From Campylobacteraceae bacterium (GTDB taxonomy: Bacteria; Campylobacterota; Campylobacteria; Campylobacterales; Arcobacteraceae), in NCBI GenBank assembly GCA_013373175.1, contig JABXII010000011.1, positions 1 through 64,000 of the forward strand: a DNA stretch of 64,000 nucleotides, read 5' to 3'. Both the position numbers and the translations under genes were made by a program. The notes under the pieces are model-generated. The model had not been told where the DNA came from. It worked only from the letters and a program-made list of their open reading frames with translations, and searched no databases. Positions 1 to 64,000 of this stretch are shown here, piece by piece (position 1 is the first letter of the stretch; each line of letters starts with the position of its first letter).

Positions 1-102
1 GAGTTTAAAGCTGCACTTACTGATTGTGTGCTTTGTGAAAAAAATGAATTAAATCTAAATTGTTTGGAGTGTGAAAGTTTTTCTAATAGTATGCATTCTT
101 AG
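1..102 (+). CDS. C-terminal fragment of a Cys-rich repeat protein, paralogue of the next gene (5' end outside window)
   Basis: An open frame runs from the first base to a TAG stop, giving 33 residues that end in a cysteine cluster. It matches the C-terminus of the protein at 219-548. The first 42 bases are identical to bases 444-485, so the two genes are tandem duplicates. The partner has five cysteines as C-x2-C-x2-C-x5-C-x2-C, whereas this copy has Asn in place of the third. The start is outside the window, so full length and function are unknown. A metal or Fe-S site is inferred from the cysteine spacing only. Confidence 0.7.
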   Translation, partial: EFKAALTDCVLCEKNELNLNCLECESFSNSMHS

Positions 103-218
103 AAAACATAATGCAATTTATATATAATTTTAAAAAAACTTTTAAAAGTGACATAACTTTAAAATACCTTTAAAAATAAGAGTACTATAATTATTTATAT
201 TTTTTAAAAGGGTAAAAA

Positions 219-548
219 ATGGGAGCACTCCAAAAACCAGTAGAAGAGCAAATTGAGCTGGCAATTAACTCTAATGATTTTGATATTTTATGGGAATTAC
301 ATAAATCTCCATATATGAATGTAAGAAGAGCAGTTGCAAGAAATAGTCACATAGATTCAAAAATTGCTAATAACTTAATATCAGATCCTGTTTTTAATGT
401 TAGCTACATGGCAAAAATGAGTTTAAAAGCAGATAATGATAGGGAGTTTAAAGCTGCACTTACTGATTGTGTGCTTTGTGAAAAATGCGAACTTGGAATT
501 GACTGTTTAGAGTGTGAACGAGAAAAAAACAAGATGCTAAACTACTGA
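219..548 (+). CDS. small HEAT/LRV-like repeat protein with C-terminal five-cysteine cluster
   Basis: This 109-residue protein starts at ATG after an AAAAGGG ribosome-binding site. Residues about 10-72 are helical repeats. The stretch around residues 34-65 (VRRAVARN, then a D-P-V-x-N-V segment) resembles the leucine-rich-repeat-variant family, in which a small Fe-S-binding module is known. Cysteines at residues 84, 87, 90, 96 and 99 could hold a metal or an Fe-S cluster. There is no signal peptide or membrane segment, so it is probably cytoplasmic. It follows a tandem paralogue whose end is at 1-102, and its 3' end overlaps the convergent exporter gene by 12 bp. Fold assignment is by resemblance; the biological role is unknown. 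Confidence 0.75.
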   Translation: MGALQKPVEEQIELAINSNDFDILWELHKSPYMNVRRAVARNSHIDSKIANNLISDPVFNVSYMAKMSLKADNDREFKAALTDCVLCEKCELGIDCLECEREKNKMLNY

Positions 549-1400
549 TTTTTTTATTGTTAGGTATATACCTAAAAGTATTAAAGTAGTTGATACTAAA
601 AGTGTCACAGTAATAGGTTCGTTCAATAATATTATACTTAAGAATATAGCTATTATAGGAACTATTAGTTGTATTACTCCAGCTGTTATAATTGAGATAT
701 TAGCTAAAACTTTATACCAGATTACATATCCAATTGCAGAAGTAATTGCTCCAGATAAGAAACTTAAAATAAGACCATCAATATTTATGTGTATATTTAT
801 GGGAAAAGTCACTAAATATATTAGTAAAAATGGAATTGTTTTTAAAAAGTTTTCGTTTGTATCTTTTAGTGCATTTTCTGATTTTTTTCCTAGAATTGTA
901 TAAATTCCCCAACTTATTCCTGAAAGTGTTATCAAAATAAAACCTTCTATTGAAATAGAAAAATCATTTCTTGGATAAAAAAGATAAACAAGTCCTAAAA
1001 AAGCAATAAATATTCCAAAGGCTTGTTTTAAATAGATTTTTTCTTTGTTAATTATTGCATAAAAAGTTATTGTCAATTGTACAAAAGCAAAAAGGATTAA
1101 AGTTCCAAGTCCTGCATCAAGTTTTATATAGGCATAAGAGAAGGCAATAGCATATAAAAAAAGAAAAAATGCACTTCCCCAGTTTTTATTAATACTTAGA
1201 TTTATAGCTCTATCTTTTAATGAAACAATAAAAAATAGTGTAAGTGCAGCAAATACAAGTCTTAAAAAAGTAAAAGAGTAAGCATCTGCATAGTGATTCA
1301 CAATAGCTAATTTACATAAAATAGAGTTTGATGCTAAAAAAACTAAGGCAATAATATTTAATAAAATCAAACTAGGATTTTTTGTTAAATCTTTATTCAT
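537..1400 (-). CDS. DMT-superfamily (EamA) membrane transporter
   Basis: This 287-residue protein is almost entirely hydrophobic, with about ten predicted membrane helices arranged as two EamA-like halves. The second half begins near residue 150 with a G-I-S-W-G-I-Y-T segment. Proteins of this family usually export small metabolites such as amino acids across the inner membrane, but the substrate cannot be read from sequence. The start is ATG, two bases downstream of the stop of the flavoprotein gene at 1403-2422, so the two are probably co-transcribed. The 3' end overlaps the convergent gene at 219-548. Confidence 0.85.
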   Translation of the reverse strand: MNKDLTKNPSLILLNIIALVFLASNSILCKLAIVNHYADAYSFTFLRLVFAALTLFFIVSLKDRAINLSINKNWGSAFFLFLYAIAFSYAYIKLDAGLGTLILFAFVQLTITFYAIINKEKIYLKQAFGIFIAFLGLVYLFYPRNDFSISIEGFILITLSGISWGIYTILGKKSENALKDTNENFLKTIPFLLIYLVTFPINIHINIDGLILSFLSGAITSAIGYVIWYKVLANISIITAGVIQLIVPIIAIFLSIILLNEPITVTLLVSTTLILLGIYLTIKKSVV

Positions 1401-1402
1401 AA

Positions 1403-2422
1403 TTAATACTTAAATGTTGGGTTATTCTTAAAAAACTGATCAGTTGTACTACTATCTTCACCTCTTTTCTTTAGTAAAGATTTTGTAATTCTAAAACCAT
1501 GATTTAAAGCAGTTGCAATAGAACCACCAGTATTAAAAGCTACATCACCTGCTACATACATACAAGAAACATTTGTTTCATTGTATTCATCATAAATAGG
1601 TTTACCTTCTTCATCCATTTTTATACCTGCTTTTTTTAAAAAATCAACAGGAGCAGTTCCTCCAATTGCATAGATTACTCTATCATAAATAGTGTGGTAA
1701 CCATCATTGAAGTTTACTTTTACTCTACCATCATCATTTTCAATTGACTCAATATCTGTATTTAGTCTAAGTCTTAATTTCTCTTGACCATCATATTTAA
1801 ATAAGGTCTCTTCATTTTCTGGATTTAGTCTTGTAAACTTTTCTTTTCTATAAACTAAAGTTACTGTATTTCCTTCTTCTGATAAACTACAGGCATATTC
1901 AACAGCAGAGTTTCCACCACCTACAACTAGTATTTTTTCATTTTTACTACATTTATCAAGATTGAAATTTATATACTCTTTTAGAGAAAAGGGAATTTTA
2001 TATTCAGGTTTGTTTGGTTTTCCCATTTTACCAATAGTTACTACAACACATTTTGCTATAAAAACTTTTGTTGAAGTTTGTATAGTAAAGGTGTTAGTTG
2101 TTTCATCTTTTGCAATTTCTTCTACTTCTGTATTAAAAGCAGTATCAATTTTATCTTCATCTAGTAATTGATCAAAAAAGTCTAAGGTTGTTTCCTTTGT
2201 CCCATCCATAAAAGGAATGCTTCCTTCTATTTCAACAACTTGACCTTTCCAGTTTCTATCAACTCTTTTATTTTTTTTGTAGAATCTTCTTATAGTACTT
2301 GAATGATTATCTGCTTTATCCAAAAGTAGGATATTTTCTATGCCATGAACAGCAGCTTCTACAGCTGTACCTATTCCTCCTGGACCACCACCTACAATAG
2401 CTACTTCATATATTTTCCCCAT
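1403..2422 (-). CDS. FAD/NAD(P)-dependent oxidoreductase, YpdA/thioredoxin-reductase-like
   Basis: This 339-residue protein has a GGGPGG dinucleotide-binding motif at residues 11-16 for FAD. A second Rossmann motif, VVGGGNSAVE, starts near residue 166 for NAD(P)H, and the terminal FAD-binding G-D pair is at about 292-293. It lacks the C-x2-C redox pair of true thioredoxin reductases. This is the arrangement of the YpdA-like family, whose Firmicutes members reduce bacillithiol disulfide. That thiol is not expected in Campylobacterota, so the acceptor here is unknown. The start is ATG. It lies two bases upstream of the DMT exporter gene and is likely the first gene of that pair. Confidence 0.8.
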   Translation of the reverse strand: MGKIYEVAIVGGGPGGIGTAVEAAVHGIENILLLDKADNHSSTIRRFYKKNKRVDRNWKGQVVEIEGSIPFMDGTKETTLDFFDQLLDEDKIDTAFNTEVEEIAKDETTNTFTIQTSTKVFIAKCVVVTIGKMGKPNKPEYKIPFSLKEYINFNLDKCSKNEKILVVGGGNSAVEYACSLSEEGNTVTLVYRKEKFTRLNPENEETLFKYDGQEKLRLRLNTDIESIENDDGRVKVNFNDGYHTIYDRVIYAIGGTAPVDFLKKAGIKMDEEGKPIYDEYNETNVSCMYVAGDVAFNTGGSIATALNHGFRITKSLLKKRGEDSSTTDQFFKNNPTFKY

Positions 2423-2572
2423 AAGTAAACCTTTGATGTGAAATAAGTAATATATATATTATCATAACTTATACTATTAATGCATAGTTTTCATATCTTT
2501 TGTATAAAAAAATTTGTAAGTATAGTTTAGATAAAATATCTTTTAATATAAAAAAATCAAAAGGTATATTTA

Positions 2573-2950
2573 ATGAAATATGGTGAAAAAGAGATTGTAG
2601 AATTCGATATTAATAACGAAGAGCATTTTTGGCCAAATAAAAACAAAAAAAACTATATTATTGACATAGAACTTCCAGAGTTTATGGCAAAATGTCCAAG
2701 AAGTGGGTATCCTGATTTTGCAACTATCAAACTTCAGTATACACCAAATGAAAAAGTTATCGAGTTAAAAGCTTTAAAACTTTATATCAACTCTTTCATG
2801 TTTAGAGAAGTATCTCATGAAAACTCTGCAAATGAGATTTTTGATACTCTATATGAAAAGCTACAACCAAAATGGATGAAAGTAGTTGCAGATTTTAAAC
2901 CAAGAGGTAATGTACACACTGTAATTGAAATTGATAGTGACAAAATGTAA
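2573..2950 (+). CDS. queF: NADPH-dependent 7-cyano-7-deazaguanine reductase (preQ0 reductase)
   Basis: QueF reduces the nitrile of preQ0 to the amine of preQ1 in queuosine tRNA-modification synthesis, in the cytoplasm. This 125-residue protein is the short, unimodular (YkvM-type) form. The catalytic Cys41 sits in the KCPRSG motif with the conserved Asp48 seven residues on. The family signature E-L-K-A-L-K-L-Y follows at residues 64-71, and the substrate-binding S-H-E is near residue 80. The start is ATG after an AAAAGG box. The next gene follows after 11 bases, suggesting co-transcription. Confidence 0.93.
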   Translation: MKYGEKEIVEFDINNEEHFWPNKNKKNYIIDIELPEFMAKCPRSGYPDFATIKLQYTPNEKVIELKALKLYINSFMFREVSHENSANEIFDTLYEKLQPKWMKVVADFKPRGNVHTVIEIDSDKM

Positions 2951-2961
2951 GGACAAATTCT

Positions 2962-3579
2962 TTGGAGAGATTAGTTACAACAGCACAAGCTGCACAAATA
3001 CTTGGACTATCACTTCAAGGAGTTCACTATAGAATTAAGAAAAACCAACTTAAATCTATTAAAAAGTCTGGCAAAACATATGTTTATATTCCTGAATATA
3101 TTCAAGACCAGACTAGTAATGAAGAACCAAAAGTAGAATTAAAACAAGAAACTTTTAATGGCTATGAAGAGGTTATTAAAGTAAAAGATGAACAAATAGA
3201 TCTTTTAAAAAAGTCAGTTAAATGGATGAAAAAACAGTACTCATCAGAGATTTTCAGACTAGAGAAAAATCAAAAAAGAATTATCACAGTTTTTAATAGA
3301 GAAATTGAGCTTTTACAAAGTGCTTTTAATGAGATGCGTTCTATTTATAAACAACCACAAATTCAAGCAGTTCAACCAGAAGAAAATGTAGAAGAAGAGA
3401 AAGAAAAATTTATTTCTTTGCAAGAGTTTACTCTATATTTAAAAAAACACAATAAAGATCAAAAAGATATAAAACTTATTATCTTAAAAGCTATCCAACA
3501 AAAAGATTCAAGATTTATTTATAATAAAAAAGAGAAAAAGTTATTGATTTTAAATGAAGATTTTTCTGATTTGATTTAA
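2962..3579 (+). CDS. DNA-binding protein with MerR/excisionase-type helix-turn-helix and coiled coil
   Basis: This 205-residue protein starts at TTG with AAGGA nine bases upstream. Residues 1-50 form a MerR/excisionase-like winged helix: T-T-A-Q-A-A-Q-I-L-G-L-S, then a recognition helix and a K-S-G-K-T-Y-V-Y-I-P wing. Residues about 75-140 are strongly charged and heptad-like, indicating a coiled coil, followed by an acidic linker and a lysine-rich tail. It lacks a ligand-binding domain. It could be a nucleoid or chromosome-associated factor or a regulator; the target is unknown. It follows queF by 11 bases, a neighbourhood that says little about function. Confidence 0.7.
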   Translation: MERLVTTAQAAQILGLSLQGVHYRIKKNQLKSIKKSGKTYVYIPEYIQDQTSNEEPKVELKQETFNGYEEVIKVKDEQIDLLKKSVKWMKKQYSSEIFRLEKNQKRIITVFNREIELLQSAFNEMRSIYKQPQIQAVQPEENVEEEKEKFISLQEFTLYLKKHNKDQKDIKLIILKAIQQKDSRFIYNKKEKKLLILNEDFSDLI

Positions 3580-3610
3580 ATAAGTTAAAGTGATTTTAAA
3601 ATTGATAAGT

Positions 3611-3641
3611 AAAAAAGTACTGTGAAATAAATCATAGTACT
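3611..3641 (-). terminator. rho-independent terminator of the SRP RNA
   Basis: On the minus strand, AGTACTATG and CACAGTACT pair as a nine-position stem with one mismatch around an A/T-rich loop, followed by six T. It lies directly after the outer helix of the SRP RNA. Confidence 0.8.
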
Positions 3642-3744
3642 CTTCTCCAGGTACCCAAACACACCAAAGAAAGAGGTGCCTTGCTATGTTCCCATCCTGG
3701 GGCATTGTCTCTTAAAATGATTGTAAGGGGCTAAAGAAGAGCAT
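3637..3744 (-). ncRNA. ffs: bacterial small signal recognition particle RNA (4.5S-like)
   Basis: This RNA scaffolds Ffh in the particle that targets nascent membrane proteins. Read on the minus strand, the sequence folds as one long hairpin of about 100 nt. It is closed by CTCTTCT (3735-3741) pairing with AGAAGAG (3640-3646). At the tip is the conserved SRP core: CAGG, then a GGAA tetraloop, then AGCA. Further down are the typical GTGTG and GGG segments on the 3' side. A terminator follows at once, and a TATAAT box lies about 45 bases upstream of the helix. Recognition is by motif and fold; a covariance search against the small bacterial SRP family was not run. Confidence 0.85.
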
Positions 3745-3788
3745 CAAAAGTACCTAGATACTCTTTGTGCTCTGCTTTTAAGACTGCA

Positions 3789-3794
3789 ATTATA
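3789..3794 (-). promoter_or_regulatory. -10 box of the SRP RNA promoter
   Basis: A perfect TATAAT on the minus strand would place transcription start near 3782, giving a primary transcript of about 170 nt that ends at the terminator at 3611. The mature RNA would then need 5' trimming of roughly 40 nt. No clear -35 box is seen. Confidence 0.5.
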
Positions 3795-3892
3795 TCTTTA
3801 CAAAACTTAAAACTTGTGTAAATATTTAAGTTACTAAGAAACTTTCTAGGAGTATAATTTCGCTTTTAAAAATTATATGAAAGAGAATAGAA

Positions 3893-4795
3893 TTGACAAA
3901 GAGTTTTAGTTTAGTTGGAATAGTATCCATCATTTTCGCTATGTTTATATGGGGAAGCTCATTTATTGCATTAAAAGCAGCTATGGTAGATTTAGGTGAA
4001 TATACAGTTATTTTTATAAGGATGGCTGCAGCATCATTATGTTTTATATTTTTTATAAAAAGGTTTTTAACCTATGATTTTACGAAACGAGATATTCAAT
4101 TAATTTTATTACTTGGATTTTTTGAACCTTGTTTATATTTTATATTTGAAGCAAAAGCTTTATTATATACTTCAGCATCACAAGCAGGAATGATTACTTC
4201 CGTAATGCCTTTAATAACAGCTATAGCAGCTGGATATTTCTTAAAAGAGATTATCTCAAGGCAACTTTTATTTGGTTCAGTAATTGCAATGATTGGTGTT
4301 GTTTGGTTGAGTGTACAAGCAGTAACAACATACTCTGCTCCAAATCCTATGCTTGGGAATTTTTTAGAGTTTTGTGCAATGATTTGTGCTACAGGTTATA
4401 CTTTGGTGGCAAGATATTTAGGTGAAAAATTTTCAGCTCTTTTTATTACTGCTGTTCAAGCCTTTATTGGTTTTATATTTTTTATACCATTTTTTATTTA
4501 TGAAATAAGTACAAAAGAGATGACTTTCTCTTTAGAAGCTGTTTCTTGGTCAATTTATTTAGGTATAGTGGTTACCTTATTAGGATATGGTTTATTTAAC
4601 TTTGCATTAACCAAAATAGAGGCATCAAGGGCTGCTATGTTTGTAAATTTAATACCAATATTTACACTTATTTTAGCCTTTATAATTTTAGGAGAAAAGC
4701 TAACAACTACAGAGTTTGTTGCAAGTGCTACAATTTTATTTGGAGTTATTATTTCTCAAATTACTGTTAAAAGATTTAAAAGAAGAAAAATTTGA
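3893..4795 (+). CDS. DMT-superfamily (EamA) membrane transporter
   Basis: This 300-residue protein has about ten hydrophobic helices in two EamA repeats. The first carries the W-G-S-S-F-I-A-L-K-A segment typical of RhaT/EamA exporters near residue 20, and the C-terminus ends in a basic K-R-R-K tail. It is probably an inner-membrane exporter of a small metabolite; the substrate is unknown. It is not closely similar to the DMT protein at 537-1400. The start is TTG with a weak AAGAG box. Its stop overlaps the start of the next gene by four bases (TTGA), so the two are translationally coupled. Confidence 0.83.
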   Translation: MTKSFSLVGIVSIIFAMFIWGSSFIALKAAMVDLGEYTVIFIRMAAASLCFIFFIKRFLTYDFTKRDIQLILLLGFFEPCLYFIFEAKALLYTSASQAGMITSVMPLITAIAAGYFLKEIISRQLLFGSVIAMIGVVWLSVQAVTTYSAPNPMLGNFLEFCAMICATGYTLVARYLGEKFSALFITAVQAFIGFIFFIPFFIYEISTKEMTFSLEAVSWSIYLGIVVTLLGYGLFNFALTKIEASRAAMFVNLIPIFTLILAFIILGEKLTTTEFVASATILFGVIISQITVKRFKRRKI

Positions 4796-5214
4796 TATAT
4801 CTTACACTATTTTTATCAGCCTTTATTTCAGCAACTTTGTTTCCTTTAGGAAGTGAAGCATTGCTAGTTTATAACATCAATGAAGGTTATAATTTAGTGT
4901 ATCTTCTAGCTTTTGCAACAGTAGGAAATGTACTTGGTTCTTTGCTTAACTATTTTATAGGATTAAAAGGCGAAGAGTATTTAGAAAAAAAAGCATATTT
5001 AAAAGAAGAGAAAATAAAGAGGTATAAAGAGTTTTTTGATAAATATGGAGCTTACTCTTTACTTCTTTCTTGGGCACCTGTTATTGGCGATCCTTTGACT
5101 TTAATAGCTGGTGTTTTTAAATATGATTTAAAAAAGTTTCTTTTTCTAGTTTTTCTTGCTAAATTTCTTAGGTATTTATTTTTAGCAGTAGCAACTTTGT
5201 ATTTTGTTAATTAG
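4792..5214 (+). CDS. VTT/DedA-like membrane protein, YqaA family
   Basis: This 140-residue membrane protein starts at TTG, overlapping the stop of the preceding exporter. It has four or five hydrophobic segments. An early S-A-T-L-F-P-L-G-S-E-A stretch and a later W-A-P-V-I-G-D-P-L-T-L-I-A-G-V stretch match the reentrant, proline-containing motif of the YqaA branch of the DedA/VTT superfamily. Family members are linked to lipid scrambling or envelope homeostasis; a specific role for YqaA is not established. The 3' end overlaps the convergent tetR gene by eight bases. Confidence 0.8.
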   Translation: MIYLTLFLSAFISATLFPLGSEALLVYNINEGYNLVYLLAFATVGNVLGSLLNYFIGLKGEEYLEKKAYLKEEKIKRYKEFFDKYGAYSLLLSWAPVIGDPLTLIAGVFKYDLKKFLFLVFLAKFLRYLFLAVATLYFVN

Positions 5215-5800
5215 TTTTTTCAATTGTTAGAAAAAAGTTCTTTAAAAAGCTTTTTATCTCTTCTATAGAGGTCTTTTCTTTTTGATTTATACGGAAAGTA
5301 TGGAAAAAGCCTATAGATACATTTACTAAGCCTTTAGTTAGGTTCCTAGCTTCTTCTATAAATAGTTTGTCTTTAATTCCCTCTTCTATAAGAAAGTTTA
5401 TAGTTTCAAGGTGTTCTTTATATATTTTTTCTAAAAAGTTTTTAAAGGTTTTATCTTTTTCATAATGACTAAGTCCTGCAAATATATTTAATATTATTCT
5501 ATACTCTTCAAACTCTTTTTTGTAAATCGTAGTAAAGAAACATTCAATCTTAGTTTTAATACTCTTTTTTCGTTTTATTTCTTTTAGAGTTTTTTCTTTC
5601 CATTGCTCATAAAGACCTTCTGTCAGTTGTAAGATAATATCTTCTTTATTTTTGAAGTATTCATATAAAGTCCCTTTAGCAATATTTGATTGTTTTGCTA
5701 AAGAGGTTACAGTAAGGTCTTGATAGTTTGTTTTTAAAAAAGTATCAAGACACGATAGTGCCATGCACCATCGTTTTTCTTGTTTTTCTTTTTCTGTCAC
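5207..5800 (-). CDS. TetR/AcrR-family transcriptional regulator of the RND efflux operon
   Basis: This 197-residue protein starts at GTG. The N-terminal helix-turn-helix (about residues 28-60) contains L-A-K-Q-S-N-I-A-K-G-T-L-Y-E-Y-F-K-N-K, the classic TetR recognition helix. The remainder is an all-helical ligand-binding and dimerisation domain. It is the last gene of the tolC-adaptor-pump operon, three bases after the pump stop codon, so it is probably a feedback repressor sensing a pump substrate. The candidate operator between the operon and the divergent marR could in principle serve either regulator. Confidence 0.88.
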   Translation of the reverse strand: MTEKEKQEKRWCMALSCLDTFLKTNYQDLTVTSLAKQSNIAKGTLYEYFKNKEDIILQLTEGLYEQWKEKTLKEIKRKKSIKTKIECFFTTIYKKEFEEYRIILNIFAGLSHYEKDKTFKNFLEKIYKEHLETINFLIEEGIKDKLFIEEARNLTKGLVNVSIGFFHTFRINQKEKTSIEEIKSFLKNFFLTIEKTN

Positions 5801-5803
5801 TTA

Positions 5804-8800
5804 TTATTCTCTATGTTTTTTAGATAATTTTGAAACAAGAATAAAGAATAGAGGAATAAATATAATAGCAATAAATGTAGCACTAAGCATTCCTCCAATA
5901 ACTCCTGTACCAATTGAGTGTTTACTAGCTGCTCCTGCTCCACTACTAATTGCAAGTGGTAAAACACCTACTGTAAATGCTAAAGAAGTCATAATAATTG
6001 GTCTTAATCTTACTTTTGCAGCTTCTAAAGCAGCATCGACTAATTTTAATCCTTCTTTTTGTTTTTGAATTGCAAACTCTACAATTAAAATAGCATTTTT
6101 AGCTGCAAGTCCTGCAAGAACTAGAAGTCCTATTTGGAAATAAATATTGTTATCAAGTGCTCTTAAATTAGTTGCTAAAATTGCTCCAAATACTGCAAAT
6201 GGTACAGCAAGAACAACTGAAATAGGAAGTAACCATCTTTCATATAAAGCACATAAAATTAAGAATAAGAAGATAATACCAAATACAAATGCCATGGCTG
6301 AACTTCCACCAACTTGTTTCTCTTGATAAGCAGAACCTGTCCAACTAATAGTGTATCCCTCTGGCAATACTTCTTTAGCTACTTCTTCAATAGCATTTAA
6401 AGCATCCCCTGAACTATATCCATCTGCTGGTTGTCCTGAAACTTTAGCAGCTTGGAAAAGGTTAAATCTTTCAACAATATCAGCTCCAACTACTTTTTTG
6501 TAAGAGATAAATGAGTTTATAGGAAGTAGTTCTCCACTTTTTGATCTAACAAAAATTTCTTTAAAGTCATCAATATTATTTCTATACTCTGAATCAGCTT
6601 GTAAATTTACTCTATATGTTCTTCCATATAAAGAGAAGTCATTTACATAGAAGCTTCCATATGTTGAAGTAATAGTATTGTAAATATCGTTTAGTTTTAC
6701 ACCTTTTGCTTTTGCTTTTGCAACATCAACGTCAATCTTATATTGAGGAATTGTTGCTGATAAAGATGTTCTAACTCCTGTTAATTCAGGTTTTGTTTTT
6801 GCTTTTTCTAATATTTTATTAACTACATTTCCTAAATCTTCAATAGTACCACCTGTTCTATCTTGAACATACATATCAAAACCACCAGTAATACTCATCC
6901 CCATAATTGGAGGAGGAACAACTGCAAAAGAGAAACCTTCACTTGTACCCATAAGTTGTTTAGAAAACTTGTTTAAAAGTGCTTGTGCACCTTGTTCTTC
7001 ATTTGGTCTTTCACTCCAATCTTTAAGTTTAATAATTGTTGCAACTGTATGCGTTCTTTGAGCTGATGTTGTAAAATCATAACCAGCAAGAGTAATGATA
7101 TTTGCAATATTTTCATCTTGTGAAACAATAGCATTTGTTTCTTCTGATAACTCAATAGTTTTTGATAAAGAGTAACCAGGAGGATTAAATCCAAATACGA
7201 AAATTGTACCTTGGTCTTCTTGTGGGATAAGCCCTGTTTTCATAGATTTAAACATATCATATGAAACAAAAATCAGACCACCATAAAGTAAAATAGAAAT
7301 TAGTGAAAATCTAATAGTCTTTTTAACTATAAGTGAATAACCTTTTGTTGCTTTTTCAAACATAGTATTAAACCATTTGAAAAAGCCTTTTGGTTCTTTA
7401 GTTCTATTTCTTAATATTTTTACACATAATGTTGGTGTTAATGTTAAGGCAACAAAACCAGAAATTATTACGGAAATAACAATGGTAATAGCAAACTGTC
7501 TATACATTTCTCCACTTAAACCACCCATAAATGCAACAGGAATAAAGATAGCACAAAGAACTAAGATAATAGCAATCAGGGCTCCTGTAACTTCTTTCAT
7601 TGCAATAAAGGCAGCCTCTTTTGGGGTTTTACCCTCTTCCATGTGACGTTCAACATTTTCAATTACAATAATTGCATCATCAACAACAATACCAATAGCA
7701 AGTACAAGTCCAAATAGTGTTAATAAGTTAATACTAAAACCTAGAATATACATACCTGCAAAGGCACCAACAATTGAAATAGGTACAGCAATAAATGGAA
7801 TAACTGTAGCTCTCCAGTTTTGTAAGAATAGATACATAATTAAAATAACTAAGATTAAAGCTTCAATAAACGTTTTTACAACTTCTTTAATAGAAGCAGA
7901 AATAAAATCAGTACTATCATATGGAATACTATAAGACATGTCTTCAGGGAAGTCTTCTTGAGCTTTTACTAAAGCATCTTTAATAGCATCTGCTGTTTCT
8001 AAGGCATTTGCCCCACTTTGTAAGAAAATACCAATAGGAATAGAAGCTGCATTATTTAATCTTGTTTTAACATTATAATCAGCTGCTCCAAGTTCAATAG
8101 TAGCAACATCTTTTAGTTTTAAACTACTTCCATCTTCATTTGCTCTAATGATAATATCCCCAAACTGTTCAGGGTTTTCAAATCTTTTTGGAGTTTGAAT
8201 AGTATATGTATACATTTGCTTATTTTCAATTGGTTCAGCCGCAATTTTACCAGCTGCATATTGATTATTTTGCTCTTGTATTGCAGAAATTACATCAGTT
8301 GTAGCAAGCGAATATTTAGATAATTTAGTAGGGTCCATCCAAATTCTAATAGAATAATCTTTTGCACCAAAAATTGTTGCATCACCTACTCCGTTTATCC
8401 TTTTTAATGATTCAACCATATTTAAAAGTGCGTAGTTTGATAAGTACACAGAGTCATAAGTATCATTTGGAGATTGAAGCATAATAAACATAAGAATACT
8501 TGGACTTCTTTCCCCTACAACAACACCTTGTCTTTGAACTTGTTCTGGCATTTTTGCTAAGGCTGCTTGAACTCTATTATTTACATCAATTTTTGCAGAA
8601 TCAGGGTCAGTTCCCACTTCAAAGAATACATTAATTCTTAATCTTCCACTATCTTCAGCAACTGAATTCATATAAAGCATATTTTTTGCACCATTGATTT
8701 TCTCTTCCAATGGTGCTGCAACTGTTTTTGCAATAGTGTCTGCACTAGCTCCTGGGTAAGAAGCATTTACAATAATTTGAGGAGGTAAAACTCTTGGGTA

Positions 8801-8905
8801 TTGTTCAATTGGTAGGTTGAACATAGAAATTAGTCCTGTAATAAAGACTATAATTGATAAAACCCCTGCAAATACTGGTTTCTTTATAAAAAATGAAGAA
8901 ATCAT
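5804..8905 (-). CDS. RND multidrug efflux pump, inner-membrane subunit (AcrB/HAE1 type)
   Basis: This 1033-residue protein has the usual length for AcrB, MexB or CmeB. The N-terminal F-F-I-K-K-P-V-F-A motif opens the first membrane helix. The proton-relay Asp pair lies in G-I-V-V-D-D-A-I-I-V-I-E-N near residue 405, and two large periplasmic loops separate TM1-2 and TM7-8. It exports drugs, bile salts or solvents using proton-motive force, with the adaptor and TolC proteins encoded just upstream. The gene starts two bases after the adaptor stop. Substrate range cannot be predicted. Confidence 0.95.
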   Translation of the reverse strand: MISSFFIKKPVFAGVLSIIVFITGLISMFNLPIEQYPRVLPPQIIVNASYPGASADTIAKTVAAPLEEKINGAKNMLYMNSVAEDSGRLRINVFFEVGTDPDSAKIDVNNRVQAALAKMPEQVQRQGVVVGERSPSILMFIMLQSPNDTYDSVYLSNYALLNMVESLKRINGVGDATIFGAKDYSIRIWMDPTKLSKYSLATTDVISAIQEQNNQYAAGKIAAEPIENKQMYTYTIQTPKRFENPEQFGDIIIRANEDGSSLKLKDVATIELGAADYNVKTRLNNAASIPIGIFLQSGANALETADAIKDALVKAQEDFPEDMSYSIPYDSTDFISASIKEVVKTFIEALILVILIMYLFLQNWRATVIPFIAVPISIVGAFAGMYILGFSINLLTLFGLVLAIGIVVDDAIIVIENVERHMEEGKTPKEAAFIAMKEVTGALIAIILVLCAIFIPVAFMGGLSGEMYRQFAITIVISVIISGFVALTLTPTLCVKILRNRTKEPKGFFKWFNTMFEKATKGYSLIVKKTIRFSLISILLYGGLIFVSYDMFKSMKTGLIPQEDQGTIFVFGFNPPGYSLSKTIELSEETNAIVSQDENIANIITLAGYDFTTSAQRTHTVATIIKLKDWSERPNEEQGAQALLNKFSKQLMGTSEGFSFAVVPPPIMGMSITGGFDMYVQDRTGGTIEDLGNVVNKILEKAKTKPELTGVRTSLSATIPQYKIDVDVAKAKAKGVKLNDIYNTITSTYGSFYVNDFSLYGRTYRVNLQADSEYRNNIDDFKEIFVRSKSGELLPINSFISYKKVVGADIVERFNLFQAAKVSGQPADGYSSGDALNAIEEVAKEVLPEGYTISWTGSAYQEKQVGGSSAMAFVFGIIFLFLILCALYERWLLPISVVLAVPFAVFGAILATNLRALDNNIYFQIGLLVLAGLAAKNAILIVEFAIQKQKEGLKLVDAALEAAKVRLRPIIMTSLAFTVGVLPLAISSGAGAASKHSIGTGVIGGMLSATFIAIIFIPLFFILVSKLSKKHRE

Positions 8906-8907
8906 AA

Positions 8908-9993
8908 TTACTTCTCTTTATTCACAATTTGAACTTTTGTATCAGGTCTTAATTTTGCAAGATTACTAATTACAATTTTTTCATTTACTTTTAGACCTTC
9001 TTTTATAACTATTCCTTTTTCTAGTAAGCTTCCAGTTTTAACAGGTCTTACTTTTGCAATATTGTTTTCATCAACTACATAAACCATACTTGTTTGTGCA
9101 GTTTTTAATACAGCATTTTCAGGAACAATAAAAACTTCACCTAGTGAAAGTCCTTTAATCTCTACTTTTGTAAAGTTTCCTACAATAAGTTCATTATTTG
9201 GGTTTTTAAATTTTGCTCTTAAAAGTAAAGTATCTGTATTTGAATCTATAGTTGGAGCAATGAAATCTATTTCACCTTTTTCATAAACTTTTCCATTAGC
9301 AAGTAGACTTATTTCTGCTTTTTTATTTCTAATTTGAGTTAAAAAACTATCAATATCATCTTTTGGTAGAGAAAACTCTGCATGAATAGGGTTTGTATTT
9401 GTAATAGTTATTAAGTGTGAGTTAGAAGCACTTGAACCTACTATATCACCGATACTATGTTTTTTTAGTCCAATAATACCATCAATTGGAGCTTTTACTT
9501 CCGTATAATTAAAATTAATTTGTGCTTCTTTTAATGCAGCTTTAGAGCTTTCATATTGGTATGTATAGTCATCAAAAGTTTGATTACTAATAGATTTAGA
9601 TTTGAATAAAGCCTGTGCTCTTTCATAATCTTTTTTTGCTTTTGTAAAGTTTGCTTTTTTCATATTTAGATTTGCTAAATAGATATCAGGCTCAATTTTA
9701 TAAAGCATTGTTCCTTTTTTTACAAAATCACCTTCATTAAAGTATTTCTTTTCTAATGCACCAGAAACCCTTGCCATTACATCTACTTGATCATAAGCTT
9801 TTAAAAGAGTTGGATAAGTTTTTTTAGTGTTATTATTCTCTTTGTTTACTTTAAAAACTTTTACAGGTAAGGCTGGTTTGCTAGATGAAGCTTTTTGTTT
9901 GTTTTCTTCTGCTTTTTCTTGAAAACATCCTGTAAAACCTACAACAGCAATTGTTGTAAGTAATAATATTTTTTTACTTGTTGATTTTATCAT
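8908..9993 (-). CDS. RND efflux periplasmic adaptor (membrane-fusion lipoprotein)
   Basis: This 361-residue protein has a lipoprotein signal ending in the lipobox F-T-G-C with the lipidated Cys at 23. A biotinyl-lipoyl-like region follows (residues about 65-100 and 165-195, including V-K-A-P-I-D-G-I-I-G), flanking a helical hairpin (about 100-160), then beta-barrel and membrane-proximal domains. It links the inner-membrane pump to the TolC channel. The ATG overlaps the stop of the tolC gene by four bases (ATGA), and the pump gene follows two bases after its stop, so all three are one operon. Confidence 0.93.
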   Translation of the reverse strand: MIKSTSKKILLLTTIAVVGFTGCFQEKAEENKQKASSSKPALPVKVFKVNKENNNTKKTYPTLLKAYDQVDVMARVSGALEKKYFNEGDFVKKGTMLYKIEPDIYLANLNMKKANFTKAKKDYERAQALFKSKSISNQTFDDYTYQYESSKAALKEAQINFNYTEVKAPIDGIIGLKKHSIGDIVGSSASNSHLITITNTNPIHAEFSLPKDDIDSFLTQIRNKKAEISLLANGKVYEKGEIDFIAPTIDSNTDTLLLRAKFKNPNNELIVGNFTKVEIKGLSLGEVFIVPENAVLKTAQTSMVYVVDENNIAKVRPVKTGSLLEKGIVIKEGLKVNEKIVISNLAKLRPDTKVQIVNKEK

Positions 9994-11213
9994 CTAATAT
10001 AATCCTTTAAATTTTCTCCACTGTGGTAGATAATATTTGCTTTTTTAATTTCTAAGTCATATTTTGCATATTCTAATAGACTCATTGCATCATACTTTTC
10101 ACTTAATGACTCAAGGTATGCAACATTTTCTATTAGTCCATTTTCATATTTTGATTTAATTACTTCATAAGCACTAGTTGCAGCTTTTAAGCTTGCATTT
10201 GCAGATTTAACTTTTAGTTTTGCAATATCATATGCTCTTTGTGCTAGTTGTAAATCTGTATTTGCTTTATTCTTTTCATATTCGTATCTTGATTTTAGAC
10301 TTAAATATTTTTTATATTGTGATTCATATTTATTTTTCGTTTCTCCAAAAGAGAAAAGATTCCATTTCATGTTTACAGAAAATATATTTTGGTCGTCAAT
10401 TGAACTATAAGCAGAGTTGTCATAATTGTAGTCATACTCTGTATATGTGTTATCTAAAGTAATAGTAGGTAAGTAACCACTTTTTTGAATTTCAGCATTA
10501 TCAAGTTGAGCTTTTACATCATATTCTAAAGCTTTTATATCTGCTCTTTTTGACTCATCTGTCACTTGATAATCTTGTATATTTGAACCTTCAGTAATAG
10601 ATACTTTTTTTCCTGTTATATATTCAAGATTAAATAAAATAGTTTGTAAATCAAGTTCTATAGAGTGAAGGTTTACATTTTCACTTTCTACTCTTGAAAT
10701 TATTTTTTCTACTTCATCTCTTGTTGTACTTCCCACATCTAAAAATCTAGTTAATCTTTTTTCTTGAGCTTTTAGTTGCTCAATTTGTTTTAACTTTGCT
10801 TCTTTTTGTGCTAATAGTGCAAGATAATTAAAATAGTAAGAAGCAACATCTAAAGCAATTTGATTTTTTGACGAATTTAAGCTTTCTTGAGAGCTTTTAA
10901 TACTCTTTCTATATTTACTAAAAGTATTTGATCGTTTGTTTCCATCATATAAGATAAAGTTTACACTTGCTGCTGTTCTTATCCCATTATCTGGAACACT
11001 TGCTGTCTCTTCATTGGTTTTTGAATAAGAAGCACTTACATCTAACTTTGGATAGTAAGAACTCTTTACACTTTCATACTCTTTTTTTATTGAGTCAGTA
11101 TCGTATTTATAAGAATCGATAAGTTGATTTTTTAATGATAAGTCAACTAACTCGTCTAGGTTTTGGCCTAATAAAATAAGAGGTAAAAACATTGCTAATA
11201 TAGATTTTTTCAA
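9990..11213 (-). CDS. TolC-family outer-membrane efflux protein
   Basis: This 407-residue protein starts at TTG behind a strong AGGAGG. A short hydrophobic signal peptide (about 16 residues) is followed by two structurally repeated helical halves rich in heptads, as in TolC/OprM channels. It forms the outer-membrane exit duct for the RND pump encoded downstream. It is the first gene of the tolC-adaptor-pump-tetR operon. The 102-bp gap to the divergent marR holds an 18-bp perfect palindrome. Confidence 0.9.
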   Translation of the reverse strand: MKKSILAMFLPLILLGQNLDELVDLSLKNQLIDSYKYDTDSIKKEYESVKSSYYPKLDVSASYSKTNEETASVPDNGIRTAASVNFILYDGNKRSNTFSKYRKSIKSSQESLNSSKNQIALDVASYYFNYLALLAQKEAKLKQIEQLKAQEKRLTRFLDVGSTTRDEVEKIISRVESENVNLHSIELDLQTILFNLEYITGKKVSITEGSNIQDYQVTDESKRADIKALEYDVKAQLDNAEIQKSGYLPTITLDNTYTEYDYNYDNSAYSSIDDQNIFSVNMKWNLFSFGETKNKYESQYKKYLSLKSRYEYEKNKANTDLQLAQRAYDIAKLKVKSANASLKAATSAYEVIKSKYENGLIENVAYLESLSEKYDAMSLLEYAKYDLEIKKANIIYHSGENLKDYIR

Positions 11214-11262
11214 ATAGCCTCCTTTTATATTTATATAAAAGTAACATAAGCTAACTTAAATA

Positions 11263-11280
11263 TATCTTTCTAGAAAGATA
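11263..11280. promoter_or_regulatory. perfect 18-bp palindrome, probable MarR operator
   Basis: TATCTTTC-TA-GAAAGATA is its own reverse complement and lies in the divergent promoter region between tolC and marR. Position and symmetry suit a dimeric winged-helix regulator controlling both directions. Binding by the adjacent MarR (rather than the TetR at the operon end) is inferred. Confidence 0.65.
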
Positions 11281-11315
11281 AATAGTTTTAATTAATTTTG
11301 TGTTAAAATTCGAAT

Positions 11316-11792
11316 ATGGAAAAAAGATACATAGAAAAATTTTTTGATAATATGAAGCAAAAAGAGGAATATGATATATTTAATATTTCATTGCCTATTA
11401 CATTAATCTATAAGCATAACTACAATAAAAATGAACAACTTTTTAAACAAAAGTATAATTTGATTCATTCTGATTTAGATGTTTTAGCAGCTTTATATTT
11501 CAACGGCAAACAGTTGTCTCCTACGGAACTTTATTCTGCAATAATATTCTCTTCAGGTGGAATGACGAAAGTTCTAAAAAAATTAAAAGCTTTAGGATAT
11601 ATTTCAAGACAAGAAAATATACATGATAAAAGAAGTAAATTAGTTAAATTAGAGAAAAAAGGTGAAGAAGTCTTACTTAGTTGTTTAGATGACCTAATTG
11701 AACAAAAAAATGAGACATACAAATCACTAACAAAAGAAGAAATGGACAGTTTAAAGAAAATCTTGAAAAAGATTTCAATAAACTTATCTTAG
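11316..11792 (+). CDS. MarR-family transcriptional regulator
   Basis: This 158-residue protein has a central winged helix at about residues 45-115: a D-L-D-V-L-A-A-L-Y helix, then L-S-P-T-E-L, then the recognition stretch S-S-G-G-M-T-K-V-L-K-K-L, and a wing with D-K-R-S-K-L-V-K-L, the family signature. Divergent from the efflux operon, it probably represses both the operon and itself through the 11263-11280 palindrome and is released by a small ligand. Its 3' end overlaps the convergent ureG by nine bases, marking the edge of the urease region. Confidence 0.9.
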   Translation: MEKRYIEKFFDNMKQKEEYDIFNISLPITLIYKHNYNKNEQLFKQKYNLIHSDLDVLAALYFNGKQLSPTELYSAIIFSSGGMTKVLKKLKALGYISRQENIHDKRSKLVKLEKKGEEVLLSCLDDLIEQKNETYKSLTKEEMDSLKKILKKISINLS

Positions 11793-12371
11793 TGCTTCAA
11801 TCCAGTCAACAAGCCTTTGTATACTTTGAGGTTCTTTTTTAGAGATAAAAACAGATGGTTTATTTTTTCTGTTTTTCTCAACATCATTTTTAAACTCATC
11901 TAGGTTTACATTTACATATTCACATAGGTCAATTTTATTTGTAACAAGTAAATCACAAAACAATAAACCAGCACCTTTTTTTCTTGGAATATCTGCACCT
12001 TGGGCAACATCAATTACGTAAAGATAATAATCAATTAGTTCATATGAGAAAGTTGCACTTAGATTATCCCCTCCACTTTCAATAAAAATAAACTCAGGGT
12101 TATATTTTTCTTCTAATTCTTCAATTGCCTTTTGATTCATTGAAATATCATCTCTAATTGCAGTATGAGGACAACCACCTGTTTCTACACCAATTATTTG
12201 ATTATCATCTAAATCAAGTTTGCTCTTTAAATAGTTTGCATCTTCTGTTGTATAGATATCATTAGTAACAATTCCTAATGAATATTTATCTTTTAGAAGA
12301 TTTGTTAATGTTTCAATAATCGAAGTTTTACCACTTCCTACTGGTCCTGCGATACCAATTTTAATTGCCAT
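11784..12371 (-). CDS. ureG: urease accessory GTPase UreG
   Basis: UreG uses GTP hydrolysis to deliver nickel to apo-urease in complex with UreF and UreD. In this 195-residue protein the P-loop G-P-V-G-S-G-K-T is at residues 9-16. The metal-binding C-P-H motif is at 67-69, the E-S-G-G-D-N-L switch is near residue 98, and N-K-I-D-L gives guanine specificity. It is the last gene of the ureAB-C-E-F-G cluster, 11 bases after ureF. Its stop overlaps the convergent marR end. Confidence 0.96.
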   Translation of the reverse strand: MAIKIGIAGPVGSGKTSIIETLTNLLKDKYSLGIVTNDIYTTEDANYLKSKLDLDDNQIIGVETGGCPHTAIRDDISMNQKAIEELEEKYNPEFIFIESGGDNLSATFSYELIDYYLYVIDVAQGADIPRKKGAGLLFCDLLVTNKIDLCEYVNVNLDEFKNDVEKNRKNKPSVFISKKEPQSIQRLVDWIEALR

Positions 12372-12382
12372 TTATTTTCCTT

Positions 12383-13072
12383 TTATGTTACGAACATTTT
12401 TGGTTCTAAATTTAAGTGAGAAAAAATAACCTCTTCAAATAAAGGGTTAAAGTTACTTAAGTTTTTTGAACTATTTTTTATTTCTTCTTCTATAATGTCA
12501 TCAAAACTAAAAAGTAGTTGTTGTATTTCACTAGGTTTTATTCTTGAAATTTTTAAACTTGTACTTGCAATATTAATTAAGTTTTTTTTACACCATAAAA
12601 GAAGAAATGTATCTACATCAAGACCTAATTCAAAAGCATAAGCACTTAAGATAAAAAGCTCATTTCCATAGGTTTTCTTATCTTTTACATTTTGAAAATA
12701 CTCTTTTACAATAGGCGAAGTTATATCAAAATCAATATGTTTTAGGTAGTTTTCTCCTAAATCTTTTGAAGCCTTTGCATATTCAAAACTAAACATTGAA
12801 GCATATTTTTCATCTTCTTTTAGTAAGTGAGATATTTTCTTCTTTTTTAAAAGACTAAATACTTTTTTAACAATAGTAAACTCCATCTTTTGATATTGGT
12901 CTTTTATTATATTTTCTAAGAATTTTTTTAAACTATTCTTGTCATGAACATGACCTAATACAATATGTGGTTCAAGTCCAAATGAATGAACAAAAGCCCC
13001 TGATGGAAAGGCTCCATCAAGTAGTTGTAAAAATCTACTTAGTGCTTTAGTGTGAGTGATGTGCGTTTCCAT
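12383..13072 (-). CDS. ureF: urease accessory protein UreF
   Basis: This 229-residue, mainly helical protein has the family's opening L-L-D-G-A-F-P-S-G-A-F-V-H-S-F-G-L-E (about residues 17-34). UreF bridges UreG and UreD in the nickel-insertion complex and gates GTPase activity. Its start lies 26 bases inside the end of ureE, and ureG follows after 11 bases, so translation is likely coupled. Confidence 0.93.
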   Translation of the reverse strand: METHITHTKALSRFLQLLDGAFPSGAFVHSFGLEPHIVLGHVHDKNSLKKFLENIIKDQYQKMEFTIVKKVFSLLKKKKISHLLKEDEKYASMFSFEYAKASKDLGENYLKHIDFDITSPIVKEYFQNVKDKKTYGNELFILSAYAFELGLDVDTFLLLWCKKNLINIASTSLKISRIKPSEIQQLLFSFDDIIEEEIKNSSKNLSNFNPLFEEVIFSHLNLEPKMFVT

Positions 13073-13481
13073 TTGGTTTAAATAGACCTTTACCTTTTTT
13101 TACTGTTACACTATCATTTTCTTCACAAGATTTGATAATATCAGTAGTTGAGATATCTTCTAAAATAGTGATTTTATAATCTTCTACACAAATAGGTTGG
13201 TGTCTATTTCCTATTTCATATGCTGTTCTTGCAAAAGTAATGTGGTCATCAAATTCTAAAGTATAAATTGTATCTTCAGATTTAGAAATTTTAATTTTAT
13301 ATCCATCTTCACAAACTAAAATATCATTTTCATGAAGGTGTGTGTATTTAGCTTTTACGATAAATTCCTTACCCTTTTGAGTAATAGCACTTAAATTAGG
13401 TTTTTGCATATCAAACCAATCTAAAAGTACACTATCATCTGCTTGGATATCTTTTTTTATTTCAATTGCTTTTTTTATCAT
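13047..13481 (-). CDS. ureE: urease accessory nickel-binding protein UreE
   Basis: In this 144-residue protein the N-terminal domain resembles a chaperone-like fold. The metallochaperone domain (about 70-130) contains the G-N-R-H-Q-P motif around residue 92, the conserved interface nickel site. The tail ends in a short histidine-rich H-H-S-H. UreE dimers supply nickel to UreG. The gene sits eight bases after ureC and overlaps ureF by 26 bases. Confidence 0.93.
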   Translation of the reverse strand: MIKKAIEIKKDIQADDSVLLDWFDMQKPNLSAITQKGKEFIVKAKYTHLHENDILVCEDGYKIKISKSEDTIYTLEFDDHITFARTAYEIGNRHQPICVEDYKITILEDISTTDIIKSCEENDSVTVKKGKGLFKPNGNAHHSH

Positions 13482-13489
13482 TCGTACTC

Positions 13490-15193
13490 CTAAAATAGAA
13501 AATATCTTTTAGCCATTGGTAACTCTTCTTGGAAAGATGATTCTATAATCTCACCATTAACTTTTACATCATAAGTTTCAGGGTCAACTTCAATATCCCC
13601 AATAAAGTCATTTAACTTCATATCTTTTTTACCTATATTTCTTGTGTTTTTAACTGCAAGCATAGATTTATTTGTATTCATCTTTTCTACTAAACCATTT
13701 TCCAATGATAATTTAGAAACAAATAGTGCACTTGTATTTGCAGCAGCTTTACCTAAACTTCCAAACATAGGTCTATACATATTTGGTTCAGGGGTTGGAA
13801 TAGAGGCGTTTGAATCCCCCATCATTGCAAGTGCTATAAAGCCACCTTTTATAATAAGTTCTGGTTTTACTCCAAAAAATGCAGGTGTCCAAAGGACTAA
13901 ATCTGCCATTTTCCCAATTTCAACACTTCCAACATGTTCATCAATACCACAAGCAATTGCAGGGTTTATAGTATATTTTGCAACATACCTTTTGATTCTT
14001 TCATTATCAGCTTTTTCATCATCACCTTCTAAAGCACCCCTTTGTTTTTTCATAGAATCTGCTACTTGCCAAGTTCTTGTTACTACTTCTCCTACTCTTC
14101 CCATAGCTTGTGAATCACTACTTGTAATTGAAATTGCTCCAATATCATGTAAAACATCCTCAGCTGCAATTGTATTACCTCTAATTCTACTCTCCGCAAA
14201 GCTTACATCTTCAGGAATTTTTGGACTTAAATGGTGACAAACCATAAGCATATCAAGGTGCTCTTCTATAGTATTTTTTGTATATGGTAAAGTTGGGTTT
14301 GTACTTGATGGTAAAATATTTTCTAAACCAGCTACTTTCATAATATCAGGGGCATGACCACCTCCAGCTCCTTCAGAGTGGAAAGTGTGAATAGTTCTTC
14401 CTCCAAAGGCATTAACTGTATTATCTACAAATCCTGATTCATTTAGTGTATCAGTATGAATTGCAACTTGTACATCAAAATCATCTGCAACTTTTAAACA
14501 AGTATCAATAGCGTTTGGAGTTGTTCCCCAATCTTCATGAAGTTTTAATCCCATAGCTCCTGCTTCAACCTGAACTTTTAAAGCTTCATAGTTTGAACTA
14601 TTTCCTTTCCCCATAAAACCAAAGTTTAAAGGAATATCATCAACAGCTTCAATCATTTTATGGATATTAAATTCACCTGGAGTACAAGTTGTAGCGTTTG
14701 TTCCCGTATTTGGACCGGTTCCTCCACCAATCATAGTAGTAACTCCACTTGCTAGGGCTTCATCTATTTGCCCTGGGCTTATAAAGTGAATGTGTGAATC
14801 TATTCCTCCAGCAGTTATGATTTTTCCCTCAGCTGAAAGAATTTCTGTATTTGCACCTATTTCTAAACCTTCAGTTATACCATCAGTGTTATATGGATTT
14901 CCAGATTTACCTATGGCTGAAATCTTTCCATCTTTTATACCTATATCAGCTTTGTAAATACCTGTATAGTCAATAATCACAGCATTTGTGATGATTAAAT
15001 CAGCAGTTTCAACTGCAAGGGGTGATTGACTCATTCCATCTCTAATTGTTTTACCACCACCAAATTTTGATTCTTCTCCATATGTTGTATAGTCTTTTTC
15101 AATTTTTGCTATTAAAGAAGTATCAGCTAATCTAAATCTATCATTAGTTGTTGGTCCATACATTGAGGCATATTTTGCTTTGGAAATTTTCAT
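13490..15193 (-). CDS. ureC: urease catalytic (alpha) subunit
   Basis: Urease hydrolyses urea to ammonia and carbamate at a dinickel centre in the cytoplasm. This 567-residue protein keeps every catalytic residue, at the same numbers as the Klebsiella enzyme. His134, His136, carbamylated Lys217, His246, His272 and Asp360 bind nickel, and the mobile flap has Cys319-His320. It is therefore expected to be active once nickel is inserted. In Helicobacter nomenclature this subunit is called UreB. It overlaps the fused small-subunit gene by four bases. Accessory ureE, F and G follow, but ureD is about 20 kb away at 35644-36393. Confidence 0.97.
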
Positions 15194-15873
15194 ACTCTAC
15201 TCCCTATAAACTCTTCAAGGTTTTTCATAGCTTTTTCTTTAGTCTCTTTTTCATCAAGGTAACCATTAACAAGACCATTAAATCCTGCAATATATCTTTT
15301 ACCATTGAATGGTACTACTTCTATTTCTTTTGTACTTCCAGGTTCAAACCTCACAGAAGTTCCACTTGGGATATTTAGTCTTTGACCATAAGCTTTTTGC
15401 CTATCAAAATCTAAAAAGGCATTAGTTTCAAAGAAGTGATAGTGAGAACCTACTTGAATAGGTCTATCTCCTACATTTTCTACTTTGATTGTAGTTACAG
15501 GATAATTGGCATTTAGCTCAATTTCACCTTCATCTATAAAATATTCCCCTGGAGTTATGTCGGATTTTGTAACAGAAATAGGGTTATGTACAGTAACAAG
15601 TTTTGTTCCATCATCAAAAGTGGCTTCTGTTTGTACCATATGCATCATTGAAGCAACACCAGGTAATACATCATCTGAACTTAACACCTTCGTAGCATCA
15701 ACCATAAGCTGGGCAACACTTTTACCCTCTCTAGCTCCTTCTAAAATAAATGAACTTATAATTGCATTTGCTTCAGGAAAATTTAGTTTTAATCCTTTTT
15801 CTTTTCTTTCAAGTGCAAGCTTTGAAGCTGTATAAATCATTAATTTTTCTTGTTCACGATTTGTTAAGAACAT
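15190..15873 (-). CDS. ureA: fused urease gamma-beta subunit
   Basis: This 227-residue protein joins the small gamma subunit (residues 1-100, opening L-T-N-R-E-Q-E-K-L) to the beta subunit (from about 105, with P-G-E-Y and [10 protein letters not shown]). This fusion is typical of Helicobacter and Arcobacter. I chose the ATG at 15873, seven bases after AAGGAG, rather than a TTG one codon upstream. It is the first gene of the urease cluster and overlaps ureC by four bases. No ureI urea channel gene lies nearby. Confidence 0.95.
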
Positions 15874-15902
15874 CAAATGTCTCCTTTTTTTATCTTAAAA
15901 AA

Positions 15903-15911
15903 ATTCTATCA
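15903..15911 (-). promoter_or_regulatory. candidate extended -10 promoter of the urease operon
   Basis: The minus strand reads TGATAGAAT, a TGN-extended -10 box identical to that upstream of the allantoinase gene. It lies about 30 bases before the urease start. No GntR-type operator is next to it, so urease may be expressed separately from the ureide genes. Confidence 0.4.
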
Positions 15912-15961
15912 AAAATTAGAAGATTAATATTTCTTCAACTGTATAATTTATAATCAGAGTA

Positions 15962-18115
15962 TTAATTGTTTTTATACTCTAATCTATATTTGTGTAATAA
16001 AGGCTCTGTATAACCAGAAGGTTGCACTTTCCCCTCAAAGACTAAATCGCAAGCTGCTTTAAAGGCATATCCATCATAAGAAGGAGCAATATTTTCATAG
16101 CTAGGATCATTTTCATTTTGTTTATCAACTACTTTTGCCATCTGTTTTAAGGACTCTAAAACCTCTTCTTTTGAACAAATTCCATGTTCAATCCAGTTAG
16201 CTAAATGTTGAGATGAAATTCTTAAGGTAGCTCTATCTTCCATAAGTGCAATATTATTAATATCAGGAACCTTTGAACATCCAATTCCTGCATCAACCCA
16301 TCTTACAACGTAACCTAAAATACCTTGGCAGTTATTATCTATTTCTTTTTTGATTTCTTCTTTTGATAGTTGTTCTTTTAGTAAAGGAATTGTTAAAAGC
16401 TCGTCAACATTTGCTCTTCTATTTCCTTTTAGTTCTTCTTGAACTTTAGTTACTTCAACTTTGTGGTAGTGCATTGAGTGAAGAACTGCAGCAGTAGGAG
16501 AAGGAACCCAAGCCGTGTTTGCACCTGCTTGTGGATGAGAAATCTTTTCTTTCATCATTTTAGCCATCTCATCTGGCATAGCCCACATACCTTTACCTAT
16601 TTGTGCTTTTCCTTGAAGTCCACACTCTAAACCAATGTCAACATTCCATTTTTCATAAGCACTTATCCAAGCTTCACTTTTCATCTTTGTTTTTGGTGTC
16701 ATAGCTCCAGCTAGCATTGAAGTATGAATTTCATCCCCTGTTCTATCTAAGAAGCCTGTATTTATAAATACTACTCTTTGTTTAGCTTGTCTAATGCACT
16801 CTTTTAAATTGATTGTTGTTCTTCTTTCTTCATCCATAATACCAATTTTGATACTATTTTCTGGAAGATTTAAAGCTTCTTCAACTTTTTCAAATAGTTT
16901 TACTGCAAAAGATACTTCTTGGGGACCATGCATCTTTGGTTTAACTATATAAAGTGATTTTGTTCTACTATTTTTCTTCTCATTTTTGTTAGTTAAATCA
17001 GGAATTGCAGCCAATGTTGTAACAACTGCATCCATGATTCCTTCAAAAATTTCATTTCCATCTTTATCTAAAATAGCAGGGTTCGTCATAAGATGTCCTA
17101 CATTTCTAATAAATAAAAGACTTCTTCCATGTAAAACTAACTCTTTATCATCTAAAGTTTTATATTTTTTATCAGCATTTAGAGTTCTAGTAACAGTTTT
17201 TCCTGCCTTTTCAAAACTATCTTCTAGTTCTCCTTTCATAAGATCAAACCAGTTTCTATAAACTTCCACTTTATCTAGGGCATCAACAGCAGCAATAGAA
17301 TCTTCACAATCCATAATAGTTGTTACAGCAGCTTCAACAACTATATCTTTTATTCCTGCACTATCAAGTTTTCCAATAAAACTATCTTTATCAAATTCTA
17401 CGATTACATGAAGATTATTGTTTTTAAATACCAATGATGTAAGAGAATCTTTTTCACCTTCAAACCCAAGAAGTTTTTCTGGATTTTGTAACTCTACTTT
17501 TTTATCATCAATAGATACTTCAAGTTTATTTCCCACAATTTTATAAGAAGTAACATCTTTATGGCTTCCATCTTTTAAAGGTGCGATAGCATCTAAATGC
17601 TCTTTTGCATAATTTACAACTGCTTTACCTCTTTTTTCATTGTACTCTTTAGTGATGGCTAGTTCACCATTTGTAGGAATTACATCTGTTCCATATAAAG
17701 CATCGTATAAACTTCCCCATCTTGCATTTGCAGCATTTAAAGCAAATCTAGCATTTTTTACAGGAACAACAAGTTGTGGAGCAGCTTGAAGTGCAATCTC
17801 TTCATCAACATTTGATGTTTCAACTTTAAACTCTTCTTTCTCTTCAACTAAATAACCAATCTCTTTTAAAAATGATTTATAAGAAGAGAAAGTCTCTTCT
17901 TCATAAGTATTAGTTTTATGCCAAGAATCTATTTTTTCTTGTAGCTCATCTCTTTTTTTTAGAAGTGCAATATTTTCAGGAGTTAACTGCTCAATTATTG
18001 ATTCAAAGTTTTTCCAAAAAATATCTTTTTTTATTGTTGTCTCAGGAAGAATTTCCTCATTGATTAAGTCATAAATCTTCTCATCAACTTTTAGATTATT
18101 TACTTTTATATACAT
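15962..18115 (-). CDS. glcB: malate synthase G
   Basis: This enzyme condenses glyoxylate with acetyl-CoA to malate in the cytoplasm. The protein has 717 residues, against about 720 for the monomeric G isoform. The barrel carries the D-C-E-D-S-I-A-A-V-D magnesium/substrate region near residue 278 and G-I-M-D-E-E-R-R-T-T near 435. The C-terminal part has W-V-P-S-P-T-A-A-V-L-H-S-M-H-Y. The gene starts 23 bases after the NCS1 permease stop and precedes urease. This position makes sense as the consumer of glyoxylate released by ureidoglycolate lyase. No isocitrate lyase gene is in the window. Confidence 0.96.
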   Translation of the reverse strand: MYIKVNNLKVDEKIYDLINEEILPETTIKKDIFWKNFESIIEQLTPENIALLKKRDELQEKIDSWHKTNTYEEETFSSYKSFLKEIGYLVEEKEEFKVETSNVDEEIALQAAPQLVVPVKNARFALNAANARWGSLYDALYGTDVIPTNGELAITKEYNEKRGKAVVNYAKEHLDAIAPLKDGSHKDVTSYKIVGNKLEVSIDDKKVELQNPEKLLGFEGEKDSLTSLVFKNNNLHVIVEFDKDSFIGKLDSAGIKDIVVEAAVTTIMDCEDSIAAVDALDKVEVYRNWFDLMKGELEDSFEKAGKTVTRTLNADKKYKTLDDKELVLHGRSLLFIRNVGHLMTNPAILDKDGNEIFEGIMDAVVTTLAAIPDLTNKNEKKNSRTKSLYIVKPKMHGPQEVSFAVKLFEKVEEALNLPENSIKIGIMDEERRTTINLKECIRQAKQRVVFINTGFLDRTGDEIHTSMLAGAMTPKTKMKSEAWISAYEKWNVDIGLECGLQGKAQIGKGMWAMPDEMAKMMKEKISHPQAGANTAWVPSPTAAVLHSMHYHKVEVTKVQEELKGNRRANVDELLTIPLLKEQLSKEEIKKEIDNNCQGILGYVVRWVDAGIGCSKVPDINNIALMEDRATLRISSQHLANWIEHGICSKEEVLESLKQMAKVVDKQNENDPSYENIAPSYDGYAFKAACDLVFEGKVQPSGYTEPLLHKYRLEYKNN

Positions 18116-18138
18116 CTTTTTTCCCTTATTTAAAAGTA

Positions 18139-19563
18139 TTAGTTTAAAACTAATTCTCTTTCTAGTGATACTTTACTTGTTGCATAATATATAAATCCAC
18201 CAAGAACTGCACCAATAATCCAACCATATCCATTTAAGCTACTTAAAGCATCAACCCATACAGTACAAATAGAAAAAACAGCACCAATTGCAAAGGCAAC
18301 TATTGTTTTGTTGTTCCATCCATTTCCATAGTAGTATTTACTATTTTCACTTTCATCATATAAAGCATCCATATCTAAGTTTTGTTTTTTAATTAAGTAG
18401 TAATCAACAACTAAAATACCATATAAAGGTGCTAATGTAGAACCTAAAGTATTTACAATAGGGCTGATACCAACTTGAGAAATAAAGCTTACCCAGAAAC
18501 CACCAATTACAAGTGCGAATAATGATGTAATAACACCTGATTTAGTAAATGAAAGTTTTTTCGGAGCTAAGTTTGCTATACCATTAACAGCAGGAATAAA
18601 GTTGGCAACTAAGTTGATTCCAACAGTAGCAGTAAAGAATGTAATTGCAGCAATTAAACTTAATACTGTGCTATCAGCTTTTTCAACTATATCCATTGGA
18701 TTTGTTAATTTCTCTCCAAATACAACAACAGAACCAGCAGTGATTAATAGTGCTAATGCAGAGAATAAAACCATATTAAAAGGAAGCCCAACAAGATTTC
18801 CTACAGTCATAGATTTTTGGTCTTTTGCATATCTAGAGAAGTCACTAAAGTTTATCATAACAGCAGCAAAGTAAGCAATCATTGTTCCTAAGATTGCAAA
18901 GAAACCATTGATTTCACTACTTAATGTTGACTCTTCATTTGAGAAAATATTGTTTGCAACGTTAAATAATTCACCACCTGATTTACTCCATAATACAACC
19001 AGTAAACCAATCATAATAATATAAACAAAAGGTGCTGCAAAGTTTAAGAACTTAGATACCCAAGCCATACTTTTTGAGAAGATAATCATTTGGAATATCC
19101 ATACAATAAAGAATGATAACCATCCAATGCCATCGATACCTAAGAATTTAACTTCTGGGTGAATACCTGTAGAAGCAGTGATTAAAAGGTGAAGTGCAGT
19201 TGAAGCAAAATAAGTTTGAACTCCAAACCAAAAAACAGCAACTATTGCTCTTAATATTGCAGATAATTTTGCTCCATTTATTCCCATACTTGATCTTGCT
19301 AATACAGGATATGGAATACCATAATCAACTCCAGCTTTTCCAGAAATATTAACTAAAAAAGTAACTATTAATCCAGCAACAATTAGTGCAAAAAATGCTG
19401 TCCAACCTGTTACTCCATAACTAATAAAAAGTGAAGCAACTAGTGTGTATCCAAAAAGACTTTGAATATCATTTGCCCAAATATTAGACACCTCAAACCA
19501 TTTCCAATTTCTTTCACTCTTTTTCGTAGGCGATAAAGAGTCATTATTTACATCTTCTATCAT
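18139..19563 (-). CDS. NCS1-family nucleobase/allantoin:cation symporter
   Basis: This 474-residue inner-membrane protein has about twelve helices. The N-terminal R-N-W-K-W-F-E-V-S-N-I-W-A-N-D-I segment and the G-I-P-Y-P-V-L-A-R-S-S-M-G-I-N-G motif near residue 100 define the NCS1 family, whose members import purines, pyrimidines, hydantoins or allantoin. Flanked by ureidoglycolate lyase upstream and malate synthase downstream, allantoin is the likely cargo (PucI-like). Specificity is inferred from context. A 213-bp gap upstream holds a large inverted repeat. Confidence 0.88.
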   Translation of the reverse strand: MIEDVNNDSLSPTKKSERNWKWFEVSNIWANDIQSLFGYTLVASLFISYGVTGWTAFFALIVAGLIVTFLVNISGKAGVDYGIPYPVLARSSMGINGAKLSAILRAIVAVFWFGVQTYFASTALHLLITASTGIHPEVKFLGIDGIGWLSFFIVWIFQMIIFSKSMAWVSKFLNFAAPFVYIIMIGLLVVLWSKSGGELFNVANNIFSNEESTLSSEINGFFAILGTMIAYFAAVMINFSDFSRYAKDQKSMTVGNLVGLPFNMVLFSALALLITAGSVVVFGEKLTNPMDIVEKADSTVLSLIAAITFFTATVGINLVANFIPAVNGIANLAPKKLSFTKSGVITSLFALVIGGFWVSFISQVGISPIVNTLGSTLAPLYGILVVDYYLIKKQNLDMDALYDESENSKYYYGNGWNNKTIVAFAIGAVFSICTVWVDALSSLNGYGWIIGAVLGGFIYYATSKVSLERELVLN

Positions 19564-19697
19564 AAGTTTTCCCTATTTTTTTAATTTTATTTTCTACTAC
19601 AAAAAATAGGTAAAAGCCTATAATAGGTAGTAGAACTACTGTTTTTCTTTCATAATTCTTCTTTTTAATATATATTTATTTATAATCACGCTGGCGA

Positions 19698-19745
19698 AAG
19701 CGACTTTTTTATGGATATATTAAAATTGAAATAAAAAAGTCACTT
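19698..19745. repeat. 15-bp inverted repeat between ureidoglycolate lyase and NCS1 permease genes
   Basis: Arms 19698-19712 and 19731-19745 are complementary over 15 positions with one G/T mismatch, around an 18-base A/T loop. The arms contain A/T runs, so the RNA on the minus strand would form a long hairpin after the lyase stop. It may be a terminator or a processing/stabilising site between two parts of the island. The rest of the 19564-19776 gap contains no clear gene; a CTGGCG-containing stretch at 19689-19705 resembles one at about 62137-62155. Confidence 0.5.
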
Positions 19746-19776
19746 ATGGTGGTTTTGTTTTTACTACACTCATAAA

Positions 19777-20298
19777 TTACTCCCTTATTAAAAGAATTTC
19801 TTTTTCTTCAATGTCATATTCAATACATTCAACAATCTTGTTTTCTTCTTGGTTATAATCTGTTCTATCAATTACAATAAACTCCTCTTTATCCTTTAAG
19901 CAAATTAATGGAAAATGCCATACTCCTCTATTGTAATGAACACCTTGTTTTCCATTTGTTACAAAAGCTTTAAGTGTTGATAAGTCTGGCTTTTCTTCCC
20001 CTAGTGCAACAACACATAAAAATGGTTCTTCACTTCTTGGCATAAAAGTTTGAGAAAAGAATGGATGCTTTTCTAGCATATTTATATGCAGAGGAAATTC
20101 TCTATTCTTTCCTACATAAATATGTAAAGTAGAACTTCCACCTTTTTCATTAGCATCCATTGTGCAAAGTTCATAAAACTTTTGAGCAAAACCATTATTT
20201 ATGATTTTAGAATCTCTATTTTCACAACTTACTACTTCTCCAAATTTTTTAAAAGCTTCTCTTGTAAGGGTTTGTGGTTTTAGCTCTATTTTCATCAT
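19777..20298 (-). CDS. allA: ureidoglycolate lyase, first copy
   Basis: This enzyme splits ureidoglycolate into glyoxylate and urea, the last ureide-specific step. The 173-residue protein shows the cupin-like family motifs: H-P-F-F-S-Q-T-F-M-P near residue 70, with the active-site beta strand, and G-V-H-Y-N-R-G-V-W-H-F-P-L near residue 120. Its ATG overlaps the allantoicase stop by one base, so the two are translationally coupled. A second, clearly homologous copy lies at 36396-36929. Confidence 0.94.
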   Translation of the reverse strand: MMKIELKPQTLTREAFKKFGEVVSCENRDSKIINNGFAQKFYELCTMDANEKGGSSTLHIYVGKNREFPLHINMLEKHPFFSQTFMPRSEEPFLCVVALGEEKPDLSTLKAFVTNGKQGVHYNRGVWHFPLICLKDKEEFIVIDRTDYNQEENKIVECIEYDIEEKEILLIRE

Positions 20299-21296
20299 TA
20301 ACCTTTGATATCTTCTTTTTTAATAAACTTACCAAATAGTTTAAGTCTTGAAACACCACCATCTGGGAAGATGTTAATTCTAATATGAGTAACTGGTTTC
20401 TTATGATTTAGAAAGCTTTTATCAAAATAGTGTTTATTGTGCATTTTTAGTTTTTGTGGTGCAACTAACTCTTCCCAGAACATACTTTGGGTAACCACTG
20501 CACTGTCAGTTGTTTCTTCAATATATGCTGCTGATATAGAGAATTTATCTGCAAAATTCCCTTTAAAAAAGTTAGTGTCAATCATAATATTATCTATAAT
20601 TGCAGGCTTTGCTAACTCGATAATACCCCAATCATATCCTGGTTCTCTTCTTCTTCTAGTCTCCCAACCATCACCCATATTGATAGCTTCATCATCTTTT
20701 AATATATTTCTTAATGGACCAAAGAATTCATTATTTGTATAAACTGCTCTTGCTCCATTTCTCATTGAAGCAACATTGATATTATCTTGTTCATAAAGTT
20801 TTTCATCAAAGCAGATTTCACCAAAGGCTTTAAATCTAGCAATTCCACCATCAGGATAAATATCAATTCTAAGGTGAGTTAACTCTGTTTGAGAAAGTGA
20901 ATCAAAGTTATGCTTAGTATGTCCCTCTAAATCTTTTTGAGTTAGTAATTCAATCCATTCAACACTGTCAATGTCGTCTAAAAATGCTTTATCATCTTTG
21001 TTTTTTACACAACAACCTTTGATTGAAACTGCTAAAGGATAATTTCCTCTAAAGTGAGAGGTATCAACTAAAAATGAGTTGATTTTTGAAATATTTCCTA
21101 GTTTAAGAATACAATGGTCATTTCCCCCATCTCTTCTTCTTTTAGTCTCCCAACCATCCATCCAGTGACCGTTATCATCAAATTCATCTTTAAATACAGC
21201 CTCTGTTTCTTGTAACATTCTATTTGCGTTTGCAAAAAATTCATCCGTTGTATAGATTACTTCTGTACCTAATTCACAACTTGCTACATTTGTCAT
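20298..21296 (-). CDS. alc: allantoicase
   Basis: Allantoicase hydrolyses allantoate to ureidoglycolate and urea. The 332-residue protein consists of two tandem copies of the allantoicase beta-sandwich domain (about residues 10-160 and 180-325). The repeats are visible as G-W-E-T-K-R-R-R and G-W-E-T-R-R-R, each followed by a strand ending in I-D-T-x-F-K/R-G-N. Together with the adjacent lyase this is the allantoicase route rather than the allantoate amidohydrolase route, so both nitrogens leave as urea. It overlaps allantoinase and the lyase by one base each. Confidence 0.95.
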   Translation of the reverse strand: MTNVASCELGTEVIYTTDEFFANANRMLQETEAVFKDEFDDNGHWMDGWETKRRRDGGNDHCILKLGNISKINSFLVDTSHFRGNYPLAVSIKGCCVKNKDDKAFLDDIDSVEWIELLTQKDLEGHTKHNFDSLSQTELTHLRIDIYPDGGIARFKAFGEICFDEKLYEQDNINVASMRNGARAVYTNNEFFGPLRNILKDDEAINMGDGWETRRRREPGYDWGIIELAKPAIIDNIMIDTNFFKGNFADKFSISAAYIEETTDSAVVTQSMFWEELVAPQKLKMHNKHYFDKSFLNHKKPVTHIRINIFPDGGVSRLKLFGKFIKKEDIKG

Positions 21297-22213
21297 TATT
21301 TTCCTTTATTTCCAAAATTATTAATCCAATGATTTGCAATTTCACCTCTTGTTGCAAACCAAACATCATCAAATCCTTTTACATACTCTAAGAATCTTCT
21401 CATAGCCATAATTCGTCCAGGTTTCCCTAAAATTCTACAGTGCATCCCAATAGACATCATTTTGGGAGTTTTACTTCCTTCTAGATATAAAGCATCAAAA
21501 CTATCTTTTAAGTAGTTGTAAAATTGGTCACTATAAGAAAATCCTCCAAATACAAATCTCATATCATTATTATCCATTGTATATGGAATTACTAAATGTT
21601 CTTTTGTTGTAATTTCAGGTGCAAAATATGGTAAATCATCATTATATGCATCACTGTCATATAAAAAACCACCCTCTTCAACAACTATTTTTCTTGTATT
21701 TTCACTATCTCGTCCAGTGTACCAACCAAGGGGTCTAGTCCCTATCATTTTTTCTAATATTTCAATACTTTTATATAAGTGATCTCTTTCAATTGATTCA
21801 TCTATTTGTTGATAGTTAATCCATCTATATCCATGGGAACAGATATCATAGTTGTTAAGGGCAAGGTATTCGGCTAGTTTAGGATTTCTAGCAACAGCCA
21901 TTGCAACAGCAAAGATAGTAATAGGAATGTCAAAGTCTTTAAAAAGTTCTAATAATCTCCACACTCCAACTCTTGAACCATATTCATACAATGATTCCAT
22001 TGATTTGTGTCTTTGTCCTATAAATGCTTGTGGGTTATTCATTTCAGAAAGAAATACTTCGGAAGCTTCATCTCCATGTAAAATGCAGTTTTCTGCACCC
22101 TCTTCATAGTTTAATACAAATTGAAGTGCAACTTTTGCATTGTTTGGCCATTTTGGATTTATTGGTTCGTTTGAGTAACCAATTAAATCTCTTGGGTAAT
22201 TGTTATTAATCAT
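21296..22213 (-). CDS. puuE: allantoinase, PuuE (polysaccharide-deacetylase-fold) type
   Basis: This enzyme opens the allantoin ring to allantoate without the usual dinuclear amidohydrolase centre. The N-terminus (Y-P-R-D-L-I-G-Y, then N-Y-E-E-G-A-E and L-H-G-D-E-A-S-E) is diagnostic of PuuE. Later, H-G-Y-R-W-I-N-Y belongs to the NodB-like barrel. I chose the ATG at 22213, behind a GAGAG box; an in-frame ATG at 22225 lacks one. It is the first gene of puuE-alc-allA. Two GntR-type operators lie about 60 bases upstream, next to an extended -10. Confidence 0.93.
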   Translation of the reverse strand: MINNNYPRDLIGYSNEPINPKWPNNAKVALQFVLNYEEGAENCILHGDEASEVFLSEMNNPQAFIGQRHKSMESLYEYGSRVGVWRLLELFKDFDIPITIFAVAMAVARNPKLAEYLALNNYDICSHGYRWINYQQIDESIERDHLYKSIEILEKMIGTRPLGWYTGRDSENTRKIVVEEGGFLYDSDAYNDDLPYFAPEITTKEHLVIPYTMDNNDMRFVFGGFSYSDQFYNYLKDSFDALYLEGSKTPKMMSIGMHCRILGKPGRIMAMRRFLEYVKGFDDVWFATRGEIANHWINNFGNKGK

Positions 22214-22265
22214 TTTCTCTCTCATAAAAAAGCAAAAACTACTTTTATAATTTATTTATGAGAAT

Positions 22266-22274
22266 ATTCTATCA
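22266..22274 (-). promoter_or_regulatory. extended -10 of the puuE-alc-allA promoter
   Basis: The minus strand reads TGATAGAAT. The ABC-importer promoter at 28529-28537 reads TGATAAGAT at the same distance from its operator, so the two promoters share architecture. Confidence 0.55.
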
Positions 22275-22275
22275 G

Positions 22276-22300
22276 ATTGTCTACAATGATTGTCTACAAT
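22276..22300. promoter_or_regulatory. tandem GntR-type operators upstream of puuE
   Basis: Two identical near-palindromes ATTGTCTACAAT occupy 22276-22287 and 22289-22300, exactly 13 bp apart. They cover the -35 region of the puuE promoter. The motif recurs upstream of the ABC importer (28539-28576) and the amino-acid importer (28675-28698). The regulator is inferred to be the GntR protein at 22373-23059. Confidence 0.8.
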
Positions 22301-22372
22301 TTTTGTTTATTTTTTATACATTCGTTTTAAAGTTAGGTAAGAAAGGTAAAATTAATTAAGTTATACAAATAA

Positions 22373-23059
22373 TTAGTTAGCAAAAAGAAATTTATTCTTT
22401 TTATTAATTGTATCTAAATTAAAATCTAAAATATCAAGGCAATGGTCTAAATGTTCTAGCATAACATTTTTTGCATTACTAACATTATTGCTTTTAATTG
22501 TCTCAATTAAAACTCTATGTTCATCGTATGAAGAAAATTCTGTGTTTTCATCTTCATAGATTAAAGCAGCAAGGATACTTAAAGGGATTAAAGGTTTTAA
22601 GGCATTAATTAAAAACTCATTTTTACTTAATGCAGCTAAATTCAAATGGAAATCACAAGATGATTTAACATACTCTCCATTTCTATGTGAAAGTTTTAGA
22701 TACTCTTCTGTATCAATATTTTCTAAAAGTGCGGATAGGTCTAAATTTTCTTTTGCATGTCTTTTTGTGACAATTTCAACAATACCTGCTTCAATTATTT
22801 TTCTTGTTGCAAAGATATCTTTTGCATTTTCTTCACTAATCCAAACTACATTAAACCCTTGATTCTTTTTATAACTTAAGATACCCATAGTTTGAAGTTT
22901 GCTGAATGCTTTTCTTACAACATCTCTACTTGTATTTAGCTCTTTTGCTAAAACACTTTCTGATACTTTAGTACCTGGTTGAAGATTTTTTGTAAAAATT
23001 GCATCAAATATAAAATTAACAATATTATCTTCTAAAGTAAATAAATCTTTTCTATCCAT
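22373..23059 (-). CDS. GntR-family (FCD) regulator of the ureide island
   Basis: In this 228-residue protein the winged helix (about 10-75) contains S-E-S-V-L-A-K-E-L-N-T-S-R-D-V-V-R-K-A-F-S-K-L, the GntR recognition region. Residues about 80-215 form the helical FCD effector domain, with an H-L-N-L-A-A-L-S histidine segment of the metal/ligand site. It lies between the racemase and allantoinase genes. Repeated ATTGTNNACAAT sites at three island promoters and a weaker one at its own promoter suggest it is the local controller. The ligand could be allantoin or a breakdown product. Repressor mode is likeliest, because at 28675 the sites overlap the transcription start. Confidence 0.88.
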   Translation of the reverse strand: MDRKDLFTLEDNIVNFIFDAIFTKNLQPGTKVSESVLAKELNTSRDVVRKAFSKLQTMGILSYKKNQGFNVVWISEENAKDIFATRKIIEAGIVEIVTKRHAKENLDLSALLENIDTEEYLKLSHRNGEYVKSSCDFHLNLAALSKNEFLINALKPLIPLSILAALIYEDENTEFSSYDEHRVLIETIKSNNVSNAKNVMLEHLDHCLDILDFNLDTINKKNKFLFAN

Positions 23060-23103
23060 TAAAAGTTTCTCCCACTTTTTTCCATTTTGTGCTATTTTAT
23101 TAT

Positions 23104-23136
23104 ATTATAATTTACATTCTAATTTCTGTAAACAAT
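23104..23136 (-). promoter_or_regulatory. promoter of the gntR gene with overlapping weak operator
   Basis: On the minus strand TTTACA (23127-23132) and TATAAT (23104-23109) are separated by exactly 17 bp, a good housekeeping promoter. A 12-mer at 23125-23136 matches the regulon motif at 8 of 10 fixed positions and covers the -35 box, suggesting autoregulation. The surrounding gap 23060-23209 holds no gene. Confidence 0.65.
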
Positions 23137-23209
23137 AACCAGAATGCAATTAATAAACGGCACACCAAAATCTTATTTTAAAGCTATCTCATATAAAGTT
23201 AATGTTTTA

Positions 23210-23908
23210 TCACTTTTCAATAGGATAGGCATATGCATTTATTTTACTTGTCATTAGTTTTGCCCCAACCATTGATTCAGCCATCTTAATTGCACACAAT
23301 ACACCATCAACAACTGGAATATTACATCTTTTTGATAATTCAATTGTTAAATCAGCCATTCCCGCACACCCTAAAATAATAGCTTCACAATTATCCTCTT
23401 TGACTGCTTTTAAAATTTCACTCTCTATTTTTTCCATTACATTACAAGTGCCATCTTCTAAAGAAAGAACTGGAATATCAGCTGCTCTTACTTTTCTACA
23501 AAACTTATCCATACCATATTTGTAGGATAACTCTTCAATAATTGGAATAGCTCTATTTAAAGTTGTTACCACCGAAAAACTAGAAGAGATAATAGATGTC
23601 ATATGCATAGCTGCTTCACAAATACCTATAACAGGACCATCTACAAGCTCCCTTGCAGCTTCTAATCCTGGGTCATCAAAGCAAGCAACCACATATGCAT
23701 CTGCACCCCACTCTTTTGCTTTTTTAATTTCATCCATAAGCCCCATTAAACTTTTTACTTCATCAAAATGTCCTTCAATACTTTTTGGAGTATTTGTAGG
23801 ATTTGAAGCCCAAATTTCAGTATCAGGATTTTTGAATTTTAAGGCAACCTCTTCACACTTTTTTGTCATAGATTCTGTAGAGTTTGGGTTTATAATTGCA
23901 AGTTTCAT
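23210..23908 (-). CDS. hydantoin/allantoin racemase (Asp/Glu racemase superfamily)
   Basis: This 232-residue protein has the family's opening I-I-N-P-N-S-T and paired catalytic cysteines: Cys76 in V-V-A-C-F-D-D-P-G and Cys181 in I-L-G-C-A-G-M-A. Such enzymes racemise 5-substituted hydantoins; HpxA-type members interconvert allantoin enantiomers so that a stereospecific allantoinase can use both. Location next to allantoinase genes favours allantoin. It overlaps the end of the preceding ABC ATPase gene (TAATG), so it is the last gene of the importer operon. Confidence 0.85.
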   Translation of the reverse strand: MKLAIINPNSTESMTKKCEEVALKFKNPDTEIWASNPTNTPKSIEGHFDEVKSLMGLMDEIKKAKEWGADAYVVACFDDPGLEAARELVDGPVIGICEAAMHMTSIISSSFSVVTTLNRAIPIIEELSYKYGMDKFCRKVRAADIPVLSLEDGTCNVMEKIESEILKAVKEDNCEAIILGCAGMADLTIELSKRCNIPVVDGVLCAIKMAESMVGAKLMTSKINAYAYPIEK

Positions 23909-24627
23909 TAGTGAGTTCCTCCTAGATATAGTTCAATTATTCGTTCATCGTGCATTAAATCTTTTGAGTTCCCACTTAATAATACTTCGCCAAGTTGCAT
24001 TGCATAGGCTCTATTTGAAACCTTAAGTGCCATTCTTGAGTTTTGTTCAACTAGGATAACAGAGACTTTATCCTCTTTATTGATTTGTACAATTGATCTT
24101 GCAATATCTTGAACTAGTTTTGGGGCAATACCAAGACTTGGTTCATCCATTAGTAAAACTTTAGGTCTAGACATAAGAGCACGTCCAATAACCATCATTT
24201 GTTGCTCCCCTCCACTCATAGTGCTTGCTTGTTGTTTGAATCTTTCTTTAAGCCTTGGAAACTTTTCTAAAACTTTTTCTAAATCCTCTTTAATTCCATT
24301 TTTGTCTTTTCTAGTAAAAGCACCCATTAAAAGATTATCTTTTACACTCATATAAGGAAATACTCTTCTTCCCTCAGGAGTCATGGCAATACCTTTTTCA
24401 ACTATTTTAGAAGGACTTACACCATTTAGACTTTCCCCATTGAAAATCACTTCACCTGAACTTGGTTTTTTAAGACCTGTTATTGCTTTTAGAATTGAAG
24501 ATTTTCCAGCTCCATTGGCTCCAATTAAAGTGATAGTTTCACCCTCTTCAAGACTTAAATTTACTTTTTTTACTGCTCTTACTTGGTCGTAGTTTATCTC
24601 TAAATCTTTACACTCTAATAATGCCAT
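23908..24627 (-). CDS. branched-chain-type ABC importer ATPase (LivF-like)
   Basis: This 239-residue ATPase has Walker A G-A-N-G-A-G-K-S-S near residue 36, signature M-S-G-G-E-Q-Q near residue 136 and Walker B V-L-L-M-D-E-P-S. It pairs with the LivG-like ATPase encoded just upstream to power import through the LivH/LivM-like permeases. Context with allantoin genes suggests a ureide or hydantoin cargo rather than branched-chain amino acids; this is inference. Confidence 0.92.
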   Translation of the reverse strand: MALLECKDLEINYDQVRAVKKVNLSLEEGETITLIGANGAGKSSILKAITGLKKPSSGEVIFNGESLNGVSPSKIVEKGIAMTPEGRRVFPYMSVKDNLLMGAFTRKDKNGIKEDLEKVLEKFPRLKERFKQQASTMSGGEQQMMVIGRALMSRPKVLLMDEPSLGIAPKLVQDIARSIVQINKEDKVSVILVEQNSRMALKVSNRAYAMQLGEVLLSGNSKDLMHDERIIELYLGGTH

Positions 24628-24628
24628 G

Positions 24629-25411
24629 TTAAATTCCTAACTCTTCATCTTCTACACCTAAGTAAGCTTCTATTACTTTAGGGTTTTTTTGGATCTGCAC
24701 AGGTTTCCCTTCTGCTATTTTTTCACCAAAACTAATAACTACAATTCTGTCTGATATCTCCATAACAGCTGGCATATCGTGTTCCACCAATAAAACAGTT
24801 ACCCCTGAGTTTTTAATCTGTTTAACCATATCCATACATCTTCTTGTTTCATCATGATTCATCCCTGCAAAGGGCTCATCAAGAAGTAATATTTTTGGTT
24901 TACAAGCTAAAGCATTTGCAATACCTAAACCTCTTAATAAACCATGGGGAAGATTTGATGCAAGCTCATCTTTAACATCACTTAAGCCTAAAAACTCAAT
25001 AATCTCATCGGCAGATTTACCAAATCTTTGAGTATCTTCTTTTGCTAATTTTGTATTAAAGAAAAAACCCAAAAGATTTGATTTTGCTTGTAATTGGTGG
25101 GCTATAATAATATTATCTCTAACACTCATACTTTTAAAAACTGTTGTTTCTTGAAAGGTTCTAACTACACCTTTTCTTGCTACAATATGTGGTTTTAAAC
25201 CAGATATCTTTTCTCTATTAAAAATCACTTCCCCAGAACTTGGTTTTAAAAAAGAAGAGATTAGTTTAAATGTTGTAGATTTCCCTGCTCCATTTGGACC
25301 AATTACGGATAAAATCTCCCCTTCATAAACTTCAAAGGTGACATCATTTACAGCATATAAAGAACCAAACTTTTTTGTTAGATTGTTTATTTCTAAAACT
25401 CTTTTTCTCAT
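24629..25411 (-). CDS. branched-chain-type ABC importer ATPase (LivG-like)
   Basis: This 260-residue ATPase has Walker A G-P-N-G-A-G-K-S-T near residue 38. The signature region is the diverged L-P-H-G-L-L-R-G-L-G, where family members usually have S-x-G-Q/E. Walker B is I-L-L-L-D-E-P-F-A-G-M, with the LivG-specific A-G-M-N following it. The start overlaps the LivM-like permease end by four bases, and the next ATPase follows after one base. The signature Ser-Gly of the C-loop being replaced by Pro-His is a noticeable deviation; the partner ATPase has a canonical loop. Confidence 0.9.
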   Translation of the reverse strand: MRKRVLEINNLTKKFGSLYAVNDVTFEVYEGEILSVIGPNGAGKSTTFKLISSFLKPSSGEVIFNREKISGLKPHIVARKGVVRTFQETTVFKSMSVRDNIIIAHQLQAKSNLLGFFFNTKLAKEDTQRFGKSADEIIEFLGLSDVKDELASNLPHGLLRGLGIANALACKPKILLLDEPFAGMNHDETRRCMDMVKQIKNSGVTVLLVEHDMPAVMEISDRIVVISFGEKIAEGKPVQIQKNPKVIEAYLGVEDEELGI

Positions 25412-26373
25412 TTTTTAAACCTTAAACTCAAAATTCCATTTGGTAAAAATACCATTAAAATAATCATTATCCCTGAGTAGATTAATAGTTGATACTCTTT
25501 AAATACAAATAATAAATCCCAAGAAAAATACAATACAAAAGAACCTAATATTGGTCCAAATACATAGGCTAAACCACCTAAGAAGGTATAAAGCATATAG
25601 TTAATTGAGTCAGCTACTTGGAAAGTAGTTGGATAAACTGATTGGGTTAGGTTTATAAAAATTGCTCCTCCAACTCCACCAAAAAATGAAGCAATGGCAT
25701 AAGAGATAACTCTTAAATATGCAATATTTACCCCAAATGAGGAAGCTAACTCTTCATTTTGTTGTAAAGATCTAAGTAAAATCCCCATTCTTGATTTTGT
25801 AAGTCTATACATTATTGCAAAAGTTATAATCATAGCAATTACTGCAAGATAATAAAATCCGATTTTACTGTTTTCCATAGTGGCAAAATCTGGAATGAGA
25901 GTTAATCCAAAAATACTAAGTTCCCCTGGTAATGGGATATTTGTAATCCCTCTAGGGCCATTTGTAATTGGAACTAAAGCTATTGCTAGAAGTTTTGCAA
26001 CTTCTGTTAAAGTCAGTGTAATCATAGAAAAATACACCCCTTTTAATCTTAAAATAGGGATACCTATTAGAATACTAAAGAAAGCTGCTACAAACCCTGC
26101 TACAAAAATAGATATCCAAAAAGATAAGCCTAATTGGGTAACTAAAACAGCAGTTGTATATGCTCCAATTAGGGCATAAGCTCCTTGTCCTATATTGATT
26201 CTTCCCATATAAAAAGTTAACCAAACTCCTGCACTAATCATAGAAAGAACAGCAACTGAGGTGATACCATAAAGGTAATCATTTCTTTGTGTTAAAACTA
26301 AAACACTAGGTATAACAATTAATAAAACTATTAATGCAATTATTACTTTTAATATAAAACTTTTATTTTCCAC
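25408..26373 (-). CDS. branched-chain-type ABC importer permease (LivM-like)
   Basis: This 321-residue integral membrane protein has about nine helices. The I-G-Q-G-A-Y-A-L-I-G-A-Y segment near residue 62 is the conserved LivM loop, and a later G-P-I-L-G-S-F-V-L-Y lies before the last helices. It forms the inner-membrane channel with the LivH-like partner encoded three bases upstream. It is an internal gene of the importer operon. Confidence 0.92.
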   Translation of the reverse strand: MENKSFILKVIIALIVLLIVIPSVLVLTQRNDYLYGITSVAVLSMISAGVWLTFYMGRINIGQGAYALIGAYTTAVLVTQLGLSFWISIFVAGFVAAFFSILIGIPILRLKGVYFSMITLTLTEVAKLLAIALVPITNGPRGITNIPLPGELSIFGLTLIPDFATMENSKIGFYYLAVIAMIITFAIMYRLTKSRMGILLRSLQQNEELASSFGVNIAYLRVISYAIASFFGGVGGAIFINLTQSVYPTTFQVADSINYMLYTFLGGLAYVFGPILGSFVLYFSWDLLFVFKEYQLLIYSGIMIILMVFLPNGILSLRFKK

Positions 26374-26376
26374 AAA

Positions 26377-27249
26377 TCACCCCCAAGGTTTACCCATAAG
26401 TCCTTGTGGACGAAGAGTAAGAAATATCATTAAACATACAAATATAGTAAGGTAAGTTACATCTCCTGGAAGATAGTAAAGACCAAAAGCTTCAACAAGA
26501 CCTAAAATAAATCCACCTAAGATGGCACCTGAAATAACTCCAGCTCCACCAATCATAATCATTGTAAAAGCTTGAATAGAGATACCTCCTCCAATACCAG
26601 AGTTTACCCCTGTAATAGTTACTAATAAACTTCCTGCAACACCTGCAAGCATTGCTCCAAGGGCAAACCCAAATAAGCTGTATTTATCTAAATCAACACC
26701 CATTAGTTGAGCTGCTGTTTTATCCTGAGCTAAAGCTCTCATAGCTCGACCTGGTTTTGAATATTGCATAAAAAGAATAAATGAAACAATTAAAACTATT
26801 GCAATTAATCCAATAACAATTCTGTTATAAGGGATGATTAAATCTATTCCATAATCTTCACCAAAAAATACTCCATCAACAAGTGCTGGAACACTTCTTT
26901 GTTTCTCTCCAAATACAATTAGTATTAATGAATCTAAGAAAAAAGCAGTACCAGCAGCAAGAAGCATTGAGCTTTCTTCTCTAACAGATCTTTTTAAGAC
27001 GGTATTGAAAAGATATTTTTCAAATATGGCACCTATTAGTGCTAATGTTAAACCCGAAGCAATAATAGCTACAATAAAAGGAAGTCCTAGTTTCCCATAA
27101 ACATAGTAAGTTACAAATGCACCTAAAACATACATTTGTCCATGTGCAAAGTTTAATATACTCATAAGTGAGAATATTAGTGTTAAACCTAAGGCAATAA
27201 GGGCATATTGAGCACCTGTAATTAAACCATTGAGTAGTATTTGTTCCAT
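26377..27249 (-). CDS. branched-chain-type ABC importer permease (LivH-like)
   Basis: This 290-residue membrane protein begins Q-I-L-L-N-G-L-I-T-G-A-Q-Y-A-L-I-A-L-G, the typical LivH opening. Near residue 32 it has N-F-A-H-G-Q-M-Y-V-L-G-A-F, and the coupling-helix region reads R-A-L-A-Q-D-K-T-A-A-Q-L-M-G-V. It follows the substrate-binding gene after 55 bases that contain a hairpin, which probably lowers permease expression relative to the binding protein. Confidence 0.93.
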   Translation of the reverse strand: MEQILLNGLITGAQYALIALGLTLIFSLMSILNFAHGQMYVLGAFVTYYVYGKLGLPFIVAIIASGLTLALIGAIFEKYLFNTVLKRSVREESSMLLAAGTAFFLDSLILIVFGEKQRSVPALVDGVFFGEDYGIDLIIPYNRIVIGLIAIVLIVSFILFMQYSKPGRAMRALAQDKTAAQLMGVDLDKYSLFGFALGAMLAGVAGSLLVTITGVNSGIGGGISIQAFTMIMIGGAGVISGAILGGFILGLVEAFGLYYLPGDVTYLTIFVCLMIFLTLRPQGLMGKPWG

Positions 27250-27279
27250 AAAATCAATTCCCTATTTTTTCATAATAGA

Positions 27280-27295
27280 GGTATCAAAAGATACC
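27280..27295 (-). other. hairpin between binding-protein gene and permease gene
   Basis: GGTATC (27280-27285) and GATACC (27290-27295) pair around a four-base loop, directly after the binding-protein stop. There is no long T run after it on the coding (minus) strand, so mRNA stabilisation or partial attenuation is more likely than full termination. Confidence 0.5.
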
Positions 27296-27304
27296 CCTTT
27301 TAAA

Positions 27305-28474
27305 TTAATCTGCTTGACCTACGAATAGTGTTTCAAACTTTCCATTTTTGTAAATTTTTGGAGTTAAAGGAACCCCTAACTGTCTATTTTGACCAAATGT
27401 AGTTTTTCCTACAAATTTAAGTTTTGCATCTTTGTCTTTGAAGAAAAGGTTTGGTGCTGACCAACCTGAATCTACAGTCTTTAAAAACTCATCTGCATCA
27501 TTGATAGCTTTTGGATTTGATTTCATCACAGCTAAAATATACTCTAAAGCAAATACTTTTGTATTTGATTCATCGTTGTATTCACCATATTTATTAGTAT
27601 AGTGTTCAACCCATTTTTCCATTTTCTCCGATTGAATAGAAGCATCTGCTCCACCTTGACAAATAAATCCATTTGCTGCATCTCCAGCACCCTCTTTTAA
27701 AATACTTGCATCAAGTGCAGTTCCAGCTGCCATATAACCTTTGAAACCTAATTGTCTTGCTGTTTTAATAATAAGTGGCGCAGTAGCAGGAGATACTCCT
27801 GATAGAACTAAAAGGTCAGGTTTTTTCTTAATAATTGGAGTAATTACTGAAAAGAAATCTCTAGTGTCAGCTTTATATGTAGCTTTTGCTTCAACAACTT
27901 TTAAACCTAAGTCTTGGGCGATTTTAATACCATTATCTCTTTGGTTTAACGGATCAGCTGCATTTGCTGCAATAAATGCTACAGATTTAACATCTTTATT
28001 ATCTTTTAACCATTTATAAACTGATGGTTCCCATTGATATGAAGCAATCATTCCAAATACAGCATAGTTTGCTGGTTTTACATATAAACTTTTATCAAAG
28101 GCATATGGAAAATATACAATTTTATTTCTCTCTGCTATTGGTTTTACTGCAATTGCTTGGGCATCATCATTTGGACCAACAACATATTTAATACCTTCTT
28201 GTGCCATTTTTTCCATACCTGCAACTGCAATTTTTGGATCGAATGCATCATCAAAAGGTACAATCTCTACTTTGTATTTTTTACCACCAATTTCTACACC
28301 ACCATTTTTATTATATATGTCTGCTGATGTTTCCATTGATCTTACATTTGAAGTACCCCATGCAGCATTTGCTCCAGAAAGCGTACCTACAAAACCAATC
28401 TTAATACTATCTTGAGCTAAAAGAGTGGAACTTAGCATTCCTACTGCTAAACCTATTTTCAGAAATCTTTTCAT
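27305..28474 (-). CDS. periplasmic substrate-binding protein of the branched-chain-type ABC importer
   Basis: This 389-residue protein has a 20-residue signal peptide ending L-L-A-Q. The mature part opens I-K-I-G-F-V-G-T-L-S-G, as in type I periplasmic binding proteins (LivJ/AmiC/UrtA class). It is the first gene of the SBP-livHMGF-racemase operon. Three regulon operators and an extended -10 lie upstream. Given the racemase and the allantoin enzymes downstream, allantoin or another hydantoin is a plausible ligand, but the sequence alone does not show it. Confidence 0.9.
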   Translation of the reverse strand: MKRFLKIGLAVGMLSSTLLAQDSIKIGFVGTLSGANAAWGTSNVRSMETSADIYNKNGGVEIGGKKYKVEIVPFDDAFDPKIAVAGMEKMAQEGIKYVVGPNDDAQAIAVKPIAERNKIVYFPYAFDKSLYVKPANYAVFGMIASYQWEPSVYKWLKDNKDVKSVAFIAANAADPLNQRDNGIKIAQDLGLKVVEAKATYKADTRDFFSVITPIIKKKPDLLVLSGVSPATAPLIIKTARQLGFKGYMAAGTALDASILKEGAGDAANGFICQGGADASIQSEKMEKWVEHYTNKYGEYNDESNTKVFALEYILAVMKSNPKAINDADEFLKTVDSGWSAPNLFFKDKDAKLKFVGKTTFGQNRQLGVPLTPKIYKNGKFETLFVGQAD

Positions 28475-28528
28475 AATTTTATCTCCTTTTTTTATTTAAA
28501 GAATTTATCATTGATAAACTATGAAATC

Positions 28529-28537
28529 ATCTTATCA
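28529..28537 (-). promoter_or_regulatory. extended -10 of the ABC-importer promoter
   Basis: The minus strand reads TGATAAGAT. It sits one base from the proximal operator, the same spacing as at the puuE promoter. Confidence 0.55.
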
Positions 28538-28538
28538 G

Positions 28539-28576
28539 AGTGTCTACAATTATTGTAGACAATAATTGTCTACAAA
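28539..28576. promoter_or_regulatory. three tandem GntR-type operators upstream of the ABC-importer operon
   Basis: Sites at 28539-28550, 28552-28563 and 28565-28576 fit ATTGTNNACAAT with at most one mismatch, and each starts 13 bp after the previous one. The middle site reads the reverse complement of the puuE sites. The array lies in the divergent region between the two importers (28475-28716), which contains no gene. Confidence 0.8.
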
Positions 28577-28638
28577 ATAAACAATTAAAAAATATTATCT
28601 AAGGTGCAATTTTGAATATTAAATATACAACTATTGTG

Positions 28639-28667
28639 TTGACTATATACCCATAATAAAATATCAT
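28639..28667 (+). promoter_or_regulatory. promoter of the amino-acid ABC importer operon
   Basis: TTGACT (28639-28644) and TATCAT (28662-28667) are separated by 17 bp, which puts transcription start at about 28674. The two operators at 28675-28698 then lie at and just after +1. Confidence 0.6.
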
Positions 28668-28674
28668 CTAAAAA

Positions 28675-28698
28675 AGTGTACACAATAAGTGTATACAA
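28675..28698. promoter_or_regulatory. two GntR-type operators at the start of the amino-acid importer operon
   Basis: AGTGTACACAAT (28675-28686) and AGTGTATACAAT (28688-28699) match the motif with one mismatch (T to G at position 2) and keep the 13-bp period. Their place over +1 suggests repression by blocking RNA polymerase. Confidence 0.7.
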
Positions 28699-28716
28699 TA
28701 ATTAAAGGAAATAACA

Positions 28717-29496
28717 ATGTTAAAAACAAAAATCACTAGAGTTGTAGCGTCTGTACTATTATTAGGAACAACACTTTTATGTGCTAATCAATTAGAAGAT
28801 ATTAAATCTTCAGGTGTTGTAAAAATTGCAGTACCACAAGATTTTCCTCCATTTGGTTCGGCATCTAAAGATATGAGTGTTCAAGGCTATGATATTGATA
28901 TGGCAAAATATATTGCAGATAAATTAAACGTAGATTTAAAACTTATTCCAGTTACAAGTGCAAATAGAATTCCTTATTTAAAAACAGGAAAGGCTGATTT
29001 AATTATTTCAAGTTTAGGTAAAAATCCACAAAGAGAAAAAGTGATTGATTTTTCAAATGCTTATGCTCCTTTCTTCTTAGGTGTGTTTGGCTCTAAAGAT
29101 GTAAATGTAAGTTCAGCAAAAGACTTAAGTGGAAAAACAATTGGTGTAACAAGAGGTTCAGTTGAAGATTTAGAATTAAGTAAATTAGTTGGTTCTGATG
29201 TAACAATTAAAAGGTTTGAAGATAATAATACAACAATTTCAGCATATGTATCAGGTCAAGTAAAATTAATTGCAACTGGGAATTTAATTATCAGTGAAAT
29301 AGCTAATAAGTATCCAGATGTTGCTCCTGAAACAAAATTCTCAATCAAGAATTCTCCTTGTTATGTTGGATTAAAGAAAAAACAACCTGAATTAAAGAAA
29401 TTTTTAAATGATTTAATTGGTGAATTAAAATCAAATGGTAAGTTAAATAAAACTTCACAAAAATGGTTAAAGATAGATTTACCAAAAGACTTATAA
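28717..29496 (+). CDS. polar amino-acid-type ABC importer substrate-binding protein
   Basis: This 259-residue protein has a signal peptide (about 24 residues) and the SBP family 3 signature G-Y-D-I-D-M-A-K-Y-I-A near residue 58. It also has G-K-A-D-L-I-I-S near residue 92. It delivers a polar amino acid or related compound to the two permeases encoded next. It is the first gene of a four-gene operon. GntR-type operators over its promoter tie it to the ureide regulon, so the ligand may be a nitrogen compound of that pathway. Confidence 0.92.
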   Translation: MLKTKITRVVASVLLLGTTLLCANQLEDIKSSGVVKIAVPQDFPPFGSASKDMSVQGYDIDMAKYIADKLNVDLKLIPVTSANRIPYLKTGKADLIISSLGKNPQREKVIDFSNAYAPFFLGVFGSKDVNVSSAKDLSGKTIGVTRGSVEDLELSKLVGSDVTIKRFEDNNTTISAYVSGQVKLIATGNLIISEIANKYPDVAPETKFSIKNSPCYVGLKKKQPELKKFLNDLIGELKSNGKLNKTSQKWLKIDLPKDL

Positions 29497-29505
29497 GAAT
29501 TTAAA

Positions 29506-30168
29506 ATGGATTATGAGTTTGATTTTGTAGGTATTTTGCCATACTATAAAGATATCTTAAATGGTATTTTATTAACTATAGAAATCACTGCAGCAACAAC
29601 TATTTTAGGAGTAGCTGCAGGAGTTCTAGGAACTGCATGTAGAGTGGGTAGAAATAAATTTTTACAAAACCTTATTGGAGCTTTTGTAGAAGTTATTAGA
29701 AATACACCTTTTATAGTGCAACTATTTTTTATCTTTTTTGGTTTACCAGCTTTAGGGGTAAAATTAACAGCTTTAGAAGCAGGTATGATTGCAATGATAG
29801 TTAACCTTGGAGCATACTCTACTGAGATTATTAGAGCAGGTGTTGAGTCAACTTCAAAAGGTCAATGGGAAGCTGGAAAAACTTTAGGATTAAGATGGTC
29901 ACAAATCTTTTTCCATATTGTATTACCACAAGCTTTTAAAAAAGTTTCACCTGCACTGATTAGTCAATGTATTATTGTTATGTTAGGTTCTTCTGTCTTA
30001 TCACAGATTTCAGTTGAAGAACTTACTTTTACTGCAAACTTTATTCAATCAAGAACTTTTTTGAGCTTTGAGTCTTATTTTATAATCACTATTGTCTATT
30101 TAGCTTTAGCAGTGATTTTAAGATTTATATTAACAAAAACTAGTAATAGACTATTTAATAAAGGTTAA
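29506..30168 (+). CDS. polar amino-acid ABC importer permease 1
   Basis: This 220-residue HisM/GlnP-type permease has about five helices and the family motif E-V-I-R-N-T-P-F-I-V-Q-L-F-F near residue 63. Its cytoplasmic coupling loop reads E-A-G-K-T-L-G-L-R near residue 125. It starts nine bases after the binding-protein stop and pairs with the permease encoded two bases downstream. Confidence 0.93.
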   Translation: MDYEFDFVGILPYYKDILNGILLTIEITAATTILGVAAGVLGTACRVGRNKFLQNLIGAFVEVIRNTPFIVQLFFIFFGLPALGVKLTALEAGMIAMIVNLGAYSTEIIRAGVESTSKGQWEAGKTLGLRWSQIFFHIVLPQAFKKVSPALISQCIIVMLGSSVLSQISVEELTFTANFIQSRTFLSFESYFIITIVYLALAVILRFILTKTSNRLFNKG

Positions 30169-30170
30169 AA

Positions 30171-30821
30171 ATGGAACAGTTTACTACATTAGATATATTT
30201 CAAAACTTGTTATTAGCTGCAAGATGGACTGTACTTTTATCATTAATAGCCTTTATTGGTGGAGGAATAGTAGCTGGAATACTTTTAGTATTTAGAATGA
30301 CTAATAATAAAGTATTGAAAGCTTTAATAAATATTTATGTGGAGGTTTTTCAAGGAACACCTCTTTTGATGCAACTTTTTCTTGCTTTTTTTGGTTTATC
30401 TTTAATAGGGATAGATATAGGAGCATGGGCAGCAGCAAGTTTAGCTTTAACGCTATTTACTAGTGCTTTTCTTTGTGAAATTTGGAGAGGTTGTCTTGAT
30501 TCAGTTGACAAAGGACAATGGGAAGCTTGTAAAACAATGGGATTAAATTATTATCAAGCAATGTTCCATGTAATAATTCCACAATCAATTAGACTAGCAA
30601 CAGCGCCAACTGTAGGTTTTTCAGTGCAAGTTGTAAAAGGAACAGCATTAGCTTCAATTATTGGATTTGTTGAACTAACAAAAGCTGGAACAATGTTAAA
30701 TAATGCAACATTTGAACCATTTAAAGTGTTTACAATGGTTGCTATTTTGTATTTTGTAATTTGTTTTCCACTTACAAAATATAGTAAATATTTAGAAAGG
30801 AAATTAAATGTCGCTAGTTAG
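30171..30821 (+). CDS. polar amino-acid ABC importer permease 2
   Basis: This 216-residue permease is homologous to permease 1, with E-V-F-Q-G-T-P-L-L-M-Q-L-F near residue 60 and E-A-C-K-T-M-G-L near residue 124. The two probably form a heterodimer. Its end overlaps the ATPase start by 14 bases. Confidence 0.93.
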   Translation: MEQFTTLDIFQNLLLAARWTVLLSLIAFIGGGIVAGILLVFRMTNNKVLKALINIYVEVFQGTPLLMQLFLAFFGLSLIGIDIGAWAAASLALTLFTSAFLCEIWRGCLDSVDKGQWEACKTMGLNYYQAMFHVIIPQSIRLATAPTVGFSVQVVKGTALASIIGFVELTKAGTMLNNATFEPFKVFTMVAILYFVICFPLTKYSKYLERKLNVAS

Positions 30822-31536
30822 TTTGGAGGGTGTGCATAAATATTATGGGGAAAAACATATTCTAAAAGGGATTGATTTAGAAGTTAAAGCAGGAGAGGTT
30901 CTTTCTATAATAGGAAGATCTGGTTCAGGAAAGAGTACACTTCTTAGATGTATCAATGGTTTGGAAGAACACCAAGAAGGAAATATTGTTGTAGGCAATT
31001 TAGAAGTTACTAAAGATGATTTACAACTTCAAAAAATAAGTAAAGTGTGTGGAATGATATTTCAAAGTTTTAATTTATATCCTCATAAAACTGCTGGTGA
31101 AAATGTAATGTTATCTCCTATGTTAATTCTTGGTATGAATAAAAAAGAGGCAAAAGAATTAGCGATGAAATGCTTAAAAAAAGTTGGTATGGAGCAATTC
31201 TTTGACCAGTATCCAGAAAGTTTATCAGGTGGACAAAAACAAAGGGTTGCAATAGCAAGGTCTTTAGCTATGTCTCCAAAAGTATTATTATGTGACGAGA
31301 TAACATCAGCCCTTGACCCAGAATTAGTTGGTGAAGTTTTAAAGGTACTTGAGGAACTTGCAAGTGAAGGAATAACATTAATTTTAGTTACACATGAAAT
31401 GAACTTTGCAAGGGATATAGGAGATAGAGTTATCTTTATGCATGATGGTTTAATTTGGGAAACAGGAAAAAGTGAAGAGGTCTTTGCAAATCCACAAACA
31501 AAAGAGCTACAAGGTTTTCTTTCATCTGTACTATAA
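30808..31536 (+). CDS. polar amino-acid ABC importer ATPase (GlnQ-like)
   Basis: This 242-residue ATPase has Walker A G-R-S-G-S-G-K-S-T near residue 35. The signature is L-S-G-G-Q-K-Q-R, Walker B is V-L-L-C-D-E-I-T-S-A-L-D-P, and the H-loop is V-T-H-E-M. It powers the importer encoded by the preceding three genes. An AAGGAA box inside the permease gene serves its ATG. A hairpin terminator follows. Confidence 0.95.
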   Translation: MSLVSLEGVHKYYGEKHILKGIDLEVKAGEVLSIIGRSGSGKSTLLRCINGLEEHQEGNIVVGNLEVTKDDLQLQKISKVCGMIFQSFNLYPHKTAGENVMLSPMLILGMNKKEAKELAMKCLKKVGMEQFFDQYPESLSGGQKQRVAIARSLAMSPKVLLCDEITSALDPELVGEVLKVLEELASEGITLILVTHEMNFARDIGDRVIFMHDGLIWETGKSEEVFANPQTKELQGFLSSVL

Positions 31537-31560
31537 AATAGTCAATTTTGACTGTTTTAT
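31533..31560 (+). terminator. terminator of the amino-acid importer operon
   Basis: ATAAAATAGTCAA and TTGACTGTTTTAT pair over about 13 positions (one G-U), with T-rich sequence on the descending arm. Its near-symmetry would also serve the convergent MFS gene. Confidence 0.65.
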
Positions 31561-31578
31561 AGGGATGCACACTAATTT

Positions 31579-32742
31579 TTACTCTGCTTTATTATATAAT
31601 CTTTGAAAACTTAAAACAGTAATTAAAAATAAAAGTAAGAAAATACAAAAATATGTAACTCCTTCATATTCATAGTATTCCCATAGGATTGAAGGTAAAA
31701 AAGTTCCCAAACATCCACCCAAATAGAAAAAGGTTTGATGCACGATAGCTATTTTTTCTTTCTCATTTGGAATTAATTCAAAAATATAACTAGGACTTGC
31801 AGACTGTGCACAGAACATACCCATAGTAACAAAAGCAATACCTACAATAACACCATTTACTGAATTTGTTAAGGTTAAGAATATTCCTAAAATCAAAAGA
31901 AAAATTCCTATAAAGATAATTTTTATATGACCAAAAATACCTGAAAATTTTCCTGCAAGGGGGCTTATGAATATTCCTAATATTAGTACTAAAAAGATAT
32001 TTCCTACTTCATTGGGATTTAGGTTAAAAGGTTCTTGGGCTAAATGGTAGGTTGCAAAAGTGGAAATAGCCATAAAAGAAAAGAATACTATAGTAGGAAC
32101 TAAAAGGGCTGTTAATATTTTTGTATTTGAAATATATTTTAACAACTCTTTTGTAGTAATACCTTTTTTTTCATGATGGGTTTTCTTTACTTTAGGGAAA
32201 GTAAAAAGTGTAACAAGAAATGCAATGGCTAATAAAATAGCAAAAACAAGAAATGCTTTTTGCCAAGAATAAAGAAATGTTATCCACCCAACTAAAAGTC
32301 TTCCTATTACTGCTCCAAAACTTGTTCCAGCCATATATATTCCTATTCCCATAGACCTATGTTCTTCAGCATAAATCTCTTGAATATATGAAAGTATAAT
32401 TGCTGTAATTCCTGGTAAGAATATTCCTTGCAAGAATCTACTTAAGAGTAATGTATAAAAATTTGTAGATAAAGCGGAGATTAAAACAGAGATAAAAAGA
32501 AAAAAAGTACAGACCACCATAATATTTTTTTTCTCAAAACGATTAATTATTGGAATATAAAAAGGTGTAGCTATCATTAAAACAAATAGCATTCCAGATA
32601 AGAGAAGATTTGTTTGTAAAATACTAATATGAAACTCTTGTTTTAGTACTGGTAAAATTGCTTGTGGAGTATATATTGTTGAGAATATTATTGATACTAC
32701 AAAAAAAAGTGTAAATGATATTTTAAGTGATGAACTTTGCAT
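31579..32742 (-). CDS. major facilitator superfamily transporter
   Basis: This 387-residue protein has twelve predicted helices. An early F-V-V-S-I-I-F-S-T-I-Y-T-P-Q-A-I-L-P segment and the L-S-R-F-L-Q-G-I-F-L-P-G loop resemble YnfM/AraJ-like drug or metabolite exporters. It is monocistronic and convergent with the amino-acid importer operon. Substrate unknown. Confidence 0.87.
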   Translation of the reverse strand: MQSSSLKISFTLFFVVSIIFSTIYTPQAILPVLKQEFHISILQTNLLLSGMLFVLMIATPFYIPIINRFEKKNIMVVCTFFLFISVLISALSTNFYTLLLSRFLQGIFLPGITAIILSYIQEIYAEEHRSMGIGIYMAGTSFGAVIGRLLVGWITFLYSWQKAFLVFAILLAIAFLVTLFTFPKVKKTHHEKKGITTKELLKYISNTKILTALLVPTIVFFSFMAISTFATYHLAQEPFNLNPNEVGNIFLVLILGIFISPLAGKFSGIFGHIKIIFIGIFLLILGIFLTLTNSVNGVIVGIAFVTMGMFCAQSASPSYIFELIPNEKEKIAIVHQTFFYLGGCLGTFLPSILWEYYEYEGVTYFCIFLLLFLITVLSFQRLYNKAE

Positions 32743-32808
32743 TTAAGTCTCTTACTTTTATAATTTCCGTAAGAACATATTTTAGTCAGAAAGGATTAAA
32801 TAAAAGTT

Positions 32809-32833
32809 AAGTTGTATAGATTACATACAACTT
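32809..32833. promoter_or_regulatory. 9-bp inverted repeat upstream of an ABC importer operon
   Basis: AAGTTGTAT (32809-32817) and ATACAACTT (32825-32833) flank a seven-base loop about 115 bases before the binding-protein gene, followed by T-rich sequence. It could be an operator or a leader hairpin. The remainder of 32743-32946 shows no gene. Confidence 0.45.
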
Positions 32834-32946
32834 TGTTTTTCCCTCTAAGTAACCATTTAGTTGTAAAGATATACAATATTTCAAAACTTTGTTAAAAATT
32901 TTTTTTAAGTTTGAAATAAATAATAAATCATTCTAAGGAATTAATT

Positions 32947-33906
32947 ATGAGAGTAAGTTCAATTTTTAAAAGTGCCCTTATGTCAACACTTTTAGTATCT
33001 GCTGCTTTACAAGCTAAACCTGTATATGTTGCAACAACTGCAATTGTAGAACACCCTGCCCTAGATGCAGTAAGAGACGGAGTAAAGCAAACATTAATTG
33101 ATAATGGTTACAGTGATGATAACCTTAAGTTTACTTATGAAAGTGCTCAAGGAAAACCTGATATTGCTTCACAAATTGCAAGAAAAATGGTAGGTGAAAA
33201 ACCTGATATTATTGTTGCAATTGCAACACCTTCTGCACAATCAGCAGTTACTGCTACTAAAACAATCCCTGTTGTATTTTCAGCGGTAACTGACCCTCTT
33301 GCAGCAAAACTTGTACCAACACTTAAAAAACCAGGTGGAAATGTTACAGGGTTATCAGATATGGCTAATATTAAAGAACATTTTACTTTAATTAAAAATT
33401 TTATACCAAATCTAAAAACAATTGGTATTCCATATAATCCAGGTGAAGCAAATTCTGTTTCAATGCTTGATAGTGCTAAAGAAGTAGCAAAAGAAATGGG
33501 TATTAAAATTGTAGAAGCTGCTGCTCCAAAATCTTCTGATGTAATGATTGCTGCTAAACAATTAGTTGGTAAAGCAGATGCTATTTATTGTCCAATTGAT
33601 AATACAATTATCTCTGCTGTTGAATCTGTTGTAAAAGTTGGTATTGACGCACAAGTTCCAGTTTTTGCAGGTGACACAAGTACAGTTGAAAGAGGAGCAA
33701 TTGCTGCTGTTGGTTATAACTACTTTGATTTGGGTCGTCAAACAGGAGATATTGTTGTAAGAATTTTAAAGGGTGAAAAACCAGGGGATATTGATGTAAA
33801 AATGGCAAAGGGAACTGACCTTTACGTTAACCCAAAAATGGCTAAGAAAATGGGTATTGAAATTCCAAAATCAGTACTTGAAAAAGCTACTAAAATTGTT
33901 AAATAA
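32947..33906 (+). CDS. ABC importer substrate-binding lipoprotein-family protein (PF04392-like, TrpX class)
   Basis: This 319-residue protein has a signal peptide ending A-L-Q-A. The mature part shows I-V-E-H-P-A-L-D-A-V-R-D-G, G-K-P-D-I-A-S-Q-I-A-R-K and V-F-S-A-V-T-D-P-L-A-A-K-L-V, the hallmarks of the ABC_sub_bind family. It operates with the permease and ATPase encoded downstream. Relatives have been linked to tryptophan and other small molecules, but the ligand here cannot be assigned. Confidence 0.88.
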   Translation: MRVSSIFKSALMSTLLVSAALQAKPVYVATTAIVEHPALDAVRDGVKQTLIDNGYSDDNLKFTYESAQGKPDIASQIARKMVGEKPDIIVAIATPSAQSAVTATKTIPVVFSAVTDPLAAKLVPTLKKPGGNVTGLSDMANIKEHFTLIKNFIPNLKTIGIPYNPGEANSVSMLDSAKEVAKEMGIKIVEAAAPKSSDVMIAAKQLVGKADAIYCPIDNTIISAVESVVKVGIDAQVPVFAGDTSTVERGAIAAVGYNYFDLGRQTGDIVVRILKGEKPGDIDVKMAKGTDLYVNPKMAKKMGIEIPKSVLEKATKIVK

Positions 33907-33921
33907 TTAAAAGTTGCTAAT

Positions 33922-34824
33922 TTGTCACTTTATGCTTTTTTAGGAACACTTGAAATAGGGTTTATTTATGGTTTAGTTGCTATGGGAGTCTATCTTACTT
34001 TTCGTATTTTAGATTTCCCAGATTTAACTGTTGATGGAAGTTTTACGCTAGGAGCAGCTGCAACTGCTGCTCTAATAGTCTCAGGAGTAAATCCTTATTT
34101 AGCAACTTTATTAGGTACACTTGCAGCAGCAAGTGCTGGTCTTGTTACAGCATGGTTAAATTTACGTTTTAATATTCTTCATTTACTAGCAAGTATTCTT
34201 ACAATGACAGCTTTATATACAATAAATCTACGTGTAATGGGGAAACCTAACCTTTCATTAATAATGGAACCTACTATGTTAACTCCATTTGAAGATTTAG
34301 GAATTCCAGCTATGTATTTAAAAGTAATTTTTGTAGCTGTTTGCGCAATTATTGGTGGCTTATTATTGGCGTGGTTCTTATACACACAATATGGTTTAGC
34401 AATGAGAGCTGTTGGTTCAAATAAAAGAATGGCTCAAGCAAATGGTATTGTTGTAAAAGAAAAAGTATATGTAGGACTTGCTTTATCTAATGGATTAGTA
34501 GGATTAGGAGGAGCTTTATTTGCACAAACTAGCGGTTTTGCTGATTCAACAATGGGAATTGGAACTATTGTTGTAGGACTTGCTGCTGTTATTATAGGTG
34601 AGTCTTTATTTGGAACAAAGTCTATGCTAGTTGTTGTATTAAGTTGTATTCTAGGTTCTATTTTTTATAGGGTTGCAGTTTCAATGGCACTTAATGCAGA
34701 CTTCTTAGGTTTCCAAGCCTCTGATTTAAATCTACTTACAGCTGTACTTGTTACCTTATCATTAATATTCCCTAAATTACGAAGTGAATATAAAGCGAAA
34801 AAAGCAAAAAGGAAAAGAGTATGA
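33922..34824 (+). CDS. ABC importer permease (branched-chain/TrpY-like)
   Basis: This 300-residue membrane protein has about eight helices, with a family segment F-P-D-L-T-V-D-G-S-F-T-L-G-A-A near residue 32 and the coupling motif M-R-A-V-G-S-N. The start is TTG with a poor ribosome-binding site, 15 bases after the binding-protein stop. Its TGA overlaps the ATPase ATG (ATGA). Confidence 0.87.
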   Translation: MSLYAFLGTLEIGFIYGLVAMGVYLTFRILDFPDLTVDGSFTLGAAATAALIVSGVNPYLATLLGTLAAASAGLVTAWLNLRFNILHLLASILTMTALYTINLRVMGKPNLSLIMEPTMLTPFEDLGIPAMYLKVIFVAVCAIIGGLLLAWFLYTQYGLAMRAVGSNKRMAQANGIVVKEKVYVGLALSNGLVGLGGALFAQTSGFADSTMGIGTIVVGLAAVIIGESLFGTKSMLVVVLSCILGSIFYRVAVSMALNADFLGFQASDLNLLTAVLVTLSLIFPKLRSEYKAKKAKRKRV

Positions 34825-35624
34825 TTTCTTGTAAAGATTTACATGTTACTTTTAATCATGGCTTAGCAACTGAAAAGTTAGCTTTAAGAGGTGTTGATTT
34901 AACTATTCCAGCAGGTGAGTTTGTAACTGTTATTGGTTCAAATGGTGCAGGAAAATCAACTCTACTTAATACAATTGCAGGTGATATTGAAGCAACACAT
35001 GGACAGATATTTTTTAATGATAGAGATGTAACCTCTTTACCAGCTGCTGGTAGAACTAAAGATATAGCTAGAGTATTTCAAGACCCACTTGCTGGAACTT
35101 GTGGTGATTTAACAGTTGAAGAGAATATGTGCCTTGCATATGGTAGAGGGAAAAGAGGTACTTTATCTTTAGCATTAAATAGCAAACTTAGAAAACTTTT
35201 TAAAGAGCAATTAAGTAGGTTAAATCTTGGCTTAGAAGATAGATTAAGCTCTCAAATGGGACTTTTATCTGGAGGTCAACGACAATCAGTTAGTCTTTTA
35301 ATGTCTGCTTTACAACCAAGTAGTATTTTATTACTAGATGAGCATACAGCAGCCTTAGATCCAAAAACAGCTGCACTTATTATGGATATTACTTCTCAAA
35401 TTATTGAAGAGAAATCCTTAACAGTAATGATGGTTACTCACTCTATGAGACAAGCACTTGATCATGGTAGTCGAACTATTATGCTACACGAAGGTAAGAT
35501 TATCTTTGATTTAGAAGGTAAAGAAAGATCTGGTTATGAAGTAAAAGATTTACTTAATCTATTTGCCCTTGCAAGACAAGATGGCGAAGAACTAGATGAC
35601 GATAAATTATTACTAGACAGTTAA
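34821..35624 (+). CDS. ABC importer ATPase (TrpZ-like)
   Basis: In this 267-residue ATPase, Walker A is G-S-N-G-A-G-K-S-T, the signature is L-S-G-G-Q-R-Q-S, and Walker B reads I-L-L-L-D-E-H-T-A-A-L-D-P. The His after the catalytic Glu is characteristic of this subfamily. It is the last gene of the three-gene importer operon and is convergent with ureD. Confidence 0.9.
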   Translation: MISCKDLHVTFNHGLATEKLALRGVDLTIPAGEFVTVIGSNGAGKSTLLNTIAGDIEATHGQIFFNDRDVTSLPAAGRTKDIARVFQDPLAGTCGDLTVEENMCLAYGRGKRGTLSLALNSKLRKLFKEQLSRLNLGLEDRLSSQMGLLSGGQRQSVSLLMSALQPSSILLLDEHTAALDPKTAALIMDITSQIIEEKSLTVMMVTHSMRQALDHGSRTIMLHEGKIIFDLEGKERSGYEVKDLLNLFALARQDGEELDDDKLLLDS

Positions 35625-35643
35625 ACATAGTTTTTTAACTATG

Positions 35644-36393
35644 TTACTGTTTTCCTAGATTAAACTCTTTTTTCCCAATATTCTTTCTATATATATTCCA
35701 AAGCTCTTTTTGTTTGTTTTTTATGTCAATCATATCATATGAAGAGATAGAGCCTAAAATAATTTTCTTAGATTTTGAAAAAGTAAATGAGTTAAACCCT
35801 TTATTATGTAAGGTTTTTAAAAACTCTTCATTGTCATTTGTTTTGATATATATTTTTAAGTAGATGTAGTTTTCACTTTCATGGCGTTTTATATACTCTT
35901 TTAAGTCTTCACCTAAAACTTCAAAATTTTCTATGTATTCAAGTTCTTTATTACAATAAAATTTATTTCTTACAAACATAGAATTAAAATCAAAGTGTTC
36001 GTAACTTCTTCCTTGTGTTAGAATATCAGAGTAAAAGAAAGTAGAATTTTCATCAGCATTTATTCTAAATAACTGTAAAAGTTTTGAGTCTTTATATAAG
36101 ATTAGTTCATCATTTAAAACTTCTAAATTAGAGTTTTCTAACTTTATATTTATGTAATTGATTCCAAAATCTTTTTTAGAGGGATAAACTTTAGTAGCTG
36201 ATTCCGTTGTGACTATTGCATTAGAGCTCTCAAGTTTAATATTTGTTTTTATTCTATCATTGGGGAAAATCCCTTCCCCAATACTTAGAAGTTTTACATA
36301 GTTTTCTTCTTCACTAAAGTAGTAATATCGACTAGGAAGTTGTAGCTTATTTAATGAAAATACTTCATTTTTAAAATCTATTGAGATACTCAT
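35644..36393 (-). CDS. ureD: urease accessory protein UreD (UreH), displaced from the urease cluster
   Basis: This 249-residue protein has the UreD core: an I-G-E-G-I-F-P-N-D-R segment near residue 37, then I-V-T-T-E-S-A-T-K-V-Y near residue 58, and L-T-Q-G-R-S-Y-E-H-F-D-F near residue 125. UreD holds apo-urease and the UreF-UreG complex during nickel insertion. No ureD lies with ureAB-C-E-F-G at 11.8-15.9 kb, so this distant copy probably supplies that function. It follows the second ureidoglycolate lyase gene by two bases in a two-gene operon. The family is poorly conserved, so the call rests on these motifs and context. Confidence 0.85.
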   Translation of the reverse strand: MSISIDFKNEVFSLNKLQLPSRYYYFSEEENYVKLLSIGEGIFPNDRIKTNIKLESSNAIVTTESATKVYPSKKDFGINYINIKLENSNLEVLNDELILYKDSKLLQLFRINADENSTFFYSDILTQGRSYEHFDFNSMFVRNKFYCNKELEYIENFEVLGEDLKEYIKRHESENYIYLKIYIKTNDNEEFLKTLHNKGFNSFTFSKSKKIILGSISSYDMIDIKNKQKELWNIYRKNIGKKEFNLGKQ

Positions 36394-36395
36394 TA

Positions 36396-36929
36396 TTAGT
36401 CTCTAACCAAATAAATTTGCTTATCATTTATATTGTGTTCAATACATTCAACTAAGTTTTTCCCTTTTTGCTTTGTACTTACTTTATCTATTACAAAGAA
36501 CTCTTCTTTATCTTTTATGCAAAGTAGTGAAAAATGCCAAGTACCTTTATTAAGAAGGATCCCTTGCTCCCCATTTGTTTCAAATATTTCTAAGGTTGAT
36601 AAATCAGGTTCTCTTCCCCCTAGGGCAACTACACTATAAAAAGGTTCCTTACTCTTTGGCAAAAATGTTTGTGAAAAAAAAGGATGTTTTTCTAACATAT
36701 CTATATGCAAAGGGAATTCTCTTTTTTTACCTATGTATATGTGTAAACTTAAGCTACCACTCTCTTCATTTGAATCCATAATACAAGTTTCAAATTTTTT
36801 TGCATATCCTCTATTTATAATCATAGATTCCATGTCATCTTTTTCTATTACTTCTCCAAATTTTTTGAATGCTTCTTTTGTAAGAGGTTTTGCTTTTATT
36901 TCTATTTTCATATTATATTTTAAACTCAT
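36396..36929 (-). CDS. allA: ureidoglycolate lyase, second copy
   Basis: This 177-residue protein is homologous over its length to the lyase at 19777-20298. Shared blocks include L-T-K-E-A-F-K-K-F-G-E-V, H-P-F-F-S-Q-T-F-L-P and the G-T-W-H-F-S-L segment. It should produce glyoxylate and urea from ureidoglycolate. The His-Tyr-Asn-Arg of the first copy near residue 120 is Leu-Leu-Asn-Lys here, so activity or substrate may differ. An in-frame ATG at 36911 matches the other copy's start better, but neither start has a strong ribosome-binding site. It is co-transcribed with ureD. Confidence 0.9.
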   Translation of the reverse strand: MSLKYNMKIEIKAKPLTKEAFKKFGEVIEKDDMESMIINRGYAKKFETCIMDSNEESGSLSLHIYIGKKREFPLHIDMLEKHPFFSQTFLPKSKEPFYSVVALGGREPDLSTLEIFETNGEQGILLNKGTWHFSLLCIKDKEEFFVIDKVSTKQKGKNLVECIEHNINDKQIYLVRD

Positions 36930-37074
36930 TTTCTTATTTATTTAAATTTAATCCAACTAAAAAATACTTTATTACATCAGTTTATTTATGGTTCTTATTA
37001 GCTGGTTTAAATTTAGATGATAGCATAAGTTCAATTATAATTAGGGTAAGGCTATAGCCCTATTTGTGCATAAA

Positions 37075-37121
37075 AACTATACATTTACTGTATATATAAT
37101 AGACATTTTGAATGTATAGTT
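37075..37121. promoter_or_regulatory. inverted repeat around a -10 box upstream of the TRAP operon
   Basis: AACTATACATT (37075-37085) and AATGTATAGTT (37111-37121) form a perfect 11-bp inverted repeat, with TATAAT at 37095-37100 between them. This looks like a two-half-site operator embracing a promoter. The 315-base gap 36930-37244 also contains a GGCTATAGCC palindrome at 37050-37059 and otherwise shows no gene. Confidence 0.55.
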
Positions 37122-37244
37122 ATTGCTAAAAAATATCTTTACAAAAAACTACCCACGTTATAGAATACGTCTATCAAACATATTTAGATTAATATCATTT
37201 GATGATTCACTCTAAATCTAAATAAAACATAAATAAGGAATAAC

Positions 37245-38342
37245 ATGACTGAAAATAGAAGAAATTTCATAAAGAAAACAGGGTTATTAGGCTTAGGTAC
37301 TGCAGTTGCTGGTCCAAGTATCGCAAATGCAAGTTCTGATAAAAAATTTAGATGGAAGATGACAAACTGTTATGGGGCAGGAGCTCCTTTTTATTCAAAA
37401 GGACCAGGAAGTGCAGAATATTTTTGTAAAAGAATAGAAGAGTTATCAAATGGAAGGTTAAGAATTAAACATTATCCTGCGGGTGAGTTAATCCCTGCAA
37501 TGGAAGGCTTTGATGCAGTTTCAAAAGGAACTATTCAGATGAACTGGGGGAACTCTTTTTTCTGGGCAGGAAAAACATTTGCTGCTCAATACTTTACAGC
37601 AGTACCTTTTGGTATGAACTTCCAAGGTACAAATGCTTGGCTTGAATTTGGTGGAGGACAAGAGTTATGGGATGAAGTTTATAAACCATTTAATGTAATA
37701 GGATTAGCAGCAGGTAACACTGGGGTACAAATGACAGGCTGGTTTAAAAAAGAGATTAATAAAGTTGAAGATTTAAATGGTCTTAGAATGAGAGTTCCTG
37801 GTCTTGCAGGAAAGGTATTAGAACAACTTGGAGTGGGAGTAAAACTTCTTCCTGGTGGTGAGATTTTCCCTGCACTTGAAAGAGGAGTTATTGATGCAGC
37901 TGAATTTGTAGGACCATTCCAAGATAGAAGAATGGGTTTACATAAAGCTGCAAAAAATTATTATACTACAGGATGGGGAGAACCAAGTAATACAACAGAA
38001 TGTCTTATAAATAAAGATGCATGGGAGTCTCTTCCTAAAGATTTAAAAGCTATTGTAAAAAGTGTTGCAGCTGAATGTAATTTAATGGGACTTTCTTGGT
38101 CGGAGGCTAATAACTCTGAAGCATTAAAAGATTTAGTTGAAAATGAAGGAGTTATTGCAAGAACACTTCCTGATTCAGTAATTGAAAAATTAAGAGAAGT
38201 GACTTTCGCTACATATGATAAGCTAACTGCAAAAGATCCTTTAGTTAAAAAAGTTCACGATAGTTATTTTGCCTTTAAAGCAATGCATGATGATTGGCAA
38301 AACAAAAGTGAAGAAGTAGTAATGACTAAGTTGTCGTCATGA
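37245..38342 (+). CDS. TRAP transporter substrate-binding protein (DctP/TakP-like), Tat-type signal
   Basis: In this 365-residue protein the N-terminus R-R-N-F-I-K-K (residues 5-11), followed by a mild hydrophobic stretch ending A-N-A, looks like a twin-arginine signal. Residues around G-L-R-M-R-V-P-G hold the carboxylate-binding Arg. E-R-G-V-I-D-A-A-E-F-V-G-P and the Y-Y-T-T-G-W-G-E-P block match the TakP subgroup, which binds 2-oxo acids such as pyruvate. It feeds the DctQ and DctM proteins encoded next. Oxamate, a pyruvate isostere, is a possible ligand given the hydrolase at 40179. Confidence 0.9.
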   Translation: MTENRRNFIKKTGLLGLGTAVAGPSIANASSDKKFRWKMTNCYGAGAPFYSKGPGSAEYFCKRIEELSNGRLRIKHYPAGELIPAMEGFDAVSKGTIQMNWGNSFFWAGKTFAAQYFTAVPFGMNFQGTNAWLEFGGGQELWDEVYKPFNVIGLAAGNTGVQMTGWFKKEINKVEDLNGLRMRVPGLAGKVLEQLGVGVKLLPGGEIFPALERGVIDAAEFVGPFQDRRMGLHKAAKNYYTTGWGEPSNTTECLINKDAWESLPKDLKAIVKSVAAECNLMGLSWSEANNSEALKDLVENEGVIARTLPDSVIEKLREVTFATYDKLTAKDPLVKKVHDSYFAFKAMHDDWQNKSEEVVMTKLSS

Positions 38343-38848
38343 TTTATGTATTTTTATTCTCAAAAAAGCTAGATACGTTTATAAAACGTATCGGGCAAAT
38401 TAGCTCTTGGCTAATATTTATTTTAGTATTAATGGTTGCAGGAGATGTTCTTCTTAGATATTTTTTTCATATAAGTTCCATAGCAGAACAAGAACTTCAG
38501 TGGCATATTTTAGCAGCAATTGCAATGTTTGGTTCAGCATTTACTTTTCAACAAGGTGAACACGTTAGAGTTGATCTTTTTTACAACAATTATAGTAAAA
38601 AAGTTAAACAATGGATGAATTTTTTAATACCACTATTAATCATAATTCCTTTTTCACTTTTTATTATTTACCTATCAAGTGAATATGTAATGCAGTCTTA
38701 TTCTACAGGTGAAGTGTCTCCTGATCCAGGAGGGTTACCATATAGATATTTAGTTAAATCTTTAATTCCTTTAGGTTTCACACTTATTTTAATCCAAGGT
38801 TTAGCAGTCTTATTAATATCTTTAAGACAAATAAGAAGGGAGAATTAA
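38339..38848 (+). CDS. TRAP transporter small permease (DctQ)
   Basis: This 169-residue protein has four membrane helices, typical for DctQ. The conserved W-H-I-L-A-A-I-A-M-F-G-S-A-F-T-F and E-H-V-R-V-D-L-F-Y segments lie near residues 60-90. Its ATG overlaps the DctP stop by four bases, and DctM follows after three bases. Confidence 0.9.
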   Translation: MIYVFLFSKKLDTFIKRIGQISSWLIFILVLMVAGDVLLRYFFHISSIAEQELQWHILAAIAMFGSAFTFQQGEHVRVDLFYNNYSKKVKQWMNFLIPLLIIIPFSLFIIYLSSEYVMQSYSTGEVSPDPGGLPYRYLVKSLIPLGFTLILIQGLAVLLISLRQIRREN

Positions 38849-38851
38849 TTT

Positions 38852-40177
38852 ATGGATCCACAGATGTTGGCAATATTGATGGTTATATCTTTATTTGGTC
38901 TAATTCTACTAGGAGTTCCTGTTGCCTTTTCAATTGCGGGAGCAGGACTACTATTTGGAGTAATTGGAGCAGATTTAAACTTATTTAATTTATTACCATC
39001 AAGAATTTTTGGAGTACTTACAAACTATACTCTTCTTGCAATACCACTATTTGTTTTTATGGGAATACTTTTGGAAAAATCCCGTTTAGCAGAAAAGATG
39101 TTAGATATTTTAGGTTTACTTTCGGGTAAAAAACCAGGTGGTATGGCAATTGCGATTATTGTTGTTGGTATTTTAATGGGTGCTTCTACTGGTATTGTTG
39201 GTGCAACAGTTGTAACACTTACAATGATAGCTTTACCTACATTATTAAAAAGAAATTATAGCCATAGTGTCTCTTGTGGTACGATATGTGCATCTGGAAC
39301 ATTGGGGCAAATTTTACCTCCAAGTTTAGTTTTAATTTTATTAGCTGATATTAGTGGAGAAGCTATAGGACCTCTATTTGCTGCTGCACTAATGCCTGGA
39401 TTACTTTTAGCAACTTGTTATATTTTATATATTGTTCTTTTAAGTAAATTTGCACCACATCATGTCCCTCCAATTGATAAAGAAGAAAGAGATTCTTATT
39501 CTAGAAAAGAGCTTTGGATTGGGTTTTTTAAATCTGTTGCCCCTCCTTTTCTTTTAATCTTTGCAGTTTTAGGCTCAATTATTGGTGGAATAGCAGCTCC
39601 AACAGAAGCAGCTTCAATGGGAGCTATAGGTTCTTTATTAATAGTGTTTTTTAGTAAAAGATTGAATTTAGAGGTTTTAAAAGAGACTCTTTATGAAACT
39701 ATGAAGGTTACAGGAATGATTATGTTTGTTCTTATTGCCTCTCAAGTTTTTGGACTTAGTTTTAAAGCTTTAGATGGAGACTATTTAGTTGAAGATCTTT
39801 TTGCTGCAATTCCTGGTGGGATGTGGGGATCAATTTTATTTATGATGCTTATTTTATTTGTATTAGGGTTTTTTTTAGAATGGATTGAAATATCATATAT
39901 TGTTTTACCATTGGTATTACCAATATTCCATGCCCTTGATATAGATATGATTTGGCTAGGTATTTTAATTGCTTTAAATTTACAATCATCATTTTTAACC
40001 CCACCCTTTGGTTGGTCTTTATTCTTCTTAAAAGGAGTTGCTCCTAAAGAGATTAAAACAATAGATATATATAAAGGAGTATTACCTTTTATCGCAATAC
40101 AAATCATTGTAATTGCATTAGTGATGATATTCCCTGAAATAGCCCTGTGGCTACCAAAAGTAATAGGATGGATGTAA
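38852..40177 (+). CDS. TRAP transporter large permease (DctM)
   Basis: This 441-residue protein has about twelve helices. It has F-S-I-A-G-A-G near the N-terminus, the family segment G-A-S-T-G-I-V-G-A-T-V-V-T near residue 110 and a matching G-G-I-A-A-P-T-E-A-A-S-M-G-A in the second half. It is the sodium-driven channel of the TRAP system. The gene ends one base before the hydrolase gene, so transport and hydrolysis are probably one operon. Confidence 0.93.
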   Translation: MDPQMLAILMVISLFGLILLGVPVAFSIAGAGLLFGVIGADLNLFNLLPSRIFGVLTNYTLLAIPLFVFMGILLEKSRLAEKMLDILGLLSGKKPGGMAIAIIVVGILMGASTGIVGATVVTLTMIALPTLLKRNYSHSVSCGTICASGTLGQILPPSLVLILLADISGEAIGPLFAAALMPGLLLATCYILYIVLLSKFAPHHVPPIDKEERDSYSRKELWIGFFKSVAPPFLLIFAVLGSIIGGIAAPTEAASMGAIGSLLIVFFSKRLNLEVLKETLYETMKVTGMIMFVLIASQVFGLSFKALDGDYLVEDLFAAIPGGMWGSILFMMLILFVLGFFLEWIEISYIVLPLVLPIFHALDIDMIWLGILIALNLQSSFLTPPFGWSLFFLKGVAPKEIKTIDIYKGVLPFIAIQIIVIALVMIFPEIALWLPKVIGWM

Positions 40178-40178
40178 T

Positions 40179-41774
40179 ATGAATAACTTACCTAAAACAG
40201 AAGTATCAAAAAATGGTATGGTGGTTTCACCACACCATTGTGCCTCAGATGCAGGATTAGAAATATTAAAACAAGGGGGAAATGCAATTGAAGCTTCAAT
40301 CGCAGTTGCCTCATCTTTAGCAGTACACTATCCACATATGACGGGAATTGGTGGAGATGCCTTTTGGTTGATTTACGACCCTGAAGAGGGAGTTAGTTTT
40401 ATTGAAGCTTCTGGATTCTCTGGCTTTGATGTAAATATGAGTGCTTATGAAGGTTTAGATTCTATTCCTTTTAGGGGAAGATTAGCTGCCAATAGTGTCG
40501 CAGGAGCAGTTTCTGCATGGGATTTAGCATATGAAAAAAGTAAAAAAGAGTGGAATGGGAAATTTTCCTCTTCAAAGCTTGTAGATGAAGCAGTGACTTC
40601 AGCAACAAATGGAATTATAGTTACCGAATCTTTATCTCAAACACTAGAGGAGAAAAAAGATGAATTAATAGTTGATTCTTATTTTGCGAGTATCTATTAT
40701 CCAAAGGGAAAGATACCTCAAAAAGGAGAGACTCTTATTCAAAAGAAATTAGGTGCAACACTAAAAACACTAGGAGAAAATGGTTATGACGACTTTTATA
40801 GGGGAGATTTATCTAAAAAAATTGCTGAAGACTTTAAACAAAGAGATGGATTAATTACTATAAAAGATTTAAATGAACATCATGCTTCTTGGAATAAAGC
40901 TTTAGAAATGAAAACAAGTAATGCCAAACTGTTTAATGCTTCAGCTCCAACTCAAGGTGTTGCTTCACTTATGATTTTAGGTTTATTTGACAGATGGGTA
41001 GAAAAACTACCACAAAAAGATTCTACAAATCATGTTCATTTATTAGTAGAGGCTACTAAAATTGCCTTTAGACATAGAGATAAAATGAATACTGCTGCCA
41101 CAGCTGAAGAGCTTCAAGCTTGGCTTGAACCTGAATATCTTGATAAATTAAGTAAAGAGATAGATTTAGAAAAAGCTTTACCTTGGGGAGAAAATGCAGC
41201 ACCAGGTGATACAACTTGGTTTGGTGCAATAGATTCTAAAGGTAGAGTTGTAAGTGCTATTCAAAGTATTTATCATGAGTTTGGAAGTGGATTAACCTTG
41301 CCAGAAACTGGTATTGTTTGGCAAAATAGAGGTTGTAGTTTTGCTTTAGACTCATCTCATATTCAAGCTTTAGAACCACACAAAAAACCTTTCCATACCT
41401 TAAACCCTGCAATTGCATTGTTTGATGATGGAAGAGTGATGGCTTATGGAACTATGGGTGGAGATGGACAACCACAAACTCAAGCAGCAATCTTTTCTAG
41501 ATATACTTACTACAATGAAGATTTGCAAACTTGTATAAATAATCCTAGATGGCTTTTAGGAAGAACTTGGGGTAATTCCTCTCAAAGTTTAAAACTAGAA
41601 TCTAGATTTGATGAAGAGTTAATTAATGAATTAAAAGCTAAAGGTCATGATGTGGAAGTTTTATCAGCATTAGATTCGGCTGTTGGTCACGCAGGAGCTT
41701 TAGTTTATGATACATCAAAAACAATAAAAGGGGCATTTGACCCAAGAAGTGATGGTAAGGCATCAAGTTTTTAA
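40179..41774 (+). CDS. gamma-glutamyltransferase-family Ntn hydrolase, oxamate-amidohydrolase (HpxW)-like
   Basis: In this 531-residue protein the GGT fold signature L-K-Q-G-G-N-A-I-E-A-S-I-A is near residue 30 and the autoprocessing site is D-T-T-W-F-G-A-I-D with probable nucleophile Thr345. Trp replaces the His of classical T-T-H motifs, and the later I-Y-H-E-F-G-S-G and W-Q-N-R-G blocks resemble HpxW of the Klebsiella uric-acid cluster, which hydrolyses oxamate to oxalate and ammonia. No signal peptide is visible, so it is cytoplasmic, unlike periplasmic GGT. Glutathione or another gamma-glutamyl amide remains possible as substrate. Confidence 0.8.
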   Translation: MNNLPKTEVSKNGMVVSPHHCASDAGLEILKQGGNAIEASIAVASSLAVHYPHMTGIGGDAFWLIYDPEEGVSFIEASGFSGFDVNMSAYEGLDSIPFRGRLAANSVAGAVSAWDLAYEKSKKEWNGKFSSSKLVDEAVTSATNGIIVTESLSQTLEEKKDELIVDSYFASIYYPKGKIPQKGETLIQKKLGATLKTLGENGYDDFYRGDLSKKIAEDFKQRDGLITIKDLNEHHASWNKALEMKTSNAKLFNASAPTQGVASLMILGLFDRWVEKLPQKDSTNHVHLLVEATKIAFRHRDKMNTAATAEELQAWLEPEYLDKLSKEIDLEKALPWGENAAPGDTTWFGAIDSKGRVVSAIQSIYHEFGSGLTLPETGIVWQNRGCSFALDSSHIQALEPHKKPFHTLNPAIALFDDGRVMAYGTMGGDGQPQTQAAIFSRYTYYNEDLQTCINNPRWLLGRTWGNSSQSLKLESRFDEELINELKAKGHDVEVLSALDSAVGHAGALVYDTSKTIKGAFDPRSDGKASSF

Positions 41775-41790
41775 ATAAGGATAAAAATTT

Positions 41791-42597
41791 ATGAATGAAT
41801 TATTAGTATTAGTCCCAATTTTGTTGGCAAGTGGCGTAGTAGCTGGCTTGCTTGCAGGATTACTTGGTGTTGGTGGAGGAATTGTAATTGTTCCTATGCT
41901 TTATCATATATTTATCTATATGAATATTGATATCTCAATTGCAATGCCTTTAGCTATTGGTACATCTTTATCAACTATTGTTGTTACTTCAATAATTTCT
42001 GCACGTTCTCATCATAAAAAAGGTGGAATTGACTGGGAGTTATCAAAAAGATGGATTCCTTTTGTAATAATTGGAGTTTTAATAGGTGCCTTTTCCTCTA
42101 AATTTATAGATGGTACAAACTTAAAATTTATGTTTGGTATTTTACTTCTAGTTGTATCTCTTAATATGATTATTAGTAGTTTTAAAAATCTTGTAATAGC
42201 TGATTGTCTTCCTGGTAGGTTCGGGCAATCTATTTTTGCAACTTTACTTGGAGGCTTTGCTTCTTTGTTAGGTATTGGTGGGGGAACTTTGATGGTTCCA
42301 TTGTTATCACTATTTTCTTTTCCAATTCACAGAGCTGTTAGTACAGCTTCACTATTTGGTTTGATTATTAGTGTGCCGGCAACAATTGGATATATTATTG
42401 TTGGATGGAATGTAGAAAACCTTCCTTTAGCATCAACTGGATATGTTAATTGGTTAGCTTTTATAGTACTTGTACCTATGACAATGTTTTTTGCACCTTA
42501 TGGGGTGAAGCTAGCATATAAACTAAATGTAAAACAACTAAAACTTGCTTTTGCAATCTTTTTATGTTGTGTGGGAATTAAAATGGTATTGGTTTAA
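41791..42597 (+). CDS. TauE/SafE-family anion transporter
   Basis: This 268-residue protein has seven to eight helices in two repeats, each with the family glycine motif: L-L-G-V-G-G-G-I-V-I-V-P near residue 25 and L-L-G-I-G-G-G-T-L-M-V-P near residue 165. Members export sulfite, sulfoacetate or other organic anions. It follows the GGT-family hydrolase by 16 bases, so it may export that enzyme's acid product; this is inference. A strong bidirectional terminator follows. Confidence 0.87.
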   Translation: MNELLVLVPILLASGVVAGLLAGLLGVGGGIVIVPMLYHIFIYMNIDISIAMPLAIGTSLSTIVVTSIISARSHHKKGGIDWELSKRWIPFVIIGVLIGAFSSKFIDGTNLKFMFGILLLVVSLNMIISSFKNLVIADCLPGRFGQSIFATLLGGFASLLGIGGGTLMVPLLSLFSFPIHRAVSTASLFGLIISVPATIGYIIVGWNVENLPLASTGYVNWLAFIVLVPMTMFFAPYGVKLAYKLNVKQLKLAFAIFLCCVGIKMVLV

Positions 42598-42606
42598 TAG
42601 GTAATT

Positions 42607-42636
42607 GATAAAGGAGTTTTCATTAACTCCTTTATC
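42607..42636. terminator. bidirectional terminator between TauE and urtE
   Basis: A perfect 12-bp stem, GATAAAGGAGTT with AACTCCTTTATC, closes a six-base loop in the 60-bp convergent gap. It serves the TRAP-hydrolase-TauE operon and the urt operon. Confidence 0.85.
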
Positions 42637-42657
42637 TTTAGAGTTTAAAAAATTAGT

Positions 42658-43353
42658 TTATACTGATAGATACTGTTCTACTATTTCATCACTTAAATCT
42701 TCAATTTCACCTTTTGCAACAACACTTCCCCTATCAAGTAGATAAAAGTCATCTCCATGTCTTCTTGCAAATGGTAACTTCTGTTCAACTAGTATAACAG
42801 TTATCTTCTCCTCTTTTGTAAGATAATCTATTACTCCTCCAATTTGTTGTACGATATTTGGCTGAATCCCTTCACTTGGTTCATCAAGTATTAGAAGTTT
42901 TGGTTCTAAACAAAGGGCTCTTCCTATTGCTAATTGTTGTTGTTGACCACCAGAAAGGTCACCACCTTTTCTTTTTAGCATATCTTTTAAAACTGGAAAT
43001 AGTTCGTATATTTTTTCAGGAACTTGCTTTAATCCATTTCTATTTCCTAAAAGACCTATTTCTAAATTTTCTTTAACTGTTAGTTGAGGAAATATCTCTC
43101 TTCCTTGGGGTACATACCCTATTCCAAGCCCTGCTCTTTTTTCACTACCTAATTTACTTATATCTTTATCTTCAAAAACTATTTGTCCGTTTTTTATTGG
43201 GATTAGTCCCATAATTGCTTTTGCTAAAGTTGTTTTACCAACTCCATTTCTTCCCATAAGACAAGTACATTTCCCTGGTTCAATCTCTAAGTTCAAATCC
43301 CAAAGAGTATGACTTTGCCCATAAAACTGGTTTAAATTTTTAATATTAATCAT
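42658..43353 (-). CDS. urtE: urea ABC transporter ATPase UrtE
   Basis: In this 231-residue ATPase, Walker A is G-R-N-G-V-G-K-T-T-L near residue 35, as in UrtE where Val replaces the usual Ala/Ser. The signature is L-S-G-G-Q-Q-Q-Q-L and Walker B is L-L-I-L-D-E-P-S-E-G-I-Q-P. It is the last gene of urtABCDE, one base after urtD. With UrtD it drives high-affinity urea uptake. Confidence 0.94.
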   Translation of the reverse strand: MINIKNLNQFYGQSHTLWDLNLEIEPGKCTCLMGRNGVGKTTLAKAIMGLIPIKNGQIVFEDKDISKLGSEKRAGLGIGYVPQGREIFPQLTVKENLEIGLLGNRNGLKQVPEKIYELFPVLKDMLKRKGGDLSGGQQQQLAIGRALCLEPKLLILDEPSEGIQPNIVQQIGGVIDYLTKEEKITVILVEQKLPFARRHGDDFYLLDRGSVVAKGEIEDLSDEIVEQYLSV

Positions 43354-43354
43354 C

Positions 43355-44143
43355 TTACTCTCCTAGATATACTTTTCTAACTTTTTCATTATTTTGAACT
43401 TCTTTCATAGAACCTTCTGCTAAAACCGAACCTTCATGAAGTACAGTAACCTTTTTAGCAATACTTCTAATGAACTCCATATCATGTTCAACTACAACAA
43501 CAGAGTGACTTTTTGAAAGTTCTGTTAAAATTTGTGCTGTTTTTTCCACTTCCCCTGGAGTCATTCCTGCTACTGGTTCATCTACAAGTAACAGCTTGGG
43601 GTTTTGCATTAAAAGCATTCCTATTTCTAGCCATTGCTTCTGTCCGTGTGATAATATAGATGCAGGATTGTGATAATGTTCTTTTAGACCAATTAACTCC
43701 ATAGTTTCCTCTATCTTATCTTTTTGTTCCCCTTGAAGTTTTGCAAATAAAGTTTTATAAAACCTTTTGTCATCTTTCATTGCAAGTTCAAGGTTTTCAA
43801 AAATAGAATGCCCTTCAAAAACTGTTGGCTTTTGAAACTTTCGTCCAATACCAATTTGTGCAATACTTGGTTCATCCATTTCTAAAAGATTAGCAGCTTT
43901 CCCAAAAATTACATCACCTTTATCTGGACTAGTTTTTCCTGTAATAACATCCATCATGGTAGATTTTCCTGCACCATTAGCTCCAATGATACATCTTAAC
44001 TCTTCATATTCAATAGATAAAGATAAAGAGTTTAAAGCTTTAAATCCATCAAAACTAACTGTTATGTCATCTAAATAAAGGATTCTATCTCCCTTTTTTA
44101 AACTTCCTACATTTTGTTCCTGATCGTGTTTAAGCAGTAGCAT
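43355..44143 (-). CDS. urtD: urea ABC transporter ATPase UrtD
   Basis: In this 262-residue ATPase, Walker A is G-A-N-G-A-G-K-S-T. The T-G-K-T-S-P-D-K-G-D-V-I-F-G segment and the signature loop L-S-H-G-Q-K-Q-W-L-E-I-G-M are characteristic of UrtD, where His replaces Gly in the C-loop. Walker B is L-L-L-V-D-E-P-V-A-G-M-T. It overlaps the end of urtC by 14 bases. Confidence 0.95.
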   Translation of the reverse strand: MLLLKHDQEQNVGSLKKGDRILYLDDITVSFDGFKALNSLSLSIEYEELRCIIGANGAGKSTMMDVITGKTSPDKGDVIFGKAANLLEMDEPSIAQIGIGRKFQKPTVFEGHSIFENLELAMKDDKRFYKTLFAKLQGEQKDKIEETMELIGLKEHYHNPASILSHGQKQWLEIGMLLMQNPKLLLVDEPVAGMTPGEVEKTAQILTELSKSHSVVVVEHDMEFIRSIAKKVTVLHEGSVLAEGSMKEVQNNEKVRKVYLGE

Positions 44144-45263
44144 TTGCCACCTCCCCTTTATCTTTTTTCATATTTAATTTTGAAATAAGTCCAACTACAC
44201 CCTTTGGTAAGAATAGTGTCACAATAACAAATAATCCACCTAAAGCGTATAACCAAACTTCAGGAAGAGCAGATGTAAAATATGTACTTGCATAATTTAC
44301 GATAAATGCTCCAACAATAGCTCCATAAAGTGTTCCTCTTCCACCAATAGCAACCCAAATAACTAACTCAATAGAAAATAGTGGTGAAAATACATTTGGG
44401 TTTATAATTCCAACTTGTGGAACATATAAAGCTCCTGCCACACCAGCCATTGCTGCACTTACTATAAAAATAAATAGCTTATATTGTTCAACTTTATATC
44501 CTATAAATCTTGTTCTACTTTCTGCGTCCCTGATAGCAATACATACTCTTCCTAATCTTGAATTCATAATAAATCTTGCTATTAAGTAACCTACAAAAAG
44601 TGCTAAAAAAGATACAACAAGTAAAGCAATTCTTGTGCTATCTGCTTGCAAATCAAACCCTAAGATATCTTTGAAATCTGTAAGTCCATTGTTCCCTCCA
44701 AATCCCATATCATTTCTATAAAATGCAAGCATTAGAGCATAAGTCATAGCTTGAGTAATGATTGATAAATAAACACCTGTAACCCTTGATCTAAATGCTA
44801 AGTATCCAAATACAAAGGCAAGTAATCCTGGTACAAACATAACCATGATAAATGCAAATATTGGATTATCAAACCCATACCAAAACCAAGGTAACTCTTT
44901 TAAGTTCATAAATACCATGAAGTCAGGTAAATCAGGGTTCCCATAAACTCCCCTATCGCCTATTTGTCTCATTAAGTACATACCCATAGCATATCCACCA
45001 AGTGAGAAAAATGCTCCATGACCAAGGCTTAAAATCCCTATATATCCCCAAACTAAGTCAAGTGCTAATGCTAAAAGTGCAAAAGCTAAATATTTACCAA
45101 GAAGCGTAACTGTATATGTTGAAACATAAAATGCTGAATCTTGTGGTAAAAGAAGATTTGCAAAAGCTACATAGGCAACTACAAGGGCTAAAATAGAAAG
45201 AACTATCTTACCACCTCTGTCATTTTCTAAAATTTGTAATATTATTGGTTTTCTTTTCATCAT
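44130..45263 (-). CDS. urtC: urea ABC transporter permease UrtC
   Basis: This permease of about 377 residues has nine or ten helices and the UrtC block D-L-V-W-G-Y-I-G-I-L-S-L-G-H-G-A-F-F-S-L-G-G-Y-A-M-G-M-Y. I chose the ATG at 45263, preceded by AAGGTGG, rather than an upstream in-frame ATG at 45350 that would overlap urtB by 77 bases and add a charged N-terminus unlike the family. It forms the channel with UrtB. Confidence 0.93.
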   Translation of the reverse strand: MMKRKPIILQILENDRGGKIVLSILALVVAYVAFANLLLPQDSAFYVSTYTVTLLGKYLAFALLALALDLVWGYIGILSLGHGAFFSLGGYAMGMYLMRQIGDRGVYGNPDLPDFMVFMNLKELPWFWYGFDNPIFAFIMVMFVPGLLAFVFGYLAFRSRVTGVYLSIITQAMTYALMLAFYRNDMGFGGNNGLTDFKDILGFDLQADSTRIALLVVSFLALFVGYLIARFIMNSRLGRVCIAIRDAESRTRFIGYKVEQYKLFIFIVSAAMAGVAGALYVPQVGIINPNVFSPLFSIELVIWVAIGGRGTLYGAIVGAFIVNYASTYFTSALPEVWLYALGGLFVIVTLFLPKGVVGLISKLNMKKDKGEVANATA

Positions 45264-45273
45264 CTTTTCCACC

Positions 45274-46875
45274 TTAATCTTGAGCATCTCGACCTTTTTG
45301 AGGGAAAAGCCCTCTAGGTCTTTTTTGAATAAATAAAATAATAAATACAAGAATAATTACTTTTGCAAGAACTGCACCAGCAACAGGTTCCATAAATTTG
45401 TTGATTTCTCCAAGTGTAATAGCACCAATTAGTGTTCCCCAAAGGTTACCAACTCCACCAAATACAACAACCATAAATGAGTCAACAATATAGGCTTGTC
45501 CTAAGTTTGGTCCAACATTTGTAAGTTGAGATAAAGCAACACCAGCAATACCAGCAATACCAGAACCAATACCAAAGGTCATAGCATCTATCCATGAAGT
45601 TTTAATCCCCATAGCTTGTGCCATTTGTCTATTTTGAGTAACAGCTCGCACCTTTAGCCCAAGAGAGGTTTTATTTAAAACCAATAATATTCCAACAAAT
45701 ACTAATAAGGCAAATATGATGATATACAGTCTATTGTATGTAAGTGAAAGAGCAGAGTTTATTTCCAATGCTCCACTCATCCAAGAAGGAGTTTTAACCT
45801 CTTGATTTAGTGGAGAATAGATTGTTCTTACAACTTGTTGTAAAATTAAACTAATCCCAAATGTCGCAAGAAGAGTTTCAAGTGGTCTTCCATAAAGATG
45901 TCTAATTACAAGTCTTTCAATAATAATACCAACAATACCACTTACAATAAATGCAGCAGGAATAGCTAAAATAATAGAGTATTCAATTAGGTTTGGCATA
46001 ACTTGTTGAAGAGTATAAGTAGTATAAGCTCCTATCATAATCATCTCTCCATGTGCCATATTAATAACTTTCATAACCCCAAAGGTAATAGCAAGTCCAA
46101 TAGCTGCAAGAAGTAAAACGGAACCCATACTTAATCCAAAAAAAGCTTTTTCAGCAACTGCATAATATGATCTTATTGTCTCAACAGAATTCAAAGAAGA
46201 TTTTGCAGTTTTTATAAGCTCTTTTGAGTTGTTTTCATTGTTTATCACTTCTTTTAATGTAATCATTGTTTGGTTTGATAAATAATTTCCTAACTCTTTT
46301 ACAGCAGTTAATTGTTCGCTTCCCTTAGAGTATTTTACTTTTAAAATAGTATTTGCTTCTACTAAAATCTCTTTTACATCACTATCTTTTTCTTTTTCTA
46401 ATGCTTTTAAAATAAGTACTTTAGAGTCTTTATCAAGATTTTTTAGTAAGTTTTTTGCAGATACTAATCTTTTATCTTTTTTCTTTGAGAATAAGTTCAT
46501 TTCTGCAAGTTTGTTTTTAATAATACTTCTTAATCTATTGTTAGATTTTACTTTTCTAAAATTTCTTCTACTTTGTGGCTCTAATTCTTTAGATGTAAAA
46601 AAGTTTTTAGTATGGTAATCTCTTCCCTCTTTTTTTACTAAAACAACAAACTCTTTATTATCTTTTTTATAATAAAGGTCTCCATCTTTGATTTTAGTAA
46701 ATAGAGTATTTATTCTATCATCGTCTGCATATTTATCTGCAAGTTCGATAATAACTTTTTGCTTTGTCTTTAGACTATTAGTTTGAAGTTGTTTTATATC
46801 TTCTTGAAAGTTTGCAAAAAGTGAAGTGATAAAAAATAGATTAAGAAAGACTATTTTTAATATATTAATTTTCAT
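45274..46875 (-). CDS. urtB: urea ABC transporter permease UrtB with periplasmic N-terminal domain
   Basis: This 533-residue protein has a signal peptide (about 20 residues) and a charged, helical extracytoplasmic region to residue 235. The LivH-like membrane domain follows, with V-I-N-M-A-H-G-E-M-I-M-I-G-A-Y and R-A-V-T-Q-N-R-Q-M-A-Q-A-M-G-I. The long N-terminal part occurs in many UrtB proteins and has no known function. A strong hairpin separates it from urtA. Confidence 0.94.
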   Translation of the reverse strand: MKINILKIVFLNLFFITSLFANFQEDIKQLQTNSLKTKQKVIIELADKYADDDRINTLFTKIKDGDLYYKKDNKEFVVLVKKEGRDYHTKNFFTSKELEPQSRRNFRKVKSNNRLRSIIKNKLAEMNLFSKKKDKRLVSAKNLLKNLDKDSKVLILKALEKEKDSDVKEILVEANTILKVKYSKGSEQLTAVKELGNYLSNQTMITLKEVINNENNSKELIKTAKSSLNSVETIRSYYAVAEKAFFGLSMGSVLLLAAIGLAITFGVMKVINMAHGEMIMIGAYTTYTLQQVMPNLIEYSIILAIPAAFIVSGIVGIIIERLVIRHLYGRPLETLLATFGISLILQQVVRTIYSPLNQEVKTPSWMSGALEINSALSLTYNRLYIIIFALLVFVGILLVLNKTSLGLKVRAVTQNRQMAQAMGIKTSWIDAMTFGIGSGIAGIAGVALSQLTNVGPNLGQAYIVDSFMVVVFGGVGNLWGTLIGAITLGEINKFMEPVAGAVLAKVIILVFIILFIQKRPRGLFPQKGRDAQD

Positions 46876-46889
46876 GAAAGTGCCTTTAT

Positions 46890-46932
46890 AAAAAGAGAGG
46901 AGAAATTGTAGGAGATGAACTCCTCTCTTTTT
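46890..46932 (-). terminator. attenuating hairpin between urtA and urtB
   Basis: Arms of 13 bp at 46890-46902 and 46920-46932 are perfectly complementary and carry A and T runs at their ends. On the minus strand the hairpin is followed by five T. It should stop a large share of transcripts after urtA, giving excess binding protein over permease. Confidence 0.8.
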
Positions 46933-46943
46933 GGTTTAGTTTT

Positions 46944-48224
46944 TTAGTAGTTTTGTCCAGAACATTGTTTAGTTTTTGTATTGTAGTTACCGCAATTAAT
47001 TGGAGCAGTCCAATCTGCAATAACATCTTTAGATGAAGGTAAGAAGTCAGACCAAGCATCCCCTGCTACTTCACCATCAGTTGAGTAAACAGTTTCAAAT
47101 TGACCATCTTCTTGAATCTCACCAATAAGTACAGGTTTTGTTAAGTGGTGATTTTTAAGCATTTTAGCTGTTCCACCAGTTAAGTTAGGAACTTCAAGAC
47201 CAATAATAGCTTTACTAACTTTATCAACATCAGTAGTTCCAGCTTTTTCAACAGCTTTTACCCAAAGATTAAATCCGATATATGTAGCTTCCATAGGGTC
47301 GTTTGTAACTCTTTTATCATCTTTGATATACTTTTTCCATGAATCAATAAAGTCATAGTTTAAATCAGACTCTGCACTTTGGAAATAGTTCCATGCTGCA
47401 AGGTGACCAACAAGTGGTTTTGTATCAATACCTGATAACTCTTCTTCCCCAACTGAGAATGCAACAACAGGAATATTTTCTGCACTAATACCTTGGTTTG
47501 CTAACTCTTTATAAAAAGGAACGTTTGCGTCACCATTGATTGTAGAAACAACTGCTGTTTTCTTACCTGCATTACCAAACTTTTTAATATCACTTACAAT
47601 ACTTTGCCAATCAGAATGACCAAAAGGAGTATAGTTAATCATAATATCAGAAGCAGCTACACCTTTAGATTTTAAGTATGACTCTAGAATTTTATTAGTA
47701 GTTCTAGGATAAACATAATCAGTTCCTGCTAAAACCCATCTTTTAACACCAACTTCGTTCATTAAGTAATCAACTGCTGGAATAGCTTGTTGGTTTGGCG
47801 CTGCACCTGTATAGAATACATTTTTAGATGACTCTTCACCCTCATATTGTACAGGGTAGAATAGAAGTCCATTTAACTCTTCAACAACAGGAAGAACAGA
47901 TTTTCTAGAAACAGAAGTCCAACAACCAAAAGTTACATCAACTTTATCTTTTGTAAGTAGTCCTCTCATTTTTTCTGCAAATAATGGCCAGTTTGAAGCA
48001 GGGTCAACTACTACAGGTTCAAGTTTTTTACCTAAAACTCCACCTTTTTTGTTTTGTTCTTCGATAAGCATTAAAACTGTATCTTTTAAAGTAGTTTCTG
48101 AAATTGCCATAGTTCCAGATAAAGAGTGTAAAACACCAACCTTGATAGTGTCAGCAGCTTGAGCTAATGATGTCATAGCAACTAATGCTGCAATCGATAA
48201 AGATTTAGCAAACAACTTTTTCAT
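46944..48224 (-). CDS. urtA: urea ABC transporter periplasmic binding protein UrtA
   Basis: This 426-residue protein has a signal peptide ending A-Q-A. The mature N-terminus is I-K-V-G-V-L-H-S-L-S-G-T-M-A-I-S-E, and later blocks include G-C-W-T-S-V-S-R-K-S-V-L-P-V, L-L-F-Y-P-V-Q-Y-E-G-E-E and T-I-N-G-D-A-N-V-P-F-Y, all diagnostic of urea/short-chain-amide binding UrtA. It is the first gene of urtABCDE, 108 bases after the hybrid kinase gene. A TATACT box on the minus strand in that gap is a candidate -10. Confidence 0.96.
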   Translation of the reverse strand: MKKLFAKSLSIAALVAMTSLAQAADTIKVGVLHSLSGTMAISETTLKDTVLMLIEEQNKKGGVLGKKLEPVVVDPASNWPLFAEKMRGLLTKDKVDVTFGCWTSVSRKSVLPVVEELNGLLFYPVQYEGEESSKNVFYTGAAPNQQAIPAVDYLMNEVGVKRWVLAGTDYVYPRTTNKILESYLKSKGVAASDIMINYTPFGHSDWQSIVSDIKKFGNAGKKTAVVSTINGDANVPFYKELANQGISAENIPVVAFSVGEEELSGIDTKPLVGHLAAWNYFQSAESDLNYDFIDSWKKYIKDDKRVTNDPMEATYIGFNLWVKAVEKAGTTDVDKVSKAIIGLEVPNLTGGTAKMLKNHHLTKPVLIGEIQEDGQFETVYSTDGEVAGDAWSDFLPSSKDVIADWTAPINCGNYNTKTKQCSGQNY

Positions 48225-48332
48225 ATTTTCTCCTTTGAAATTTAAATATCTTTTGGGATATTCTTTGGAAGCAGTATAAAAAAGTAGTGTTGTCTTAGTG
48301 TTTCTTTTTGTTGTTAAGTTTCATTTTACTGG

Positions 48333-50960
48333 TTAGTTTTTATACATAGATTTGCATAGTTTTGAGAGCTTTTCAAACTGGAATTCTTCTAATAAGTCCC
48401 TTATATAAGTATTTGTATCTTTACTTATAATACTTGAATCAAGTAATTCAAAGATTGAGTCTTTATCTAAGGTACTAGTATATTCATCTATTTTTCTTGC
48501 AATTGATTCTTCTAAAATAAACTCTTGCTTTTCTAAAGAAGAGGTATCTTTACAATTAAATTCAATACTTAAAAGCTTTTCTAATGTTTTTATAATATCT
48601 GCTTCCTCAAAAGGTTTAGGTAAAAAGCAATCAGCACCACTATTTAAAGCTTCTTTTCTATCATCTTCAAAAACATTTGCAGAAATAGCCACAATTGGAG
48701 TATTTTTTGTTTGTTTTATTATCTTTGTTGCTTCAAGACCATTTAAATTTGGCATTTGAATATCCATAAAGATTAAATCAACAACGTTGTTTTTTAGTTT
48801 TTCAATAGCCTCTTTTCCATCATTTGCTTCAATAGTTTTAATATTGTATGAATTAAGTAGTTGTACAAGTAAGTTTCTATTTTCTTTTGTGTCATCTGCC
48901 ACTAGAACTAGATAGTTTGAATTCTCAGAAATACTTACTTCATACTCTTTAGGTATAGTTTTTTCTTCAAAATACTTAATCTTTTCTATTTCAAGATTAA
49001 AGAAGAAACAACTTCCTTTATCTACTTCACTTGTTACTTCGATACTTCCTTTCATCTTTTCAATTAATTCTTTAGTAATAGCAAGTCCTAATCCTGAACC
49101 ATTGTGTTTGTGCTTTTTTTCTTCAATTTGTTCAAAGGGTTTGAAAATTAATTTTAAAGACTCCTTGCTCATTCCTATTCCTGTATCACTGATAGTTGCA
49201 AATAGTTTTGAATCTTTTTCTTTTATGATAACTTCAATACAACCTTCTTTTGTGAATTTTAGGGCATTACCTAAGATATTTATAAATATTTGTTTTAATC
49301 TTTTTTCATCACATTTTATATATTTAGGTAGATTTTCTTCTTTTTGCAAGTTAAAATCTAAACCTTTTTCTTGACATCTTGAAGTAAATATTGACTCTAT
49401 TTCTTCTAAAAAAGTATATAGATTAAACTCATTTGCTTCTATTTGAAGTTTTCCTGCTTCTATTTTTGCAAACTCTAAAATTTCATTTATTAAAGATAGT
49501 AAGTGTTTTCCACTGCTATAAATAGTATTGATATTTTGTTCTTCTGTTTTATCTATGTTTTTAGACTTTTTTAGAAGGCTTGCAAATCCTAAGATAGCGT
49601 TTAAAGGTGTTCTTAATTCGTGGGACATATTTGTAAGAAATAAAGATTTAGACCTATTTGCTTTTTGTGCTTCAATGGTTGCTTGTTTTAGTTGATTTTC
49701 ATACTCTTTTCTTTTTGTGATATCTGAAAAAACAACAACAGAACCTTCTAAGATAGTAGAGTTGTTACTATAAATAGGGGTACTTACATAATCAATTGGA
49801 AATAGTTGCCCTACTTTAGAACAAAAAGTTTGCTCTTCTTTTTGAATTAGCATTAGTCTTTCTTTTTGTTGGGCACCTTTTTTAAATAAGTGTTTTCCAA
49901 TAGTTTTATTTAGATATTTCCCAATTAAATCCTTTGAGTTGTATCCTAATATTTTTGAAGCTGTTGGATTTACAAATATAAATCTTCCTTTAGCATCAAG
50001 ACCAAAAATACCCTCACCTGCTAAATCAAGAATTCTTCTATTTTGTTTTTGAGATTCCATTAATTGAATGGCGTTATCTTTAAACACTTCAACTGCACCA
50101 ATCATCTCACTTATTTCATCCATAAATACTTTTTGAGGTAAATCTATATCCATTTTATTTTTTGAAAGTTGAAGCATTCCTCTATTTAATATCTCAATAG
50201 GATGAATAATTCTATGTAATATGATAAAAACAAAAGAGAAAACAAAAAGAATAATTAAAAATAAAACAGCAACAGATAGATACGTTTCCATTGTCTTAAC
50301 AATTTGTCTTGCCTCATTTACCCTTTGTTGTGTTCTTGTTTCAAAGGCTTTATAAAACTTATTTAGAGGTTTCATTATTGCAATTTTTGCTTTGTGATAT
50401 TCATCTCCATGCATAATCTGTCTAGCAAGTTTAAAATCTGGCTGTTTCTTTATTGTATAATTCCCTTGTTCATCTTGAAAGATACCTTGAATAGCATTCA
50501 TAGCTTTTGTCTCTAGATTAGTTAATTCGTCAGATTCTTGCTGGGATTTGTATAATAAAGCAAGCTCTTCTTCTGGGAACCCTGCTTCTTTCATAAGTTG
50601 TCTTAATGGAGTTTTCTCTCCCTCAAATTCTGGCTTTGAGCCTTCAAGAGTATAAAAATCCCAAAAAATTCTATTATAGTTTTCTGGTCTAGGTTTTTTT
50701 CCATTTCTTATATCAAGTACTGTATGAAACTGTTCTTTGAACATCTGTTTGCCTGTAATAACATGTGTTCTTGCCATTCTTGTTAAATCATCACTACTTT
50801 GTCTTAGTTCATCTGCAAGTACTAAAGAACGGTGTTGCATTTTATATGCAGCTTCTAGTTTATCTACTGCATTTTGGTACTCCCCTAAGATAAAAACTAC
50901 GCTTATAAGGGCGGTACTATTAATAATAAGTAAAATAATAAATAGTTGTTTAAGTTTCAT
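48333..50960 (-). CDS. hybrid sensor histidine kinase (periplasmic sensor, HAMP, PAS, HisKA, HATPase, receiver)
   Basis: In this 875-residue protein TM1 is at about 5-26 and TM2 at 227-249, enclosing a 200-residue helical periplasmic sensor. A HAMP region (about 250-300) and a PAS domain (about 303-415) follow. The HisKA domain has phospho-acceptor His447 in M-S-H-E-L-R-T-P-L-N, and the HATPase has N565, D-T-G-I-G at 592 and G-S-G-L-G-L at 621. The receiver has Asp733 and Lys782. A C-terminal tail of about 70 residues has no recognised His. It lies upstream of urtA on the same strand and divergent from a kinase-regulator pair, so a urea/nitrogen role is possible. Confidence 0.9.
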   Translation of the reverse strand: MKLKQLFIILLIINSTALISVVFILGEYQNAVDKLEAAYKMQHRSLVLADELRQSSDDLTRMARTHVITGKQMFKEQFHTVLDIRNGKKPRPENYNRIFWDFYTLEGSKPEFEGEKTPLRQLMKEAGFPEEELALLYKSQQESDELTNLETKAMNAIQGIFQDEQGNYTIKKQPDFKLARQIMHGDEYHKAKIAIMKPLNKFYKAFETRTQQRVNEARQIVKTMETYLSVAVLFLIILFVFSFVFIILHRIIHPIEILNRGMLQLSKNKMDIDLPQKVFMDEISEMIGAVEVFKDNAIQLMESQKQNRRILDLAGEGIFGLDAKGRFIFVNPTASKILGYNSKDLIGKYLNKTIGKHLFKKGAQQKERLMLIQKEEQTFCSKVGQLFPIDYVSTPIYSNNSTILEGSVVVFSDITKRKEYENQLKQATIEAQKANRSKSLFLTNMSHELRTPLNAILGFASLLKKSKNIDKTEEQNINTIYSSGKHLLSLINEILEFAKIEAGKLQIEANEFNLYTFLEEIESIFTSRCQEKGLDFNLQKEENLPKYIKCDEKRLKQIFINILGNALKFTKEGCIEVIIKEKDSKLFATISDTGIGMSKESLKLIFKPFEQIEEKKHKHNGSGLGLAITKELIEKMKGSIEVTSEVDKGSCFFFNLEIEKIKYFEEKTIPKEYEVSISENSNYLVLVADDTKENRNLLVQLLNSYNIKTIEANDGKEAIEKLKNNVVDLIFMDIQMPNLNGLEATKIIKQTKNTPIVAISANVFEDDRKEALNSGADCFLPKPFEEADIIKTLEKLLSIEFNCKDTSSLEKQEFILEESIARKIDEYTSTLDKDSIFELLDSSIISKDTNTYIRDLLEEFQFEKLSKLCKSMYKN

Positions 50961-51031
50961 ACAGCTTGTCTATTTTCTTTCTCTTGTTTTCAGTTATAAT
51001 AACTAAAAACCAAGATAACACCTGAGGTAAT

Positions 51032-52087
51032 ATGATTAAAAAATATACTATCTTAATAGTAGATGACAAGTTAGAAAATCTGCAGTATTTAAATAAAGTA
51101 CTTAAAGATGAGGATTATGATATTAGAGCTACTCCTGATTCAAAGGTAGCTTTAGAAGCAGCAAAGAAAAATCCACCTGATTTGATTCTTTTAGATATAA
51201 AAATGCCACATATAAATGGTTATGAATTATGCAGATTGATAAAAAAAGAAAACACTTTAAAAGATATTCCAATTATATTTATTTCAGCACTAGATAGCAT
51301 AGATGACAAAATACAAGCCTTTGAAGAAGGGGGAGTTGATTATATTACAAAACCTTTTGAGCCAAAAGAGATACAAGCTAGAATAAAAACTCAATTACAA
51401 ATTCATAAAAATAAAATAGAAATAGAAAGATTACTTTTACAACAGGACTTATTTGTAAAAAAGATTATGCATGAAGTAAACACTCCTATTTCAATAATCT
51501 CTTTAAATACAGATTTAATAGAACAACAGCATGGCCCTTCAAAACAAGTTGAAACAATAAAGGCTTCAGTAAAGACTTTATCCTCAATATATGGAGACCT
51601 TTCATATAAAGTAAAAAAACAATCAAGGGAATATAAAGCAACAACAATAAACCTTTTAGAGTTTATTAGTTCAAGGGTTCTATTTTTTGATGAGTTAGCA
51701 AATACAAAAGATATACATATTAATTTGGAGTATAGTAAAGAGCTTTATATCTTGATGAATGAATATGAGTTTGAAAGGGTTATAGACAATACTTTAAGTA
51801 ATGCAATTAAATACAGTAAAGCTTCAAGTGAAGTAAATATTTTCTTTGGAGAAGAAGAGGGTAAAGTAGTTATTTTGGTTGAAGATTTTGGAATAGGAAT
51901 AGAAGATACTACAAAGGTTTTTGACGCATATTATCAACAATCAAATAAAAAATTAGGTCTAGGCTTAGGTCTTAATATAGTAAAAGAGATTTGTGATAAA
52001 TACAAAATAGATATTGAAGTTAAGAGTGAAAAATCTCTAGGTACAAAATTTATATTTAATATTGATTCTGTAGTAAAGGAGGTTTGA
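51032..52087 (+). CDS. soluble receiver-histidine kinase hybrid
   Basis: This 351-residue protein lacks membrane segments. The N-terminal receiver (about 5-122) has the acidic pair D11-D12, phosphoacceptor Asp55 and Lys107 in T-K-P-F. It is followed by a HisKA-like helix with His147 in M-H-E-V-N-T-P-I-S and a HATPase domain with D-F-G-I-G-I and G-L-G-L-G-L-N motifs. Receiver-first kinases act as relay nodes. It overlaps the OmpR-type regulator gene by one base, so these two form a pair, possibly fed by the hybrid kinase encoded divergently 71 bases away. Confidence 0.88.
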   Translation: MIKKYTILIVDDKLENLQYLNKVLKDEDYDIRATPDSKVALEAAKKNPPDLILLDIKMPHINGYELCRLIKKENTLKDIPIIFISALDSIDDKIQAFEEGGVDYITKPFEPKEIQARIKTQLQIHKNKIEIERLLLQQDLFVKKIMHEVNTPISIISLNTDLIEQQHGPSKQVETIKASVKTLSSIYGDLSYKVKKQSREYKATTINLLEFISSRVLFFDELANTKDIHINLEYSKELYILMNEYEFERVIDNTLSNAIKYSKASSEVNIFFGEEEGKVVILVEDFGIGIEDTTKVFDAYYQQSNKKLGLGLGLNIVKEICDKYKIDIEVKSEKSLGTKFIFNIDSVVKEV

Positions 52088-52761
52088 TGAAGATATTTTT
52101 ATTGGAAGATGATTTTTCTTTAAACAAACTAATTTGCAATGCTTTAGAAGAAAGAGGATTTTTCGTAACTAGTGTAGATGATGGTTATGATGCAATGACT
52201 CATGTTCTAAATAACAAGTATGACTTGTATATTTTAGATTTAAATGTTCCTGGTTTTTCTGGTCATGAAGTTTTAGAGCAAATAAGAAAAGTAAATGAAC
52301 AATTACCTGTAATAATTGTAAGTGCTCAGCTAGATATTGATAATATCTCTAAAGCATATGATTTAGGTTGCAATGATTATTTAAAAAAACCCTTTGAACT
52401 TGAAGAACTTATGCTTCACATAAAATATCATATAAAAACAATTCTAAAAAGTGATGTGGATAACGATATTATAGATTTAGGTTATGGATTAACTTTTGAT
52501 TCAAAGGATCAAATACTTTATAAGTTGGGACATGAAATTGTACTAACGCACAAAGAGAAGTTATTGCTTACTCTTTTTATAAATAATATTGATAAAACAG
52601 TTTCCTCTGAGATGATTCATGAATATGTTTGGGATAATAAAGAGATGGAAGCAGTTAGTATGCGAAGTATGATTCACAAGTTACAAAAAAAGTTAAAAAG
52701 TGGCATGATAGTGAATATTAGAGGGGTTGGTTATAAAATGATGAGGAAAATCAAAGTATAA
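52087..52761 (+). CDS. OmpR/PhoB-family response regulator
   Basis: In this 224-residue protein the receiver spans about 1-115 with phosphoacceptor Asp51 in L-Y-I-L-D-L-N-V-P-G, followed by K-K-P-F-E. The C-terminal winged helix (about 130-222) ends V-N-I-R-G-V-G-Y-K-M, as in OmpR-type DNA-binding domains. I chose the ATG at 52087, which overlaps the preceding TGA and has AGGAGG four bases upstream, over a TTG one codon earlier. Target genes unknown. Confidence 0.92.
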   Translation: MKIFLLEDDFSLNKLICNALEERGFFVTSVDDGYDAMTHVLNNKYDLYILDLNVPGFSGHEVLEQIRKVNEQLPVIIVSAQLDIDNISKAYDLGCNDYLKKPFELEELMLHIKYHIKTILKSDVDNDIIDLGYGLTFDSKDQILYKLGHEIVLTHKEKLLLTLFINNIDKTVSSEMIHEYVWDNKEMEAVSMRSMIHKLQKKLKSGMIVNIRGVGYKMMRKIKV

Positions 52762-52813
52762 ATTGCAATAGTTTAAGCTATTTAATAATACATTTCTTTA
52801 TTAAGGAATTTTA

Positions 52814-55477
52814 ATGGGTTATATTTTTAAGTGTTTTGTATTAATTATTTTTCTGTGTTCTTTTTGCTTTGGTAGAAGTGATAATCTATTTACAAAAAGT
52901 GAACTTACCTATATTGATAAAAACCCTGTAATAAAAATTGCAATGTTAAATAACTTTGAACCCTTTTCCTATGAATTTAGAAATAAACATAAAGGTTTTT
53001 CTTTAGATATTTTAAAAAGAGTAGAAGAGATAAGTGGCTTAAGGTTTAATATTCAAACTTCAAGATGGGCTGATGCTTTATCAAGTTTCAAAGAAAAAGA
53101 AGTAGATTTAATATCAGATATCTCTTATACTGATGAAAGATCAAAATATGCCATATACACAAGCCCTTATTATGAAATCCCAACTTTTATATTTGGATTA
53201 AAATCAAACCTTGAATATAAAGATAATAAAAGTCTAATAGGCAAAACTGTTGCTGTTTCAAGAAGTACTTTTTATATTAATCAATTAAAAAAGCTTGGTA
53301 TAAAAGTTTTAGAATTAGATACAAGTTTTGAAAAAGCTCAAGCTGTGATTACTGGAAAAGCAGACTATTTCCTAGCTTCATATACTACAGGTCAAAAAGC
53401 AATAAGTGATAATACCTTTTATACTTTAAAAGTACATGGGGAATTTACAACTATAAAAAAAGAAGATTTAAGGTTTGCAGCCCACAAAGACAATGTTATT
53501 TTAAGAGATATAATAGAAAAATCTTTAGATAAGATTGAAAGAGAAGAACTCTCTTATTTAGCTAAAAAATGGATAAATAATAGGTTTGATAATCAAATAA
53601 GTTTTACAGATGAGGAATTGTCTTTTATCAAAGCTAATCCAATAATAAAATATAGTGAAGTAGATTGGAAGCCTTTATCTATTATTGAAGATAATAAGAT
53701 GAAAGGTATTATGGGAGAGTATTTAGATTTTGTAGCAAAAAGAACAGGCTTGAATTTTGAGTTTGTTCCTTCAAAATCTTGGCCCCATGTTTTACAACAG
53801 TTTAAAGAAGGAAAAATTGACTTAGTTCCAGGAGTTGGCTCAAGTCCTCAAGAAAGAGAATTAGGTTTAAGCTCAATTAGATATGCAAAATATCCACTAG
53901 TAATCATAACTGATGATAGATATACTTATTTAGATAATTTATTTGATTTAAAAGATGCAGTAGTTGCAGTACCCAAATCTTATACAAGTTATAACTTAAT
54001 AGTTAAAAACTATCCTAATATAAAACTTCTAGTAACTGAAGATATTCCTGAAGCCCTAATTGCTGTTGAAAATGGAAAAGCAGATGCCTTTGTTGGGCAC
54101 ATTGCAACTTCTTTATATCATATTTCCGAATTACATTTAAATAATCTAAAAGTAGCTGGAACAACAGGCTTTGATATAGAACATCACTATTTAATACAAA
54201 AAGATATGCCTTTATTGTTATCAATAGTCAATAAAGCTTTTAACTCTATAACGTTAGAAGAAAGAAAAGATATAAATGCGAATTGGATTCAAACTACAGT
54301 TGTTGAAGAGAAGACTGATTATAAGTTGGTATTTTTAGTTTTCTTTATTTTTATTATTATCATAGCAGTGTTTATTTATAGACAAAATATACTAAAAAAA
54401 TATAATCAAAGGCTAAAAGATTCATACTCTGATATGCAAAGTATCATGAACTCTACAATGGAAGCTATATTAATTACAGAAAATAGAAAATGTATAGAGG
54501 TAAATGATTCTGCAGTTAAACTTTTTGGTTATTCTTCAAAAGAGGAGATGATAGGGCAAGACTTATTAAACTTTATCTCAAAAAATAATAGAAACTTAGT
54601 AAAGAAAAAAATAAAAAGTACAGTAAAAGACCCATATGAGTTAGAAATTCTAACTGAAAATAGAACAAATATAAAAGCCTTAGGGAAGGGTGTAAATCTA
54701 AGACTTAGTGGAAAAGATGTAAGAATCTCTTCAATTATCGATATTACTGATATTAAAAACAAAGAGAAACTTTTAATTGAACAATCTAAAATGGCAGCCT
54801 TAGGTGAAATGATTGGTCATATTGCCCATCAATGGAGACAACCTTTAAGTGTAATAACAGTAATTACAACAAGTTGGGAAGTCTATGATGAATTAGGAAT
54901 TTTTGATAAAGAAAAGGTTTTAGAAGAGGGGAAATTGATTTTATCAAATGCTAAATACTTGTCTCAAACTATAGATGATTTTAGGCACTTTATAAAAGGT
55001 GAAAACTCGTCATCTGAGTTTAATATTAAAGATTTAGTTGATAATTTAATAAGATTACTAAGCCCTTCTATTCACAATGAGCAGATAACTTTAGTTTTAG
55101 AGAATAATATAGATAGGCAATTATTAGGTGGACAAAACAATATTCTGCAAGCTTTAATAAATGTAGTAAACAATTCTATTGATGCCCTAAGACAAAAACA
55201 AGAAGATAAACTAATAGTTTTAGAAGTAAAAGAAAATAAAAATAAAAGAATCCAAATTATTATAAAAGATAATGGTGGAGGAATAAGTGAAAAGATTATT
55301 AATAAAGTCTTTGAACCATATTTTACTACAAAACACCAATCCCAAGGAACTGGGCTTGGTTTATATATGACATATAGTATTTTAGAAAAAGCAAATGCTT
55401 CTATAGAAGCAAAGAACTGTAAATTTATCCATAATCAAAAAGAGTATAAGGGTGTTATGTTTACTATTACTTTTTAG
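52814..55477 (+). CDS. histidine kinase with two periplasmic SBP family 3 sensor domains and a PAS domain
   Basis: This 887-residue protein has a signal peptide (about 20 residues), then two tandem amino-acid-binding-protein-like domains (about 30-255 and 265-495), each with a G-F-S-L-D-I or G-I-M-G-E-Y-like ligand lobe opening. One membrane helix lies at about 505-527, a PAS domain at about 535-640, a HisKA domain with the phylum-typical G-H-I-A-H-Q-W-R-Q-P-L, and an HATPase ending G-T-G-L-G-L. It should sense a periplasmic small molecule, probably an amino acid. No dedicated regulator follows; the OmpR protein encoded 52 bases upstream is the likeliest partner. Confidence 0.92.
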   Translation: MGYIFKCFVLIIFLCSFCFGRSDNLFTKSELTYIDKNPVIKIAMLNNFEPFSYEFRNKHKGFSLDILKRVEEISGLRFNIQTSRWADALSSFKEKEVDLISDISYTDERSKYAIYTSPYYEIPTFIFGLKSNLEYKDNKSLIGKTVAVSRSTFYINQLKKLGIKVLELDTSFEKAQAVITGKADYFLASYTTGQKAISDNTFYTLKVHGEFTTIKKEDLRFAAHKDNVILRDIIEKSLDKIEREELSYLAKKWINNRFDNQISFTDEELSFIKANPIIKYSEVDWKPLSIIEDNKMKGIMGEYLDFVAKRTGLNFEFVPSKSWPHVLQQFKEGKIDLVPGVGSSPQERELGLSSIRYAKYPLVIITDDRYTYLDNLFDLKDAVVAVPKSYTSYNLIVKNYPNIKLLVTEDIPEALIAVENGKADAFVGHIATSLYHISELHLNNLKVAGTTGFDIEHHYLIQKDMPLLLSIVNKAFNSITLEERKDINANWIQTTVVEEKTDYKLVFLVFFIFIIIIAVFIYRQNILKKYNQRLKDSYSDMQSIMNSTMEAILITENRKCIEVNDSAVKLFGYSSKEEMIGQDLLNFISKNNRNLVKKKIKSTVKDPYELEILTENRTNIKALGKGVNLRLSGKDVRISSIIDITDIKNKEKLLIEQSKMAALGEMIGHIAHQWRQPLSVITVITTSWEVYDELGIFDKEKVLEEGKLILSNAKYLSQTIDDFRHFIKGENSSSEFNIKDLVDNLIRLLSPSIHNEQITLVLENNIDRQLLGGQNNILQALINVVNNSIDALRQKQEDKLIVLEVKENKNKRIQIIIKDNGGGISEKIINKVFEPYFTTKHQSQGTGLGLYMTYSILEKANASIEAKNCKFIHNQKEYKGVMFTITF

Positions 55478-55488
55478 AGATAGTTAAA

Positions 55489-56397
55489 TCATATACTCTT
55501 ATCAAACATGTCATATATATCTTTATTTTTTGAGTAAATCTTATAAATAACGCCTTTATAGGTAAACTCTAAATAGTTTGCTTGCAACCATAATCTATAT
55601 GAACCACTATGTTCAACTCTTGTTTTTTCAGAAATATTTTTATTTAAGTACTCTTCTGCAACTTCATCACAAACACCATAAATTGGGTCTCCTAAAATAG
55701 TGTGTCCAATTGAATTAAGATGTATTCTTATTTGATGTTGTCTTCCTGTAATAGGATTAACTTCTATTAGTGTTAAATCTTTATCTTTATCATATTTTAA
55801 AGGCTTTACATTTGTTATTGATTCTTTTCCCTCATCTTTTGAACATGTAGCCATTCTAACACCAATATTTTTCCCCTCTTTTTTTAGGTTTTTATCAATT
55901 GTTAGTTCTTGTTCAAGTTTACCTTTTACAATTGCTAGATAAGCTTTTTTATACTCTTTTTTTTCAAACATCGTTGCTAAGGCATTTGTAGTTTTATTGT
56001 CAAGACCTACTAAAACAAGACCAGAGGTTTCTGCATCAATTCTATGAGCTTGATTAGCTTTGTCTCCAAAGTGATATCTTATTTCATCTAATAGGGAGTA
56101 TTCTGTACTTTTCGAATTAGGGTGAATCATCAAGTTTGAAGGTTTGTCAAAAATAGCAAAATCAGTAAATGTAACAAGAGGCTTTAGCCCCCTTGTATGT
56201 CCCTCAAAAACTGCCATATATATAAACTCTTCTTCTATGACTTGTGATATCTTATAGGGTATTTTGTTACTATTGAATATTCTTCCACGACTAAGCATAC
56301 GACTCGATATTTTGGGGCTTAGAGTTAAATCTTGCAATAATGCAATTTGAATAGTTTTTCCTTTAGTAACTGAAAATTTTTTTAAAGTGAATGGCAA
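55489..56397 (-). CDS. RluA-family RNA pseudouridine synthase
   Basis: This 302-residue protein carries the catalytic H-R-I-D-A-E-T-S-G-L-V-L-V-G-L motif with the active Asp, and the downstream P-I-T-G-R-Q-H-Q-I-R-I-H-L block of the family. Residues 1-70 are probably an S4-like or short RNA-binding lead. It isomerises uridine in rRNA or tRNA; which position cannot be decided. It is convergent with the kinase gene and divergent from purB. Confidence 0.9.
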   Translation of the reverse strand: MPFTLKKFSVTKGKTIQIALLQDLTLSPKISSRMLSRGRIFNSNKIPYKISQVIEEEFIYMAVFEGHTRGLKPLVTFTDFAIFDKPSNLMIHPNSKSTEYSLLDEIRYHFGDKANQAHRIDAETSGLVLVGLDNKTTNALATMFEKKEYKKAYLAIVKGKLEQELTIDKNLKKEGKNIGVRMATCSKDEGKESITNVKPLKYDKDKDLTLIEVNPITGRQHQIRIHLNSIGHTILGDPIYGVCDEVAEEYLNKNISEKTRVEHSGSYRLWLQANYLEFTYKGVIYKIYSKNKDIYDMFDKSI

Positions 56398-56546
56398 TAT
56401 AGTATCCTAGAAATTAAGTAAAATTTTAGGCAAAAGTTATACAAAAATTAATATAAAATTTTGGCTAATTTAGATAGTATATCATACTAAAAAAATGAGA
56501 AGTTTTTAATAAAATTTGATAAATATAGATAACAAGGGATTTGCAA

Positions 56547-57878
56547 ATGGTTGAAAGATATGCCAGAGAAGAAATGAAAAAACATTGGACACAACATGCA
56601 AGATATGCTGCATGGCTTGAAGTAGAAAAAGCTGCAGTAAAAGCATGGAATAAATTAGGGCTTATCCCTGATGAAGATTGTAAAAAAATCGTTGAAAATG
56701 CTACTTTCTCAGTTGAAAGAATCGAAGAGATTGAAGCGGTAACAAAACACGATTTAATTGCATTTAACACAAGTGTATCTGAATCACTTGGAGAAGAGTC
56801 AAGATGGTTCCACTACGGAATGACTTCTTCTGATGCAGTTGATACAGGGGTTGCATTACAAATGAGAGACTCTTTAAAAATCGTTATTGATGATGTAAAG
56901 ATGTTAATGGAGTCTATTAAAAAAAGAGCCCAAGAACATAAATTTACATTAATGGTAGGAAGAAGCCATGGTATCCACGGGGAGCCTATCACATTTGGTC
57001 TTACTCTTGCAGTTTGGTATGATGAAATGGCAAGACACCTTAAAAACCTTGAAGAAACTATGGAAGTTATTTCTGTAGGTCAAATCTCTGGTGCTATGGG
57101 TAACTTTGCTCATGCTCCTTTAGAACTTGAAGAGTATGCAATGGCAGAGCTTGGACTAAAACCTGAGCCTTGTTCAAACCAAGTTGTTCACAGAGATAGA
57201 TACGCTAGACTTGCAACAGCACTGGCTACAATGGCTTCTTCTATTGAAAAGTTCGCAGTTCAAGTAAGACACTTACAAAGAACAGAAGTTTACGAAGCAG
57301 AAGAGTTTTTTGCAAAAGGGCAAAAAGGTTCTTCAGCAATGCCTCACAAAAGAAATCCAATTTTAACTGAAAATATCACTGGTCTTGCAAGATCAATTAG
57401 AGCTCACGCTATTCCTGCAATGGAAAATGTTGCATTATGGCATGAAAGAGATATTTCTCACTCATCAAGTGAAAGATTCTGGTTACCAGATGCATTTATC
57501 ACAACTGACTTTATGCTTCATAGAATGAATAATGTAATCGCAAACTTAACAGTTATGCCAGAAAATATGATGAAAAACTTAAACCAAACTGGTGGATTAG
57601 TATTCTCACAAAGAGTATTATTAGAGCTTCCAAAAGCTGGTGTTTCAAGAGAAGATGCTTATAAAATCGTTCAAAGAAATGCAATGAAAGTTTGGGAAGA
57701 AATCCAACAAGGAAAACCAACACTAAATGAAAATGGTGAATCAATATACTTAGGACACTTATTAGCTGATGAAGATTTAAGAGCTAAGTTATCAGAAGAA
57801 CAAATTAGAGAGTGTTTCAACTACGAATACTACACTAAAAATGTAGATGCAATTTTCAACAGAGTTTTTAAAAAATAA
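56547..57878 (+). CDS. purB: adenylosuccinate lyase
   Basis: PurB cleaves SAICAR and adenylosuccinate in purine synthesis. This 443-residue protein has G-S-S-A-M-P-H-K-R-N-P, the fumarase/aspartase superfamily signature, and the active-site R-S-H-G-I-H-G-E-P block. I chose the ATG at 56547 (M-V-E-R-Y-A-R-E), eight bases after AAGGG, over the in-frame TTG at 56541. nrdA follows after 29 bases. Confidence 0.97.
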   Translation: MVERYAREEMKKHWTQHARYAAWLEVEKAAVKAWNKLGLIPDEDCKKIVENATFSVERIEEIEAVTKHDLIAFNTSVSESLGEESRWFHYGMTSSDAVDTGVALQMRDSLKIVIDDVKMLMESIKKRAQEHKFTLMVGRSHGIHGEPITFGLTLAVWYDEMARHLKNLEETMEVISVGQISGAMGNFAHAPLELEEYAMAELGLKPEPCSNQVVHRDRYARLATALATMASSIEKFAVQVRHLQRTEVYEAEEFFAKGQKGSSAMPHKRNPILTENITGLARSIRAHAIPAMENVALWHERDISHSSSERFWLPDAFITTDFMLHRMNNVIANLTVMPENMMKNLNQTGGLVFSQRVLLELPKAGVSREDAYKIVQRNAMKVWEEIQQGKPTLNENGESIYLGHLLADEDLRAKLSEEQIRECFNYEYYTKNVDAIFNRVFKK

Positions 57879-57907
57879 ATAAATTATAATCGAAAAAGGC
57901 AAGTAAT

Positions 57908-60292
57908 ATGGCAATTATGATTAAAAAAAGAAACGGGAGAAAAGAGGTTTTAGATATCACTAAAATCCAAAAAATGACAATAGATGCAACAAAAGATTTA
58001 GATGGAGTATCTCAATCTGAGTTGGAACTTGACGCACAAATTAAGTTTGTTGATGGAATGAGTTCTGCTGATATCCAAGATGCACTTATTAAAACAGCAG
58101 TAGAAAAAATTGATATTGATGTTCCAAACTGGACATTCGCAGCAGCAAGACTGTTTTTATTTGACCTTTACCATAGAGTTGGAAAATCAACTCATGGCAT
58201 CAAAGGTGAGCCATATTGCCATTTAAAAGACTATTTAAGATATGGAAAAGAAGCGGGTAGGTTAATCCCTAATCTTGGTGAAGGTTTCGACTTAGATGAT
58301 TTAAATGAGTATATAGATTCAGACAGAGACTTATTATTTAACTATCTTGGAATCAAAACTTTATATGATAGATATCTAATCAAAAATAAAGATGGAAACC
58401 CAATAGAACTTCCACAGCATATGTTTATGGCTATTGCAATGTTCTTAGCTCAAAATGAAGAGAATAAACAACAAAGAGCAAAAGAGTTCTATGATGTAGT
58501 ATCTAAATTTGAAGTTATGCTTGCAACACCAACTTTATCAAATGCTAGAACAAATAGACACCAACTTTCATCTTGTTATATTGGTTCAAGTCCAGATAAC
58601 ATTGAAGGTATTTTTGATGGTTACAAAGAGATGGCACTATTATCTAAATATGGTGGTGGTATTGGTTGGGATTGGAACCAAATTAGAGCTTTAGGTGGTT
58701 CTATTGACAGTCATAAAAATGCAGCTGGTGGTACAGTTCCATTCCTTAAAATCACAAATGACATTGCAATCGCAGTTGACCAATTAGGTACTAGAAAAGG
58801 TGCAATTGCAGTTTATGTAGAGCCATGGCATATGGATATTTCAGACTTCATTGACTTAAAAAAGAACTCTGGAGAAGAAAGAAGAAGAGCACACGATTTA
58901 TTCCCTTCATTATGGATTACAGACCTATTTATGGAAAGAATTCTAGAAGACTCTCACTGGACTTTATTTGACCCATTTGAAGTAAAAGATTTATCAGAAC
59001 TTCATGGTGATGAGTTCAAGAAAAGATATGAAGAGTATGAAAATGATGAATCTATCACAAAAGATAGAATCAAAGCAAAAGATTTATGGAAGAAGATATT
59101 AACTTCTTACTTTGAATCTGGAAGCCCATTCTTATGCTTTAAAGACAATGCAAATAGAGCTAATCCAAATGCTCACGTTGGACATATTAGATCTTCAAAC
59201 CTTTGTACAGAGATTTTCCAAAATACAAACCCTAATCACTACAAGATTAAATTAGAGTTTGAAGATGGAACAATTGAAACATATGAAGAAGAAGATGTTC
59301 TTTTAGTAGATGGTGGACAAGAGAAAAGAGCTAATAAAGTAACTGCCTTAGACTCTATCAATGGTAAAAAAGTATTCATAGTAGAAAAAGAGAAGATTGA
59401 TGGTGATACAGCTGTATGTAACTTAGCTTCTGTAAACCTATCTAGAATTAATACAAAAGAAGATATTGAAAGAGTTGTTCCAATCGCAGTTAGAATGCTT
59501 GACAATGTAATTGACTTAAACTTCTATCCTCTTAGAAAAGTAAAAGCTACAAACCTAAAATCAAGATCTATTGGTCTTGGTGTTATGGGTGAGTCTCAAA
59601 TGCTTGCAGAACAAAAGCTTGTATGGGGAAGTGAAGATCACTTTAAAAAGATTGACCAAGTTATGGAAGCAATCTCTTATAACGCAATTAGATCTTCATC
59701 AGAACTTGCAGTAGAGAAGGGTGTTTATCCTACATTTGATGGTTCAAACTGGTCTAAAGGTATAATGCCACACGACCATGCCCCACAAGCAGTTAATGCA
59801 CTTGTAGATAAAGACCTTTTTGATGCAGGATATGATTGGGAAGTATTAAGAGAACAAGTAAAAACAAATGGTATGAGAAATGGTTACTTAATGGCTATTG
59901 CTCCTACATCATCTATTTCAATTCTTGTTGGAACAACACAAGCTATTGAGCCAGTATATAAAAGAAAATGGTATGAAGAAAATTTATCAGGACTTATTCC
60001 TGTAGTTGTGCCAAACTTAAGCCCTGAAACTTGGGTTTACTATACACCAGCATATGATGTAGATCAAATAGATATTATCAAAGCTGCTGCAGTTAGACAA
60101 AAATGGATTGACCAAGGGCAAAGTACAAATATCTTCATGAGTTTAGAAAAAGCAAGTGGTAAATATCTACATGAGATTTATACTACAGCTTGGAAGCTAG
60201 GTCTTAAATCAACTTATTATTTAAGATCTCAATCTCCTGAGGCTTCTAATGATGTTGAAGACAGAAGTATGGAGTGTGCAGGTTGTCAATAA
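57908..60292 (+). CDS. nrdA: class Ia ribonucleoside-diphosphate reductase alpha subunit
   Basis: This 794-residue protein has an N-terminal ATP-cone (about 1-95). The active-site cysteines lie in L-S-S-C-Y-I-G-S, N-L-C-T-E-I-F and V-C-N-L-A-S-V-N-L, and the C-terminal redox pair is in E-C-A-G-C-Q. It reduces NDPs to dNDPs with NrdB, encoded 75 bases downstream. All catalytic motifs are intact. Confidence 0.97.
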   Translation: MAIMIKKRNGRKEVLDITKIQKMTIDATKDLDGVSQSELELDAQIKFVDGMSSADIQDALIKTAVEKIDIDVPNWTFAAARLFLFDLYHRVGKSTHGIKGEPYCHLKDYLRYGKEAGRLIPNLGEGFDLDDLNEYIDSDRDLLFNYLGIKTLYDRYLIKNKDGNPIELPQHMFMAIAMFLAQNEENKQQRAKEFYDVVSKFEVMLATPTLSNARTNRHQLSSCYIGSSPDNIEGIFDGYKEMALLSKYGGGIGWDWNQIRALGGSIDSHKNAAGGTVPFLKITNDIAIAVDQLGTRKGAIAVYVEPWHMDISDFIDLKKNSGEERRRAHDLFPSLWITDLFMERILEDSHWTLFDPFEVKDLSELHGDEFKKRYEEYENDESITKDRIKAKDLWKKILTSYFESGSPFLCFKDNANRANPNAHVGHIRSSNLCTEIFQNTNPNHYKIKLEFEDGTIETYEEEDVLLVDGGQEKRANKVTALDSINGKKVFIVEKEKIDGDTAVCNLASVNLSRINTKEDIERVVPIAVRMLDNVIDLNFYPLRKVKATNLKSRSIGLGVMGESQMLAEQKLVWGSEDHFKKIDQVMEAISYNAIRSSSELAVEKGVYPTFDGSNWSKGIMPHDHAPQAVNALVDKDLFDAGYDWEVLREQVKTNGMRNGYLMAIAPTSSISILVGTTQAIEPVYKRKWYEENLSGLIPVVVPNLSPETWVYYTPAYDVDQIDIIKAAAVRQKWIDQGQSTNIFMSLEKASGKYLHEIYTTAWKLGLKSTYYLRSQSPEASNDVEDRSMECAGCQ

Positions 60293-60367
60293 GATGACCT
60301 TACACTTTTTACATACAAAAGTTTAAAATTAAAATATATAATGTCAAAAAAATAGAGGTAAACAAAC

Positions 60368-61387
60368 GTGGCTAGAAAAACGATATACAATCCAGATTCT
60401 AAAGAAACTTTCAACGAAAGAAGAATTTTTGGTGGAAATCCTGATGGGATGATTAACTTCACTAAAATGAAGTATCAATGGGCTTTAAATCTATGGGATA
60501 CGATGGAAGCAAATACTTGGTTTCCTAAAGAAGTACAAATGACTGGGGATGCAAAGGATTATAAATATCTAAGCCCAGCAGAAAAAAGAATGTATGACTT
60601 AGTACTTTCTCAACTAATCTTTATGGATTCACTACAAACAAACAACTTAATGGATAATATTAATCCATATATCACTGTTCCTGAGATTAATGCTTGTTTA
60701 TCAAGACAATCTTACGAAGAGGCAAATCACTCAAAATCATACGCAGTTATGGTTGAGTCTATTTCTGATAATACCGATGAGATTTATGACAAGTGGAAAA
60801 CAGATGATAAGCTAAGAGAAAAGAACAACTATATTGCAGATGTATATCATCACTTAGCAGGAGATATTACTGATGAAAAGATGGTTTTAGCTATGTTTGC
60901 TAACCAAATCTTAGAAGGTCTATATTTCTATGCAGGATTTGCTGCAATGTATGCCCTTGGAAAATCAGGAAAAATGCTTGGTTCTTCTCAAATGATTAGA
61001 TTTATTCAAAGAGATGAAGTAACACACTTACTTCTTTTCCAAAATATGATTAACTCTACTAGAAAAGAGAGACCTGATTTATTTACACCTGAATTAGAAA
61101 AAACTGTAAGAGGTATGTTTAGAAAAGCTGTAGAGCTTGAATCTGCGTGGGGTGCATATATTACTCAAGGACAGATTTTAGGGTTTACAGACGCTATTAT
61201 CACTCAATATATCCAGTATCTTGCAGATAGAAGACTTGAAGCAGTTGGTTATGCTCCTGAGTATAATGTGAAGCATCCTATTCCTTGGGTTGATGGGTAT
61301 GCGTCATTTAATGACCAGAGAACTAACTTCTTTGAAGGGAACGTGGTAAACTATTCGAAGGGTTCGATAGACTTCGACGATTTCTAG
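60368..61387 (+). CDS. nrdB: class Ia ribonucleoside-diphosphate reductase beta subunit
   Basis: This 339-residue protein starts at GTG with AGAGGT upstream. The diiron/tyrosyl site is complete: the [11 protein letters not shown] block has the iron-binding Glu and His and the radical Tyr in the E-x2-H-x3-Y spacing. R-D-E-V-T-H-L supplies further ligands. It generates the radical used by NrdA. A terminator hairpin follows its stop. Confidence 0.96.
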
Positions 61388-61395
61388 AAAAGAGT

Positions 61396-61423
61396 AAAAG
61401 AGATTTTCTAAAGTCTCTTTTTG
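61396..61423 (+). terminator. terminator after nrdB
   Basis: AAAAGAGA (61396-61403) pairs with TCTCTTTT (61414-61421) around a ten-base loop, ending in a T run. Confidence 0.75.
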
Positions 61424-61515
61424 CCAATCTCCGCGTTGGAGCTGAAGTTTTGCAAAGTCATTTACTTCAAGTAAACTCCTTCGCACTCCTTCACCTCCTG
61501 CCTTGACCTTAACAA
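61424..61515. repeat. GC-richer intergenic block, possible dispersed repeat
   Basis: This stretch between the nrdB terminator and the next gene is less AT-rich than other gaps. It contains a TTTACTT-C-AAGTAAA palindrome and several purine/pyrimidine-skewed AGGAG-like units. It encodes a short frame on the minus strand but without start context. No second copy is in the window, so repeat status is a guess from its composition. Confidence 0.3.
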
Positions 61516-61552
61516 AAATAAACAATATAAAATCTCTTTTAGGAGTGATTTA

Positions 61553-62002
61553 GTGGAATTAATATCATTAAGTGTTAATTTAGATAGCCTTTTTTCAAAC
61601 AAAAATAAAGAAAGAGATGAGTATATTGCATTTCTAAAAAAAGTTGAAAAAGATTTAAACAATTGCTCTAAATTCTTCTTATCTGCAAATGGAAAACCAA
61701 ATAACTTTTTATATAAAGATATATCAAAAGTAGATAACGAATTTAGAAATAGTGAAAACTATAAAGAATATATTAGTATATTAAATTCATCAAAATCAGA
61801 AATAGAAGAGGTATTATATACAGAGGATACAAGTTTTTATGCTAAAAAGCTTATATCTTCTAGTCTATTTAAAGTAAAAAACTACTTAGAAAAGAAATAT
61901 CCAAAGCAATATGAAAAAAGACAGAGAAGAAAAATAAAAAAAATTTTTCTTTTTTTTATTATATTAGGTATTGTTTTTATGTCTGAATATTTTAACAATT
62001 GA
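61553..62002 (+). CDS. hypothetical protein with C-terminal membrane anchor
   Basis: This 149-residue protein starts at GTG after an AGGAG box eight bases away. Most of it is charged and helical. A basic K-R-Q-R-R-K-I-K-K stretch precedes one hydrophobic segment at about residues 131-146 and a short tail, so it is probably tail-anchored in the inner membrane with a cytoplasmic N-terminus. I do not recognise a family. It stands alone between the nrdAB terminator and a hairpin-rich gap. Confidence 0.65.
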   Translation: MELISLSVNLDSLFSNKNKERDEYIAFLKKVEKDLNNCSKFFLSANGKPNNFLYKDISKVDNEFRNSENYKEYISILNSSKSEIEEVLYTEDTSFYAKKLISSSLFKVKNYLEKKYPKQYEKRQRRKIKKIFLFFIILGIVFMSEYFNN

Positions 62003-62073
62003 TGGATATCTCCACATCTGCAAAAGCTGAGGATTTGTAAAGTATTTGCGAAATATGTGAGGACTGTTTGAAG

Positions 62074-62102
62074 AAATAAAAGTGACTAACTCACTTTTAT
62101 TT
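62074..62102. repeat. perfect 12-bp hairpin
   Basis: AAATAAAAGTGA (62074-62085) and TCACTTTTATTT (62091-62102) pair perfectly around a five-base loop, 72 bases after the hypothetical protein gene. It could be its terminator or part of a repeat element filling the 62003-62314 gap, in which I see no convincing gene. Confidence 0.6.
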
Positions 62103-62181
62103 ATGAGTTCCGCAACATAGCAAATAGTTTTCAAATACGAAGGCACTTGCGCCAGCAAGCTTTGAAGCCGTGGTTGCTTTT

Positions 62182-62247
62182 GGTGATACCTTTTTCAATA
62201 AAAAGGTATCATACACTTTCTTCTTTTTTCAACAAAAAAGTATCACC
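62182..62247. repeat. nested inverted repeats with alternative foldings
   Basis: TGATACCTTTTT (62184-62195) pairs with AAAAAGGTATCA (62200-62211) around CAAT. The same left arm can instead pair with AAAAAAGTATCACC (62234-62247) over 14 positions with one mismatch. A small CTTTTTT/AAAAAAG hairpin lies inside. The mutually exclusive pairings resemble terminator/antiterminator geometry or a mobile-repeat end. Confidence 0.55.
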
Positions 62248-62314
62248 TACTTGTAATCCAAATGAAATCAACTCTTAATAAAATAATCTTATCAAATATA
62301 AAAAAGGGTAAATC

Positions 62315-62407
62315 ATGACACTAAAATATGAGAGCGGATTTTTATTTCTAAGCATGAGCATTAGCTACTTCACTACAGCATATCTAAGCTACTTTTTTAT
62401 TTACTAA
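62315..62407 (+). CDS. 30-residue single-pass membrane peptide, copy 1
   Basis: An ATG seven bases after AAAAAGGG opens a 30-codon frame ending TAA. The N-terminus is M-T-L-K-Y-E-S-G and the rest is one hydrophobic helix rich in Tyr, Ser and Phe, ending F-I-Y. The peptide encoded at 62496-62588 matches it in length, in the Y-E-S motif, in L-F-L near residue 10, in T-A near residue 21 and in the F-I-Y end. Conservation between the two supports real coding. Function unknown; a small subunit of a membrane complex is one possibility. Confidence 0.7.
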   Translation: MTLKYESGFLFLSMSISYFTTAYLSYFFIY

Positions 62408-62495
62408 TAGAATAACTGAATATTAAATAGACATTTTTTCACTACCAAAGTGTATAAAAACAGTGTAAACTTTTTATATGATTAAAGGAGAAATT

Positions 62496-62588
62496 ATGAA
62501 AACAAGATACGAAAGTCAAGTTTTATTCCTAGGATTATCATTAGTTTATTATGCTACGGCATTAACAACATATCTTTTTATTTATTAG
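62496..62588 (+). CDS. 30-residue single-pass membrane peptide, copy 2
   Basis: An ATG five bases after a strong AAAGGAG opens a 30-codon frame ending TAG. It begins M-K-T-R-Y-E-S-Q and continues as a single hydrophobic helix with L-F-L-G-L-S-L-V-Y-Y, ending L-F-I-Y. It is a paralogue of the peptide at 62315-62407. Its last 11 bases overlap the end of the convergent GGDEF-EAL gene. Positively charged N-terminus suggests that end faces the cytoplasm. Confidence 0.75.
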   Translation: MKTRYESQVLFLGLSLVYYATALTTYLFIY

Positions 62589-64000
62589 TATTAATATTTT
62601 CTATTTTTTCAGGTTTTGCAAAATAGAAACCTTGGAATAGTTTACATCCTAAACTTACTAAAAAGTCATATTGCTTTTTAGTCTCTATTCCTTCAGCTAC
62701 AACTTGCAAGTCTAAAGCTTCTGCAAATAGAAGAATACTTTTAACAATAGCTTCATCAGCTTTGTTATCTAATATATTACTTACAAAAGACCTATCTATT
62801 TTGATTTGATTTAAAGGTAGTTCTCTTAAATATTGTAAAGAAGAATATCCAGTACCGAAGTCATCTAACGATATCTGTACTCCTAGCTTTTTTATTTTAA
62901 GCATTTTATCTTTTACCTCATCAAGGCTTTTTGCAAGAATTGATTCAGTTAGTTCTATTTTTAGAAGATTTGCATTTACTTTATACTGTTTTATATACTT
63001 TTTAATAGTATCAATAAAATCCTCTTCTAGAAACTGTTTTGCACTAATATTAATAGCAATGACCCAATTTGATGTTTCTTTAGCTTTTTGCCATGTTTCT
63101 AGTTGTTTACAAGCGGTTTTTATAACCCAAGAGCCAATAGGAATAATCAATCCAGTTTTTTCAGCAGTAGGAATAAAAGCATCAGGTGAAATCATTCCTT
63201 CTTCAGGATGTATCCATCTAATTAAAGCTTCTGCTCCATATACTTGATTTTCATCATCATATTGTAGTTGATAATAAAGCTTGAAATGCTCTTCTTCAAT
63301 AGCTTTTATAAGTTGTGAATAAGTATCAAGATGGTTTTGTGCCATATTTTGTGCTTGCTTATCAAAATAAGAAAATCTTTTTTCCTCTTTTTTTGCTTGG
63401 TGTAAAGCAGAGTCTGCTTGTATTAATAGTTCATTTGCATCTTTGCAGTTTTTATTATAAATTGATAATCCAGCATAAACTATAGGATTTATAGTTTTAT
63501 CTTCAATTTGTATTTCCTCAGATAAAGTAGTTACTAAAAACTCTGCTAAAAGTTTAGCTTCAATGGAAGCTTGGTTTTTATGTTCATGGATATGAGGAAA
63601 CCAAACAGCAAACTCATCGCCTGTTACTCTAGCTATCATTGAAGCATCATTAAATATCTTTTTTGTTTTTAAAGTAATTGATTCAAGTACTTTATCTCCT
63701 ATACTATATCCATAGGCGTCATTAATCATCTTAAAGTCTTTTAAATCAAAACAAATAAGTAATCCCCATCTATACTGCTGTTTTTTGTCTAGATGGCTTT
63801 GTATCTCATTTAAAAGCATCTCTTTATTTGCTAATCCAGTTAAAGAATCATATTGCTTTAGGTATTCAACTTTTGCTTCTGTCTCTTTTTGTATAGTTAA
63901 ATCAATAAAAGAAGCTACATAATAAATAAGATTTGACTCATCATCTAAAACAGCTTGGATAGTTAGATGTTCTGGATAGATAGTTCCATCTTTGTGTTTA
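62578..64000 (-). CDS. PAS-GGDEF-EAL cyclic-di-GMP signalling protein (5' end outside window)
   Basis: The frame is open to the right edge, adding 60 residues before the internal Met at 63819. They contain the end of a PAS/PAC domain (H-K-D-G-T-I-Y-P) and the GGDEF lead D-S-L-T-G-L-A-N-K. The GGDEF motif itself is R-V-T-G-D-E-F, with Thr replacing the first Gly. The EAL domain is complete: G-A-E-A-L-I-R-W, E-L-T-E-S, D-D-F-G-T-G-Y-S and V-A-E-G-I-E-T. It should therefore degrade c-di-GMP; synthesis is less certain. The start is beyond 64000. Confidence 0.92.
   Translation of the reverse strand, partial: KHKDGTIYPEHLTIQAVLDDESNLIYYVASFIDLTIQKETEAKVEYLKQYDSLTGLANKEMLLNEIQSHLDKKQQYRWGLLICFDLKDFKMINDAYGYSIGDKVLESITLKTKKIFNDASMIARVTGDEFAVWFPHIHEHKNQASIEAKLLAEFLVTTLSEEIQIEDKTINPIVYAGLSIYNKNCKDANELLIQADSALHQAKKEEKRFSYFDKQAQNMAQNHLDTYSQLIKAIEEEHFKLYYQLQYDDENQVYGAEALIRWIHPEEGMISPDAFIPTAEKTGLIIPIGSWVIKTACKQLETWQKAKETSNWVIAINISAKQFLEEDFIDTIKKYIKQYKVNANLLKIELTESILAKSLDEVKDKMLKIKKLGVQISLDDFGTGYSSLQYLRELPLNQIKIDRSFVSNILDNKADEAIVKSILLFAEALDLQVVAEGIETKKQYDFLVSLGCKLFQGFYFAKPEKIENINTNK

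Follow-up and report, generated by a model that had tools for sequence, protein, structure and literature searches.

Oxamate contains nitrogen and is left over as waste when purines are degraded, and AllG is part of the enzyme that makes it from oxalurate. To our knowledge, the hydrolysis of oxamate by HpxW is established for one enzyme. Proteins of the TauE type are known for sulfur compounds. For E. coli, the conversion of 19.5 mM allantoin to 17.7 mM oxamate has been described, and oxamate was called a dead-end product there (accessible part of PMC11326118). Among the open-licence papers listed for oxamate with transport or nitrogen use, none showed a bacterial transporter or importer of oxamate, and, judging by titles, none of those listed for Arcobacter with allantoin deals with this subject.

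The locus described here lies in the window, by which we mean the whole stretch of 64,000 nucleotides that was analysed. Five genes follow one another on the plus strand: dctP, encoding a TRAP solute-binding protein (37245..38342; Pfam DctP, 6e-56), dctQ and dctM for the small and large permease subunits (38339..38848; DctQ, 4e-22, and 38852..40177; DctM, 1e-82, TIGR00786 above cut-off), the gene of an HpxW-type Ntn amidohydrolase of the Pfam GGT family (40179..41774; G_glu_transpept, 1e-117), and tauE for a TauE/SafE-family membrane protein (41791..42597; Pfam TauE, 3e-53). The tight packing claimed in an earlier note on this DNA, with gaps of at most 16 bp, was confirmed: dctP and dctQ overlap by 4 bp, the following gaps are 3, 1 and 16 bp, and Pfam agrees with the naming of all five genes. 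An allA-like ureidoglycolate lyase gene assigned by Pfam (36396..36929, minus strand) is divergent from dctP. The region between them (36930..37244) contains AAAATATCTTTACAAAAA at 37130-37147, the first 16 letters of which are likewise found a single time upstream of dctP in the loci of eight of ten TRAP-bearing relatives; comparison of this intergenic region gave one conserved block, in which no regulator site was recognised. The hydrolase gene is flanked in the window by TRAP, TauE, allA, ureD and urea-transport genes, and genes for allantoin and urea are carried as well. Judged by its gene content, the surrounding island serves the use of nitrogen from purines. These surroundings, and the finding that the cassette recurs in other bacterial classes, add to what the earlier note had described.

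Gene order was compared by computation among the 14 genomes of the same family that carry the hydrolase, the own genome included. All five genes occur in the same order in 11 of them, so that the arrangement is not due to chance. The remaining three have hydrolase and tauE without an intact TRAP transporter, which speaks against an oxamate uptake function, while tauE stays with the hydrolase in all 14. Within the family, 11 of 11 DctP orthologues that are 86% identical or more lie next to the hydrolase, and the next among the matches listed reach at most 39%. Outside the family, dctPQM-GGT-tauE is complete on the Rhodobacteraceae plasmid CP049029, and two Marinobacterium loci (L075, L097) show the order dctPQM-tauE-hpxW. 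Two plasmid records encode a DctP that is at least 58% identical; in one of them, Skermanella (L127), this TRAP relative of the same clade adjoins a GGT from outside the HpxW clade with 27% identity, suggesting that the TRAP transporter need not be specific for oxamate. The wider neighbourhood of HpxW was surveyed in the best 80 of 583 confirmed loci, which are no random sample and include several contigs ending close to the gene, so that neighbour counts are lower bounds. Neighbours were grouped as BLAST clusters and labelled by hand, representatives being compared with Pfam or NCBIfam. TRAP genes stand beside HpxW in at least 13 of these 80 loci, and purine-type clusters (aminotransferase, M20, PuuE, HIUase, OHCU) lie near it in at least 15, two of which (L067, L088) were counted by the aminotransferase alone, a cluster above no NCBIfam cut-off.

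The best solved match of the hydrolase, with 48% identity over 526 residues and 47% when aligned for the 28-row tree, is PDB 5HFT. This entry, labelled gamma-glutamyltranspeptidase, we take to be the oxamate amidohydrolase HpxW of Klebsiella. Identity with the GGT of E. coli is 27%. The likeness to HpxW proposed earlier, together with D-T-T-W in place of T-T-H, was borne out, the nucleophile region reading GD/TTWFG as against QTTHYS in E. coli GGT. The suggested phylogeny against classical GGT gave the same answer: in a tree of 28 hand-picked rows, 24 of them from a larger tree of 101 rows plus four, 22 HpxW-type rows including the hydrolase and 5HFT formed one clade (support 100/99), and E. 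coli GGT, 2NLZ, 2I3O and the Skermanella GGT fell outside. The 101-row quick tree, built from 102 rows less L021, which the program removed because it overlapped poorly, gave an HpxW clade of 95 rows at support 94, or of 96 rows at support 100 with its sister L042 (from genome G003), which also has Trp393. In E. coli GGT numbering, T391, W393, S409, R430, H462, T463, G483 and G484 are present in 95 of 95 rows of the clade. Arg114, Asn411, Asp433 and Ser462 of canonical GGT serve the gamma-glutamyl group; in the hydrolase they are Ser, Tyr, Ser and His, and R114, N411, Q430, D433 and S462 are all replaced both there and in 5HFT. Given that R430, Y411 and H462 are also found in 2NLZ and 2I3O, these three are by themselves no marker of HpxW, which is separated from the wider group by Trp393 together with the tree. 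Around 5HFT, the tree places enterobacterial genes whose neighbours belong to the purine pathway (L110, L120). The hydrolase is therefore a member of the HpxW clade and not a glutathione hydrolase. Self-cleavage is predicted before Thr345, where the small chain of 5HFT starts, and the enzyme is probably cytoplasmic, since no signal peptide was seen by eye. Oxamate is the substrate of the nearest enzyme that has been characterised (accessible part of PMC5270733), and we infer that the hydrolase likewise converts oxamate to oxalate and ammonia.

Above the model cut-off, oxalyl-CoA decarboxylase was found in none of 104 genomes of the family; weaker matches to the model in 103 of them (own best 245 bits, cut-off 739) are presumably other thiamine enzymes. 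A bicupin oxalate decarboxylase was not found in the own genome. TauE, which matches PF01925 with 181.5 bits (cut-off 32.6), is proposed to export oxalate, cargo and direction both being read from its position in the operon. In at least nine of the best 80 of 583 HpxW loci a cluster of major facilitators lies nearby, four of four scored members pass the cut-off of the oxalate/formate antiporter model TIGR04259, and hpxW and oxlT are annotated as adjacent genes in AP028202. Such neighbours elsewhere lend support, by analogy, to an export of oxalate by TauE, and they argue against the alternative that TauE imports the substrate or moves another cargo, for example a sulfur compound. This alternative, compatible with the other readings of the operon, is doubtful but to be taken seriously: the family takes its name from sulfite export, and the three family genomes with hydrolase and tauE without intact TRAP look as if TauE could replace uptake. 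On the other hand, tauE accompanies the hydrolase also where the TRAP transporter is present, which would make a further importer superfluous. A TauE subgroup linked to HpxW exists, and we know of no biochemistry for any of its members.

The binding protein carries an N-terminal twin-arginine-like signal, RR-x-FIK, and its likeness to the 2-oxo-acid-binding TakP group, as claimed earlier, was upheld by its matches and by its head-group residues. Its best solved match is 7UG8, a 'ketoacid-binding protein', TakP/SmoM (2HZK) is within the first six, and identity to the solved TRAP binding proteins 2HZK, 7UG8, 4PET and 4YZZ is 36-40%. The pocket was compared by computation between 18 HpxW-linked DctP sequences, which form one clade and are not independent cases, and 30 of TakP type (20 family paralogues, five Polynucleobacter-type and one SAR116 sequence, all six HpxW-linked, and four solved proteins). 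Q156, R177, E214 and E240 are conserved in 48 of 48 sequences. Y40, Y47, N97 and F100 are found in 18 of 18 linked sequences versus 0 of 30, Phe at position 215 in 18 of 18 versus one of 30 (7UG8), and Thr or Ser at 245 in 18 of 18 versus none of 30. Position 243 is Asn or Thr in all 18, Thr243 occurring also in 11 of the 30. The Skermanella DctP (L127), placed in neither set, has Y40, N97, F100 and N243 and differs by T47 and G245. To judge from these residues, the pocket is more polar than that of TakP at positions 40, 47, 97 and 245, which fits oxamate. Against this, the hydroxyl of TakP Tyr100, which holds the carboxylate, is gone with Phe100, and the five Polynucleobacter-type and the one SAR116 TRAP transporters have a TakP-like pocket despite their link to HpxW. 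We know of no biochemistry for any member of this TRAP subgroup. The differing positions 40, 47, 97 and 100 line the cavity or bind the ligand in TakP, the cavity of which fits only chains of similar length (accessible part of PMC1839085).

This restriction of chain length also counts against an import of oxalurate or ureidoglycolate, with the hydrolase cleaving the amide of that or a related compound instead of oxamate. In favour of this unlikely alternative, AllA would serve ureidoglycolate, and its gene lies divergently next to dctP in eight of 11 complete cassettes, the window included. It does so even where allantoicase is missing from the genome, as in G057 and G067, a hint of ureidoglycolate or oxalurate as further cargo. 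A polar pocket could suit a ureido group too, and the large HpxW clade is, as far as we know, sampled by a single characterised enzyme. However, that enzyme uses oxamate, and no allA was seen near HpxW in the BLAST clusters of the best 80 of 583 loci, several contigs of which end early. We regard allA as associated with the cassette and as a candidate member at most.

It is also conceivable, with still lower probability, that the TRAP transporter is a general importer of pyruvate and other 2-oxo acids and that the hydrolase only clears co-imported or internal oxamate, a pyruvate isostere. The intact head-group residues of the TakP-like DctP would agree with this, as would the description of oxamate as an effective LDH inhibitor in a study that analysed culture supernatants by HPLC (accessible part of PMC8550087). 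The own genome and its relatives, however, already possess TakP-type paralogues of 32-39% identity, the pocket of the HpxW-linked clade is distinct, and AllG, the helper in internal oxamate formation, is absent from 104 of 104 family genomes, the E. coli control being positive. Finally, a glutathione hydrolase (gamma-glutamyltransferase) beside an unrelated transporter was ruled out by clade and residues and is highly improbable in view also of the conserved TRAP context and the lack of a visible signal peptide, although the hydrolase matches GGT-family models of both Pfam and NCBIfam (TIGR00066 at 338.6 bits, below its curated cut-off of 357.85).

With moderate confidence we thus favour a role of the operon in the scavenging of oxamate or of a closely similar 2-oxo-acid amide, so that the earlier reading of oxamate import, hydrolysis and oxalate export is partly supported. 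DctP would capture periplasmic oxamate by its carboxylate and 2-oxo group, held, like pyruvate in TakP, by a cation together with Arg, Gln and two Glu, while the polar pocket would surround the amide. DctQM would import it, driven by an ion gradient, and the self-cleaved enzyme would release oxalate and ammonia in the cytoplasm; ammonia would be assimilated and oxalate removed by TauE. Enteric bacteria fermenting allantoin are the likely external source. More tentatively, we hypothesize that the operon represents the first system dedicated to oxamate scavenging. Its TRAP transporter would have a new specificity and would move between bacterial classes together with the HpxW-type amidase and the TauE-family protein as exporter of oxalate, and by its means urease-positive allantoin users would live on the dead-end nitrogen waste of enterobacterial allantoin fermentation. 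If true, a nitrogen loop between makers and users of oxamate would be closed, a residue signature of an oxamate-binding TRAP protein would be open to test, and a cargo would be assigned to a subgroup of TauE proteins. It would also correct a misannotation, HpxW being read as gamma-glutamyltransferase, as already noted in the accessible part of PMC3560190.

Compared with known systems, the hydrolase shares with Klebsiella HpxW (5HFT) the GD/T-x-W context of the nucleophile and the letters at the gamma-glutamyl sites of GGT, except for position 433 (Ser versus Ala). While HpxW of Klebsiella oxytoca sits in the hpx operon (accessible part of PMC3560190), the gene shares its operon in the window with those of a TRAP importer and TauE; the hpxWXYZ context was not encountered, and the amidase cluster is absent from 13 family loci (L029-L041). 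E. coli GGT belongs to the same Pfam family and its catalytic Thr aligns with that of the hydrolase, but the binding residues differ. With TakP, DctP has in common Arg177, Gln156, Glu214 and Glu240 for the cation and the 2-oxo-carboxylate, whereas the hydrogen bond of Tyr100 and the hydrophobic side pocket give way to Phe100 and Asn97. The OxlT-type antiporter (TIGR04259) near HpxW in other bacteria, which would export oxalate there, is a major facilitator, and a TauE/SafE-family protein stands in its place here.

The genes dctP (37245-38342), dctQ (38339-38848), dctM (38852-40177), a GGT-family hydrolase (40179-41774) and a TauE protein (41791-42597), all assigned by Pfam on the plus strand, are packed with a 4-bp overlap of dctP and dctQ and subsequent gaps of 3, 1 and 16 bp. 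The tight five-gene operon, its coordinates and the hydrolase motif described in an earlier note are all confirmed. The function proposed there, oxamate import, hydrolysis to oxalate and ammonia, and oxalate export by TauE, was largely strengthened by the HpxW clade of the hydrolase, the DctP pocket and the genomic context, with oxamate as its putative substrate. An AT-rich conserved block 5' of dctP (37130-37147) is possibly a promoter or operator. The block's first 16 letters are present a single time per locus in eight relatives of the same family (L029-L034, L038, L039) and in none of the remaining 141 of 149 loci; they are also kept in L033, where the divergent ureidoglycolate lyase family gene allA is missing.

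The window is low in GC (about 30%), and in this and in its gene content it resembles Arcobacter-like bacteria. The operon sits within an island of purine nitrogen use encoding urease subunits (13490-15876, minus strand), UreF, a UreG-like protein, malate synthase G, an allantoicase and a PuuE allantoinase (both above model cut-offs), an Asp/Glu/hydantoin-racemase-family protein, and an NCS1 transporter whose nearest model is allantoin permease, at a score below that model's cut-off. UreD and a second ureidoglycolate lyase family protein directly precede the operon, and a urea ABC transporter directly follows it, with UrtA above cut-off and the other transporter genes named from position and by eye. 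Two ureidoglycolate lyase family genes are thus carried by a single island, one adjoining the allantoicase gene (19777-20298, minus strand) and one divergent from dctP (allA; 36396-36929, minus strand). The ureD gene (35644-36393, minus strand) lies about 20 kb from the genes for the urease subunits, UreF and the UreG-like protein (11784-15876, minus strand) and is grouped with allA at the operon; in the relative L038 it is found on the operon's opposite side. A histidine kinase with N-terminal SBP_bac_3 (family-3 solute-binding) domains, PAS and HATPase_c (52814-55477, plus strand) is located a few kb past the urea transporter genes.

Orthologues of the hydrolase with at least 74% identity are present in 14 of 104 same-family genomes, its own included, and 11 of these have all five genes in the same order. 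The tauE gene lies directly 3' of the hydrolase gene in all 14; two carry this pair without the other operon genes, and in locus L035 a shortened dctQ-dctM fusion (7107-8492) remains, with dctP absent from the stretch. Genus g15 kept hydrolase-tauE, its TRAP genes being either such a fusion or gone; in their place, L036 and L037 carry a YheO-like regulator and a divergent PALP-family gene 5' of the hydrolase gene (by Pfam for the L036 pair, by eye in L037). Sampled evenly across the phylum, 397 genomes gave 9 matches, and because all matches are confined to this one family (eight orthologues and a relative in genome G003), acquisition of the hydrolase from Pseudomonadota would fit. Allantoicase was detected in 16 of the 104 family genomes, including 9 of the 14 with HpxW (Fisher p = 6e-6, uncorrected for kinship of the genomes); the five HpxW genomes without it indicate that the operon can do without its own allantoicase route. 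The allA gene is divergent from dctP in 8 of 11 complete cassettes. It adjoins dctP even in two genomes (G057, G067) that lack allantoicase, so that a further cargo, for example ureidoglycolate or oxalurate, may be carried as well.

Judged by its sequence, the window hydrolase belongs to the HpxW type. The solved protein that matches it best (48% identity across 526 residues) is 5HFT, which we take to be Klebsiella HpxW although the match listing names it only gamma-glutamyltranspeptidase, and which groups in the tree with enterobacterial genes having purine-pathway neighbours (L110, L120). Following up the suggested phylogeny against HpxW and classical GGT, we found 22 HpxW-type rows of a 28-row tree, window hydrolase and 5HFT included, in one clade (support 100/99), with E. 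coli GGT, the solved GGT-family structures 2NLZ and 2I3O, and a Skermanella GGT outside. A quick 101-row tree concurred (95 rows at support 94; 96 rows at 100 with L042, the G003 locus). Thr391, Trp393, Ser409, Arg430, His462, Thr463 and both glycines (E. coli GGT numbering) are present in 95/95 clade rows, and the letters that bind the gamma-glutamyl group in GGT are replaced. This clade and the replaced letters make a glutathione hydrolase very unlikely; identity to E. coli GGT is 27%. PMC5270733 gives HpxW an oxamate amidohydrolase activity, citing Hicks and Ealick 2016, and likens B. subtilis YwrD to HpxW; that HpxW lies in the hpx operon and was mistaken for GGT is already stated in an excerpt of PMC3560190. 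The window hydrolase has no visible signal peptide and is encoded by the only GGT-family gene found in its genome. The G003 relative (L042 8471-11149; 42% identity), possibly a periplasmic version, has a signal-like N-terminal stretch and lies immediately 3' of a TauE-family gene, and no TRAP gene was seen near it in L042.

A bacterial genome scan yielded 80 named HpxW loci, the best 80 of 583 confirmed, with 45-52% identity to the window hydrolase (79 from Pseudomonadota, one from an 'uncultured bacterium'). Among these best 80, TRAP genes adjoin HpxW in 13, running in its direction in 12 and divergently in L049, and an MFS gene cluster lies nearby in 9. SBF-type transporters and TauE are neighbours in 7 and 2 loci, respectively, and purine-pathway-type clusters in 15, where two loci count by their aminotransferase alone. 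All four MFS members scored passed the oxalate/formate antiporter model's cut-off. The order dctPQM-tauE-hpxW occurs in Marinobacterium (L075, L097), and the exact order dctP-dctQ-dctM-GGT-tauE on a plasmid of Rhodobacteraceae bacterium SC52, whose hydrolase falls within the HpxW clade of the 28-row tree. Cassette TauE proteins of the window family, Marinobacterium and the Rhodobacteraceae plasmid share 40-49% identity, compared with 19-27% to two non-cassette TauE proteins.

The nearest solved proteins of DctP are a 'ketoacid-binding protein' and TakP-kind TRAP binding proteins, and the TakP head-group Arg, Gln and both Glu are conserved in 48/48 compared sequences, which bears out the likeness to the 2-oxo-acid TakP group noted before. 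As described in an excerpt of PMC1839085, pyruvate in TakP is held by Arg177, Tyr100, Glu214, Glu240, Gln156 and the main chain of 215, in a rather hydrophobic cavity lined by 40, 47, 97, 99, 153, 212, 213, 243 and 245. Tyr40, Tyr47, Asn97 and Phe100 occur in 18/18 HpxW-linked DctP but in 0/30 TakP-type proteins, and at position 245 all 18 linked proteins have Thr or Ser, where the 30 TakP-type sequences have Tyr, Leu, Ile, Val or Met; position 243 is Asn in 16 linked DctP and Thr in two, Thr being also found in 11/30 TakP-type. The 18 form one clade (support 100/100) and are hence not independent cases. Oxamate has the head group of a 2-oxo acid but a polar tail in place of a greasy one, and from its residues the linked pocket would suit this compound, although Phe100 loses the hydrogen bond that TakP Tyr100 donates to the carboxylate. 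Against oxamate weighs the exception inside the clade, a DctP encoded on a Skermanella mucosa plasmid, where dctQM-dctP adjoins a GGT outside the HpxW clade (His393, 27% identity, not HpxW-like); five Polynucleobacter-type and one SAR116 HpxW-linked TRAPs with a TakP-like pocket also count against it. In the plasmid collection, DctP relatives occur in 106 records, two of them with at least 58% identity, namely the Rhodobacteraceae and the Skermanella plasmid.

For the oxamate reading, we propose that the TRAP system would take up oxamate, that the HpxW-type enzyme would hydrolyse it to oxalate and ammonia, and that the ammonia would be assimilated and the oxalate exported by TauE. Oxalate export is plausible, since oxalyl-CoA decarboxylase was above cut-off in 0/104 family genomes, bicupin oxalate decarboxylase was not found in the own genome, and oxalate-type antiporters lie near HpxW elsewhere; weaker oxalyl-CoA decarboxylase matches in 103/104 genomes are presumably other thiamine enzymes. 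An hpxW-oxlT pair is annotated elsewhere. No bacterial oxamate transporter appeared among the open-licence papers listed on oxamate transport, use and nitrogen, and work mentioning both oxamate and a TRAP transporter handles them, in the excerpts available, as separate matters. AllG, in E. coli a subunit of the oxamate-making enzyme, was found in 0/104 family genomes with a positive E. coli control, and an oxamate source outside the cell is therefore more likely. In excerpts of the published work, E. coli converted 19.5 mM allantoin to 17.7 mM oxamate (PMC11326118), and in a separate study about 80% of the allantoin ended up as oxamate, with culture supernatants as HPLC samples (PMC8550087); E. 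coli could thus be a supplier of oxamate.
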